Source: a virus | IMG/VR virus record: IMGVR_UViG_3300038307_000206 | Coordinates: 1-37,297 of that record | Strand: one strand, 5' to 3' | DNA: 37,297 nucleotides | Shown here: positions 1 through 37,297 of the stretch, piece by piece | Layout: each line of letters starts with the position of its first letter | How positions within the stretch are numbered: the first letter of the stretch is position 1 | Notes under the pieces: generated by a model | The model's database searches: none | The model's input: only the letters and a program-made list of their open reading frames with translations | Told to the model about the DNA's origin: nothing | Made by a program: the position numbers and the translations under genes

Positions 1-75
1 GCTCTCTATCTCGCCCTCAAGATACGACCCCTTGAATGGGCCAAGGTTGAAGTCTTTTAATTGTTTTGTGTCCAT
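1..75 (-). CDS. Hypothetical protein, N-terminal fragment (runs off the left edge)
   Basis: An open frame starts with ATG at 73-75 and continues off the left edge of the window, giving 25 residues beginning MDTKQLKDFNLGPFKGSYLE. It overlaps the 3' end of thyX by 19 bp, in keeping with the tight packing seen throughout. The fragment is too short to assign a function. No Shine-Dalgarno sequence is visible, which is usual here. The alternative is that this is a chance frame, but the position right after thyX and the ordinary amino acid mix favour a real gene. Confidence 0.5.
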   Translation of the reverse strand, partial: MDTKQLKDFNLGPFKGSYLEGEIES

Positions 76-704
76 TCTAATGCAACGCTTATATTTGGGA
101 ATTCTTCAATAAATATTTGCCTACAAGCTTCGGCGATATCTCTGTGCTCTTTTTGTGTGTTTTCTTGAGCTCTTAAATTTATATAATGTATCCAACTTCT
201 TACTGAGCCCTGCATGTACATTGTTGTTTCTGTCGTTAGCGGTAGGATGAATCTTGCGCTTTCCTTCGCCACCCCTGCTGAAATTAAATTATTATACAAA
301 GATATGCTTTTAGCTGTATGTTCTCTAACTTTTTGATTTAATAAACTATCTGTAAAAGCATCTGAACTTGATTGCCTATTTTTATCGGCCTGCTTTCTAA
401 GCCCCAAAGGTTCCAAATCTTGAGCTTCAGAATATCTTTGGCTAAACTCTTGGAAGCTAAAACTTCTGTGACGCAGTATTTGGGCTGCTATGCCTCTACT
501 AGTCTTTATCTCTAGGCACATCGACGCTAACTCAAAAGGAGACCAATGCGCGTGTTTGATTAAAAAGCTTAATAATTTAGGAGAAGACTCTTTATTTAGC
601 TGATTTTTAGGGTTACTAACTCTAGCGCAGTAGACAATAATCTCCTCTGCGTTATTCATACCCTCTATTTTAGAGGAGGTAACGGATACTAGCTTTACTT
701 TCAT
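57..704 (-). CDS. thyX: Flavin-dependent thymidylate synthase ThyX
   Basis: ThyX methylates dUMP to dTMP using methylene-tetrahydrofolate and FAD, supplying thymidylate for phage DNA synthesis. The 215-residue protein has the usual family length and carries the diagnostic ThyX motif RHRSFSFQEFSQRY at residues 78-91 (family pattern RHRxxSxNExSxRY, with Q in place of N). The N-terminal stretch with CARVS near residue 26 is also typical. It sits about 200 bp downstream of nrdB on the same strand, with one small gene between, so dTMP synthesis and ribonucleotide reduction appear to be co-expressed. The start codon overlaps the stop of the preceding small gene by one base. Identification is secure. 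Confidence 0.96.
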   Translation of the reverse strand: MKVKLVSVTSSKIEGMNNAEEIIVYCARVSNPKNQLNKESSPKLLSFLIKHAHWSPFELASMCLEIKTSRGIAAQILRHRSFSFQEFSQRYSEAQDLEPLGLRKQADKNRQSSSDAFTDSLLNQKVREHTAKSISLYNNLISAGVAKESARFILPLTTETTMYMQGSVRSWIHYINLRAQENTQKEHRDIAEACRQIFIEEFPNISVALEWTQNN

Positions 705-910
705 TAAGTTCCTGTATGGAATATCGCCCTAAACTTAACTAAATCGTTCTTCACCTCTTCGGAAAAACGTGAGGTAACGAAATGGACGCTTGAATTAACG
801 TCTTCCTCCGGCACTTCATCTTTAGATATGTTTGTGTATTTGTTGATTAGGCGATTTAATTCCTGCATCGTCTCAATGGGTTTCGTTCTTTCGAACTCTG
901 AGATATTCAT
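704..910 (-). CDS. Hypothetical protein, 68 aa
   Basis: This is a small soluble protein, mostly charged and predicted helical, lying between nrdB and thyX in the same direction. No motif is recognised. The stop codon overlaps the thyX start by one base, so the two are probably translated from the same mRNA. The ATG at 908-910 is preceded by an A/T-rich leader (TAATATAAAG) without a Shine-Dalgarno sequence. The gene is accepted because it fills the space exactly and has normal composition; its function is unknown. Confidence 0.7.
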   Translation of the reverse strand: MNISEFERTKPIETMQELNRLINKYTNISKDEVPEEDVNSSVHFVTSRFSEEVKNDLVKFRAIFHTGT

Positions 911-929
911 AACCTTACTTTATATTACA

Positions 930-1952
930 TTAAAAGTCGTCCTCAAGGGAACCCGCTTGTTGATATTCTCTAACTCTACGCTCAAAAAAGTTGCCCATAG
1001 CTTGAACATCAACTACCTCGCCAAGCCAAGGGAAGGGATTTTTGTCGCTAGGGAAACGGTATTCAAGCCCAATTCCCTCTAACCTACGATTACCAATATA
1101 GTACATGTAGTCCACAAACATATCCGAATTGAGACCAAGGATTCCCCTAGGTAATACATCTTTAGCGTAAGAAATTTCAAGCTCTATAGCCTTCTTAATC
1201 CATTGGGTGACTTCTTCTTGGAATGTTTTCGTCCATATCTTAGGATTTTGTTCTATAATTTGATTTATTACGTAAGTGCCAAACTCTATATGTATACTCT
1301 CATCTCTTAAGGTGTATTTGATTTGATCTGATATCCCCTGCATTTTATTCTGACGACCAAGAGCTAGGAGCATTGCGAAACCGCTAAAGAAAAATATCCC
1401 CTCACATACAATCCAATAAGTTATAAAATTCTTTAAAATTTCTCTCTTACCTTCTTGCGTCTGCGGATTAAAGTCCGGCCTACTTAAGTCAGTAGTGATC
1501 TCCATAAGGAAATCATCTTTAGCTTTGATAGTAGGAATATTAATATAAGCTTGGTAAACCTCCTCTATCTTAAGATCCAGAGAATCGCAAACGTAAACAA
1601 TAGTAAGATTATGAAGGCTCTCCTCATACGCTTGTCTAAGAATATACTGCCGACACTCAGCATCAGTGATATACCTAAAACCAGTAAGTAGTAAATTATT
1701 ACCGACAAGAGACTCACTACCGGCAAAAAACCCGAGTGAACGTTTGACCAAAAGTTTCTCATCACTTGTGATTACTCCATTCTTCCATTGCTTGATGTCG
1801 TCTGACATTGATATCTCGGTTGGCATCCAGTTGTTTGCACAACCTTTAAGGAATAAATCCCAAGCTGGCTTGTGTTTGTGTGGTAATATGCAGTTGACCC
1901 CCGCAATATCTTTACCGAGGATTTGGCCGCTTTTTGTTTCATTATTTGGCAT
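930..1952 (-). CDS. nrdB: Class I ribonucleotide reductase small subunit NrdB lacking the radical tyrosine
   Basis: NrdB holds the metal cofactor that generates the radical used by NrdA to reduce ribonucleotides. The 340-residue protein has a full set of dimetal ligands: E80 (GSES), E111 and H114 (EESLH), E184 (VCEGIFFF), and E218 and H221 (DESIH). The C-terminal tail ends in acidic residues, as needed to dock on NrdA. The residue four after H114, where the tyrosyl radical (E. coli Y122) normally sits, is isoleucine (HNLTI). The first ligand is Glu rather than Asp. Both features are those of the Chlamydia-type class Ic subunit, which uses a Mn/Fe centre instead of a tyrosyl radical. The partner nrdA lies at 8604-11039. 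Subunit identity is secure; the class Ic-like assignment is inferred from these residues. Confidence 0.95.
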   Translation of the reverse strand: MPNNETKSGQILGKDIAGVNCILPHKHKPAWDLFLKGCANNWMPTEISMSDDIKQWKNGVITSDEKLLVKRSLGFFAGSESLVGNNLLLTGFRYITDAECRQYILRQAYEESLHNLTIVYVCDSLDLKIEEVYQAYINIPTIKAKDDFLMEITTDLSRPDFNPQTQEGKREILKNFITYWIVCEGIFFFSGFAMLLALGRQNKMQGISDQIKYTLRDESIHIEFGTYVINQIIEQNPKIWTKTFQEEVTQWIKKAIELEISYAKDVLPRGILGLNSDMFVDYMYYIGNRRLEGIGLEYRFPSDKNPFPWLGEVVDVQAMGNFFERRVREYQQAGSLEDDF

Positions 1953-2049
1953 CGTTTACTTTACTGGTGTTGTATATCCATTTATACTCTGGCTCTATAA
2001 ATATTTCTTTTTTTATTTCTTCTTCGACTTTATCTTTTAAGCCGAACAT
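1942..2049 (-). CDS. Small hypothetical protein, 35 aa
   Basis: A 35-codon frame runs from ATG at 2047-2049 to TAA at 1942-1944 and overlaps the nrdB start by 11 bp. The peptide starts MFGLKDKVEEEIKKEIF and is charged and helical, followed by a short segment EYKWIYN. It fills the only space between nrdB and the next gene. No Shine-Dalgarno sequence or known domain is visible. It may be a leader-type coupling ORF for nrdB or simply a small phage protein. Confidence is limited by its length. Confidence 0.4.
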   Translation of the reverse strand: MFGLKDKVEEEIKKEIFIEPEYKWIYNTSKVNDAK

Positions 2050-2054
2050 TTTAA

Positions 2055-2597
2055 TTAAAAGTTTATATAACATATTGAATCCTTCTCTTCTTTTGAAAGT
2101 TTAACTTCAACCCCTCCATCTGGCTCAAAAAAGCATGGACTGTATTGGTGAGCGCAGCCTTCCGTTAAAAACCCTTGGGTTGTCGTAGATATTAGAATGT
2201 TTATTGCATGTATTGAACTGCTGTTTTTTGTTTTTATAGTATAGTATATCACACCCACGGCAACGGACTCTGCCTCCGTGATGTTTTTAACATTCTTTTT
2301 TTGCCTTTGTGTAAATGTATGCGGATTATGCTTAGCGTGAAGTGCTTGTAAAAACGACTTGAAGGAATAGGCAAAGTTGTCACAATCCCAATTATTCCTC
2401 CATTTACTAATACTTTGAAATTTTAGCCACTTCTTGTAGGCTGGATAAGCCTTCCCGATGACCCACCCCTTATCTAAAACAGCGAAAGACCTATCTCCCA
2501 CGTAGAGAGATTCTAATGGAGTATCCTTCCAATTGCTGCTTAATGATAAAGCTGACGCTACTACCTCGTCCCTACTTAATTGAAATACTTGTTTCAT
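2055..2597 (-). CDS. Hypothetical protein with possible cysteine-protease-like Cys/His arrangement
   Basis: No family was recognised with certainty for this 180-residue protein. It has a segment NNWDCDNFAYSF with C72, a later SIHAINIL with H130, and a C-terminal FFEPDGG around residue 158. A Cys at a helix start, followed by a His in a beta strand and an acidic residue, is the order found in papain-fold and transglutaminase-like enzymes, so a cysteine hydrolase is possible. This is inference from residue order only. Its start overlaps the end of a DUF2384-like small protein gene by 4 bp (ATGA), so the two are probably translationally coupled and may act together. Confidence 0.7.
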   Translation of the reverse strand: MKQVFQLSRDEVVASALSLSSNWKDTPLESLYVGDRSFAVLDKGWVIGKAYPAYKKWLKFQSISKWRNNWDCDNFAYSFKSFLQALHAKHNPHTFTQRQKKNVKNITEAESVAVGVIYYTIKTKNSSSIHAINILISTTTQGFLTEGCAHQYSPCFFEPDGGVEVKLSKEEKDSICYINF

Positions 2598-2803
2598 TTG
2601 TCTGCTTCGTCCATTTCTATAAAATACAATAGTCTTAAAACTCTTTCTATATCATTCTCTTTAAAAAGATTAAAGGGCGACTCCATATTTAAATCTGGGT
2701 GCGGCTTATGTATCCAATCAGCAACCTCTTCGTCTGGTATGACCTCGCAACATTCGTTTATAAAGTTAACGAACTGGATTAATTCATTATTCTCTATTTT
2801 CAT
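2594..2803 (-). CDS. Small DUF2384-like (Xre/MbcA/ParS C-terminal domain) protein
   Basis: This 69-residue acidic protein contains the stretch ADWIHKPHPDL followed by SPFNLF and IERVLRLLYFIE. That order matches the DUF2384 fold (pattern: W-hydrophobic-x-x-P-x-P-x-L, then SPxELL, then hydrophobic helix), the toxin-binding domain of Xre/MbcA/ParS-type antitoxins. There is no room for the usual N-terminal helix-turn-helix, so it is a domain-only form. It overlaps the following 180-residue gene by 4 bp (ATGA), an arrangement reminiscent of toxin-antitoxin pairs, although the neighbour shows no RES-toxin signature. The assignment rests on motif recognition and is moderately confident. Confidence 0.7.
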   Translation of the reverse strand: MKIENNELIQFVNFINECCEVIPDEEVADWIHKPHPDLNMESPFNLFKENDIERVLRLLYFIEMDEADK

Positions 2804-2816
2804 ATTATGTCGTCGT

Positions 2817-2999
2817 TTATGTTATTACTCTTATTTGAGATGAGTTAGTTGGATGGCTCAGAGTTGAATAGCCCGTTAGGCACTCGTAAGCTCTACTTAC
2901 CCTGACTTTATCGGTGGTATTTTGGATCATGGAGATAATCTCCTGCTTCATAGTCTCAAGCTCAACATCAACTTCCTTACTCCTTGTCGACTTCTTCAT
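2817..2999 (-). CDS. Hypothetical protein, 60 aa
   Basis: This is a short, soluble protein with a charged helical N-terminal half and a Ser/Thr-rich C-terminus. No motif is recognised. The ATG at 2997-2999 lies inside the end of the sugar-kinase gene (23 bp overlap), consistent with translational coupling. It is kept as a real gene because it fills the space between two confident genes in the same direction. Function is unknown. Confidence 0.6.
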   Translation of the reverse strand: MKKSTRSKEVDVELETMKQEIISMIQNTTDKVRVSRAYECLTGYSTLSHPTNSSQIRVIT

Positions 3000-3825
3000 T
3001 ATTTTCTCCTTCTTTCTTAATTACACTAACGCCTTTCTTTTGGACAGCGTCATTGGCTGTTATGTTAGCGAAATCTAACGCCTGATCAATGTCTTCCGTT
3101 TCTAGGTATTTAAATACTAAACCAGCCTGAAAAGAATCCCCGGCTCCAGATAAGTCTATTATGTCCGATGGGTCTTCAATTGGGTGAGATTTAAAATAAT
3201 ATTTAGACTTTAAGTCTACCTTTAAGTGGGTGCATCCAAAGTCTCCAAGCGTTACTATTAACTTCTCTACCCAGTCTTCTAGGTTGATTTTATCTTTAAT
3301 TGCGTCATACTCTGGTTTGTTTATTTTAATAAATTTAACATTGGCGCAATAATCTCCCAAGACCTTCTTGGTGTCCAAAAAGACTTTGTCATGATTATCG
3401 CATAAATATTTTATATCCTCTTCCTCTAAGAACCCTTTGCCGTAGTCAGCTACGACTATAGCTTTGTATTTGGAGAGATCGTAGCCTTTTAGCCAGCGGT
3501 CAGGTACTCTTGGTATATCATCGTTGGTGTCTACCCTGAGCAGTGTGTGGTTTGTTTTCGTGTCTACATACCTCTGTTTCTGGCAGTCTCTCCTGTTAGT
3601 TAGGATGTCGCACTCTATCCCTAGCCCTTCTAGGTTTAGAAAAACATTACCAGCCATACCCATCCCTTCCGTGTTGCTCACGGGTTTAAAAACTGGCGCT
3701 GGAACGTCTGGGCAGAGCCTCGTTGCGTAGCCGTAGGTGAAAATGTCCTTACAGCTTTCGCCGACGACTAATACTTCTGAATTTTCAGAGTTGTGAACTT
3801 TGTTATCTTCTGGTGCTTGCTGCAT
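2977..3825 (-). CDS. PfkB/ribokinase-family sugar kinase, HldE (RfaE) N-domain-like
   Basis: This carbohydrate kinase probably phosphorylates a sugar phosphate using ATP. Residues 18-45 (VLVVGES, then TRLCPDVPAPV) resemble the N-terminus of HldE/RfaE, the D-glycero-beta-D-manno-heptose-7-phosphate kinase, where the pattern is TRISPEAPVPV. The glycine-rich substrate segment (GMGMAGNVFLNL, 54-65) and the family anion-hole/catalytic motif GAGDSF (227-232, with D230 the likely base) are present. At 282 residues it covers only the kinase half of HldE. The nucleotidyltransferase half is a separate gene at 4963-5439, and a GT9 fold lies at 12976-16094, suggesting an ADP-heptose-like route. Other PfkB substrates cannot be excluded. 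It lies immediately downstream of two tRNA genes. Confidence 0.85.
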   Translation of the reverse strand: MQQAPEDNKVHNSENSEVLVVGESCKDIFTYGYATRLCPDVPAPVFKPVSNTEGMGMAGNVFLNLEGLGIECDILTNRRDCQKQRYVDTKTNHTLLRVDTNDDIPRVPDRWLKGYDLSKYKAIVVADYGKGFLEEEDIKYLCDNHDKVFLDTKKVLGDYCANVKFIKINKPEYDAIKDKINLEDWVEKLIVTLGDFGCTHLKVDLKSKYYFKSHPIEDPSDIIDLSGAGDSFQAGLVFKYLETEDIDQALDFANITANDAVQKKGVSVIKKEGENNEEVDKE

Positions 3826-3855
3826 AATTATTCTACTAGGTTATCTTTGTCTAAA

Positions 3856-3932
3856 TGGCACCCCAAGCTGGACTCGAACCGGCAACCCTCTGCTTAGAAG
3901 GCAGATGCTCTATCCATTTGAGCTATTGGGGC
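3856..3932 (-). tRNA. tRNA-Arg(UCU)
   Basis: A full cloverleaf can be folded on the minus strand. The acceptor stem GCCCCAA pairs with TTGGGGT (first pair G-U), the anticodon stem TCTGC pairs with GCAGA around loop CTTCTAA, and the T loop is TTCGAGT. The anticodon UCU (3896-3898) reads AGA/AGG. The T stem has one C-A mismatch. CCA is encoded at the 3' end (3856-3858). AGA arginine codons are common in AT-rich phage genes and often rarer in hosts, so this tRNA probably supplements host decoding. It is probably cotranscribed with the second tRNA and the flanking genes. Confidence 0.95.
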
Positions 3933-3937
3933 AAATC

Positions 3938-4010
3938 TGGGCCTTGCAGGATTCGAACCTGCGACCAATCAATTATGAGTTGACTGCTCTAACCGCTGAG
4001 CTAAAGGCCC
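3938..4010 (-). tRNA. tRNA with CAU anticodon, most likely tRNA-Ile2 (lysidine type)
   Basis: The cloverleaf is perfect: acceptor GGGCCTT/AAGGCCC, discriminator A, D arm GCTC/GAGC, anticodon stem GTCAA/TTGAT with loop CTCATAA, and T arm GCAGG/CCTGC. The anticodon CAU is at 3975-3977. CCA is not encoded. The body resembles E. coli tRNA-Ile2 more than elongator tRNA-Met: it shares the C4-G69 and C5-G68 pairs, the G27-U43 wobble and the GGTCGC variable/T-stem segment. If C34 is converted to lysidine by host TilS, it would read AUA. It is not an initiator tRNA, since it has a paired 1-72 and no GGG/CCC anticodon stem. Confidence 0.92.
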
Positions 4011-4019
4011 GGTTTGTGT

Positions 4020-4253
4020 CTACTTGTCGTTTAGCTTTTTAAGTTCGTTATGTATTTCAAAAACAACCAGCATCAACTCCGCGTAAATGCGGACTACTAC
4101 TGGTCCTAATATTGTCATACCAATACCCATTAAGAGGTCTGCTGTAAATGCTGTAACCAGACCCACGATGGCAGCAATAACCATACCCACATAACTCAGG
4201 ACCTTTAGGATTCCCGGAGTTACCATAGTCTTATAATTTAAGAACTCATTCAT
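4020..4253 (-). CDS. DUF4282 small membrane protein
   Basis: This 77-residue membrane protein has two adjacent hydrophobic segments, roughly residues 15-37 and 38-55, and a charged C-terminus ending NELKKLNDK. The start (NEFLNYKTMVTPGILK) and the conserved GPVVVRIYAEL segment match DUF4282, a family of short membrane proteins of unknown function found in bacteria. It lies just upstream of the two tRNAs. Size and topology also recall a holin, but the DUF4282 signature is the better match. An A/T-rich leader of about 60 bp, with a TATAAT at 4275-4280, precedes it; no convincing -35 is seen. Confidence 0.82.
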   Translation of the reverse strand: MNEFLNYKTMVTPGILKVLSYVGMVIAAIVGLVTAFTADLLMGIGMTILGPVVVRIYAELMLVVFEIHNELKKLNDK

Positions 4254-4312
4254 AATGTTTATTTTGTTTTGTTAATTATAGAATACGATCCTATAAAATT
4301 AATAGTTATAAC

Positions 4313-4945
4313 TTAAATTGTAATATCCCCAATTTTTAATAATTCTAATAAATGGTTTGCTTGAGATTTTGCGTCGTCTAGAGCGTTGTGGTGATCTCCG
4401 GATCTTTTCATTTTTACGCTAGGGTACAAATTCTTAACAGTGCGGTAACATCTATTATTGCGAAAATTCCACGGTATAAGGTGTTTCCATCCAATCTTTT
4501 CGTAAGCTGTGGAGAGTAATTTATTGTCAAAATCAGAGCCGTTTCCCCAAACCTTAATGGTTTGAGAGTTGTAGTTGGTTCCGCGTTGTCCGGTGCGGTC
4601 CAAAAGCGGATCTTCTGCCCGTCGGCGTGGGCGTTCTTTACGATCTGGGCCGTCGTCGTCTCCCATACACTTCATCCAATGAGAAAACCCAGCCAAGGCA
4701 TCTTTTAGGGATATTTTCTTAGGCTTTGTTATAGCTTGCCTTGCCTCTTCGGACTGTTCGAGCCACCACAAAACGGTAGAAGCGCTAATCGTTAACCCGT
4801 GATCTTGGCAATCATTAGGGTCTACGTTCACATAAAAGCTGTCATCAGAAATTCCTTCTTTAGAAAATCTAACAGCACCAATAGCCACAATAACGGAATC
4901 CGATGTATTGCCAAAGGTTTCCAAGTCTAACATTACGTTTTTCAT
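4313..4945 (-). CDS. 3'-5' exonuclease, DEDD family (Rv2179c-like / DexA-like)
   Basis: This is an RNase H-fold exonuclease of 210 residues. Motif I is MLDLETFG near the N-terminus (D and E ligands). Motif II lies in the VWGNGSDFDNKLL segment, and motif III is HHNALDDAKSQA near the C-terminus. The segment TVLWWLEQSEEAR is characteristic of the phage and Rv2179c-like group that includes T4 DexA. Between motifs I and II is a hydrophilic insertion of about 30 residues rich in Asp and Arg (roughly residues 90-120), unusual for the family and perhaps a flexible loop. Likely roles are degradation of host nucleic acid or RNA trimming. It is separate from the DnaQ-like proofreading gene at 19537-20193. 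Confidence 0.88.
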   Translation of the reverse strand: MKNVMLDLETFGNTSDSVIVAIGAVRFSKEGISDDSFYVNVDPNDCQDHGLTISASTVLWWLEQSEEARQAITKPKKISLKDALAGFSHWMKCMGDDDGPDRKERPRRRAEDPLLDRTGQRGTNYNSQTIKVWGNGSDFDNKLLSTAYEKIGWKHLIPWNFRNNRCYRTVKNLYPSVKMKRSGDHHNALDDAKSQANHLLELLKIGDITI

Positions 4946-4962
4946 ATTAATTATAATTTATT

Positions 4963-5439
4963 TTAAAAGAATAGGCTTCCCGCATTAGACTGGCGTTCTT
5001 GGGCTGGAGTTTGTTCGCTCCCCGAGGTTAACCAACTGCTGCTTTGTATTTTATCTCCTAAGCCGTAGATAGGCTCAATCCCTAAATCTAGACAGAGTTT
5101 ATGCTCTGGCTTTTCGGCGTCGATAGTTCTATCCCCTCCGTTGCAGAACGCTATCTTGTCGTATCTATCTTTGAAAATGCCATTGATCCACTCTAAGGTC
5201 TTACAAACGGTATCGTCATCGTCGATAGATAGAAGAGCCATTGTAACCGGCTTAAAAGCTTGTGTTATTGTTAATCTCTCCCGCCAATTCATGAACGCTT
5301 TACCTTTTTTACGTTCTAGGAACTTATCGTCATTGACTATCACAAACAAATGATCGGCCATGCTTTTAGCCTTTTCGAAACATTCTAAATGCCCGACATG
5401 GACGGGATCAAATCCACCACTAACTATTGCTAATTTCAT
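4963..5439 (-). CDS. Sugar-1-phosphate nucleotidyltransferase, HldE C-domain / cytidylyltransferase-like
   Basis: This HIGH-motif nucleotidyltransferase has GGFDPVHVGHLE near the N-terminus, in which HVGH is the nucleotide-binding signature. The later segment FMNWRERL corresponds to the conserved RxxxL region of glycerol-3-phosphate cytidylyltransferase and the HldE adenylyltransferase domain. At 158 residues it is a single-domain enzyme. Together with the HldE-type kinase gene at 2977-3825 it could activate a heptose or similar sugar, making an NDP-sugar for the GT9 domain further upstream. The ATG at 5437-5439 overlaps the previous stop by one base; a GTG three bases earlier is possible. 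A candidate promoter overlaps the preceding gene's end. Confidence 0.85.
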   Translation of the reverse strand: MKLAIVSGGFDPVHVGHLECFEKAKSMADHLFVIVNDDKFLERKKGKAFMNWRERLTITQAFKPVTMALLSIDDDDTVCKTLEWINGIFKDRYDKIAFCNGGDRTIDAEKPEHKLCLDLGIEPIYGLGDKIQSSSWLTSGSEQTPAQERQSNAGSLFF

Positions 5440-6038
5440 CACTTAAAATACCAATGTTCTTCTGTTGGGGGAACCGGGTCAAGGCGACTCGCTCCAACTA
5501 CATAATTGATGGGGCCACCCGCTATGTATTGCTTCACCTCTTTAATAGACTCAAATTTGCCACTTGATATTTGACCTAATATTTCCACCATTAAGAAAGG
5601 GGGAGACTTTACTAAAATCTCCGAGCTTAGTCTCGCTAAAATGTATAATTTTGGGCTCCTTTCTAGATACTCCCTTTTTGGTATTTTAAGCTCTGTCTCT
5701 CCCCATGAGCCGCCGTAAAATGTTGAAGTCTTAACTTCTGCTCCGTTCTTGAAATCTACGCCATCATCTCTTACTGAGTATATCTTCCTATCTATATCTT
5801 CGCCTATAAACTTTCCGTAAGCATACTCTCCAATAACGCCAGCTATATGGGGGATGTGTCTTTCAGTTACCTCTAAGTTGTATAAGTTGACTACTTTGTT
5901 AGTCTTATATTTTTTGAAGCTTCCGTGTTTGCTTACGTTTCTAAATGATATATCTTTAGCTTCATGCCTGCTTTTACCTACTTGGGCTAAATCTTTTAGC
6001 TGACTGTTGTTAAGCCTGATAGACTTCGTTATATTCAT
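5439..6038 (-). CDS. Putative PD-(D/E)XK nuclease
   Basis: No named family was recognised for this 199-residue protein. The central part shows the layout of a restriction-endonuclease-like fold: a helix with Glu (IGEYAYGKF), then DDGVDF, then EVKTSTF about ten residues later. This fits the E...D-X(n)-(E/D)XK active site, with K in EVK. The following GETELKIPKREYL may close the core. A DNA repair, resolvase or defence role is possible. The stop is immediately followed by the nucleotidyltransferase start. The 3' end also carries a promoter-like element. The assignment is inference from motif spacing. Confidence 0.65.
   Translation of the reverse strand: MNITKSIRLNNSQLKDLAQVGKSRHEAKDISFRNVSKHGSFKKYKTNKVVNLYNLEVTERHIPHIAGVIGEYAYGKFIGEDIDRKIYSVRDDGVDFKNGAEVKTSTFYGGSWGETELKIPKREYLERSPKLYILARLSSEILVKSPPFLMVEILGQISSGKFESIKEVKQYIAGGPINYVVGASRLDPVPPTEEHWYFK
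5454..5482 (-). promoter_or_regulatory. Candidate promoter, weak member of the CCCC-spacer family
   Basis: On the minus strand, TTGACC (5477-5482) is followed by a 17-bp spacer with C at spacer positions 6-10, then GAACAT (5454-5459) as a poor -10. Spacing and the CCCC position match the four stronger elements in this window exactly, and it sits 14 bp before the nucleotidyltransferase ATG. It lies inside coding sequence and the -10 lacks the first T, so it may be chance. Confidence 0.3.
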
Positions 6039-6046
6039 TTTTAATA

Positions 6047-6343
6047 TTAATCGCTATCACCAAAATCGCCTACTAGTTCTACTTGGCCAGTAGCGTCGCT
6101 AACTAACGCAGCCACGTCGCAGCAATCGATTTCAGCAATCTCTTGATCAGTAAAGTTTTCGTAATTTAAACTAATAAACTTTTTCAACTCTTTTAAAATT
6201 TTCTTACGAGGTTTATGTTGGAGTGCTTCGTAATGCTCCTCCACTAAATCTTTTCGTATCTCGTTTATTTCTTCTTTACTAAATTCTTGGGTACTGACAT
6301 CACCTGTCACGAGCCCTACTTCGACTTTAATACTATGACTCAT
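6047..6343 (-). CDS. Hypothetical protein, 98 aa
   Basis: This acidic soluble protein (98 residues) is rich in Glu, with a lysine patch near HKPRKKILKELKKF. No known motif was recognised. It lies between the cupin and the putative PD-(D/E)XK nuclease in the same direction, with 8 bp before the next ATG. No Shine-Dalgarno sequence is visible. Function is unknown. Confidence 0.72.
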   Translation of the reverse strand: MSHSIKVEVGLVTGDVSTQEFSKEEINEIRKDLVEEHYEALQHKPRKKILKELKKFISLNYENFTDQEIAEIDCCDVAALVSDATGQVELVGDFGDSD

Positions 6344-6377
6344 TATGTAATTGAGAGTTGTTCTGGCGCTTCTCTAG

Positions 6378-6749
6378 TTAGCGGATTACTCTATAGCTAT
6401 CCTCATCTTTGTGGTGGGTACTTATCTCCACGAACTTAACAAGGTTGTCCCCAGCTATCAGCTTATGGGGAATAAGCCTATTTAAAGAAAATGATTCTCC
6501 TTCTTCTATATAATTCTCTGTAACTTCGGTTGTTTGTGTGTTGACTGTATTTACTTGCAGGCAACCTTCTAAGACATAAAAAGTCTCATGTTTTAAGGCG
6601 TGAAAATGTAAGGAGGTAGAATTCCCGGGGAGTATCTCTAGGATCTTCCCGCAATAGTTCTCCTTCTCATTGTTGGCCATCCATATCTCTCGTCCCCAAC
6701 TCTTTTGGACTATCTTCACATTCTCTTTTGCGGTTATCATTGCATTCAT
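6378..6749 (-). CDS. Cupin-domain protein (mannose-6-phosphate isomerase C-domain-like)
   Basis: This small cupin probably acts as a sugar isomerase/epimerase-type or metal-binding protein. The segment KSWGREIWMANNEKENYCGK followed by PGNSTSLHFHALKHETFYVLEG is the classic first cupin motif (HxH...E), with a second motif toward IPHKLIAG. This form resembles the C-terminal cupin of mannose-6-phosphate isomerase/GDP-mannose pyrophosphorylase, which fits the sugar pathways in the window. The start was placed at ATG 6747-6749; ATG 6738-6740 is an alternative. A GTG at 6773 is less likely because a promoter with its -10 at 6764-6769 would start transcription downstream of it. The gene overlaps the 3' part of the small zinc-ribbon gene in another frame. 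Confidence 0.82.
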   Translation of the reverse strand: MNAMITAKENVKIVQKSWGREIWMANNEKENYCGKILEILPGNSTSLHFHALKHETFYVLEGCLQVNTVNTQTTEVTENYIEEGESFSLNRLIPHKLIAGDNLVKFVEISTHHKDEDSYRVIR

Positions 6750-6837
6750 CACATAGAAGAACCAAGTTACCACCTTGGGGCGACCAAGTCAAGACAATTT
6801 CGTCAAAGGTCTCCTCGCAGTTAAAGCATTCAGACAT
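6667..6837 (-). CDS. Small zinc-ribbon protein, 56 aa
   Basis: A 56-codon frame runs from ATG at 6835-6837 to TGA at 6667-6669. It begins MSECFNCEETFDEIV and later has LVLLCDECND, so two CxxC knuckles lie about 22 residues apart (C4, C7, C29, C32), as in a treble-clef or HNH-like zinc ribbon. The intact knuckles argue for a real gene even though about half of it overlaps the cupin gene in another frame and carries that gene's promoter. It is the first gene after the FkbM methyltransferase. Its role is unknown; DNA/RNA binding or transcription modulation is possible. Confidence 0.65.
   Translation of the reverse strand: MSECFNCEETFDEIVLTWSPQGGNLVLLCDECNDNRKRECEDSPKELGTRDMDGQQ
6764..6792 (-). 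promoter_or_regulatory. Promoter of the CCCC-spacer family, upstream of the cupin gene
   Basis: On the minus strand, TTGACT (6787-6792), a 17-bp spacer with GCCCC at spacer positions 6-10, then TAACTT (6764-6769). The predicted transcript starts about 8 bases before ATG 6747-6749, giving a very short leader. It lies within the zinc-ribbon ORF. The same architecture recurs at 12951-12979, 21960-21988 and 26366-26394. Confidence 0.6.
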
Positions 6838-6869
6838 TAGATCTCTGTAAGGCGTACCCTCTCTTGCTA

Positions 6870-7550
6870 TTATTCTCTATTTCCAAGACTTGAAATTAGA
6901 TCTTGCTGCTCCGTAAGTATCCTATGCCCCTTCCTGACGAAGGCTAGGTCTAATTGCACAGCAAAATAATTATAATCTCCCTTTTGCATTATGTGTTGAT
7001 CAACTATTTCTAGCGGAGCATATCCTATTTCCTCTAAGTAACTAATGTGCTCGAAAAAATTAGGAACATTTTCATTGTGTGCTCCTACAAAGGGTACCTC
7101 CATTATAATTATTTCATTATTTCTAATAGTTTCTTTCCCCCCTTTTAGTATCGGTAGTTCTGCACCCTGTGTATCTATTTTAATTAATTCTGGCCCTGAA
7201 GAAAAATGCCAACGAAACTCAATATCTAAGGTCGTCGTTTTCCGTTTACGGAGAGCACAATTCCTAAAATACCCCGTCATTTCTTTGTACATGGAATCTC
7301 CTGTATTTCTCATTTCATACCAGTCACGCATTTGCTCGCACTCGTCCAATAAGACGTTTCTGTACGAGAACTGCTGTTGGTCGTCGAATCTTTTTAATTC
7401 TATATAATCAATCGGTTCGACCATCGTCACGTTAGAGTTCCCAAAGACGTTATGAGCCATTTCGGCCCAATGGCCGTGATATGCTCCAATATCCAAAATA
7501 TTTGTAGGATTAAATCCCAGACTTTTTAGTTTTTTTAGAAATTTAAGCAT
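6870..7550 (-). CDS. FkbM-family methyltransferase
   Basis: This is a SAM-dependent methyltransferase of 226 residues. The SAM-binding motif NILDIGAYHGHWAEMA lies near the N-terminus and is followed by VEPIDY, where the acidic residue contacts the ribose. The segment LIKIDTQGAELPILKGG is the FkbM-family hallmark (xxKIDvEGxExxvLxG). FkbM enzymes commonly O-methylate sugars or small glycans, so this protein may cap or modify the glycan made by the phage's transferases. It follows an 85-residue coiled-coil gene by 4 bp. Family assignment is secure; the substrate is unknown. Confidence 0.92.
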   Translation of the reverse strand: MLKFLKKLKSLGFNPTNILDIGAYHGHWAEMAHNVFGNSNVTMVEPIDYIELKRFDDQQQFSYRNVLLDECEQMRDWYEMRNTGDSMYKEMTGYFRNCALRKRKTTTLDIEFRWHFSSGPELIKIDTQGAELPILKGGKETIRNNEIIIMEVPFVGAHNENVPNFFEHISYLEEIGYAPLEIVDQHIMQKGDYNYFAVQLDLAFVRKGHRILTEQQDLISSLGNRE

Positions 7551-7554
7551 TTAA

Positions 7555-7812
7555 TCATTGTTCTCTCTCTAGGTCAGTTATGTATCTATTTAAATCGCAG
7601 ACCTCTTGAAGTAAGTCCATACTTATCTCACGCCAATACTTGCCAGCGTCTCTCAGGGCTTCATTTTGATCTCTTAATTCCTCTAGATACTGCTGCGCTT
7701 TGTCTATGTGAGGGCAGGTGGGACCCGGAATAGGAGGGCATTCTCGGTACAGCTCTTTATACTTTTGACTTGGGAAGCTTCTTTTTTTTGGCGGTTTTTC
7801 GAGCTTTCTCAT
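7555..7812 (-). CDS. Hypothetical protein, 85 aa, coiled-coil C-terminus
   Basis: The N-terminus is basic (MRKLEKPPKKRSF) and includes a Pro/Cys-rich stretch (CPPIPGPTCPH). Residues 40-85 form a likely coiled coil with heptad-like Leu spacing. No family is recognised. The ATG at 7810-7812 lies inside the end of the preceding gene, overlapping it by 56 bp, which is longer than most overlaps here. Frame and composition look genuine over the non-overlapping part. Function is unknown. Confidence 0.68.
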   Translation of the reverse strand: MRKLEKPPKKRSFPSQKYKELYRECPPIPGPTCPHIDKAQQYLEELRDQNEALRDAGKYWREISMDLLQEVCDLNRYITDLEREQ

Positions 7813-8353
7813 GCTTTTTTAGGTATCTCTTTACCGGCTCAGTTTCTTGATTTGTTGGGGTTACTGTCTGTTTCATCGCCCAAGTCCCCAAATAAAAAAG
7901 AACGCCTTGCAGAAAATTAAATATTTTGTACTTTAGTGTTTTATGGAAGGCGTCTCTTGTCTTCTTTCTAGCTTTCCATTCTTTATCCGCTTCTTCTTTT
8001 TCTTTGGCAGTTCTGGAAACCTCAAACCTAACTAAAAGTTTTGTATCTACAACCCCTTCAACAAAAGTAAAGATAAATTCAACCCAGTAAGAATCTCCTT
8101 TGTCGTTTTCGAAGTTTTCATAAAAACTAACCGCGCCAGTATGAGGGGTAAAAACCCACTTCTTTTTCCCCTCGATATGAGGAAGGTGCTTGTCGCACTT
8201 ATAGAGCTTCTGTCTGTAAACTTTGTAAATGCAAAGAGAGTTCTCTAAACACTTGGTTTGGTAGTTATCATGCTTGATTAACTTCTCCTGCTGTTTTGTT
8301 AGGATACCTCTAAGGTAGGACTTCGGTACGATTATGTCGTCAAACATTCCCAT
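7757..8353 (-). CDS. Conserved phage-type hypothetical protein (MGMFD... family)
   Basis: This 198-residue protein starts MGMFDDIIVPKSYL and continues with a QTKCLEN segment. That start is shared by a widespread group of uncharacterised phage and prophage proteins that begin MGMFDxI and contain FQTK. Residues about 145-162 (FNFLQGVLFYLGTWAM) are hydrophobic and may be a single membrane segment, followed by a strongly basic C-terminal tail rich in Lys. A charged helix rich in Lys and Glu precedes the hydrophobic part. Function is unknown; the family recognition is from memory of the N-terminal pattern. Confidence 0.75.
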   Translation of the reverse strand: MGMFDDIIVPKSYLRGILTKQQEKLIKHDNYQTKCLENSLCIYKVYRQKLYKCDKHLPHIEGKKKWVFTPHTGAVSFYENFENDKGDSYWVEFIFTFVEGVVDTKLLVRFEVSRTAKEKEEADKEWKARKKTRDAFHKTLKYKIFNFLQGVLFYLGTWAMKQTVTPTNQETEPVKRYLKKHEKARKTAKKKKLPKSKV

Positions 8354-8355
8354 CG

Positions 8356-8580
8356 TCAGTCTAACCTTTTAATTTTGTATCCAGATGTCTCTACGTCTAC
8401 GGGGTTAAAGAAGTCTAAATCTTCCTGCGACATGTATTTAGACAAAAGTTTAGTTGGGTCTTTGGGGTTTTCGCTATTCAGCTCATCTTCAATAGCTTGA
8501 ATATCCACGCCTTCTTCAAGTTTAACGCCCATTACCACACCGTTTTTACTGTTCCAGCTTATAATTACCTTATTCTTCAT
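8356..8580 (-). CDS. Hypothetical protein, about 74 aa
   Basis: This small acidic protein lies directly downstream of nrdA. The ATG at 8578-8580 is chosen as start; a TTG at 8613 would extend it by 11 residues and overlap nrdA by 10 bp. The sequence (MKNKVIISWNSKNGVVMGVK, then an acidic helical half with SKYMSQEDLDFF) matches no family I know. It may be co-expressed with the reductase subunit. Function is unknown. Confidence 0.65.
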   Translation of the reverse strand: MKNKVIISWNSKNGVVMGVKLEEGVDIQAIEDELNSENPKDPTKLLSKYMSQEDLDFFNPVDVETSGYKIKRLD

Positions 8581-8603
8581 AGGTTTAATGTTTGACGAGT
8601 GAA

Positions 8604-11039
8604 CTACTGACAAGCTTCACATGATTCTGGGTTAGCTATTGAGCAAGCCACCGCCTCCTCTTCCGTATACCCTGTCTTCTGAGTTGACTTCTCGACTTTT
8701 GAGGCCCCTCTATTCCTAAGATAATAGGTTGTCTTGAGGCCCGATTCCCAAGCGGCCATATAAATATCATTTAAATATTTAAGGCTAGTCTCTTTATTGT
8801 ATAGATTAAAGGATACCCCTTGATCTATCCATTTCTGTCTAGCGGCATTGCATTTAATAAGCTTAAACATATCTCTGTCAAAAGCTGTCTTATATTTCTC
8901 TTGATAAATTTTGGGTATCTTTAGAAGCGTTACGTCGCCATCGACGTCCTTAACAGCCTCTGCTAGTTGAGTACTCCAAAGCCCCGCTTTCTTCATGTCT
9001 GAAACAAATTGCTCATTAGTTATATAAAAGTTTCCGCTCTTACATTCGTAAACGAAAAGAACGGAGAAGTTGGGTTCTACGCTCTGCTCAACTCCGTTAA
9101 TATAACCAATAGTAGCAGTGGGAGCAATTGCCATAGTGTTACTATTTCGCATTCCATATCTAGTAATGTGTTCTCTTAAAAGTTTCCAGTCTATATTTTC
9201 GCTTGGCTTGGCTCTGTTTTTAGACTTTCTATACCTCATTAAGTTGTTGTATGTATCCATAGGTAATACACCTTGATCCCATAGAGAGCCAGCATAGGTT
9301 TTATAGCTACCTCTTTCTTTAGCTAATAGGCTGCTAGCGTAGATAGCATTATATGAGAAAAACTCCGTTAGTCCGTCTACAAACACAGCGGCCTCATCAG
9401 AATCGTATTGTATATCTAAGATTTGGAGCACGTCGTGGGTAGCCATCATACCTAGGCCGACGGGGCGGTGTTGCATGTTTGCATTTTCCGCTTCTTTAGT
9501 CGGGTAAAAGTTAAGATCTATTACATTATCTAGCAGTCTCACCGCTGTTCTTATAGAGGAGGATAGGAGCCTCTTATTGAGTTTCGGTTTATTTTTGGAA
9601 TCATACTCTATGTGGTTCTTAAGGTTGATGGACCCGAGATTACAAACAGCAGTTTCCCCAATTCCCGTCTTTACTCCGTTGTCGTATGTCGAAGGTTTTG
9701 TATGAAGCATTATTTCTGTACAAAGATTTGAGCTATGTACTACCCCTACGTGCTGGTTGCTATACCGCATGTTTGAAGGGTCTTTGAATGTGACCCAAGG
9801 ATGAGATGTTTCAAAAAGAACTTTCAGCATCTTCTTCCATAAATCTTTGGCCTTTATTTTTCTGAAATTCTTCAGTTGCCCATCTTCCGCCTTTAGGCAA
9901 AGGTTTTTATAAATGCTGTTAAATTCTTCTCCGTAAGTTTCGTGCAAGTCTCTGCAATCAGTAGGGCAAAACATATACCAATCCCCGTCCTTTTGAACTC
10001 TTTGCATAAACAGATCTGGAATCCATGAAGCGGTATTCATATCATGGCAACGTAGCCTTTCGTCACCCGTATTCCTTCGAAGATTTAAGAAGTCTTCAAA
10101 ATCTAAGTGCCAAGGCTCCAGATAAGCGCAGCCAGCCCCCGGCCTTTTACCCCCTTGGTTTACCGCGACGAGTGTATCGTTGAAGATTTTGAGCCATGGG
10201 ACAAGACCTCCAGAAATCCCGTTTGTACCTTTGATAAAAGCGCCAGAAGCCCTAAAATTAGAAACATCAAAACCCAAACCTCCAGCAAACTTACTCTTCC
10301 GAGCTTCTTGCCAGACTCCTTCGAAAATTCCGTCAATACTGTCATCGAATGTATTTAAATAGCATGAGCTCAGTTGAGAGTGGACACCCCCGCTGTTAAA
10401 CAACGTAGGAGTGGATGGGGTGTATAGCATATTGCTAAACAAATTATAAAACTCAATTGCTCGTTCTTCTTTCTTATCTTCATTTAAAGCTAGGCCCATT
10501 GCGACCCTCATCCAAAAAGCCTGTGGGGTTTCTAATATCTTATCATCGACTCGAAGAAAATATCTATCTATTAAAATTTGTACCCCTAAGTAATTAAAAA
10601 GATCATCTCTCTCTGGCACCAAGCAATCGGATAAAGCTTTAAGGTCGTACTCTAGAAGCCGATCCGAAAGTCGGTCTGAATTAATAAGCTTTTTAATATT
10701 TTGAACAAAAGTCTTTTTATATTGTAGCTCAAATGTATCAGAATCTACAGATTCTTTAAAAACTTCTTTATATAAACAGTTAACAGCTAACCTTGAAGCT
10801 ACTCTACTGTATTCTGGGTCTTTTTCTATTTTCGATCTAGCTGAAAGTATTAAGGAGTCGTCTATTTCCCTTGTTGTTATCTTATCGTAAAGCTGTAACT
10901 CGGCGTCTAACAATATTTCACTTGCGGAGACGCTATTAAGCCCGTCACACGCTCTGGTGACGCATTTGTTTACTTTGTTGGGGCTAAAGCTCTCTAGTCT
11001 TTGGTTTCTCTTTTTAACTTTTAATTTATTGGTGTGCAT
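8604..11039 (-). CDS. nrdA: Class I ribonucleotide reductase large subunit NrdA
   Basis: NrdA reduces ribonucleoside diphosphates to deoxyribonucleotides, working with NrdB. The 811-residue chain has an N-terminal ATP-cone (about 5-95) that senses ATP/dATP, then the barrel. Active-site residues are visible: C226 (SSCYLNTF) and C466 (AVCNLGSIN) as the redox pair, N438, C440 and E442 (SNLCTEI) for radical chemistry, and the Tyr pair in TTYYLRNRG. The C-terminus ends with SCEACQ, the CxxC tail that re-reduces the active site. Sequence style is like the Chlamydia-type class I enzyme, matching the tyrosine-less NrdB. A terminator between hsp20 and nrdA suggests nrdA has its own promoter, although none was recognised in the 40 bp upstream. 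Confidence 0.97.
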   Translation of the reverse strand: MHTNKLKVKKRNQRLESFSPNKVNKCVTRACDGLNSVSASEILLDAELQLYDKITTREIDDSLILSARSKIEKDPEYSRVASRLAVNCLYKEVFKESVDSDTFELQYKKTFVQNIKKLINSDRLSDRLLEYDLKALSDCLVPERDDLFNYLGVQILIDRYFLRVDDKILETPQAFWMRVAMGLALNEDKKEERAIEFYNLFSNMLYTPSTPTLFNSGGVHSQLSSCYLNTFDDSIDGIFEGVWQEARKSKFAGGLGFDVSNFRASGAFIKGTNGISGGLVPWLKIFNDTLVAVNQGGKRPGAGCAYLEPWHLDFEDFLNLRRNTGDERLRCHDMNTASWIPDLFMQRVQKDGDWYMFCPTDCRDLHETYGEEFNSIYKNLCLKAEDGQLKNFRKIKAKDLWKKMLKVLFETSHPWVTFKDPSNMRYSNQHVGVVHSSNLCTEIMLHTKPSTYDNGVKTGIGETAVCNLGSINLKNHIEYDSKNKPKLNKRLLSSSIRTAVRLLDNVIDLNFYPTKEAENANMQHRPVGLGMMATHDVLQILDIQYDSDEAAVFVDGLTEFFSYNAIYASSLLAKERGSYKTYAGSLWDQGVLPMDTYNNLMRYRKSKNRAKPSENIDWKLLREHITRYGMRNSNTMAIAPTATIGYINGVEQSVEPNFSVLFVYECKSGNFYITNEQFVSDMKKAGLWSTQLAEAVKDVDGDVTLLKIPKIYQEKYKTAFDRDMFKLIKCNAARQKWIDQGVSFNLYNKETSLKYLNDIYMAAWESGLKTTYYLRNRGASKVEKSTQKTGYTEEEAVACSIANPESCEACQ

Positions 11040-11079
11040 TGCTATATCTATTCTACAGTTAATTTGGTGTTATGCGCCG

Positions 11080-11114
11080 AAAAAAATAGCATGGAGCCTT
11101 ATGACTCCATGCTA
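11080..11114 (-). terminator. Rho-independent terminator after hsp20
   Basis: On the minus strand a perfect 10-bp stem (TAGCATGGAG / CTCCATGCTA) with an 8-base loop is followed directly by seven T. It lies 25 bp after the hsp20 stop codon and 41 bp before the nrdA start. This is the clearest intrinsic terminator in the window. Confidence 0.92.
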
Positions 11115-11138
11115 ATACGATAATATTGTTTTAGTCTA

Positions 11139-11549
11139 TCAATTTATTTTGACCTGCAAAGGCTTTGAATCCTCAAGCTTCTCGACCTTAACTGAAAGAA
11201 GCCCGTTTTTAAGTTCTGCAGAAATCTTAGAGGGGTCAGAATTTTCTGGCATCAAAAACCTTTCTGATACATTCTTTTTACTGCCTCTTACCTCCTTGAA
11301 CCCTTTAATGATTAGATATTTACCAGATAAGTGCTTTGAGGGCTGCACTTCCATAGTAATATCTTTTTTAGCAAAACCGGCCAACTCCAACTCTAGGTTA
11401 TACTCTTCCTCGTTATCCGAGAAACAGTTTACTCTTCTTGGCTCGGTGTCAAATAAAGCTGCCCAAGATGGAAATAATCTAACCGCTTCGCTTGTGAGGT
11501 TCTGAATAGAACCATCTACTCCATAATACTCTTTTTCGTATTTTGTCAT
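11139..11549 (-). CDS. Hsp20 / alpha-crystallin-type small heat shock protein
   Basis: This ATP-independent holdase chaperone of 136 residues consists of a short N-terminal arm, an alpha-crystallin domain (about 40-130) and a short C-terminus. The hallmark AELKNGLLSVKVEK (family A-x-L-x-N-G-V/L-L) sits near the end, and YNLELELAGFAKKDI is the typical first strand pair. Small Hsp20 genes are common in large T4-like cyanophages and other marine phages, where they are thought to help virion assembly; the function here is inferred. The gene appears to be its own transcription unit: an extended -10 (TGCTATAAT) lies 9 bp before the ATG, and a strong terminator follows the stop. Confidence 0.93.
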   Translation of the reverse strand: MTKYEKEYYGVDGSIQNLTSEAVRLFPSWAALFDTEPRRVNCFSDNEEEYNLELELAGFAKKDITMEVQPSKHLSGKYLIIKGFKEVRGSKKNVSERFLMPENSDPSKISAELKNGLLSVKVEKLEDSKPLQVKIN

Positions 11550-11558
11550 ACAGGTGTT

Positions 11559-11567
11559 ATTATAGCA
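11559..11567 (-). promoter_or_regulatory. Candidate extended -10 promoter of hsp20
   Basis: TGCTATAAT on the minus strand is a perfect -10 with the TGn extension, ending 9 bp before the hsp20 ATG, so the leader would be only 2-3 bases. No good -35 lies 17 bp upstream; the nearby TTGGCA is only 10 bp away. The downstream terminator supports an independent unit. Confidence 0.5.
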
Positions 11568-11628
11568 AACGACGTGCCAAGTTTGATTTTCTTGTTTTTA
11601 AAGGGGTTTTTCGCATTTTTTAAAAAAG

Positions 11629-11648
11629 GTGTGACACTTAGTGTGACA
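11629..11648 (-). repeat. 8-bp direct repeat GTGTGACA, 12-bp period, between the 2OG oxygenase and hsp20
   Basis: GTGTGACA occurs at 11629-11636 and again at 11641-11648 on the plus strand, directly after the oxygenase stop and about 65 bp before the hsp20 promoter. TGTCACA also occurs at 16107-16113 upstream of the GT4 gene. The remainder of the 99-bp gap is A/T-rich. It could be an operator, but this is unproven. Confidence 0.4.
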
Positions 11649-12218
11649 TTAATTCTCTCTTACAAAAAATACCTGTGTCAATCTGGCATCATCCTTTGTG
11701 GAGCCAAAATAACCTGTTGACTTATGTAAGTCAATAGGTTTGTAAAATACCGCGCTATTGTAGGTGTTTTCGAATTCATGCTTTACGTCATAGCGGGAAG
11801 CGTCGCCTGAGACATGACCTTCGTCATCTTTTAATGATTCAATAGTTTCCCCTTCTTTGGGTTGGTAAATGGTTGTACCGCTATTGGCAGGGGGATTTGG
11901 GGATAAGTAAACTACACCAACTTGAGTAAAGCCTTGGGTCATCACGTCTTGGTGAACCCAACTATCCCCGTCTTCTGTCCTGCAAAATTGGTAAAAAGTT
12001 TCAAAATGGACGCTTTTTTCGTGTGGCCATCCCATTACTTTATAAAAAGACTTCCAGAAAATTTCGAAAGCTTTCTGATTTACTGCTGATATGTATTCAG
12101 TTCTTAGTCCGGGCCAATTCCCATTCGTAGGATGCTCCTTACAAGGCCAAACTTGGAGATTCATTGCTTCTGCTCTTACCTCGTCTGGGTCTGCAAAAAA
12201 ATTGTTTACTTGTTTCAT
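11649..12218 (-). CDS. 2OG-Fe(II) oxygenase-like protein
   Basis: This putative iron- and 2-oxoglutarate-dependent oxygenase has 189 residues. The segment SWVHQDVMTQGFTQVGVVYL contains the HxD metal pair on the double-stranded beta helix, PANSGTTIY follows, and DLHKSTGYFG supplies the distal His with ARLTQVFFV carrying the likely 2OG-binding Arg. This layout (HxD...GT...H...R) matches small phage oxygenases that modify proteins, nucleotides or sugars. It differs from the second oxygenase at 22967-23557, so they are not recent duplicates. It overlaps the upstream recombination-like gene by 4 bp (ATGA). The substrate is unknown. Confidence 0.8.
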   Translation of the reverse strand: MKQVNNFFADPDEVRAEAMNLQVWPCKEHPTNGNWPGLRTEYISAVNQKAFEIFWKSFYKVMGWPHEKSVHFETFYQFCRTEDGDSWVHQDVMTQGFTQVGVVYLSPNPPANSGTTIYQPKEGETIESLKDDEGHVSGDASRYDVKHEFENTYNSAVFYKPIDLHKSTGYFGSTKDDARLTQVFFVREN

Positions 12219-12943
12219 TTCTTGTTTTTAATCCTTGAGATTAGCTCAAATATTTTTGTTTTACTAATATCGTTTACACTATTTAGTTCTTCTGCGTCGG
12301 TATAGCCTTCTGCTACTAACCTTTTCTTTAAGTTGTCGAATGTAACGCCTTTAGATTTCATAGCTGCCGCAAGTATTTGAGCAGGGTCATTAGAGGAATT
12401 AGATGAATCGGAATCCCCGTTTGGCGTAAACGGGTTCATTGTGGAGTTCTTTGACATCTCATCAGCAGAAACAATATTGATTCTTAGGAAATTCCTAACG
12501 CTTCTACAAAAAGCTCTGTTCTCCGCCATTTCTGCCAGATAAAGCTGTCCAAAATCCTTCGTATTGTGGAGCGTCGTACTAGCTAAAGATTCAAAAGACA
12601 CCGCTCTACCCTCAGTCTCAAAATTGGGAATCCACTCTATCCTGCATGAAGCGCAAACGTAATCTTCTCTGGCCTCGTATATTTTATAGTCTACTTTAGT
12701 ATAGCCGCGTTTTTGCGACAGATCTTTCAAGCCTCCTAAAAGAATAATCAAATCCCTGTCTTGGAGCTTTGATGTATCCGCCTCTTTAGTTCTATCTTTG
12801 TTGGGGACCAAAAATTCTGATCTCACCATCTTTCTCCAATCTATTAAGCCGTTATCTTCGAATGTGTAGTCGAGGCCTTCGATCAAGCCGTCGCCATCCC
12901 TCTTCACGGTTCGTGTCGTTAGTTTCTTCTTCGCCGCTGTCAT
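12215..12943 (-). CDS. Putative DNA annealing/recombination protein (Rad52-like?), 242 aa
   Basis: The assignment is tentative. The middle section (FESLASTTLHNTKDF, then LAEMAENRAFCRSVRNFLRI, then SADEM) resembles the helical segment MAEKRAxxRAvLxxxG...SxDE found in phage Rad52/ssDNA-annealing-like proteins, where it follows a beta sheet. The C-terminal 50 residues, after a Ser/Asn-rich linker, look like a small helical SAP/HeH-like or helix-hairpin domain (FDNLKKRLVAEGYTDAEELN). Such proteins anneal single strands in phage recombination. It is the first gene after a strong promoter; ATG is predicted at or next to the transcription start, so it would be translated from a nearly leaderless mRNA. 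Confidence 0.6.
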   Translation of the reverse strand: MTAAKKKLTTRTVKRDGDGLIEGLDYTFEDNGLIDWRKMVRSEFLVPNKDRTKEADTSKLQDRDLIILLGGLKDLSQKRGYTKVDYKIYEAREDYVCASCRIEWIPNFETEGRAVSFESLASTTLHNTKDFGQLYLAEMAENRAFCRSVRNFLRINIVSADEMSKNSTMNPFTPNGDSDSSNSSNDPAQILAAAMKSKGVTFDNLKKRLVAEGYTDAEELNSVNDISKTKIFELISRIKNKK

Positions 12944-12950
12944 GTTTTTT

Positions 12951-12979
12951 AGTCTATCTCGTCGGGGCTACAAAGTCAA
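12951..12979 (-). promoter_or_regulatory. Promoter of the CCCC-spacer family, leaderless arrangement
   Basis: TTGACT (12974-12979), a 17-bp spacer containing AGCCCCG at spacer positions 5-11, then TAGACT (12951-12956) on the minus strand. Only 7 bases separate the -10 from the ATG at 12943, so transcription should start at or next to it. The -35 contains the stop codon of the upstream gene. It matches the dnaB promoter at 22 of 29 positions. Confidence 0.75.
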
Positions 12980-14172
12980 GGGGTTTTTTTGAGTATCCTA
13001 ATATGATCCAAGTCTTTGAAGAAGTTAGGGTTATCTGGTATTTGATAAACGTCAGAAGGATCCATCCTTGATGCTGGCTCTCCGTTTTCTAAAGCTGCTT
13101 GGCTCGCGTAGAACTTGGACTTGTGAATAGTATACTTATTGGTTTGATAAAAAAGCTTTTTAATACTTTCTCCTTCTAGCTGTTTAACTTCATCTGCCCT
13201 ATCTAGCTTAACTCTTGTAACCTTAGGGTAGTCTAAAAACTTAAATTTAATTTTCTCGAACTCTTCATCGCTGGCGTATGTTGCAAGTGTGCATTTTAAG
13301 CCTTCGGAAATAACTTCGTCATAGAAGGACTCCCTTGATCTCTCATTTATTATGTAGATTATTGTATCAATCCTTTTTTTGTTTTTGGTTAGTATATTTA
13401 TGTTAATAGGTTTATCAATCATTAAAGTATACTTGCCGTCGATTGAAAGTTGTGCGTCTATTTTTTCGGGTGTGGTGTTTGTATTTTTTATATCTGCTCT
13501 TATATAACTTGTCTGGCCATCCATGTTTGATATTTTGACAACCTCATCTGGGACTGACTCGACTAAGCCAATATGGAAGAATTTACCAGTGTATAACGTT
13601 TCGTATTCGTAGTCGAAATCTAGACCCAAAAGCTTACAAACAGACTTAGTTATATCCTCTGGAGCTATTGTATTTATGGTCTTCGGTTCTTCATTATGTG
13701 CGTAAGTTGGTTTGTCTCCGTCTTTATTAGACTCTAACAATATCACATCCTCTTCTTTTGACCAGTAGGGACCAGAATGACAAGCGTATTTATTAGAATA
13801 GAGTGCTACTATTTTTTTTCCATATCCAGAGGCTAAGTGAATCGGAAGACTGTCAACTCCAAGGTGCAATATTGAATGCCTTATGACGTAGGCTAACTGG
13901 TTAACGGAAGTGCGACCAAGCAAGTTATGACAATGCTTTACTATCACTTCTGACCCAGCCCCCACCTGTACGATCTCAATACCCTCTTTATCCAGAACCG
14001 GCTTCAACAACCTAACGACAGAGTCCCAATGGTCATATTTCCTTGAATCTGCTTTGTTTGGGTGGTGTAGGGTAATGTATTTGTCAGCCGGAAGTGGGTA
14101 GTATTTTTCGTAGATAAAAGGTTTATCTATTTTAAGGCAACAATTTGATGCATAGGCTTCTAATATGTGCAT
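12976..14172 (-). CDS. GT9 (heptosyltransferase-like) C-terminal half plus unknown C-terminal domain
   Basis: Residues about 30-190 form the second Rossmann domain of a GT9 transferase. Recognisable parts are YITLHHPNKADSRKYDHW, then VQVGAG, then LLGRTSVNQLAYVIRHS, then LGVDSLPIHLASGYGKKIVALYS, the donor-binding region of ADP-heptose:LPS heptosyltransferases. The first Rossmann domain is missing here; it forms the C-terminal end of the gene just upstream, which overlaps by 13 bp. Residues 190-398 are a beta-rich region without a recognised family. The two products probably assemble into one active site, or a -1 shift could join them (ending CTA, re-reading ATG). The natural continuation of the fold across the junction supports a split gene. 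Confidence 0.82.
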   Translation of the reverse strand: MHILEAYASNCCLKIDKPFIYEKYYPLPADKYITLHHPNKADSRKYDHWDSVVRLLKPVLDKEGIEIVQVGAGSEVIVKHCHNLLGRTSVNQLAYVIRHSILHLGVDSLPIHLASGYGKKIVALYSNKYACHSGPYWSKEEDVILLESNKDGDKPTYAHNEEPKTINTIAPEDITKSVCKLLGLDFDYEYETLYTGKFFHIGLVESVPDEVVKISNMDGQTSYIRADIKNTNTTPEKIDAQLSIDGKYTLMIDKPININILTKNKKRIDTIIYIINERSRESFYDEVISEGLKCTLATYASDEEFEKIKFKFLDYPKVTRVKLDRADEVKQLEGESIKKLFYQTNKYTIHKSKFYASQAALENGEPASRMDPSDVYQIPDNPNFFKDLDHIRILKKTP

Positions 14173-16094
14173 AGCTCTAAATCTAATTTATCTTTTTTAT
14201 CGTTATGAAGCCAGCTAGATAGGTTCTGTTGAGTTATCAAGAAAGGAACATAAGCGACCTCGAACCATCCTTTATGATTACCACTCCCTTCCAACCAAAC
14301 TCCCTGCTCCATAGACTGACAAAAAGGAACCCACTTATGAACGTGAGGATTCCCTAAGATAATATCCTTAAACTTATCCTCACAAGCAAAATAGAGATTG
14401 TAGTCAGGGTAAAGCCTGTTAATGCTAGGAAGCAAGCTGGTAGCCAAGTATACATCCCCAGCGTCCTTAGGGATTACCATTATAATGCGCTTGCCCTCGT
14501 CGTCTTCATCTAGATGAGATGAAAATTTGTCATCGCTGATTCTAAGTATTTTTTTATTTTTGTTGTCTATAGCAGTCTGCCTAAAGTAACTCTCAACATC
14601 TTTTCTGCTGTTTTTCTTTGATTCTAAAAGCTCCATCCAATATTTGTGACCATCGTCGTCTTCGTCAACGTGGGTCATGTTTAAAATTTTGTGATAAGCT
14701 TCTGTTAGCCACTGCTTATCCTCCTTGATACTGTTGTCTATGGGAATATAGGGGTTTATCTCTTCCTCCTCGCCCTCCTCAAAAACAGATTCGTCTACAA
14801 AGGGGGCATCGTCCACGAAATCGCATATCTGTTTTCCTATAACTGGAGTATCGAAATTTAATAACACCCATTTTCTGGCCTGCTTGCCCATTTTAGCTCT
14901 TTCTTCATCAGTCATATTATAGACTTTACGAAGCTGTTCTAGGATTGACTCTGGCTTGGTGGAAGCTTTTCTAAACTCCGTGCCTTGCTCTCTGTATTCG
15001 GACCACTCTAAAGGTAAAGATGCGGCTTCTTCTACGCAAGAATCCACGCCACAGCTATAGTTCGTAACTAGCGTAACCAGTTCGGTTAGTTTCGCTTCTT
15101 GGATTGGGATCTCTTGACCGCCGCTAGTGAATGGATGGCAATATACATCCATTAAGTTGTAGACTTCATTTAATTGAGTCTCGGTTGCTGCTGTACCTAT
15201 ATTTACAGTTTTTACAGTTTTCTCTGACTCGCAGTTTTTACAGTCTAATACGTTTTTTGTATATGGTTGTACCTCGTAATGTTTACATTTGGCGCAGACA
15301 TACGTTGTTAGTATATCCTCGATTGGTATATCGTATTCTTTCGCTAACTTAGGAATGCCCCAACCTTCTTCGAAGCTTGTATGTAGCAACAGTTTCGCTT
15401 TCGCATTTGGGTGAGCCAACTTAAAGAGGGAAAACCCTTCTAGAAGGTTGGGTACAGATTTTCTTAATTGATTCCTAAATACAAAGCCAATGACAAAATT
15501 ATCTTTAAGGTTAAATTTATTTCTAAGCTCATTCCTATTCTTTAATCTCTTAAAGTACGTACACTCTACTGCCCCTCTTACTGTTTTAACATGTTCATGC
15601 CCAAGTCTCCTAAGTTCTTGAGTTGCGAAGTTGCTCCATATCCAATAGTTATCGACCTTTTTTGCCGTTTTAACGGCTGATGGTAAAATAGGTAAGGAAT
15701 CAAGCGTCGTCCATATGCATGAAGTGATTTTACTAAACCATCGTTTAGGAACTGCAAAATCTACGCCCCAAATATCTTGTACTGCTATATATACGTCGGG
15801 TTTAAAGTCCTTAACGACCTCGTCAATAAAAAGGGAACCGTAATTTATATTCCTCTGTATTGAGGGATCTTTAGCTTTCGCCCCGCGTAGCTGGTCGGCA
15901 GGCGGTATGCATCCAACGCTTTCCCAAGGCGTTTTATCAAGCATCACGTTATCTTTGTTCATACCACAACAATAGTGCAGTATCTCGTATTTACCGGTCT
16001 TATATAAATAAGATAAAACAGCTCTGGCATTTCGGCCAAAGCCCGTTTTCATTAAAGCAAAGTCGCTTTGGAATAATAGCTTTTTCTTCTTCAC
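14160..16094 (-). CDS. Glycosyltransferase family 4 with inserted zinc ribbon, fused to the N-terminal half of a GT9 domain
   Basis: This 644-residue fusion has three recognisable parts. Residues 1-430 are a GT-B fold GT4 transferase: glycine-rich start KTGFGRNAR, donor-binding loop FRNQLRKS (207-213), and the acidic motif SGGQEIPIQEA (324-334, family E-x7-E form). Inserted at 267-288 is a four-Cys zinc ribbon (CAKC and CKNC). Residues 430-535 are a highly acidic linker. Residues 535-644 (RIIMVIPKDAGDVYLATSLL, then YPDYNLYFA) form the first Rossmann half of a GT9 heptosyltransferase, completed by the next gene. The start is GTG with no Shine-Dalgarno sequence. Products likely transfer sugars onto a phage or host glycan. 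Confidence 0.85.
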   Translation of the reverse strand: MKKKKLLFQSDFALMKTGFGRNARAVLSYLYKTGKYEILHYCCGMNKDNVMLDKTPWESVGCIPPADQLRGAKAKDPSIQRNINYGSLFIDEVVKDFKPDVYIAVQDIWGVDFAVPKRWFSKITSCIWTTLDSLPILPSAVKTAKKVDNYWIWSNFATQELRRLGHEHVKTVRGAVECTYFKRLKNRNELRNKFNLKDNFVIGFVFRNQLRKSVPNLLEGFSLFKLAHPNAKAKLLLHTSFEEGWGIPKLAKEYDIPIEDILTTYVCAKCKHYEVQPYTKNVLDCKNCESEKTVKTVNIGTAATETQLNEVYNLMDVYCHPFTSGGQEIPIQEAKLTELVTLVTNYSCGVDSCVEEAASLPLEWSEYREQGTEFRKASTKPESILEQLRKVYNMTDEERAKMGKQARKWVLLNFDTPVIGKQICDFVDDAPFVDESVFEEGEEEEINPYIPIDNSIKEDKQWLTEAYHKILNMTHVDEDDDGHKYWMELLESKKNSRKDVESYFRQTAIDNKNKKILRISDDKFSSHLDEDDEGKRIIMVIPKDAGDVYLATSLLPSINRLYPDYNLYFACEDKFKDIILGNPHVHKWVPFCQSMEQGVWLEGSGNHKGWFEVAYVPFLITQQNLSSWLHNDKKDKLDLELCTY

Positions 16095-16098
16095 ACTT

Positions 16099-16117
16099 AT
16101 TTAATTGTGACAGTTAA
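16099..16117 (-). repeat. 19-bp sequence shared with 31053-31071
   Basis: ATTTAATTGTGACAGTTAA is identical on the plus strand at 16099-16117, in the 48-bp gap just before the GT4 gene start, and at 31053-31071 inside the Fcl-like gene. A 19-bp match in 37 kb is uncommon by chance but possible in AT-rich DNA. It might be a regulator site. Confidence 0.4.
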
Positions 16118-16142
16118 CAAAGTTTTGTCTGTTTTCGCAAGT

Positions 16143-16733
16143 TTACCAATTTTCGTCATCCTCTAAAACATCTGAGATGTCAGGAGCTTTGACGGATGGA
16201 GTTTCTTTTTTATTCTGAGGTTTTTTTTCTGTACCTGAGTCTGGTGAGGATTCATTCGCAGCAGCTTGCTCGTCCTCCCATTTAAACATGGAAGCTAGGG
16301 TGTAGATAAAATATTCCTTTAGGTGTCTAGCCTCTGCAAAAGTTAAGCCTATGATAAAACTAGCTTTGTTGGTTGAGTCCTCCTTGTCTTCCTTGTTTAC
16401 GGAGTAAGAAAATCCAACTCTACCTTTAGCATTCGAATAGGGGGTGAATTTGAAACGAGTAATCTGCTTCGGGGTGCTATGGTAAGCTGAAAATTCCCTA
16501 TCGGATTCTATGCAATCTAAAATTGCCGCCACCTCATTACGGTTAAATTTAAATTGAGTGCTTGCAGCGGGATTCTCTTTGTTAGCTTTGAACGAACCTG
16601 TTTTCGTCTTATCGTTCCAAGAGCTTTGTTTAATGAACGAACCAAAAAGTGATCCGTCTTTTACGCTGCTCCAAAAAGAACATGCGCTGCCTGTTCCTTT
16701 AGGGTTCGGTTTGTAGAATTGTATTCTTGCCAT
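16143..16733 (-). CDS. Probable single-stranded DNA-binding protein
   Basis: This 196-residue protein consists of a beta-rich core (about 1-150) with alternating aromatic and basic residues (RIQFYKPN, GSLFGSFIKQSSW, FKFTPYSNAKGRVGFSY), a hydrophilic linker, and an acidic aromatic tail DVLEDDENW. A basic/aromatic core plus acidic tail is the hallmark of SSBs (compare bacterial SSB DDDIPF tails), where the tail recruits replication proteins. It matches the type of phage protein beginning xFYLYKPN. It sits 37 bp downstream of the polymerase gene, as expected for a replisome component. T4 gp32 zinc ligands are absent. The function is inferred from architecture and position. Confidence 0.7.
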   Translation of the reverse strand: MARIQFYKPNPKGTGSACSFWSSVKDGSLFGSFIKQSSWNDKTKTGSFKANKENPAASTQFKFNRNEVAAILDCIESDREFSAYHSTPKQITRFKFTPYSNAKGRVGFSYSVNKEDKEDSTNKASFIIGLTFAEARHLKEYFIYTLASMFKWEDEQAAANESSPDSGTEKKPQNKKETPSVKAPDISDVLEDDENW

Positions 16734-16770
16734 TTTAGTTATTATATTTAATATTTATTTGTTTTTCCAG

Positions 16771-19344
16771 TTAGTTTCTGACTTCTGAAAGCTTTGTGTA
16801 AACGTGGCTATCTTGTACTGCTATTAGGTCAGCAAAGACAGCTTCTTCGACTTTTTTACCTTTTATTATTACGATGTTACCCTCCTCTGGGTACTTATCC
16901 CCATTCAAACTTTTGCAGGTATTCAGCTTCTCGTTAAACATTAGAACCTTCATAATTCCAGTATCGTCGGATATAGAAGTCCTCAACATGCTGTTCCCTT
17001 TTTTTGTTTTACCTATATGTGGCTTTTCGAAAATAGTGCCAATGAATGTAGATAGTCTCCCTATGGGGCTATTTTCAACCTCTCTTATACTAACTAGGTT
17101 GTCAGTTTTTTCTTCAAATATATCTTTTAAGCTGACTCCGTGGTTGTATCCCAAAAGCCTATTTTCATAATACCAGTTAGCGAAACTTTCTGATTTTATA
17201 TTCTGAGAATAAATCAATCTATAAAGTTCTGTATTTTTTCTAATTGTGTTTATCCGGCTATCCTTGATAATAGGTCTGCCTTTCTCGTCTTTTAACTCTT
17301 CGTTTAAAGCTTTGACGCATTTAGTTAGGTCATAGTTGTACGTTTCAGCTATTGGCATTATGGCAATCTTTTCCCTTTCTGTTAGCTTGCTCCATACTTG
17401 AGCTTCGTAGACTACTTTTGTGCGAGACTGCTTGAAGCCCTCTAAAGCCCCAGCTTGTATGAGAGGGCATAATACAGGCAGCGTTAACCCAGCTTCATTT
17501 GCCCCTTGGAATATTTCAAACTTGTTTGCGTACTCCTTTCTGAAGTTCATTAACTTCTCCACCGACTTATCCGATATCCCTTTGATAGATAATAAACCAA
17601 ACCTTATATTGTCACCTTCAATTTTGAAATCTAAGCCTGACTTTAAGATGTGGGGAGCCATAAGTTTAATTCCAAAAAGGTCTAACTCCCTTTCTATTTT
17701 GGCGATTTCGGTAATAGGATCGGGTTCATGCCTCGTCATTTTAAGTAGAGACAGAAAAAACTCTTTTGGATATTTGAATTTTAAATAAATCGTAGAAGCT
17801 GATAGGGCAGCGTAAGCTATAGAATGAGACTTATTAAAAGAGTAGTTAGCCGAGTCCTCTAAAACACTCCAGAGGACATCTCCCACGTCAACATTACCTT
17901 TATCCCCCATCCATTCACTTGTAAGCCTATTTTCCTCTACCTTGTCAGCAATCTTCTCCTTCCATTCCCTTACTTGAGCCACTTTCTTTTTCCCGACTAT
18001 ACGACGCAAAATTTCCGCTTCATCTAATGTGAAGCCGATTTTGTGAGCCATCTTCATCATCTGCTCTTGGTAGAGACAAACTCCCCCTGTGCTTTTTAGA
18101 ATATCATCAAAGAAAGGATGTATGGAATCGTAAACATCGTTATTAGAGTAGTTGGAATACTGATCAACAAAAGCTAGTGCCCCCGGTCTTCCTAAAGCCA
18201 ACACCGCGCTCAACTGTTCTAGATTTTTAGGTTTTACTTTCTGGCAAACTCTGAAGTTGGTGTCAGCCTCTATTTGAAATAGGCCGTGTGGAGCTCTCAG
18301 GTCTTGCAGGTTTTGGTAAATAAAATTATCGTTAAGATCTATATCCTCAACGTCTATCCCTATCTCCTTACATGCGTTATCTACAACCGAGACGCTCCTT
18401 AGCCCCAGTATGTCAAGTTTTGTATTGGTTAGAGAAACCCAATTCATATCAAAGCCAGAGATAGGGTTCTTGTCTGAGGACAACTCCAAGGGGCAAGACT
18501 CCTCTAGTTTACCATAAGACAAAAGTATTCCGGAAGGGTGAACTCCTTTGTTTTTAATTAGGTTTTTTAGTTTTAATGCTATTCTATAAACCTCCTCATT
18601 CTCGTTAAACCATTCGTCAAGCTGTTCAACTTCTTCTCTTGCTATCTCAAGGTCAGTTACTTTCCCAAAAACCTTAGGTATTAGAGAGGAAACCATATTC
18701 ATTTCAACCTCGGTTTTACTGCCTGCTATTTTCCCACACTCTTTTATAAGGAGTTTACTGCTAAGTTTATTAAGGGTTAAAATCTTTGCTGTCTTACCTT
18801 TGAATTTTGTCTCTAAATACTCTAAGACCTGTTGGCGCTTATAATAACAAACGTCAATATCTACATCACACATTAACTCTCCGTCTAAATATGTTATCCC
18901 TCCTACTACTTGTTTTTTTGCTCTGGTTTTAGATATAAACCTTTCGAAAAATAGGTCGTATTTGACAGGATCTATTTTAGTTACCCCAATTAAAAACAAA
19001 ACTAAACTACCGGCAGCAGAGCCGCGACCTTGTCCGACTGGGATGTTGTTTCTGTGACAAAAGTGAACCACGTCCCAAACCAAAAGAATATAGTCGGTAA
19101 ATCCTAATTCGTGAATAGTGTTTAGTTCATACTTGCCCCTGTTTACGTAGTTGGGGTATTCATCTGGGGTCACTTCCTCTTTGATCCTCTTTATCCCTTC
19201 GTTACATAAGGACTTTAAGAAACTAAAGTTGTCGTTACCAGACAGTTTTACGCCTTTTTTGTTTGGCTTAAAATTTGGCAGTCTGACTCCGTGGATTTCT
19301 AAGTCCAAGTCAGAGAAATTACTATTAAAAGTCTTTTCAGTCAT
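16771..19344 (-). CDS. dnaE: DNA polymerase III alpha subunit, polymerase part without PHP domain (DnaE-like)
   Basis: This is the replicative polymerase, C family. It begins with the region right after the PHP domain and then has the palm: IPVGQGRGSAAGSLVLFLIG, and CDVDIDVCYYKRQ with the catalytic Asp pair (D-x-D), followed by the thumb/fingers (GVHPSGILLS, PHGLFQIEAD, LALGRPGA, YQEQMMKMAHKIGF, SFNKSHSIAYAALS) and a C-terminal OB-fold (IGTIFEKPHIGKT...). At about 857 residues it lacks only the PHP domain, which is a separate gene at 21195-21953 with three genes between. The start is ATG at 19342-19344; a TTG two codons earlier is possible. Clamp and clamp-loader genes are not in this window. 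Confidence 0.95.
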   Translation of the reverse strand: MTEKTFNSNFSDLDLEIHGVRLPNFKPNKKGVKLSGNDNFSFLKSLCNEGIKRIKEEVTPDEYPNYVNRGKYELNTIHELGFTDYILLVWDVVHFCHRNNIPVGQGRGSAAGSLVLFLIGVTKIDPVKYDLFFERFISKTRAKKQVVGGITYLDGELMCDVDIDVCYYKRQQVLEYLETKFKGKTAKILTLNKLSSKLLIKECGKIAGSKTEVEMNMVSSLIPKVFGKVTDLEIAREEVEQLDEWFNENEEVYRIALKLKNLIKNKGVHPSGILLSYGKLEESCPLELSSDKNPISGFDMNWVSLTNTKLDILGLRSVSVVDNACKEIGIDVEDIDLNDNFIYQNLQDLRAPHGLFQIEADTNFRVCQKVKPKNLEQLSAVLALGRPGALAFVDQYSNYSNNDVYDSIHPFFDDILKSTGGVCLYQEQMMKMAHKIGFTLDEAEILRRIVGKKKVAQVREWKEKIADKVEENRLTSEWMGDKGNVDVGDVLWSVLEDSANYSFNKSHSIAYAALSASTIYLKFKYPKEFFLSLLKMTRHEPDPITEIAKIERELDLFGIKLMAPHILKSGLDFKIEGDNIRFGLLSIKGISDKSVEKLMNFRKEYANKFEIFQGANEAGLTLPVLCPLIQAGALEGFKQSRTKVVYEAQVWSKLTEREKIAIMPIAETYNYDLTKCVKALNEELKDEKGRPIIKDSRINTIRKNTELYRLIYSQNIKSESFANWYYENRLLGYNHGVSLKDIFEEKTDNLVSIREVENSPIGRLSTFIGTIFEKPHIGKTKKGNSMLRTSISDDTGIMKVLMFNEKLNTCKSLNGDKYPEEGNIVIIKGKKVEEAVFADLIAVQDSHVYTKLSEVRN

Positions 19345-19537
19345 TTTCAATCGCTCCTTCTATATCTAATCTATGAAGAACCTTTTTAAGCGTATCGATT
19401 GTATGCTTTTTAGAGAGCTTGTAACAAACGTTAGCTTTATTCTTCTTCTCTCCTCTAGAAATAACTACCATAAAATAATCTAAGTTATCTTTTTCTAGTT
19501 TATCTTTTAAGTCCTCTAAGTAATCTAAAGATGGCAT
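19337..19537 (-). CDS. Hypothetical protein, 66 aa, between exonuclease and polymerase
   Basis: This small soluble protein (MPSLDYLEDLKDKLEKDN...) starts inside the end of the DnaQ-like exonuclease gene by one base and ends inside the polymerase gene start (8-bp overlap). Predicted pattern: helix, strand (YFMVVISRG), strand, helix. No family is recognised. Its position inside the split replicase operon suggests a role as a polymerase-associated small subunit, comparable in position but not in recognised sequence to theta of Pol III. That is inference from context only. Confidence 0.75.
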   Translation of the reverse strand: MPSLDYLEDLKDKLEKDNLDYFMVVISRGEKKNKANVCYKLSKKHTIDTLKKVLHRLDIEGAIEND

Positions 19538-20193
19538 TATATGTTTATTTGCATTTTTAGCTTGTTCCAGACTTTTATGTTTAAGCGCAGGTCAACTATA
19601 GCGTCATGCAGCTTATCATAATCATGTTTTATATCAAACTCCTTGCCAAGAGCTGTTAGGTTACTTTTAACCCTTCTTCTCCTCGTGTTCAGTATTTTGT
19701 ATTGGTAAAGGCATAGCTCTCTGTTGCTAAGTTTTCCTCCTTCATTTCTGAAAGGTATGTCATACTTGATACCCCTAGCCAAACAATTAGTATCTATTAT
19801 CTTTTCTACTAAGTGGTTATAGCTCTCTCCCATGAATTCGTAATACCCTTTCAGCAAATATAAGTCAAATCCTAAAAAATTATGACCAACTATATAGTCG
19901 CATTCATCAAGCCAAGGTGACATTTGTTTGAAAGCCTCCTCTGGGCTGATAGCTTTTGACAAGAATTTCTTCTCGTTGTAGCCAGTTATTCTAGCCGCTT
20001 CCTCTCCGACCCTTAAGTCTGTGTCCCATTTTATATATAGATCTTGAGAATCGAGAATTTTGTTTCCTTTATATTTTATTAGGCCAGCTTGCCAAGGGCG
20101 GTTTTGACAAAAGTTCAGGCATAAATTGTACGTCTCGAAGTCGCAAAAAGTATATACTTTATCTTGATTGAATCTAAGTAAATCTTTATTCAT
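19537..20193 (-). CDS. DnaQ-like 3'-5' proofreading exonuclease (DEDDh)
   Basis: This epsilon-type exonuclease of 218 residues probably edits errors of the C-family polymerase. Motif I is TFCDFETYN with D18 and E20, motif II GHNFLGFDLYLLK with D110, and motif III HDAIVDLRL with H196 and D201 in the H-x4-D spacing of the DEDDh class. It lies two genes upstream of the polymerase core, overlaps the preceding gene by 8 bp, and is followed by a 66-residue protein. A clamp-binding motif was not recognised. The DEDDh exonuclease assignment is secure. Confidence 0.92.
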   Translation of the reverse strand: MNKDLLRFNQDKVYTFCDFETYNLCLNFCQNRPWQAGLIKYKGNKILDSQDLYIKWDTDLRVGEEAARITGYNEKKFLSKAISPEEAFKQMSPWLDECDYIVGHNFLGFDLYLLKGYYEFMGESYNHLVEKIIDTNCLARGIKYDIPFRNEGGKLSNRELCLYQYKILNTRRRRVKSNLTALGKEFDIKHDYDKLHDAIVDLRLNIKVWNKLKMQINI

Positions 20194-21202
20194 TAGTTAT
20201 AGTCTCGCCGTCTTTGGGGAAAAAACCAACTGAAGCCATACTCTCGTATTCTTTAATGTTGCTAATGCTTATGGATCTATCAAGCATTAATTCATTATCA
20301 ATAAGCACTTTGATATCTTTCGCTTCGTTTTCTATATTGACTTCCGTTGCTGAAAATTGTCTGCCATAGTTAGTTAGGTTAATTAATTCGCCGTCTATAT
20401 ATACCTTATGTTCGCAACCCTTCTTGTTAACTAAATAAACGTAAGGTTTGGTTTTGTCTTTTGGGTTGTACGCTACGCCAACTCCGCAGGGGGTGCATTT
20501 ATCTATCTCACTATTTGGGAAAATGTTTCCCATTCTATGCTCTTTGTTGTCGCTTTTAATTATCTTTATATTGTTATATTTAATAAAGGGTAGTATTTTG
20601 TGCGCAGTGCCCTCTTCTACCGATCTATAGTTACCGTCAGGTAGAGTATAGGAACGGTCCGCCTCCCATTCATCTATTGTTTTGGGTAGTCTAAGATTCT
20701 CGCTGAAGAAGCGAGAGCTGCCTCCCACCATCGTGATTTCGTAAAAAGATTCTTTTTCGCTGCCCGAGTCAAAGAAAATAGCATCCGCCTTCTCTAAAGT
20801 ATGAAAAAGATCACTTATTACATTAGCGTCCTTATGTCCTATAATGTTATCGTAATCAGTATAAATAAAGCTGTCATAACCCAAAAGCAATGCCATGTTA
20901 GCCCCAATCGAGCAATTGCTGCAGCAGGTATAAGATGTGCAATTTGGATAGATGTGTATATATAATTTTCCGTTTGCAAACCATCTTACTCGAGACTTAC
21001 TTCTATCTAATAGTATGTTTTTATTATTGTAGAAATAGTAATCAGATAAAGCTTGATACCTGTCTCTTACTGGAAAATTTGAAATATGTAAAACATCATA
21101 GCCAAACTCTTTGAATCTGCTAATACAGTCAACCATGATAGACTCTTTCTCTATACTTGGGCAATAGCTATGTACTATGATTAAATTCTTATGCTTACTC
21201 AT
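20186..21202 (-). CDS. Putative GT-A-fold glycosyltransferase lying inside the split polymerase locus
   Basis: The 338-residue protein begins NLIIVHSYCPSIEKES and has ANMALLLGYDSFIYTDYDNI, where DYD resembles the DxD metal site of GT-A transferases working on nucleotide sugars. A Cys-rich segment (SYTCCSNCSIGA) lies just before it. The N-terminal two thirds looks like a small GT2/GT32-like fold; the last 100 residues are beta-rich (YVYLVNKKGCEHKVYIDGE). It overlaps both neighbours by 8 bp, so it is a fixed part of the replication operon, between the PHP-domain gene and the exonuclease. Whether it glycosylates DNA, protein or glycan is unknown. Confidence 0.65.
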   Translation of the reverse strand: MSKHKNLIIVHSYCPSIEKESIMVDCISRFKEFGYDVLHISNFPVRDRYQALSDYYFYNNKNILLDRSKSRVRWFANGKLYIHIYPNCTSYTCCSNCSIGANMALLLGYDSFIYTDYDNIIGHKDANVISDLFHTLEKADAIFFDSGSEKESFYEITMVGGSSRFFSENLRLPKTIDEWEADRSYTLPDGNYRSVEEGTAHKILPFIKYNNIKIIKSDNKEHRMGNIFPNSEIDKCTPCGVGVAYNPKDKTKPYVYLVNKKGCEHKVYIDGELINLTNYGRQFSATEVNIENEAKDIKVLIDNELMLDRSISISNIKEYESMASVGFFPKDGETITNE

Positions 21203-21953
21203 TTAGGGCCTTTCCCCAGTTCTCAAAGCAAAAAGTGTCGGAGGACATGTTGTTAAGCTGTGGCTTCTCTAATGTGCTTCTATTATTAATGCACCTAAAA
21301 GTTAGGTAGGCTTTAAAGTCTTCTTTGTTTTTGTAAAAGACGCTTTGAGTGTTTACTTTTTCGTACTTAGATACAGAAGCGTAATCTTCAACCAAGTCTT
21401 TTAGTATGTGATCATATGGTAGATTGTTATTCTCTACGAAGATCACGGGCTTACAGAAGCTAAAGTCTGGAACACAACCACGACTACTGAAATTATTCTG
21501 AAACACAAAGGAATCGTAGAAAGGAACTGCAAGCAAAAGGTCTTTGTCGCTCCAGTTATTCTTTATTGATTCAAAGTCAGTTCTTGGCTCGTAATAGAAC
21601 CCTTCGGTGGCAGCTTGGCTATAGATTTTGATTAACCTTTTGTACCCGTTCTTGTTTTTACAGAAGATAATATACTTGCAGGAAGTCTGAATGGACGCCT
21701 CGTTCTTTTTATGAAGATCTTGGCAGACGGTAATCCTAACCCCAAATATTAGCTTGATCTTCAGCTTGGATAAGTTTGAGTAAGCCTCCAAAAACCCACC
21801 CATGCAGTCATCAACCAAATAAACTTCCTTTAGGGAATTCTCTTGAGCTATTTGAGGAATCGAGTCTGGCCCATTAGGCTCAGATCCAGACGCCAAAGTC
21901 AGTATACTCCTGCCTAGAGAATAGTGGCTCTTGAATAATGGAATGATGTCCAT
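21195..21953 (-). CDS. PHP domain of DNA polymerase III alpha as a separate gene
   Basis: This 252-residue protein corresponds to the N-terminal PHP region of DnaE and ends where the polymerase core gene would begin. The family layout is visible: start IIPLFKSHYSLGRSI (DnaE: VHLxVHSxYSMxxG), SIPQIAQENSLKEVYLVDD, KIKLIFGVRI, then NKNGYKRLIKIYSQA and GFYYEPRTD. The HxH metal pair of active PHP domains is lost (L6 and K8 at those places, H10 out of register) and the DHG/DFT segment reads DDC, so it is probably a structural, inactive domain like that of E. coli. The gene starts at a predicted transcription start. Confidence 0.85.
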   Translation of the reverse strand: MDIIPLFKSHYSLGRSILTLASGSEPNGPDSIPQIAQENSLKEVYLVDDCMGGFLEAYSNLSKLKIKLIFGVRITVCQDLHKKNEASIQTSCKYIIFCKNKNGYKRLIKIYSQAATEGFYYEPRTDFESIKNNWSDKDLLLAVPFYDSFVFQNNFSSRGCVPDFSFCKPVIFVENNNLPYDHILKDLVEDYASVSKYEKVNTQSVFYKNKEDFKAYLTFRCINNRSTLEKPQLNNMSSDTFCFENWGKALNE

Positions 21954-21959
21954 GACTCC

Positions 21960-21988
21960 ACTATAGTTGGTGGGGGTTGTCTTGTCAA
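21960..21988 (-). promoter_or_regulatory. Promoter of the CCCC-spacer family, upstream of the PHP gene
   Basis: TTGACA (21983-21988), a 17-bp spacer with CCCC at spacer positions 7-10, then TATAGT (21960-21965) on the minus strand. Only 6 bases separate the -10 from the PHP gene ATG, so the transcript would be leaderless. The consensus -35 and ideal spacing make this a strong call. Confidence 0.8.
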
Positions 21989-21989
21989 G

Positions 21990-22970
21990 CTAAAAGTCAA
22001 ACAAATCATCTATTATGTCTATTTGCTTACTTGGATGAGGGTGAGCGGGGCATCCGTCATACCTCTTCTCTACTATCTTCTCACCTTTTTTTTGTTTCAA
22101 ATTTTCTTTTTTTCTCGCTGATCTGATAAATTTAGAATCCTTATCTTGTAGCTCGTAATAGTCAAAAGCGTCTAGGTATGGGCATCTCCAAGTCTTGCCA
22201 GCCTTACACATCCAAGAGGACTTTCCGTCTTTAGCGTAATTGGTTCTCGCATCTTTCTCCGAAAATGAATTTATTTGTTTGTAACAACTCTCTAAAAAGT
22301 ATTCAAAACCTTCAAGTTCCTCCACTGTGTAAACACATTGTTGTGCGGCTGACTTAGGAAACCTTAGGAATAGAAACTCAATAGTAGGTTTAAGTGTTGG
22401 CCAAAGTTTTAAAGAAGCTAAAGAGTAAGACATCGCTTGTATGTTTGCGGTAAGCTCTTCTCCTCTAAATTTTTGCTTACTGCTTTTGTAGTCTACAATT
22501 TTGATGGTCTTATCTTTTTTGTACATTATAGGCTTATCCATGAAGCCTCGTATTTTGTATTTTGGTTCCTCGCTTACTATTAAGAACTCTTTTTCTGGGT
22601 CGGTGACCTTTCCTCCTTCTCCGAAAAAGTCGTACCTCAGACCAACTACAATCATCTTATTGATTAACTCATAATTCTCCTCCGAGTTCATTGGTAGGTC
22701 GTGTACTTTTGTGTCTCGGTTTAAATGTTTGATTATTAATCTTTTAATAGAGGGGCTTCCGTCTAAGCTAGAAGCTTTTGAGATTAACTCTTTATGTCGA
22801 TTGTGTTTCTTTTTTAGAATTAACTCAAATACTAAATGACATATAGTTCCACGCAAAGACCCCTCATTTTGTCTCTGGGGTATCTTTAGTTCGTAGTTAC
22901 AATAGTAAGACCACGAACAGCTTTCTAAAGTCTTGATTCTCGACGCTGATAAGATTTTTTCTTTTTTCAT
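21990..22970 (-). CDS. RecB/Cas4-like PD-(D/E)XK nuclease with probable Fe-S cysteines
   Basis: This single-strand exonuclease-type protein of the RecB/Cas4 superfamily has 326 residues. It opens with SASRIKTLESCSWSYYCNYE (first Cys and the QhxxY-like start), then LRGTICHLVFELI (family H). The core is IRGFMDKPIMY with D, followed by TIKIVDYKSS, the D-(x)-YK catalytic pair. C-terminal cysteines in WMCKAGKTWRCPYLD and GCPAHPHP, with the early ESC, could bind a 4Fe-4S cluster as in Cas4/AddB. In the replication operon it probably processes ends for recombination. The start is ATG overlapping the preceding stop (ATGA). Confidence 0.85.
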   Translation of the reverse strand: MKKEKILSASRIKTLESCSWSYYCNYELKIPQRQNEGSLRGTICHLVFELILKKKHNRHKELISKASSLDGSPSIKRLIIKHLNRDTKVHDLPMNSEENYELINKMIVVGLRYDFFGEGGKVTDPEKEFLIVSEEPKYKIRGFMDKPIMYKKDKTIKIVDYKSSKQKFRGEELTANIQAMSYSLASLKLWPTLKPTIEFLFLRFPKSAAQQCVYTVEELEGFEYFLESCYKQINSFSEKDARTNYAKDGKSSWMCKAGKTWRCPYLDAFDYYELQDKDSKFIRSARKKENLKQKKGEKIVEKRYDGCPAHPHPSKQIDIIDDLFDF

Positions 22971-23557
22971 CTCCACGGATTTCCGCTAATCCAGCTAACC
23001 ATACTATACCTGTTGCCAGACTCCATTCTGGAAACCTTATGAAGTAAAAATGAAGGGAATATAATTATATTGCCTCTACCTCTATCCATAGTAATTTCAT
23101 TGCCTGTATTTAATATTAAATTTCCTCCAGTATAATCCTTTGGATCACTTAATTGAATGACAACGCTTAGCTTCCTCTTATTCTTTCCCGGCCCTATGTC
23201 TGGATGCCAGTCGTAATGCTTACCCTGCCCTTCGTATTCTGTAAATTGTAGATCCTCTGTAAAGCCAGTTGTATCAAGTTTGAATAGATTCCTGTTGGCT
23301 TCTTCGCAGCACTCCCTTATCTGGTCAAAGATGAATTTGGTGTCTTCGTTTGGTGGAATCCATCTTACTTCGCTATTCCTTGCTTCGTTATGTGAGTCTG
23401 AGAAGGTTGTAGCGGTTTCCTTGCGGAACCTTTTCCCGATCTTTATTATCTCCTCGCACTTAGCTGGGCTAAGAATGCCTTCGAACCAGTAATAGCTCAA
23501 AAGGTCTTTGTCTTTCTCTTGCCCTTCTAATCCAAAAATTCTATTATAATTACTCAT
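22967..23557 (-). CDS. 2OG-Fe(II) oxygenase, prolyl-hydroxylase-like
   Basis: This 196-residue protein is of the prolyl 4-hydroxylase type. The metal and cosubstrate residues are clear: HYDWHPDIGP (H-x-D), RKLSVVIQLSDPKDYTGG, and FPSFLLHKVSRMESGNRYSMVSW with the distal His and the 2OG-binding Arg. Many marine phages encode similar small oxygenases; substrates (protein proline, nucleic acid or sugar) are unsettled. It lies within the replication operon between primase and nuclease, overlapping both. It differs in sequence from the oxygenase at 11649-12218. Confidence 0.92.
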   Translation of the reverse strand: MSNYNRIFGLEGQEKDKDLLSYYWFEGILSPAKCEEIIKIGKRFRKETATTFSDSHNEARNSEVRWIPPNEDTKFIFDQIRECCEEANRNLFKLDTTGFTEDLQFTEYEGQGKHYDWHPDIGPGKNKRKLSVVIQLSDPKDYTGGNLILNTGNEITMDRGRGNIIIFPSFLLHKVSRMESGNRYSMVSWISGNPWR

Positions 23558-24440
23558 TAAAAAAGTCCTTTACCTCCTCCGTAGACATATCCCCAAAATC
23601 GTTATGGTGTCTAGGTAGCATGACTTCGACTTGACTTGGGTCAAAGAATTTTAATAGTTTCTTTTTTAGTTTGTGTGCCGCTATGCTTCCAGTCTGCCTC
23701 TTGTCATTATTTAGGGATATTGTAATTTTATCTGGATCAAAGCTTAATAGTTGATTAAAAACTTCGCCGCTTATGTCTACCCCAAATATAACCATGCTGT
23801 TTTTTATTCCAGCAGACCAAAGCGAAAGCATATCCCCGATACTTTCCAGTAGGATTACCTTGTTGCAGGATTTTATATCCTTATAATTTACTTGTAGTGG
23901 GTACTTCCATTGGCTTTTGTCCCCCATATGTTTCCATTTTATTTTACTGCTATCGGTTATATCTCTACCCGTATAGCCTATCACTTCTTTTTGCCTGTTG
24001 AAAATTGGGAACACGTACCTGTTCTTAAGTTGGCCTGCGTCAACTGTACCTCCTTGGAATAAAGATATAGCTTCTTCTGATACTCCCCTGTTTACCCAAT
24101 AGGTATGGTCTGGGGTTATATGTTTTAATGATTCCTTATTAAATTTTCTAGCCTCCTTTATTTTAGGTTTGTTGTCCTCGTTGGTGCGGGTCTGGTTTAA
24201 GCCCTTATTCCTTATCCAGTTTGACGCTTCAATCGTGGTAACCTTCAAATGAATTTGAACTAACCTTTGGAATGAGCCTTTTTCGCCAACGCCCCAATCA
24301 TTGAAGTATCCAGTATCTTTCTTAACGCTTAATGAGCTATTATTGCTAGACTCTCTGTAAAGAGGCCTCATCCTATACTCTCTACCGTTATCTAGGATTT
24401 GGGAGTATCCCAGCTCACATAATACTTCCTTTATGGTCAT
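23550..24440 (-). CDS. DnaG-type primase with TOPRIM domain, zinc ribbon without cysteines
   Basis: This RNA primase is the partner of the DnaB helicase two genes upstream. Residues 1-80 keep the shape of a CHC2 zinc-ribbon domain (MRPLYRESSNNSSLSVK, YFNDWGVGEKGS) but contain no suitable cysteines: only C8 and C192 are present in the protein, so zinc binding is lost. The TOPRIM domain has LLESIGDMLSLWSAG (E199, D203; family EGxxD) and ITISLNNDKRQTG (N245, D246; family DxDxAG). At 296 residues it lacks the C-terminal helicase-binding domain of full DnaG. It is probably active despite changes, or serves in a modified way. It overlaps its neighbours. Confidence 0.85.
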   Translation of the reverse strand: MTIKEVLCELGYSQILDNGREYRMRPLYRESSNNSSLSVKKDTGYFNDWGVGEKGSFQRLVQIHLKVTTIEASNWIRNKGLNQTRTNEDNKPKIKEARKFNKESLKHITPDHTYWVNRGVSEEAISLFQGGTVDAGQLKNRYVFPIFNRQKEVIGYTGRDITDSSKIKWKHMGDKSQWKYPLQVNYKDIKSCNKVILLESIGDMLSLWSAGIKNSMVIFGVDISGEVFNQLLSFDPDKITISLNNDKRQTGSIAAHKLKKKLLKFFDPSQVEVMLPRHHNDFGDMSTEEVKDFFNE

Positions 24441-24843
24441 TTATCATACCCTCGTCTCTATTTACGTTAATTGCGAAAGCTGTTTTCATTGGTGCCTTAT
24501 TACCAGCAGTCCCAACAGGTTTAATATCGTTCACAAGGACTCTTGGCCCAGCCATTAAGTCAAACATAATTCTATCATACCTTATGTCGTAATACTTAAG
24601 CATCTTTATAGTATGTGGTGCGTGTCTACTATCTCTTGCCGTAGTTAAAATTATAGTATCATCATATGGTATAGAGTTAAGAAACTTAATGCTCGGTGTT
24701 ATGGGTACTTCTATTAGGTGGCTATCATGACCTTTTGTTTTAATAGCTTCATCTATCTGATCGTTGGAATTATGTTTAACAATAGTTCCGTCTATATCAA
24801 TGAACCATGTTTTGTTTGTTGATTCTTTAGCTTCGGTTTTCAT
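24415..24843 (-). CDS. HAD-superfamily phosphatase-like protein
   Basis: HAD fold, 142 residues. Motif I is WFIDIDGTI with D16 (nucleophile) and D18, motif II IILTTARD carries the conserved Thr, and the C-terminal RVLVNDIKP supplies the acidic motif IV. The final AFAINVNRDEG segment resembles small HAD proteins associated with capsule and sugar-phosphate genes, so a sugar phosphate (for example in nucleotide-sugar synthesis) is a plausible substrate. The T4-like polynucleotide kinase phosphatase domain is an alternative. It overlaps dnaB by 4 bp and the primase gene by 26 bp. Confidence 0.78.
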   Translation of the reverse strand: MKTEAKESTNKTWFIDIDGTIVKHNSNDQIDEAIKTKGHDSHLIEVPITPSIKFLNSIPYDDTIILTTARDSRHAPHTIKMLKYYDIRYDRIMFDLMAGPRVLVNDIKPVGTAGNKAPMKTAFAINVNRDEGMINDHKGSIM

Positions 24844-26342
24844 ATTAGTTCGTCGTCGTTATCTTCTGGGTGTCTATCTTCTAATGTATGTTGTTCTCTT
24901 TGTCTTTGTACTATGGTCTCAAGAGAGCCCATCTCTTCACAATTGAAATTCTCAACTGAAAAGTTTAAATAGTTGTGCGTAAATCTTTCAGATCCATCTT
25001 CTACCACTCTCCTCACTAGGTCTTGATGCCCTGCCGCGTCTCTTCCTTGGAATCTGGATTTTATAGTCACTAACTTGTGAGTGCCAAACTCTTCTCCGTC
25101 TAGCGCTATTTCGTCTAAAGTTTTTCTTCTGAAAATGCCGACGTAACTGGAAAACCATTGGAGCCTGTCTGACAGGGCGATTACAGAGCTATCATCGACA
25201 ACGGTACTTGAATTTCGGTTATGGCTCTCGCCTTGCCGGTTAAGTTGCATAGCTGTTATGACAGGGCATTTTAATTCTTCGGATAGTCTTTTTAGTTTAT
25301 CAATCTTTTCGCCTATTGCTTGATGCTCTGCCCAATTTCTGTCTACCTTCTCGCCGGTAAGTTTAACGTAGTCGTACCCTATTATACAGCCGTTCCCTCT
25401 ACCTACTGTTTTATAATACCATCTTTTAACAATATTGCAAACTTGATCTATGTCTTTACTGCCAACATGAAAGTGAGTGTAGTCATAGCTCCTTACTTCT
25501 TGAAGAGCTTCTCTCACCTTTGTTATCATTTCTTTATTCTTACGCCAGTTACCTGTTTCTAAAAACCAAGAAGGGACTCCAGAAATTGCCGCCGCCATTC
25601 TGAATTGCATTTCCTCCTTGCTCATTTCGGTATCCAAGATTAAGGCTTTTATCTTATTCTTCTTAGCGGTTTTCATAAGAAGATCGTTTATCCAAGTCGT
25701 CTTGCCTTGTCCCGGTCTAGAAGCTATTGCGTAAATGTTTCCGGGGCGAAGACCTCCATAAAGCCTGTTAAACTCTTCATAAGACGTTAGGTAGCCGGGG
25801 TCTCTCTCAGGATTATTTCCCCTGTCTTCAATGAGTTCTGACATATTATCGAACAAATTGGAAGGCTCCGCCTCTCCTGTGTATTCGTATATCTTATCAC
25901 TATATATGTTGTCAGCCTTAGCTATGAAATCTGTTAGAGTATTTTCTCCTTCTTTTCTGGCATGTTCAACAAGGTTTCTTCCTGTTAGTTCTGTATTCCT
26001 CCTTACGGTTAGCTTTATTAACTCTTTGGCGGAGTTGACGGTTCCTTTCTTGTTTATTTGAGCGAAAGATATACTTTTGATATAACTGAATACATCTATT
26101 TCATCTTTAAACTTTATACCTAAGTTTACTATCTTTTGAGCAATTATTACATCATCTAATTTATCTTTTGAAAACTCTCCTTCTAGGATTATAGATCTAA
26201 TAACTTTAAATATTGTGCTATGAAGCTCGCTATAAAAATCTTCATGAGTTACGAATCCGTCAAGATCCAGAAAGGCAGAGGGGTGATTAATGATCCCCCC
26301 TAAAACATGTTTTTCGATGCGTAAAGAATAAATATTGGACAT
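24840..26342 (-). CDS. dnaB: Replicative DNA helicase, DnaB-type
   Basis: This hexameric helicase unwinds DNA at the phage fork and has 500 residues. The N-terminal domain (about 1-110, starting SLRIEKHVLGGIIN) matches the primase-interacting domain of DnaB. The RecA-fold part has Walker A SRPGQGKTT (about 208-216), LILDTEMSKEEM, the Walker B region GCIIGYDYVKL, and ITAMQLNRQGESHNR, the sensor/DNA-binding loop. The tail is acidic. The ATG at 26340-26342 was chosen; a TTG one codon upstream is possible. It is preceded by a promoter of the CCCC-spacer family that would give a leader of about 16 bases. It is the first gene of a helicase, phosphatase, primase, oxygenase and nuclease block. Confidence 0.96.
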   Translation of the reverse strand: MSNIYSLRIEKHVLGGIINHPSAFLDLDGFVTHEDFYSELHSTIFKVIRSIILEGEFSKDKLDDVIIAQKIVNLGIKFKDEIDVFSYIKSISFAQINKKGTVNSAKELIKLTVRRNTELTGRNLVEHARKEGENTLTDFIAKADNIYSDKIYEYTGEAEPSNLFDNMSELIEDRGNNPERDPGYLTSYEEFNRLYGGLRPGNIYAIASRPGQGKTTWINDLLMKTAKKNKIKALILDTEMSKEEMQFRMAAAISGVPSWFLETGNWRKNKEMITKVREALQEVRSYDYTHFHVGSKDIDQVCNIVKRWYYKTVGRGNGCIIGYDYVKLTGEKVDRNWAEHQAIGEKIDKLKRLSEELKCPVITAMQLNRQGESHNRNSSTVVDDSSVIALSDRLQWFSSYVGIFRRKTLDEIALDGEEFGTHKLVTIKSRFQGRDAAGHQDLVRRVVEDGSERFTHNYLNFSVENFNCEEMGSLETIVQRQREQHTLEDRHPEDNDDELI

Positions 26343-26365
26343 CAATCTGATTAGATCAAGAAGTC

Positions 26366-26394
26366 ATCCTACCTCGACGGGGCTTCGATGTCAA
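26366..26394 (-). promoter_or_regulatory. Promoter of the CCCC-spacer family, upstream of dnaB
   Basis: TTGACA (26389-26394), a 17-bp spacer with AGCCCCG at spacer positions 5-11, then TAGGAT (26366-26371) on the minus strand, 23 bp before the dnaB ATG. The -35 contains the stop codon of the upstream gene. It is nearly the same as the element at 12951-12979, including CGAG in the later spacer. Confidence 0.78.
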
Positions 26395-26690
26395 ATAAAA
26401 TCCGCCTCGTCGTCCTCATCCTCAGGAATTTCAAAATCGTCAAGAGGGTCTTCGTCTCCTGTTTCAATAGAAAGGGAATTTAGTGTTGATTTTACGCTTA
26501 GCTCGTTTAAAGCTTCCGCCCAATTTGAAATAAACATCTGAAGGGCCATAGCGTCTTTGTTTGAGTCAAATTTGGTATGAACGTTTGGATTACCCCTGTC
26601 GTCATAAAGAAAAAGGGCAAAACCTCCATCGGAGAATTCGTTTAGCTGCTTTAATACAGACGAAGGTATTGTGAACCCCTTGCTTTCCAT
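26391..26690 (-). CDS. Hypothetical acidic protein, 99 aa
   Basis: This small protein has a globular N-terminal two thirds (SVLKQLNEFSDGGFALFLYDDRGNP...) and a very acidic tail ending EDEDDEADFI. The acidic tail resembles DNA-mimic or replication-partner tails, but no family was recognised. It is preceded by TATAAAC-type A/T-rich sequence and no Shine-Dalgarno site. The 3' end overlaps the dnaB promoter. It lies between the endonuclease gene and dnaB. Function is unknown. Confidence 0.72.
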   Translation of the reverse strand: MESKGFTIPSSVLKQLNEFSDGGFALFLYDDRGNPNVHTKFDSNKDAMALQMFISNWAEALNELSVKSTLNSLSIETGDEDPLDDFEIPEDEDDEADFI

Positions 26691-26707
26691 AGTTTATATT
26701 ACACATA

Positions 26708-27121
26708 TTAGAGTGATATATCAAACTTTTCCTTCACGAAGGACTCTGATAAGTCGTCTACTTCGTTATATTCTATAGTAAGTAATGTAAAACCGTTCTT
26801 CTCTAGCCAATCTTCTTTTTTTACATCTCTGCTTATAGACTGAAAATAACCATATCTTGAGTTGTGGAAGAATTTATTAAATGAACTGTGCTGCTGACCG
26901 TTTACTTCTACCGCTATATATTTAGTGATGTTAACTATGTCTACCTTCATTCTGCTTCCAAAGACTGGGAACTCTTCGTAGACTATGTGATGTTCCCAAA
27001 AAGTTTTTAAGAACTGTTTTACTTTGTATTGAAGTTTGGATCTGGAGTTCCCGCTCCAGTCTATTAAACATTTTGAAACATTTCTGTTTACAAGTCTGCC
27101 GCTTGTGTTGTAGAGTTTCAA
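26708..27121 (-). CDS. Vsr/DUF559-like endonuclease (PD-(D/E)XK)
   Basis: This single-domain nuclease has 137 residues. FGSRMKVDIVNITKYIAVEVNGQQH carries the catalytic D, then E-x-N with Q-H, the form used by Vsr and DUF559 endonucleases (D-x(n)-ExNGxxH). Then comes FHNSRYGYFQSISRDVKKEDWLEKNGFTLLTIEYNE, where the RD..K..WLE..G segment is typical of the same group. It overlaps the recA stop by 4 bp, suggesting a role in recombination or resolution rather than as a homing enzyme. A Holliday resolvase function is possible but unproven. Confidence 0.8.
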   Translation of the reverse strand: MKLYNTSGRLVNRNVSKCLIDWSGNSRSKLQYKVKQFLKTFWEHHIVYEEFPVFGSRMKVDIVNITKYIAVEVNGQQHSSFNKFFHNSRYGYFQSISRDVKKEDWLEKNGFTLLTIEYNEVDDLSESFVKEKFDISL

Positions 27122-28182
27122 ATGAGTTCTTTAAACTTGTTTGACAGAAAATCTAAAAGCTTATCATTTCCCGCTAAATAGGACCAAAGATTTCTTTCTC
27201 CTTGGAACTTTTGTTTAATTTCAATCTTTTTGGACTCTACCTCTTCTACTAGATCATCTGAAAAAACATACCATGCCCCAGACTTTTTGAGGAACTCAAA
27301 CTGTAGTAAAAGCATATAAATTTCAACTTCCCTCCATATAGCCCCTCCTTGTTGGGAGTACTTAACTGGGATGGCTACCGTCTGCCCAGTTTTTTCGTTA
27401 CGAGTCTTTGAGAACTTCATAACACAATAGTGGCCGAGACGTTTTCCCTTATCTTTAATTGAAGCTGCTGATGGGTTTTCCCAAATATAAAGGTCTGTCC
27501 ATAAGGGCTGTATTTCTGCCATAACTGAACTGTAAAATCCCAAAGCTTTGCCTCCAGAAACGGTTGATCCACCAGTTGAGCCGTAGCCAGAAGTGTTCAT
27601 CTTAGTTCTGGTTTGAGATAAAACTATCATAGCGTGACCGTATCTTGTAATAGGTAGGCTAAGAGATTTACCCGCAAACGAAAAAGTAACCGCTGAACCT
27701 GCGACTTTTTGACCTTGAGAGAAGTCTTTGTTTAAATCCTCCACTCTACAAAGAGCATCTGTAGAATCTAAGATAAATAAATATTGATAATTATTTTTAT
27801 TGTCTAGTACTAACTCTTTTATCATACCTAAGCTTGGCTCAAGCATATTGCTATCTAAACAAAACCACTTATCTTCCTTGAGGGATATCCCGCTCCTTTC
27901 AAGAAGAATCTTATTAAGTCTGCCTTCGGCGTTAACATAAAAAACGAATGAGTTTTTTACTGTCTCTTGGAATATTTTTGCACAGTTTAATGCGAAGCTC
28001 GTCTTCCCGCTCTCTGGCTCACCTGAGGCTCTAAATATGCCCGGGGTAAGTCCGCCGTCCATAAAGATATCCAAAGCGATACTCCCGGTGCTGCTGCACC
28101 AATCAATAGGGGCGCTGGTGTTGTAGTGATGGCCCTTAAACCTTTTATCGTCAAGCAGTTGTGCTATTTTTTCTTTACTCAT
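27118..28182 (-). CDS. RecA-family recombinase
   Basis: This RecA/RadA-type ATPase acts in recombination and repair. The central fold starts STGSIALDIFMDGGLTPG, with Walker A GEPESGKTS (54-62) and Walker B LFILDSTDAL. The GSTGGSTVSGGKALGFYSS segment matches loop 2/C-core of RecA, and YCVMKFSKTRNEKTG follows. The C-terminal part is short and charged. The size (354 residues from the ATG at 28180-28182) fits the family. A TTG at 28197 is a possible earlier start. It overlaps the preceding gene by 8 bp and the endonuclease by 4 bp, forming a recombination set. It is more like bacterial RecA than T4 UvsX, though close relatives were not compared. Confidence 0.93.
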   Translation of the reverse strand: MSKEKIAQLLDDKRFKGHHYNTSAPIDWCSSTGSIALDIFMDGGLTPGIFRASGEPESGKTSFALNCAKIFQETVKNSFVFYVNAEGRLNKILLERSGISLKEDKWFCLDSNMLEPSLGMIKELVLDNKNNYQYLFILDSTDALCRVEDLNKDFSQGQKVAGSAVTFSFAGKSLSLPITRYGHAMIVLSQTRTKMNTSGYGSTGGSTVSGGKALGFYSSVMAEIQPLWTDLYIWENPSAASIKDKGKRLGHYCVMKFSKTRNEKTGQTVAIPVKYSQQGGAIWREVEIYMLLLQFEFLKKSGAWYVFSDDLVEEVESKKIEIKQKFQGERNLWSYLAGNDKLLDFLSNKFKELI

Positions 28183-28606
28183 CGTCTGTGAAATCAATTA
28201 AGTTCTTGTGGTATTTTAATCCTTTTTTATTTTTTCCAATTGGTTTGTTTTCTAAGCTGTATGTCTTTTTGTCTGACAGGTTTAGGTTCCTTTTCTTGTT
28301 TTGAAATTTGAGCCACTCTGTCTTCTCTGGCTTCAACCACTCTTTCAGGGAGTATATCTTGTGTCCCTCCGCGTTCAGCCACTTCCAAAACTTTTTGTCA
28401 GGTATAATAGCGAAAAGCTCTTTGGCCCTCTTGTACTGAAAGATGAATGTTATCTTCTTTGGGTCAGAGCAAAAAGTAGAAACCATGAAGGAATAGAAAG
28501 CATGATTCTTATCCTTTGGCGCTGGCTTTTTAGCTTTAGCCTTAGCTTTAGCCTTCTTTTTGCCGGTGTCTCCGATAGATTCTCCTGTTAGCTCAAAGTC
28601 CGTCAT
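28175..28606 (-). CDS. Hypothetical protein with Lys/Ala-rich N-terminus, 143 aa
   Basis: The protein has a short acidic start, then a repetitive Lys/Ala segment (KKKAKAKAKAKKPAPK) that may bind nucleic acid, then a folded-looking part with many aromatics (KFWKWLNAEG, LKEWLKPEKTEWLKFQ) and a basic tail. No family is recognised. It sits between the sugar operon end (gmd) and recA, overlapping gmd by 14 bp. A DNA-binding recombination accessory is plausible from context, but the evidence is weak. Confidence 0.7.
   Translation of the reverse strand: MTDFELTGESIGDTGKKKAKAKAKAKKPAPKDKNHAFYSFMVSTFCSDPKKITFIFQYKRAKELFAIIPDKKFWKWLNAEGHKIYSLKEWLKPEKTEWLKFQNKKRNLNLSDKKTYSLENKPIGKNKKGLKYHKNLIDFTDDE
28530..28555. 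repeat. Short hexanucleotide repeat encoding Lys-Ala repeats
   Basis: Near-perfect repeats of TAGCTT/TAGCCT run through this span inside the 143-residue gene and encode the AKAKAK stretch. Such a tract can expand or contract by slippage. No function beyond the encoded residues is evident. Confidence 0.6.
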
Positions 28607-29633
28607 TCAACGCAAGGTCACAGTGTACCATACGTTCTACCAGTTTGTCAAACGAAATCTGCGGTTCCCACCCTAATTCTTTTCTAGCTGATGTTGAGTC
28701 TCCCCGCAAAAGCTCGACTTCTGCTGGTCTGTAAAATTCATTATCTATTTCTGCTAAGACCGTATTCTCTTGAAAAAGCCTAAACTTTTCGTCCATCCCT
28801 TCTCCACTCCATAAACCGGGGATACCGGCGGCAGCAAAGGCTGTTGTAACAAAGTCTTTAATGGAATGAGTCTCTCCGCTGGCTAGGATATGCTCTTTGG
28901 GTTCGTCTTGCTGCATCATCATCCAAACACCCCTCATAAAATCCTCAGAATCAGACCAGTCTCTCCTTGAATTAACGTTACCTAATCGAATGGGAATAAT
29001 GTCTTCATTGTTTTTTATGTTTTTCTTAATTTTAGCTATGCCTTTTGTAATTTTGCGTGTGACAAATTCCTCGCCTCTTCTCAACCCTTCATGGTTGAAC
29101 AAAATGCTATGGATAGCGAAAATGTTGTAAGACTCTCTGTAAACCTTAGTTAGGTGTCTACAAGCTGCCTTAGAGGCTCCATAGGGGCTTCTGGGTTTAA
29201 TGGGGTGTTTAAGGTCTTGCGGTGAGTAATCCACGTCCCCCATCTCTTCAGAGCTACCAGCGCTATAGAACCGACATTTGGGAGCATAGCACCTAATAGC
29301 TTCTAAACACCTAAGTAAACCGGTGGTGTTAGTTTCCCAGACATGGATCGGGCTTGTCCAGCTACATCCAACATAAGAGTTAGCGGCAAAATTTAAAAAA
29401 TAATCTGGGGAATACTTCTTTACGGCGCTATTTATACTCGTTGAATCAGTAAGGTCTCCATGAAACAGGGTAAATCTAGGGTGGGACAGCAAGTGCTTGA
29501 TGTTGTGGTTATTCGGTATCGAAACCCTCCTAGACATTCCGTAGATATGGATATCCTCATGGTCGTTTATGAGGTGGTCAGCCATATTGGAGCCGTCTTG
29601 TCCTGTCACTCCCGTTATTATTACTTTTTTCAT
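28593..29633 (-). CDS. gmd: GDP-mannose 4,6-dehydratase
   Basis: Gmd converts GDP-D-mannose to GDP-4-keto-6-deoxy-D-mannose. It is a 346-residue SDR with TGVTGQDGSNMADHL (NAD(P)-binding, family TGxxGxxG), SAGSSEEMGDV (Ser/Thr and Glu of the active site), SPYGASKAACRHLTK (YxxxK catalytic pair), and QQDEPKEHILASGETHSIKDF, the clear Gmd-family signature. The product is the shared substrate of the next two enzymes encoded upstream (Fcl-like and ColD-like), so the three form a pathway. The operon also holds matching transferases. It overlaps the following gene by 14 bp and the DegT-type gene by 4 bp (ATGA). Confidence 0.96.
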   Translation of the reverse strand: MKKVIITGVTGQDGSNMADHLINDHEDIHIYGMSRRVSIPNNHNIKHLLSHPRFTLFHGDLTDSTSINSAVKKYSPDYFLNFAANSYVGCSWTSPIHVWETNTTGLLRCLEAIRCYAPKCRFYSAGSSEEMGDVDYSPQDLKHPIKPRSPYGASKAACRHLTKVYRESYNIFAIHSILFNHEGLRRGEEFVTRKITKGIAKIKKNIKNNEDIIPIRLGNVNSRRDWSDSEDFMRGVWMMMQQDEPKEHILASGETHSIKDFVTTAFAAAGIPGLWSGEGMDEKFRLFQENTVLAEIDNEFYRPAEVELLRGDSTSARKELGWEPQISFDKLVERMVHCDLALNDGL

Positions 29634-30874
29634 AAGTTGTTTAAATATTCTGTTAAGTTTAAGATCATGCTTTTTTTAACTTTGTGGTTTAGCCCTACAT
29701 AAAAGCCGTAATTGTGGAGGTGTTCGGCTACTGGGTATTCCTTCCATTGTTCCTTTTGGGGAAATGGTGAGAGGTATGGTCTCTGTCTAAGCATGTTTCC
29801 TCCTATTATCTGCCTGTGCTCTATTTTATTTTTAGTACAAAAGGCTTTTGCGTTAAGTAGTTGATCTTTAGCTCTCCAGTCTGCCGTTTTATTTTTGAAA
29901 ATTATAGGCAAGCAAAATGGAACGTTTAGGTTATGTATGTCAAACTTAGGTAGTGCAAACTTTTCATGGTCAATCTTTCCTGCGAAGTAGGAGTACAATT
30001 CTCTCCTAGTCTCAATATAGTCTTCGATCCTCTTAAAGTCTAGTAAGCCTATAAAAGCTTCTATGTCTGTAGCCCTATAGTTACTTCCCATGCAGAAAAA
30101 ATCGAAACTAGGGTCAACCAAATTGTTCTGATAGAGTTTGCAGTCTATGCCGTATTCTGTCAGGCTTCTGGTCATACCATGCGACCTGTTCATCAGGTGG
30201 AATTTATACTCCCTCTCGTCGTCGGTTAGGATAAAGCCTCCCTCTACTGAGGTGGTATGGTGCCCGAAGTAAGTAGAGATGGAGCTTGTTGCTACCTTAC
30301 AAATATGGGTTTTGAGCGTTAGGTCTCCGTCTTCTGTTGTCGATAAGACCTCTCCAAAAGCGTTCTCGCAATTATCTAGTCCATATTCTACTTTATGTTT
30401 TCTGCATTCTTCTGTAATTCCTTTTACGTCTGGGTTAAACCCAATTAAAGAAGTAGGCCACACGTAGGCAACCTTATCTCTATTCTTTTCTAAATATAGC
30501 CCCAGCTCTTTGGCGCTCATTCCAAAGTCATCATAAGTTATATCTATAAACTTTACTTTAAAGCCTGCTTTTATCCAAGGGGTAACAGACGTTTGCCAAG
30601 TTACAGAAGGTACTAACACTGTGGAGCCGATTGACTTATGGGTGCCGTCTTCAGTTTTGTGTTTTATATACTGAGCAATGGAGGAGTTAGCGGTAGAGCC
30701 GCTAGAAAACATAACGGCGTATTTACAGCCTGTGTATTCAGCCCACGCCTTCTCGTATTCTCTTACATACTTTCCTTGAGTCCACCTGTTCTTTTTTGAT
30801 AAAAAGAACTTACATATCTTGAGGCGGTCTAATAGGGTAAAGTTATCTACGTTTAATTTCCATTCTTGTACCAT
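29630..30874 (-). CDS. DegT-fold PLP enzyme with His in place of Lys; probable GDP-4-keto-6-deoxymannose 3-dehydratase (ColD/RfbH type)
   Basis: DegT/DnrJ family, 414 residues. The PLP-fold segments are visible: FSSGSTAN, VLVPSVTWQTSV, GLDNCENAFGEV, then SISTYFGHHTTSVEGGFIL. The residue that holds PLP in aminotransferases is Lys; aligned from the EGG motif it is H205 here. That substitution, and the SHGMTRS motif after it, mark the deoxygenating dehydratases such as ColD and RfbH (E1), which remove the C-3 hydroxyl. With Gmd alongside, ColD activity on GDP-4-keto-6-deoxymannose is the most likely, leading toward a 3,6-dideoxy sugar such as colitose with the adjacent Fcl-like enzyme. The alternative is GDP-perosamine synthase, but that needs Lys. 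It overlaps both neighbours. Confidence 0.82.
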   Translation of the reverse strand: MVQEWKLNVDNFTLLDRLKICKFFLSKKNRWTQGKYVREYEKAWAEYTGCKYAVMFSSGSTANSSIAQYIKHKTEDGTHKSIGSTVLVPSVTWQTSVTPWIKAGFKVKFIDITYDDFGMSAKELGLYLEKNRDKVAYVWPTSLIGFNPDVKGITEECRKHKVEYGLDNCENAFGEVLSTTEDGDLTLKTHICKVATSSISTYFGHHTTSVEGGFILTDDEREYKFHLMNRSHGMTRSLTEYGIDCKLYQNNLVDPSFDFFCMGSNYRATDIEAFIGLLDFKRIEDYIETRRELYSYFAGKIDHEKFALPKFDIHNLNVPFCLPIIFKNKTADWRAKDQLLNAKAFCTKNKIEHRQIIGGNMLRQRPYLSPFPQKEQWKEYPVAEHLHNYGFYVGLNHKVKKSMILNLTEYLNNL

Positions 30875-31749
30875 TCTACGGTTTGTTTAAGTCCTTCTTT
30901 TAGGTCTGTGAAAGCGTCATCTGATAGATTTAGCGCTTCTACTATTTTTGTATTATTTAATGTTCTAACCTCCGCCTCTTTAGATTCGTCTGGTTCTTCC
31001 ATCTCTATCACCCCTTCGTAGCCGGTTATCTCTACTAGCGTCTCTACTATAGATTTAATTGTGACAGTTAAGAAGGTTGAGACGTTGTACGTTCCTTCGA
31101 TTTTTTTTCTTAAACATTCTGAGATGGCGTTGCATAAGTCCCCGCTATACATAAAGTCTCTTCCGTTATTTGGGTTGCCTAATACTTTTATAGTATCTTC
31201 TTTTGATACCATTTGCCTAATTAAATTTGGAATAACATGAGATACAAAAGGGTCAAAATGGTCATGCGGGCCATACATATTGGTTGGAATTAGTATACAT
31301 GATTTAATTAGATCTGGACAGTCTATGTTTAAGGCGTCTATAACCTTGTGACCCAACCTTTTAGAGTGGCCGTATCCGAAGTTATTATTGTTGGGATTAT
31401 CTAGAAAAACGGAATCCTCTTGACTGTTACCGTCTCTGTAGACGCAAGCGCTACTTACATATATGTAATAACAACTTAACCTTAGCTTCTTTATAGCCGT
31501 TGCTAAATTTAAAGCAATTAAAGAGTTGTCTCTTAATAGCTCTACGTTGTTTATTTTGTTGTATTGAAAGCCTCCAACTCTAGCCGCCATATTTACTATA
31601 GCTTCAGGCTTGGTTCCGTCTAAATAGGTTAAAACTGAATCCAGATTCGTCAGGTCGCAAACCGATTTATTAGGTTTAAAGGCTAGGTCAAGATCGGGTC
31701 CTAGGCTTGAGCCCACGAAACCTCTAGCTCCAAATATTACTGTGCTCAT
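30853..31749 (-). CDS. Fcl-like NAD(P)-dependent epimerase/reductase (GDP-fucose or GDP-colitose synthase type)
   Basis: This SDR of 298 residues (from ATG at 31747-31749) acts as a 5-epimerase/4-reductase on a GDP-4-keto sugar. GARGFVGSSL is the nucleotide-binding motif, NMAARVGGFQYN is the signature of GDP-L-fucose synthase (AAKVGGI), VSSACVYRDGN holds the Ser, and FGYGHSKRLGHK holds the YxxxK pair. Depending on which substrate it accepts, it makes GDP-L-fucose directly from the Gmd product or, as ColC does in colitose synthesis, reduces the ColD product. Presence of ColD-like and GT11-like genes makes both routes plausible. It overlaps the GT11 gene by 4 bp and the ColD-like gene by 22 bp. 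Confidence 0.9.
   Translation of the reverse strand: MSTVIFGARGFVGSSLGPDLDLAFKPNKSVCDLTNLDSVLTYLDGTKPEAIVNMAARVGGFQYNKINNVELLRDNSLIALNLATAIKKLRLSCYYIYVSSACVYRDGNSQEDSVFLDNPNNNNFGYGHSKRLGHKVIDALNIDCPDLIKSCILIPTNMYGPHDHFDPFVSHVIPNLIRQMVSKEDTIKVLGNPNNGRDFMYSGDLCNAISECLRKKIEGTYNVSTFLTVTIKSIVETLVEITGYEGVIEMEEPDESKEAEVRTLNNTKIVEALNLSDDAFTDLKEGLKQTVEWYKNGN
31053..31071 (-). repeat. Second copy of the 19-bp shared sequence
   Basis: This is identical to 16099-16117, but here it lies inside the Fcl-like coding region, where it encodes part of LTVTIKS. The coding location argues against an obligatory regulatory role. Confidence 0.35.
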
Positions 31750-32582
31750 ATTTTTATCCAACTTTCTGGTACTATATCCTTGTCCTCGTAGTTTTTATTG
31801 CGGTCTTTTATTCGTGGGTTAAACCAAACCTTAGGAGCAATGACTTTCTTATCCTCTTTTTGATTCATCCAAGCTCCCCACCAACTGAAACTGCTATTTG
31901 CTATGATGTTATTCTTACATAGGGACATGCAAAGAAGGTCGGCGTATGGCGAGTGCTCCTCTTTGTTGAAGTAGTAGTTGTCTGATTTAAAGTTTTCCAT
32001 GCACCACTCCGGGTCATCTGAAAAGAATATGTATTTCTTTGTATTAGATTCTTCCATGGATTTTTGGTAGTAATCTTTATCTAATATGTTGTAATAATCT
32101 GATTTCTTTAAATAATCACCCCTTCTTACGTGGACAGATGTGCATTCAAATGGGTCTATCTCTTCTCCCGAGCTTCTGTTTAAAAAGTTCATCGCAAACG
32201 AATACGTATAACCCGTCGGGGTCAAGGTTTGTAAGATTTTATCCCTGTAGTCTTTGAAGTATTTTTCACATTGGAAATATCCGTGGAGATTTGTGTTATC
32301 TTTTATGTCGTTTAGTAGATTAGGGTCGTAAGACATTCCCGATTCGCTTACTTCATACATTATGTTCCCTAAGTCTTCTTTCTCTAGGTTGTCGTAAACT
32401 TTTTTAAACCCTTGAAATATAGAATAACAATTAGCTTCATACGACTCTTCGTAGAAAGTTTCATTTTTGTAAGGTATCTTAATATCGTAACCATACCTTT
32501 CCGCCACAGCTATTAGGGTACTGTACTGGAATAAGGAATTCCCCAATCCGCCAAACCTACCAAGCTTTCTAAAGGTAATCAT
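31746..32582 (-). CDS. GT11-type alpha-1,2-fucosyltransferase-like protein
   Basis: This transferase uses a GDP-6-deoxy-L-sugar donor and has 278 residues. FRKLGRFGGLGNSLFQYSTL is the GT11 start, TSVHVRRGDYLKKSDYY is the donor-binding HxRRxDY motif, and NSSFSWWGAWMNQ is the third GT11 signature. GT11 enzymes move L-fucose, and some move L-colitose, which fits the neighbouring GDP-sugar enzymes. No signal peptide was seen, so it acts in the cytoplasm. The gene overlaps both neighbours by 4 bp. The family call is secure; the exact donor and acceptor are unknown. Confidence 0.92.
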   Translation of the reverse strand: MITFRKLGRFGGLGNSLFQYSTLIAVAERYGYDIKIPYKNETFYEESYEANCYSIFQGFKKVYDNLEKEDLGNIMYEVSESGMSYDPNLLNDIKDNTNLHGYFQCEKYFKDYRDKILQTLTPTGYTYSFAMNFLNRSSGEEIDPFECTSVHVRRGDYLKKSDYYNILDKDYYQKSMEESNTKKYIFFSDDPEWCMENFKSDNYYFNKEEHSPYADLLCMSLCKNNIIANSSFSWWGAWMNQKEDKKVIAPKVWFNPRIKDRNKNYEDKDIVPESWIKI

Positions 32583-33295
32583 TTATAGTTTTCCGTGAAC
32601 CACTCGTCAGGCCTGTTTTGATCGAAGAGCCTAATCTGATCGTGGCTATAATCTATGTTCCTCTGGACTATATCGCTAAAGCTTTTACCTTGGACGGCGA
32701 AAAGGGGATTGCAAATATATGTCGCGTGCTTTGACTGAATTTCTTGTATTAAGAAGTTGTCGACAGCTACGCATCCCGCCGTGAATTCTACCAAATCTGA
32801 TATATCCTCTGGAACTTTGGATAATATATCGTCGTAAACTGTGTGGTTATATGCTACTGCGTGAGTAGCCTTAGCGCAATTAGTCCGGAATAAAAAATTA
32901 GAGACCATGCTCATTTTTTTCTCAACCGTTGCTCCTAGGTAAAATAGCCCCCAAGTATTAGGCAGATCTTCTGCAGAGTGTCTCACCGACGTTATATCTT
33001 CATGAAGAAAAGAAACGTCGTCTTCAAATACGAGGACTTGCTCCATCCCTTCTTCTTTAGCTTTTTTTATTATGGCCCTGTGGGAGCCGAGGCATCCTGC
33101 ATTAGGTACTATGTGGTAGGGTCCTACCTTGGTGTCAAACTTAGGGTCAAACTCGTATCCCCTTGGATTTACAGCCGGAAACCTTTGTACTTTCTCTTTA
33201 ATGCCTATTTGAGAAAAAGACTTTTGGACTTGGTGCCACCTATCTTCTCTGGAGGTTAAGTTTATACAGTAAATATCATTAAATAAACTCAACAT
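32579..33295 (-). CDS. GT25-type glycosyltransferase
   Basis: This GT-A-type enzyme has 238 residues. DIYCINLTSREDRWHQVQKSF is the characteristic start of the LPS beta-galactosyltransferase/GT25 group, followed by GCLGSHRAIIKKA and VLVFEDDVSF, where EDDV is the metal-binding acidic motif. These enzymes usually transfer Gal or Glc onto LPS-type glycans. It overlaps the fucosyltransferase-like gene by 4 bp and the small 58-residue gene by 17 bp. Family assignment is good; the sugar is unknown. Confidence 0.9.
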   Translation of the reverse strand: MLSLFNDIYCINLTSREDRWHQVQKSFSQIGIKEKVQRFPAVNPRGYEFDPKFDTKVGPYHIVPNAGCLGSHRAIIKKAKEEGMEQVLVFEDDVSFLHEDITSVRHSAEDLPNTWGLFYLGATVEKKMSMVSNFLFRTNCAKATHAVAYNHTVYDDILSKVPEDISDLVEFTAGCVAVDNFLIQEIQSKHATYICNPLFAVQGKSFSDIVQRNIDYSHDQIRLFDQNRPDEWFTENYK

Positions 33296-33455
33296 AATTT
33301 GTTTTTTCCAGAAGGCTGTCTTTAATTCTCTCTAGAGATATTGCTGCATCGTTAACGTCATAGATTACATTTCCTGCTGCTTCTTCCGTTAGTCGCTCTG
33401 TGTTTATTGATACTATAAGATCCAAAGCTTCATCTATTTTTTCTACATTTTCCAT
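33279..33455 (-). CDS. Small hypothetical helical protein, 58 aa
   Basis: A 58-codon frame runs from ATG at 33453-33455 to TAA at 33279-33281, filling the space between the GT2 and GT25 genes. It starts MENVEKIDEALDLIV and is acidic and helical throughout, ending LEKTNYVEFI. The start lies 4 bp after the GT2 stop, and an AGGAG-like sequence inside that gene's end lies 8-12 bases upstream, one of few plausible Shine-Dalgarno sites here. It overlaps the GT25 start by 17 bp. The role is unknown; it may be a small accessory protein of the transferase set. Confidence 0.68.
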   Translation of the reverse strand: MENVEKIDEALDLIVSINTERLTEEAAGNVIYDVNDAAISLERIKDSLLEKTNYVEFI

Positions 33456-33459
33456 ATAT

Positions 33460-34125
33460 CTATTCTCCTATAAAATCCTCGCACTGATCCCAATTGCCGT
33501 CACCTCTAGCATGAACTCCATATTTACCTATGTGGCTAACCATGCTGGTCTTAGAGCAAAGTAAGAGCTCCCCTTTTTCTTGAGATTTATAAACTACCTC
33601 CCAGTCCCAACAGAACCACGGCTTATTTATTGTGGCGGTAGTCTCATCCATATCAAAGAAATACGAACTCTTAACGGCTACTGTCATCCCTCCCATACTC
33701 TCTTTAACGTTAAGATCATCGTCGTAAGCGCCGGTAACAGGATGAACTGAAGCGTTAAATAAGGATATAGCAGCTGCAAAATCAGTAATCCCCGGCTTGG
33801 AAAGCTGTTTCTTAAAAAAGTTTAACCACTCTTTATTGTAGATAGTATCACTGTCTGTGCTAATGATATATTCACATCCTGTTTTCTCGATTATTTCTCT
33901 GGCTGCTAAAGTTATATTAGTATCGCACCCCAAGTTCCTTTCGTTGACTGTTATTTCAATTTGGGGGTGATCTTTTAATGAGTCTAATATACCTAATGTT
34001 TTTGGTTCTTCGCTACAATCGTCATAAATATGTATAGTTGAATCACCTAAGTCAGACTTAAGTAGAGACTCTATAGATGACTTGAGGTACTTAGATCTAT
34101 TGAATGTTGTTAGTAGTATTTGCAT
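33460..34125 (-). CDS. Family 2 glycosyltransferase
   Basis: This GT-A inverting glycosyltransferase has 221 residues. MQILLTTFNRSKYLKSSIESL is the GT2 start, TIHIYDDCSEE gives the first acidic motif, VNERNLGCDTN the family middle, and CEYIISTDSDTIY the DxD metal site. It lies in the glycan operon next to the other transferases and overlaps the GT69-like gene by 29 bp. The donor cannot be told from sequence. The nearby GDP-sugar enzymes do not by themselves prove a GDP donor. Confidence 0.92.
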   Translation of the reverse strand: MQILLTTFNRSKYLKSSIESLLKSDLGDSTIHIYDDCSEEPKTLGILDSLKDHPQIEITVNERNLGCDTNITLAAREIIEKTGCEYIISTDSDTIYNKEWLNFFKKQLSKPGITDFAAAISLFNASVHPVTGAYDDDLNVKESMGGMTVAVKSSYFFDMDETTATINKPWFCWDWEVVYKSQEKGELLLCSKTSMVSHIGKYGVHARGDGNWDQCEDFIGE

Positions 34126-34870
34126 CTTTTTTATTGTGCCAGTGCTTATCTCTTACATGCATAGTGTTATACCTGCCGTCAAAACCGATTTTGTTAAAGC
34201 CAAAAGCTCTAAAGTTTTCGCACACTACCGCATTTTCACTATCGTGATTTTTTAGCCTCTTATTTACATATCCAAAAGTTGCACCTCTTTTAAAGGCTTC
34301 TGGGTTATAGGAGACAAAACCGTTTCCCGTTGTCCAAGTTTGATTATCTCCTTTCGTGTTGTAGGGTTTGTTATCCCACCATTTGTCAACTGGGCTTCTT
34401 CTGGTCGCCCACCTGTCGTAAAATTCATCTGCTGTGCCAGAGTCTCTACTAGCAAAAGAAAATATATCCCACTCCAGACTTTTTTCTATGATCTCTACCG
34501 CGTGTTTTGGGTCATAGGAACAATCTATATCGTTCATAATAATCCTATCTATAGAATCTAAGTCTCCAAACTGGTAGATGCACAAATTTCTATAGGCAGA
34601 AAGCCTTTCTATCCTTTTTCTCTCTAGGCCAATAAAGTATTCTTTATCGTTCTTTTCTGAGGAAAGGTTAAACCAATTAGCGAAGCTCCAATCTAAGTTT
34701 TCTAGATCCTCTTTGGAGCTATCTTCGCTATCGTTTTCGTATAGACTGATGTTAAAAGTCCAACTTGGCCTTAGAGACTGGATTGAACGTATTCTAGAAT
34801 ACCAGTCACCTATAAACTCCGCCTTGTCTCTTATTAAGGAGCAAAACAAGATTTTTAAATCTTTTGCCAC
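34097..34870 (-). CDS. GT69-like (CAP59/alpha-1,3-mannosyltransferase type) glycosyltransferase
   Basis: The 257-residue protein starts with KILFCSLIRDKAEFI and SLYENDSEDSS (family: YENxSxDxT), has RLSAYRNLCIYQ, then IDRIIMNDIDCSYDP, the acidic metal-binding segment of GT69-like enzymes. The later HVRDKHWHNKKD is a histidine/basic tail that may bind phosphate. GT69 was first known from fungal CAP59 mannosyltransferases, with bacterial and phage relatives. It starts with GTG at 34868-34870. It is the first gene of the glycan operon downstream of the DUF2589 pair. The sugar is inferred, not shown. Confidence 0.8.
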   Translation of the reverse strand: MAKDLKILFCSLIRDKAEFIGDWYSRIRSIQSLRPSWTFNISLYENDSEDSSKEDLENLDWSFANWFNLSSEKNDKEYFIGLERKRIERLSAYRNLCIYQFGDLDSIDRIIMNDIDCSYDPKHAVEIIEKSLEWDIFSFASRDSGTADEFYDRWATRRSPVDKWWDNKPYNTKGDNQTWTTGNGFVSYNPEAFKRGATFGYVNKRLKNHDSENAVVCENFRAFGFNKIGFDGRYNTMHVRDKHWHNKKDANTTNNIQ

Positions 34871-34883
34871 CTTAGTATAACGA

Positions 34884-35384
34884 CTAGTTAGGTAGAATCT
34901 TCACTAATTGATCGTTTATCCTTGATAGGCCCTCTGGGGAGGAGGCGCTTGACATCTTAATTTTAATCCTAGCAAGATTTGCCCTCTTCCCTGCTCCGAT
35001 TTTAGCGCTCAACTTGTTATTGTTCACATTATTGTCATCGCTGAACTGTCCTAGGTCAACTTTGAGCTGCATCTCTAGTTCGGATATGCTTAGGTGGGAG
35101 TTAGGTGCTAATGTTAGAAGCGGTATAGCTGATTCTTTTACTTCTCCATTATTGTCGGGTAAGTTAACCTTAAAGGTAATCGGGTTTCCTGCATCGTCAA
35201 AGTAGGTCGACATTAACCTACTTAAATGCTCTGTTTCAACCTTTCTTTGAGCGTATACTACAGAGTTGTATATAGACTCTACAAGCTTGTCTAAAGAGCT
35301 GGAGGTGAGATCCGGCTTAGAGTTTTTAATCTCTTCACTCTCTAACTCACCTGTCTTTTTTAGGGAATAGTTGGTTAAGCCCAT
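34884..35384 (-). CDS. DUF2589-like protein, divergent paralog (166 aa)
   Basis: The central segment IPLLTLAPNSHLSISELEMQLKVDLGQF follows the same pattern as the neighbouring 207-residue DUF2589 protein (VPLLAIVNTPNLSVKDVTIDFDMKV), with matching hydrophobic and polar spacing, followed by a basic strand (ARIKIKMSS). It is thus a probable divergent member of that family, perhaps a partner subunit. It lies 11 bp after the DUF2589 gene and 14 bp before the first transferase. The function of the family is not known to me; both could be structural or envelope-associated. Confidence 0.72.
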   Translation of the reverse strand: MGLTNYSLKKTGELESEEIKNSKPDLTSSSLDKLVESIYNSVVYAQRKVETEHLSRLMSTYFDDAGNPITFKVNLPDNNGEVKESAIPLLTLAPNSHLSISELEMQLKVDLGQFSDDNNVNNNKLSAKIGAGKRANLARIKIKMSSASSPEGLSRINDQLVKILPN

Positions 35385-35395
35385 TAATTATTTAC

Positions 35396-36019
35396 TTAAG
35401 CAGGCGGAACAGGCTTAATGGCGTCCCCTAGGATATCGAGGACTTTCATTAGCCCTTCGGGAGCCCCGTCGTCCCTAGCTTCGCAATGCACCGTATACCT
35501 AGCCGAGTTGTCAGTCTTTCTCGTGTTACTGCTCTTACTTCCGACTGACGCCGTCATTGAGCATTTAACTGGAGACCACCAAGAGCTATAAGAAGCTTTT
35601 GTGTTTATATTTGCCGTGACTGAATCGTTATGTTCAGTACTTGACTGAACCTTCATGTCAAAATCAATAGTGACATCTTTAACTGAAAGGTTTGGGGTAT
35701 TGACAATAGCTAATAGGGGAACGTTCAATGTTCTAGGCTCAATCTTAGTTAATGTCTGTTCAGTTGTTACGAACTGTCCATCGGCCCCAGTAACTGTTGT
35801 AGATACGACACCCGTTTTATACTCAACTGGAGTATCGTAATTGAACTTGACTTGCCTTGCTTGTAGCCCGCTTACGCCGCTTTCAAGACCTATTTCTTCA
35901 ATAAATTGTTCTGTGATGCCTGCTAATTTACCTTGGGCTTGCGCTGCTGCAATTAGCGGTTGTGAGATCAGCTCTCCTATCGGGAGGCCTTTAAATTGGT
36001 CAGCTATTCTTGATGCCAT
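35396..36019 (-). CDS. DUF2589-family protein (207 aa)
   Basis: This has the features of DUF2589: start with an amphipathic segment (LPIGELISQPLIAAAQAQGKLA), then FIEEIGL, the core VPLLAIVNTPNLSVKDVTIDFDMKV, a Ser/Lys-rich strand series (SSWWSPVKCSMTASVGSKSSN) and a short Pro end. The family is widespread in bacteria and some phages and its role is unclear. The region upstream has an A/T-rich leader with TATATTATAAC but no convincing -35. With its divergent paralog and two lipoprotein genes, it may form a secreted or membrane-linked complex. Confidence 0.85.
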   Translation of the reverse strand: MASRIADQFKGLPIGELISQPLIAAAQAQGKLAGITEQFIEEIGLESGVSGLQARQVKFNYDTPVEYKTGVVSTTVTGADGQFVTTEQTLTKIEPRTLNVPLLAIVNTPNLSVKDVTIDFDMKVQSSTEHNDSVTANINTKASYSSWWSPVKCSMTASVGSKSSNTRKTDNSARYTVHCEARDDGAPEGLMKVLDILGDAIKPVPPA

Positions 36020-36062
36020 ATGTTATAATATACACTTATTGGCTATGATTCTATTTTTTTTA

Positions 36063-36299
36063 CTAAAATTTTGCTTCTAGTATGTTGATTTTCAGGGTTC
36101 CTGACTCAATCTCTCTGTCTTTTTTTTCTTTTAGCAATTGATTTTGTTTATGTAGGTCGGTGACACTATCCACTTCAGGCGGCATCCACTTCCATTTCGT
36201 TGAATGAAAGGTCGAGGTGCATCCACAAAGGAAGAACATGGCTGTGACAGTTATAACAAAACAACAGTAAACCCTTTTATTTAGATTATCTTTTATCAT
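36063..36299 (-). CDS. Small lipoprotein, 78 aa
   Basis: The start is the ATG at 36297-36299, which overlaps the preceding stop as ATGA; an upstream in-frame start would put residues before the signal peptide. The N-terminus is MIKDNLNKRVYCCFVITVTA followed by FFLCGC, so lipidation at C27 after a class II signal is likely. The mature part is about 51 residues and partly helical (TDLHKQNQLLKEKKDREIE). Size and lipobox recall phage outer-membrane spanins, but the partner and proline pattern needed for that call are absent. Membrane location is inferred from the lipobox. Confidence 0.75.
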   Translation of the reverse strand: MIKDNLNKRVYCCFVITVTAMFFLCGCTSTFHSTKWKWMPPEVDSVTDLHKQNQLLKEKKDREIESGTLKINILEAKF

Positions 36300-37075
36300 A
36301 TCATATGTAATTTTTGTTTGGCCTGTGCTATCATCCACCTGTCTTTCTTGTCTAGGTGAGATCTCATGTGATCATCAATTTGCTTAAGCATCTCTGGTTT
36401 TTCTCCCATGTGCTGGTCTCTAACCTTCTGTATTCCTTGGACGACCTTCAGCAATGTAGAGGTAGCTCCTGTTGCTGGCATAGCAAACGGGGCTACTGCT
36501 GTTACTATTTTAAATCCAATAACAAGAACGACAACAAAAATAACTATACCTATTATCCAGTAAACTTTTCCCATTAGGCTGGAGTATTTTGTGGCTTGTA
36601 AAGCGTTGTTTTGATTGACTATAGCTAATTTTTGCTGAGCGTCTCCAAGCTGGCCCCTCAGAACCCTGTTCTGATTCTGTAGCGCTACTAAGTCTTTGTC
36701 CATTGTCGCTAATATTTGCTGACCTTTTTCTACTTCTTTAGGGTCTGTTGAAAGAAGCCCCGTTACCATTTGGTCTGACTTCATGGCGTTTTCCATTTGC
36801 GGAGGACCTAAGGCGGTGACTCCTCTGGTTGTCATTTGTTTTGCCACCTTGGATTCGGCTGACGGATCGGGGTCTTTTTGTAAGGCTTGGTCGGCTGCGT
36901 AGACAAAAGTTCTTCCGCTTTCTATTTGTTGACTTTTGTTTGTATCCTCTTGTCTTTGTATGTTGTCTACTAGATTTTTTTGCTTGTTGAATTTTCCTAG
37001 AGGAGTCGAGCATCCTCCTATAACTACAAGGCATAGAGCTGATATATAAAATATATCTTTCTTGTGACTATTCAT
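36296..37075 (-). CDS. Predicted lipoprotein with internal transmembrane segment, 259 aa
   Basis: Residues 1-22 (MNSHKKDIFYISALCLVVIGGC) form a signal peptide with a lipobox-like end (C22). Residues 25-165 are hydrophilic and helical with coiled-coil-like stretches (LVALQNQNRVLRGQLGDAQQKLA), followed by a clear membrane helix at about 172-193 (YWIIGIVIFVVVLVIGFKIV) and a basic C-terminal part. A lipoprotein with a second membrane anchor is unusual and could span the envelope. The start overlaps the upstream gene by 8 bp. It is not a recognised family; a structural, adhesion or lysis role is possible. Confidence 0.78.
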   Translation of the reverse strand: MNSHKKDIFYISALCLVVIGGCSTPLGKFNKQKNLVDNIQRQEDTNKSQQIESGRTFVYAADQALQKDPDPSAESKVAKQMTTRGVTALGPPQMENAMKSDQMVTGLLSTDPKEVEKGQQILATMDKDLVALQNQNRVLRGQLGDAQQKLAIVNQNNALQATKYSSLMGKVYWIIGIVIFVVVLVIGFKIVTAVAPFAMPATGATSTLLKVVQGIQKVRDQHMGEKPEMLKQIDDHMRSHLDKKDRWMIAQAKQKLHMI

Positions 37076-37297
37076 CAGCTTTCGCTCCCTTTTTTATTTT
37101 TTTGCTTTTCATAAATCTTGATAACCATCCCCTTTCGGAGATTTTTTCTAACATTATTAAACCTTGTGATGCCCATTTATCTGCCCCTTCTTTCTTTAAT
37201 CCAGTCTCTATATATTTGATATGACTCTCTTTGACTTGTTCATATTCCGCGTATTGGTTAAAAAATTTAGCAAAATATTCTCCAAAGAAACCGCTCA
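37068..37297 (-). CDS. Hypothetical protein, about 76 aa, missing only its first base
   Basis: The frame runs from the right edge of the window to TAG at 37068-37070. The first bases in reading direction are TGAGCGG; read in frame this gives (A)TG AGC GGT, so the start codon probably lies with one base beyond the window (MSGFFGEYFAKFFNQY...). The product is a soluble, amphipathic helical protein with a strongly basic C-terminus (KSKKIKKGAKADE). It overlaps the lipoprotein gene start by 8 bp. No family was recognised. Confidence 0.7.
   Translation of the reverse strand, partial: SGFFGEYFAKFFNQYAEYEQVKESHIKYIETGLKKEGADKWASQGLIMLEKISERGWLSRFMKSKKIKKGAKADE

Follow-up and report, generated by a model that had tools for sequence, protein, structure and literature searches.

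A viral DnaE-type replicase whose PHP domain is a separate protein without a metal site, conserved across a clade

The window analysed here, the whole 37,297-nt stretch of IMG/VR virus record IMGVR_UViG_3300038307_000206, is probably a fragment of a larger genome. Its minus strand carries, in reading order, genes for DnaB helicase, an HAD-like protein, Toprim primase, a 2OG oxygenase, a PD-(D/E)XK nuclease and PHP, followed from PHP onward by a GT-like gene, EXO, a 66-codon gene, POL and a 196-codon gene (Table 1). The five-gene layout from PHP to POL described in an earlier note on this DNA was recovered at the same minus-strand positions. From PHP to POL, each gene shares 1 to 8 bases with the next (the GT-like gene shares 8 bp with PHP and 8 bp with EXO, and the 66-codon gene and POL share 8 when the latter is read from its ATG), which suggests coupled translation. 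The nuclease gene keeps its position upstream of PHP in relatives, and the 196-aa gene adjoins POL in most of them; the latter has no above-threshold family match in Pfam, PHROG or NCBIfam and, with its acidic C-terminus, is possibly an SSB. Elsewhere in the window, at 28593-33295, lies a sugar block of two epimerase-like genes, one aminotransferase and two glycosyltransferases.

Table 1. Genes of the replication region in the window
Feature	Position	Strand	Remarks
DnaB helicase	24840-26345	-	Replication block upstream of PHP (whole block 23550..26345)
HAD-like gene	24415-24843	-	Replication block upstream of PHP
Toprim primase	23550-24440	-	Replication block upstream of PHP
PD-(D/E)XK (Cas4/RecB-like) nuclease	21990..22976	-	PF12705, 1.2e-17; directly upstream of PHP
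PHP gene	21195..21953	-	252 aa; N-terminal PHP domain of DnaE as stand-alone protein
GT-like cargo gene	20186..21202	-	338 aa
EXO gene	19537..20193	-	218 aa; DnaQ-type DEDDh 3'-5' exonuclease; predicted proofreading subunit
66-codon gene	19337..19537	-	Between EXO and POL
POL gene	16771..19344	-	857 aa from ATG 19344; 859 aa from TTG 19350; PHP-less part of DnaE with palm, fingers, HHH and OB
196-aa gene	16143..16733	-	Immediately 3' of POL; acidic C-terminus

PHP and POL together make up one complete DnaE, as the earlier note had proposed, since they cover complementary spans of profiles for the fused protein. On TIGR00594 (length 1022) PHP covers 26-240 and POL 276-1022, and on the fused PHROG family phrog_405 (length 1190) the two match 62-284 and 322-1082, respectively, with a POL match of 8e-155. 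POL also matches PF07733 (3.5e-58), PF17657 (3e-32), HHH_6 (1.8e-14) and Taq alpha (2e-101), and its palm and fingers carry the catalytic Asp triad of the DnaE-type enzymes (D164, D166, D313), which is invariant among relatives. An OB region follows C-terminal to the polymerase core, as in DnaE; the match is weak (770-832, below the Pfam cut-off), and the POL profile aligns in this region to Taq and E. coli alpha. The position of the OB region and the strength of the matches rule out an assignment of POL to PolC. The AlphaFold2 model of PHP superposes on Taq alpha up to residue 259, and the POL profile aligns in sequence to E. coli alpha from residue 285 onward, which places the cut in the linker between PHP and palm. 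The clean split at a domain border, with a separate start for each part, is therefore borne out, as are the sizes of 252 and about 857 residues. The POL start should be ATG 19344, which is preceded 9 nt upstream by the Shine-Dalgarno sequence AAGGAG, rather than the TTG chosen by the ORF tool.

The PHP protein belongs to the PHP fold: it matches PF02811 (E=1.4e-12), and its model (pLDDT 88) aligns to residues 5-259 of Taq alpha with a Z of 23.9 (2.8 A over 235 residues). The catalytic ligand set HH(D/H)HEH(C/H)(D/N)H, however, is gone. None of the nine metal ligands is kept in 113 of 115 distinct sequences and a single one in the remaining two, so that the loss goes beyond the metal-binding His pair, replaced here by L6 and K8, whose absence the earlier note had pointed out. 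The replacements are conserved and include four near-invariant Lys/Arg residues at positions 8, 15, 73 and 93. According to Barros 2013 (PMC3666897), variant PHPs accompany a separate exonuclease, and Arg, the commonest replacement of PHP ligands, has been proposed to stand in for the metal.

A PHP stripped of all nine ligands might be a decaying relic or might moonlight in an unrelated role, and the unrelated genes that gather at the PHP/EXO junction, together with an extra domain fused to PHP in three loci, are compatible with such a fate. We nevertheless give this reading very little weight. PHP is under purifying selection, with a median dN/dS of 0.12 as compared to 0.09 for EXO and 0.05 for POL (values from a simple method on non-independent pairs); it has 34 invariant columns across 50 sequences and a confidently modelled fold; and its loss was never seen where it could be scored, with the exception of one contig (L015, see below). 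Among its most conserved segments are the C-terminal residues 204-244, beside the old junction with the polymerase. The helix that links PHP to the palm in fused DnaE seems to be reduced or missing in the split clade. The three loci with the extra domain (L030:1751-3067, L061:3298-4614 and L071:5973-7385) bear a C-terminal extension of ~190-200 aa that has no Pfam match; a relative of this extension is encoded as an independent insert protein in L189, L190 and L199.

The proofreading exonuclease named in the earlier note was confirmed by matches of EXO to PF00929 (3.8e-8) and phrog_192 (4e-20) and by invariant DEDDh residues (D18, E20, D110, H196, D201), which identify it as a DnaQ-like exonuclease. 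NCBIfam and PHROG label it epsilon-like; searches of EXO against PDB sequences and for the nearest cultured phage yielded zero matches. EXO ends at about residue 218, without the C-terminal tail that E. coli epsilon uses to bind PHP, and a PHP-EXO contact, if there is one, must therefore differ in detail from that of E. coli.

EXO is the constant gene between PHP and POL across the clade. In 72 of 149 loci nothing lies between PHP and EXO, the two genes abutting or overlapping, and the other loci, about half, hold unrelated genes at this junction, including cupins, LAGLIDADG and GIY-YIG-like endonucleases and a GT17-like enzyme, as well as several families that match nothing in Pfam (L003, L018, L020, L028, L070, L184, L249 and others). 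The GT-like gene of the window does lie between the two parts of the polymerase, as the earlier note said, but the emphasis placed on it was not upheld: its relatives are confined to the closest kin of the window (~40% identity, plus one short match), whereas EXO is constant. Judged by this distribution, it is incidental cargo at a variable junction and lies outside the conserved system. It is possibly a glycosyltransferase, as it contains IYTDYDN, by eye a DxD-like motif; Pfam, PHROG and NCBIfam yielded no match at a meaningful score, and its AlphaFold model, built with only two distinct relatives, reached a pLDDT of 45. The 66-codon gene was found in many relatives by tblastn and a gap survey and is absent from the 37 loci where EXO abuts POL; it has no family match in Pfam, PHROG or NCBIfam.

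We collected 167 loci of this large clade of uncultured phages from scans of viral contigs and one scan of bacterial genomes, some of which repeat one contig. All three of PHP, EXO and POL were found in 149 of them, invariably in the order PHP-EXO-POL and never fused, so that a search of relatives for fused or split arrangements, which the earlier note had suggested, found only the split form, and the N-terminal PHP that DnaE has in the same chain is separate in every three-gene locus. The 147 paired sets fall into 106 groups at 99%, 86 at 95% and 20 at 70% POL identity, and the split state holds down to 45% polymerase identity, the most distant members being 45-51% identical. Most of the other 18 loci end early at contig boundaries. 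The exception is L015:4114-6639, a 54-kb contig with POL near one end and neither PHP nor EXO on it; the 3.8 kb upstream of this POL hold no sizeable plus-strand gene. An intact dnaE elsewhere in the same genome, which the earlier note had named as an observation that would speak against a split replicase, was not found in 12 long relatives (79-170 kb), each of which has one PF07733 and one PF02811 match and no second polymerase or PHP.

This breadth bears on the idea that the split is an artefact or is undone in the cell, through misassembly, a recent gene-breaking insertion, a split intein or an intron. Cyanobacterial dnaE is known for its split inteins, and introns or endonucleases interrupt phage polymerase genes. 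An origin of this kind has next to no chance of being correct here, as the arrangement is shared by some 150 loci from many samples and the genes separating the parts are complete, each with its own start. A split intein was rejected because typically only ~8 residues follow the PHP core and ~11 precede the POL core, too short for intein halves; no Rfam intron was found in the window; and misassembly or breakage by the GT-like gene was discarded because the split is clade-wide and that gene is limited to the nearest relatives.

In the polymerase tree the clade is monophyletic and deep, on a long branch of 1.41 changes per site with 100/100 support. This could be read as the trace of an ancestral state, an unfused C-family replicase predating fused DnaE and PolC, and Iyer et al. 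(PMC7824862) make the case that phage Pol III and RNAP encoded in pieces may represent a primitive condition. We consider such an ancestry very improbable: PHP is fused at one position in DnaE, in PolC and in most sampled phage DnaEs, a fused state is the simplest root, and a long branch by itself indicates just fast evolution. A related proposal would make the unfused PHP, exonuclease and polymerase a separate, long-standing C-family replicase, possibly pre-fusion, in which an inactive PHP with a pocket full of Lys/Arg is an obligate scaffold in trans joining the exonuclease to the polymerase; this, too, seems quite improbable.

Compared with the DnaE alpha and epsilon of E. coli and Taq, the phage proteins have the same domains in the same order, identical catalytic residues and a separate DEDDh exonuclease, and PHP is inactive in E. 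coli alpha as well. They differ in that PHP is a protein of its own, that it keeps none of the nine ligands as opposed to four in E. coli, and that EXO lacks the tail of E. coli epsilon. In PolC and in the DnaE-DnaQ fusions of Bacteroidota, exonuclease, PHP and polymerase likewise work as a unit, and the exonuclease inside the PHP of PolC is reminiscent of the order PHP-EXO-POL; these, however, are single chains, and the OB domain of PolC is N-terminal, unlike the C-terminal OB-like region of POL. To our knowledge, PHP is always part of the polymerase chain in the cellular relatives of Pol III alpha.

Among phages, we dropped the notion that a split at the PHP border is unique to this clade, as separate PHP and polymerase genes, cut at the PHP/palm border, are also annotated in two actinophage groups, represented by Gordonia phages Djokovic and Terapin (Djokovic gp64, gp66) and by Microbacterium phage Neptune (gp56, gp57); two Pol III alpha genes have been described for Microbacterium phage cluster EF (PMC7302621). 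These phages have no exonuclease gene between the parts, are cut further downstream, past the linker helix, and have PHP ligands that look intact. Their polymerases group in the tree with fused actinophage DnaEs, and their split is therefore independent. Most other split phage C-family polymerases that we encountered are cut inside the polymerase: in Tenacibaculum phage Larrie, Rossellomorea phage phiT1, Fowlmouth, P1201, Alicyclobacillus KKP_3916 and Bacillus phage G the enzyme is likewise in pieces, but the cut falls within the palm or ahead of the fingers and PHP stays on the first piece. In Bacillus phage G (L257, gp329-gp331), DnaE seems to be interrupted ahead of the catalytic DxD region, with the homing endonuclease gp330 between gp329 and the polymerase fragment in gp331. 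The group 2.2 jumbo phages also have Pol III alpha on separate genes, but with the cut within the catalytic module, no PHP and a family B polymerase alongside (Iyer et al. 2021, PMC7824862). Other essential replication genes in pieces are the split gene 43 of T4-like phages 25 and 44RR and the split nrdA of Aeh1, which differ in encoding a family B polymerase or an RNR, in being limited to few phages and in having their parts separated by a mobile endonuclease or a spacer; the products 43A and 43B are active and purify together, which sets a precedent for pieces that reassemble (PMC2988022).

The inactive PHP is probably a structural subunit acting in trans, and likely also the dock for EXO, in a replicase core of three proteins. 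The virus would thus encode a C-family, DnaE-type replicase whose core has one protein more than the usual two and in which POL would carry out synthesis and EXO 3'-5' proofreading. The catalytically inactive PHP would dock non-covalently at the usual PHP site of alpha, where it would stabilise POL on its palm/thumb side and would probably also hold EXO. The assignment follows what PHP is known to do in Pol III, namely to stabilise alpha and to bind epsilon: PHP stabilises Pol III, with which it unfolds as a single unit in E. coli (PMC3666897), and E. coli PHP binds epsilon (Timinskas 2013, PMC3919608). By analogy, we infer that the phage PHP would bind both POL and EXO, and the overlapping translation may keep the three subunits in ratio. 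The invariant gene order without fusions, the complementary coverage of DnaE models, the preserved fold and purifying selection of PHP, the frequent contiguity of the PHP and EXO genes, the presence of one polymerase and one PHP per long contig and the single Exo-PHP-Pol chain of a flavobacterial DnaE (see below) count in favour of this three-protein core; the reduced or missing linker helix, the POL of L015 with neither PHP nor EXO, and the tail-less EXO count against it.

Some of the same observations would suit a PHP that does not bind POL and is instead an adaptor, either of EXO only or of host replication proteins, with POL working PHP-free. The abutting or overlapping PHP and EXO genes and the reduction of the helix towards the palm point in this direction, as do the minimal split Pol III alpha of the group 2.2 jumbo phages, which lack the other Pol III domains (PMC7824862). 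Such an adaptor is nevertheless unlikely, given that the segment of PHP beside the old junction is among its best conserved parts, that PHP is kept in every long-enough contig save L015, and that Pol III and PHP of E. coli unfold together.

The split replicase is a deeply conserved variant of the known phage polymerases encoded by genes in pieces; its new features are how deeply it is conserved, the exonuclease gene that separates PHP from the polymerase, and the complete loss of the metal site. Our literature search, with limited coverage of subscription papers, found no description of the clade. The role of a PHP with a dead nuclease in Pol III alpha is still debated, and a lineage that makes PHP as a separate protein offers a natural test of this role through omission and add-back experiments, which are impossible with a fused enzyme. 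The clade also shows that a replicase can remain split among lineages that share just ~45% polymerase identity, and it supplies actual sequences for a proofreading core of three parts. Should the parts not associate, this would be a C-family replicase working without a docked PHP, a possibility raised so far just for the minimal forms of jumbo phages.

Neither a beta clamp (PF00712) nor a clamp-loader delta' (PF13177) was found in eight long contigs (G001-G008, 104-170 kb), and POL has no clamp-binding motif obvious by eye. Contigs with the split replicase (L099 and L278 from one MAG, L100 and L101), including those of the most distant members of the clade (45-51% identity), are binned with Flavobacteriaceae/Flavobacteriales MAGs and one Lokiarchaeota MAG, which, as the binning may be wrong, is at best a hint of flavobacterial hosts. 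In one Flavobacteriaceae MAG (L277, G017 contig 43), DnaE is a single 1461-aa chain of the form Exo-PHP-Pol, and the same MAG also contains contigs of split-replicase viruses.

Follow-up and report, generated by a model that had tools for sequence, protein, structure and literature searches.

A predicted ColD-type sugar C-3 dehydratase, with histidine at the PLP-lysine position, encoded beside Gmd in an uncultured virus lineage

The replacement of a lysine by a histidine is the main difference of the sugar dehydratases from the related aminotransferases, and among these dehydratases E1 and SpnQ contain an iron-sulphur cluster, which ColD lacks (PMC8987622). A protein of this kind is encoded on the minus strand of the IMG/VR virus record IMGVR_UViG_3300038307_000206, in a string of genes for sugar-nucleotide enzymes and glycosyltransferases, and an earlier note on this DNA had read it as a ColD-like 3-dehydratase of a 3,6-dideoxy-sugar route, of a sort found in few phages. 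The locus thus raises three questions, i.e. which type of enzyme the protein is, which sugar the neighbouring genes would make with it, and how widely such genes are spread among viruses. The window, by which we mean the whole stretch of 37,297 nucleotides that was analysed, contains the following features at this locus.

28593..29633, minus strand: Gmd-like GDP-mannose 4,6-dehydratase, 346 aa (TIGR01472, PF16363)
29630..30874, minus strand: predicted ColD-type nucleotide-sugar 3-dehydratase, 414 aa (DegT, PF01041), with His205 in the place of the PLP lysine
30257..30265, minus strand: codons of G204-H205-H206, the predicted active-site motif (H205 codon 30262-30260, counted from 30874)
30853..31749 (or 31761), minus strand: Fcl/ColC-like C-5 epimerase / C-4 reductase, a short-chain dehydrogenase (NF047922)
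31746..32582, minus strand: GT11 glycosyltransferase, fucosyl/colitosyl type (PF01531, E=1.7e-26)
32579..33295, minus strand: GT25 glycosyltransferase, overlapping the GT11 gene by 4 bases (PF01755, E=4.7e-11)
33460..34125, minus strand: GT2 glycosyltransferase (PF00535, E=5.3e-14)
34097..34870, minus strand: CAP59-like mannosyltransferase domain protein (PF11735, E=1.1e-10)

The open reading frame (ORF) 29630-30874 starts with an ATG at 30874, its coordinates being those of the earlier note, and its product belongs to the DegT/DnrJ/EryC1/StrS family (PF01041, E=1.1e-32, 114 bits). It contains the motif STYFGHHTTSVEGG, whose first H is residue 205 and whose second is residue 206. In a phmmer alignment with PDB chains, the column of His205 is the site of the ColD mutations H188N (3B8X) and H188K (2R0T, 3GR9), and the E1 mutation H220K (3BB8) falls on it as well; an alignment of 202 DegT proteins also pairs residue 205 with ColD residue 188. 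Since the ColD and E1 mutants share this column, His205 occupies the PLP-lysine position, as had been proposed from the letters, and no lysine was found there. The histidine is invariant in all 40 of the aligned ColD-type sequences, and a 96%-identical, intact gene is present on two further viral contigs; it is therefore neither a chance substitution nor a sequencing error. Invariant with it in the 40-sequence alignment are W93, D167, C169, S200, R236, N265, R267 and R354, while H232 and N360 are nearly so; the roles of residues other than ColD His188 were taken from PDB titles and a review (PMC8987622). Among the viral relatives His outnumbers Lys by 86 to 3, a biased count that gives no frequency, as one of the scan patterns itself contained HH.

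Several lines of comparison place the protein with ColD. Its best PDB match by sequence is ColD (2GMS, E=1.5e-32), with E1 at 1.6e-13 and perosamine synthase at 7e-12. The AlphaFold2 model, built from the 40-sequence alignment (pLDDT 91.7, pTM 0.91), adopts the DegT fold, and its 11 best PDB matches in Foldseek are all ColD chains; a search of BFVD folds returned only distant PLP enzymes, none closer than the ColD set in the PDB. In the 202-protein alignment the twelve active-site columns are all identical to those of E. coli ColD (W-D-C-S-H-H-H-R-N-R-R-N). Furthermore, in a maximum-likelihood tree of 71 proteins (50 rows of ColD type, 8 of E1/RfbH and 13 of Lys types), the ColD-type clade, which includes both the window protein and ColD of E. 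coli O55, has a support of 100/97. The window protein is thus like the ColD of E. coli O55 (2GMS, 2R0T, 3B8X, 3GR9) in its modelled fold, its histidine, its 12 of 12 positions and its lack of an Fe-S motif, but it differs by an insertion of ~8 residues before the motif, by an identity of only 28.9% to this enzyme of known function, and by a long viral branch. Its own clade is viral-only (100/100), on a branch of 0.94 changes per column, which may point to a changed specificity. Judged from the sequence and the model, the ORF very probably encodes a ColD-type PLP/PMP-dependent sugar C-3 dehydratase, and in this respect the first reading has been borne out by His205, the active-site fingerprint and the tree.

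The neighbouring genes suggest what such an enzyme would work on. The order on the minus strand is GT25, GT11, Fcl-like, ColD, Gmd, a 143-aa ORF, UvsX, HNH, DnaB and primase, and adjoining frames from GT25 through the 143-aa ORF overlap by 4 to 22 bases, which suggests that this part of the string forms a single transcript. The profile matches and coordinates agree with the flanking Gmd, Fcl-like and GT11 genes that had been named beforehand. The Gmd-like protein matches TIGR01472 (E=1.3e-96) with 323.8 bits, under the cut-off of 415, and PF16363 with 343.5 bits; it shares 39% identity with the E. coli O55 Gmd protein and keeps the catalytic positions S (for T), E, Y and K in the alignment. 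The likely start of the Fcl-like gene is the ATG at 31749, which gives a 4-base overlap with the end of the GT11 gene, and the Fcl-like product matches NF047922 with 120 bits (cut-off 500). It retains the equivalents of Fcl S107, C109, Y136, K140 and H179, which we take to be the catalytic residues, is nearly as distant from ColC (25.2% identity) as from Fcl (24.4%), and lies on a tree branch of 2.87 changes per column, being very divergent. Used as a control, the E. coli O55 cluster for colitose contains gmd, GT11, colC and colD, i.e. the same four enzyme families as the window, and its GT11 shares 29.9% identity with the window GT11 (E=1e-28).

Using the ColD mechanism described in a review (PMC8987622), we infer the substrate, product, acceptor and purpose of the window pathway as follows. 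Gmd would convert GDP-mannose to GDP-4-keto-6-deoxymannose; glutamate would turn PLP into PMP, which would then condense with the 4-keto sugar supplied by the neighbouring Gmd; His205, acting as the base, would take a proton and drive the loss of the C-3 hydroxyl; and hydrolysis of the intermediate would release GDP-4-keto-3,6-dideoxymannose with no iron-sulphur cluster involved. The Fcl-like enzyme would then most likely carry out C-5 epimerisation and C-4 reduction to GDP-L-colitose, and the GT11 protein, together with the other transferases, is predicted to put the sugar on a glycan, which during infection is probably the host's surface polysaccharide, where changed receptors or blocked superinfection might be the outcome. 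The first two predicted steps, from GDP-mannose to GDP-4-keto-3,6-dideoxymannose, are well supported by the Gmd and ColD-type matches, and to this extent the 3,6-dideoxy-sugar route proposed earlier stands, while its other two parts are predictions: L-colitose is the end product that we somewhat favour, and transfer by GT11 would follow. The support for L-colitose is weaker than that for GDP-4-keto-3,6-dideoxymannose, since the Fcl-like enzyme has diverged strongly and its family tree does not reflect the presence of ColD.

In that tree of Fcl proteins, the labels for ColD-linked and ColD-less members interleave, requiring 11 changes against a mean of 11.1 when shuffled; being mixed as much as shuffled labels, they cannot decide between GDP-fucose and GDP-colitose. 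The GT11 family also takes in fucosyltransferases, including the alpha-1,2-fucosyltransferases. It is therefore conceivable, though in our judgement unlikely, that Gmd and the Fcl-like protein make GDP-L-fucose for a GT11 fucosyltransferase, with ColD forming a separate branch or competing for the intermediate. Such a reading would accord with the ColD-less cyanophages P-SSM2, DSL-LC02, DSL-LC03 and S-SCSM1, which have gmd-fcl with a fucose-type annotation, that of S-SCSM1 having been published as a fucose route (PMC9602691); it fits less well with a string that has one Gmd and one Fcl-like gene, with ColD between them and the frames overlapping, and with the same enzyme set in the E. coli colitose cluster.

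The substrate might also be a heptose. In Campylobacter jejuni HS:5/HS:11, C3-dehydratases with ColD-like chemistry, using PLP and glutamate, act on a heptose substrate (PMC10440746), and a ColD-type enzyme converting GDP-4-keto-6-deoxy-heptose to a 3,6-dideoxyheptose could be imagined here as well, as the window also encodes a PfkB kinase, a heptose kinase/adenylyltransferase-like protein and a GT9 heptosyltransferase-like ORF. We regard this as quite improbable: the 4,6-dehydratase matches the GDP-heptose dehydratase 7us5 at only E=1.1e-25, against 7.9e-81 for GDP-mannose enzymes, the heptose-type genes lie 16-27 kb off and look to be of the ADP-heptose kind, and in C. jejuni the epimerase and the reductase are separate proteins, not a single Fcl-like one (PMC10440746).

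Other enzyme types fare worse still. It is very improbable that the DegT protein is an ordinary sugar aminotransferase like perosamine synthase, or a paralogue that has lost its function: PHROGs and part of the ACG-2014f records use the label 'aminotransferase', but most aminotransferases read F-D-A-S-K at the active-site columns where the window protein has the ColD fingerprint with His for Lys, Lys-type proteins fall outside the ColD-type clade, so that the phylogeny does not group the protein with aminotransferases, and active-site residues that vary little or not at all in the 40-sequence alignment argue against decay. E1/RfbH, the CDP-4-keto-6-deoxyglucose 3-dehydratase (3BCX), shares the DegT fold and the His for Lys with the window protein, but it has a [2Fe-2S] cysteine set, and Trp/Cys/Lys where the window protein has His/Arg/Arg; phage and bacterial proteins of this type, the phage members including S-H68 and others, read F-D-C-S-H-H-W-C-N-K-R-N at the twelve columns. 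By alignment, the cysteine set was found to be absent from ORF 29630-30874: the CxC positions of E1 correspond to R236 and L238, further E1 cysteines to gaps, and C169 is the sole cysteine in common, as in ColD. Reading the protein as a 3-dehydratase with a [2Fe-2S] cluster that acts in CDP-sugar (abequose/tyvelose) synthesis, in line with the annotation of the S-CAM7 relative, is hardly credible in spite of the shared histidine and a match to the RfbH model NF011936, since that match of 102 bits is far under the cut-off of 423, R-x-L stands for CxC, the adjoining dehydratase is of the GDP-mannose kind, and the tree separates E1/RfbH from the ColD-type clade. The choice between ColD and RfbH that had been left open at first is thus narrowed, with the support of these comparisons, to the ColD type.

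As for the virus itself, a near-identity DNA search in phages gave no match. The best matches to the window's DnaB and polymerase in phage records are less than 30% identical, so the window appears to come from a virus lineage without a close cultured member. The nearest kin of its ColD, with which it forms the viral-only clade, are on five contigs, at 45-47% identity, and two of these keep the order ColD-Gmd-UvsX-HNH-DnaB-primase, although their DnaB is only 35-40% identical to that of the window. Since the order has been kept despite the diverged DnaB, the ColD-Gmd pair was most likely already present in the common ancestor; its constant place beside UvsX-HNH-DnaB-primase, which is the new finding here, would make it an old part of this uncultured lineage. 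On one of these two contigs, of 66.8 kb (G007, locus L091), the ColD-Gmd pair (3721-5977) has a CAP59-like homologue directly upstream of ColD. A search of this contig for an Fcl-like gene found none, and the end product may therefore differ from one member of the lineage to another.

Among viruses at large, the expectation that such a route is found in few phages proved wrong. Related proteins occur in 62 phage records, and at least 570 stretches in IMG/VR encode relatives. In the 80 best viral-contig loci, gmd is found within 3 kb in 70, fcl in 72 and both in 65, and 29 of the 80 have a GT11 gene within 5 kb as well. In the Synechococcus phages S-CAM7 (KU686212) and ACG-2014f (NC_026927), gmd, fcl, colD and GT11 stand in a row, these being the same four families, adjacent and with the same His motif, as in the window. 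However, their ColD is only 32-33% identical to the window protein, the order gmd-fcl-colD-GT11 differs from GT11-fcl-colD-gmd in the window, and the phage type, the neighbourhood and the Fcl subtype are all different. We found no open-access paper describing a phage colitose route, mostly judging on titles and abstracts, and a literature search for colitose with cyanophage returned nothing; the cassette thus seems to be present in databases and unremarked in papers. A wider view, that the ability to make a 3,6-dideoxy sugar (L-colitose or a related one) is widespread among viruses and anciently inherited, with ColD-Gmd fixed next to the replication genes in one uncultured lineage and recurring with fcl in many other aquatic phages, serving to rebuild host surface glycans during infection, is put forward tentatively, at slightly less than an even chance. 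If true, many phages would carry a short pathway that turns GDP-mannose into a dideoxy sugar otherwise known from bacterial O-antigens, and the effect of phage sugar genes on the host surface would become directly testable with four small enzymes.

Phage annotations would be corrected as well, such genes having been filed as aminotransferases or CDP-sugar enzymes. The ColD of S-CAM7 (KU686212, 8013-9146 of locus L004) is labelled a CDP-4-keto-6-deoxy-D-glucose-3-dehydrase and that of ACG-2014f (NC_026927, 7974-9167 of L005) an aminotransferase; both have the ColD fingerprint, are without an E1-type cysteine and lie in a gmd cassette. A ColD-type and an RfbH/E1-type 3-dehydratase are found together on some viral contigs, at L093 (15-1373 and 5983-7134) and also at L150, L164 and L167; such viruses possibly have a CDP-linked 3,6-dideoxy-sugar route besides the GDP-linked one.

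Elsewhere in the window, the PfkB-type kinase (2977-3825), a cytidylyltransferase-like protein that matches heptose kinase/adenylyltransferase families (4963-5442) and the GT9 heptosyltransferase-like ORF (12976-14172) suggest that a further sugar route, resembling that of ADP-heptose, may be encoded. An Rfam search of the window returned only two tRNAs. The polymerase, for which an assignment to PolA was rejected, is of the DnaE type (DNA polymerase III alpha) and appears to be split (16771-19350 and 21195-21953), one ORF holding the PHP domain and another the catalytic part, with an exonuclease (19537-20193) and a further ORF between them. Finally, two adjacent ORFs at 34884-36019 both match DUF2589.
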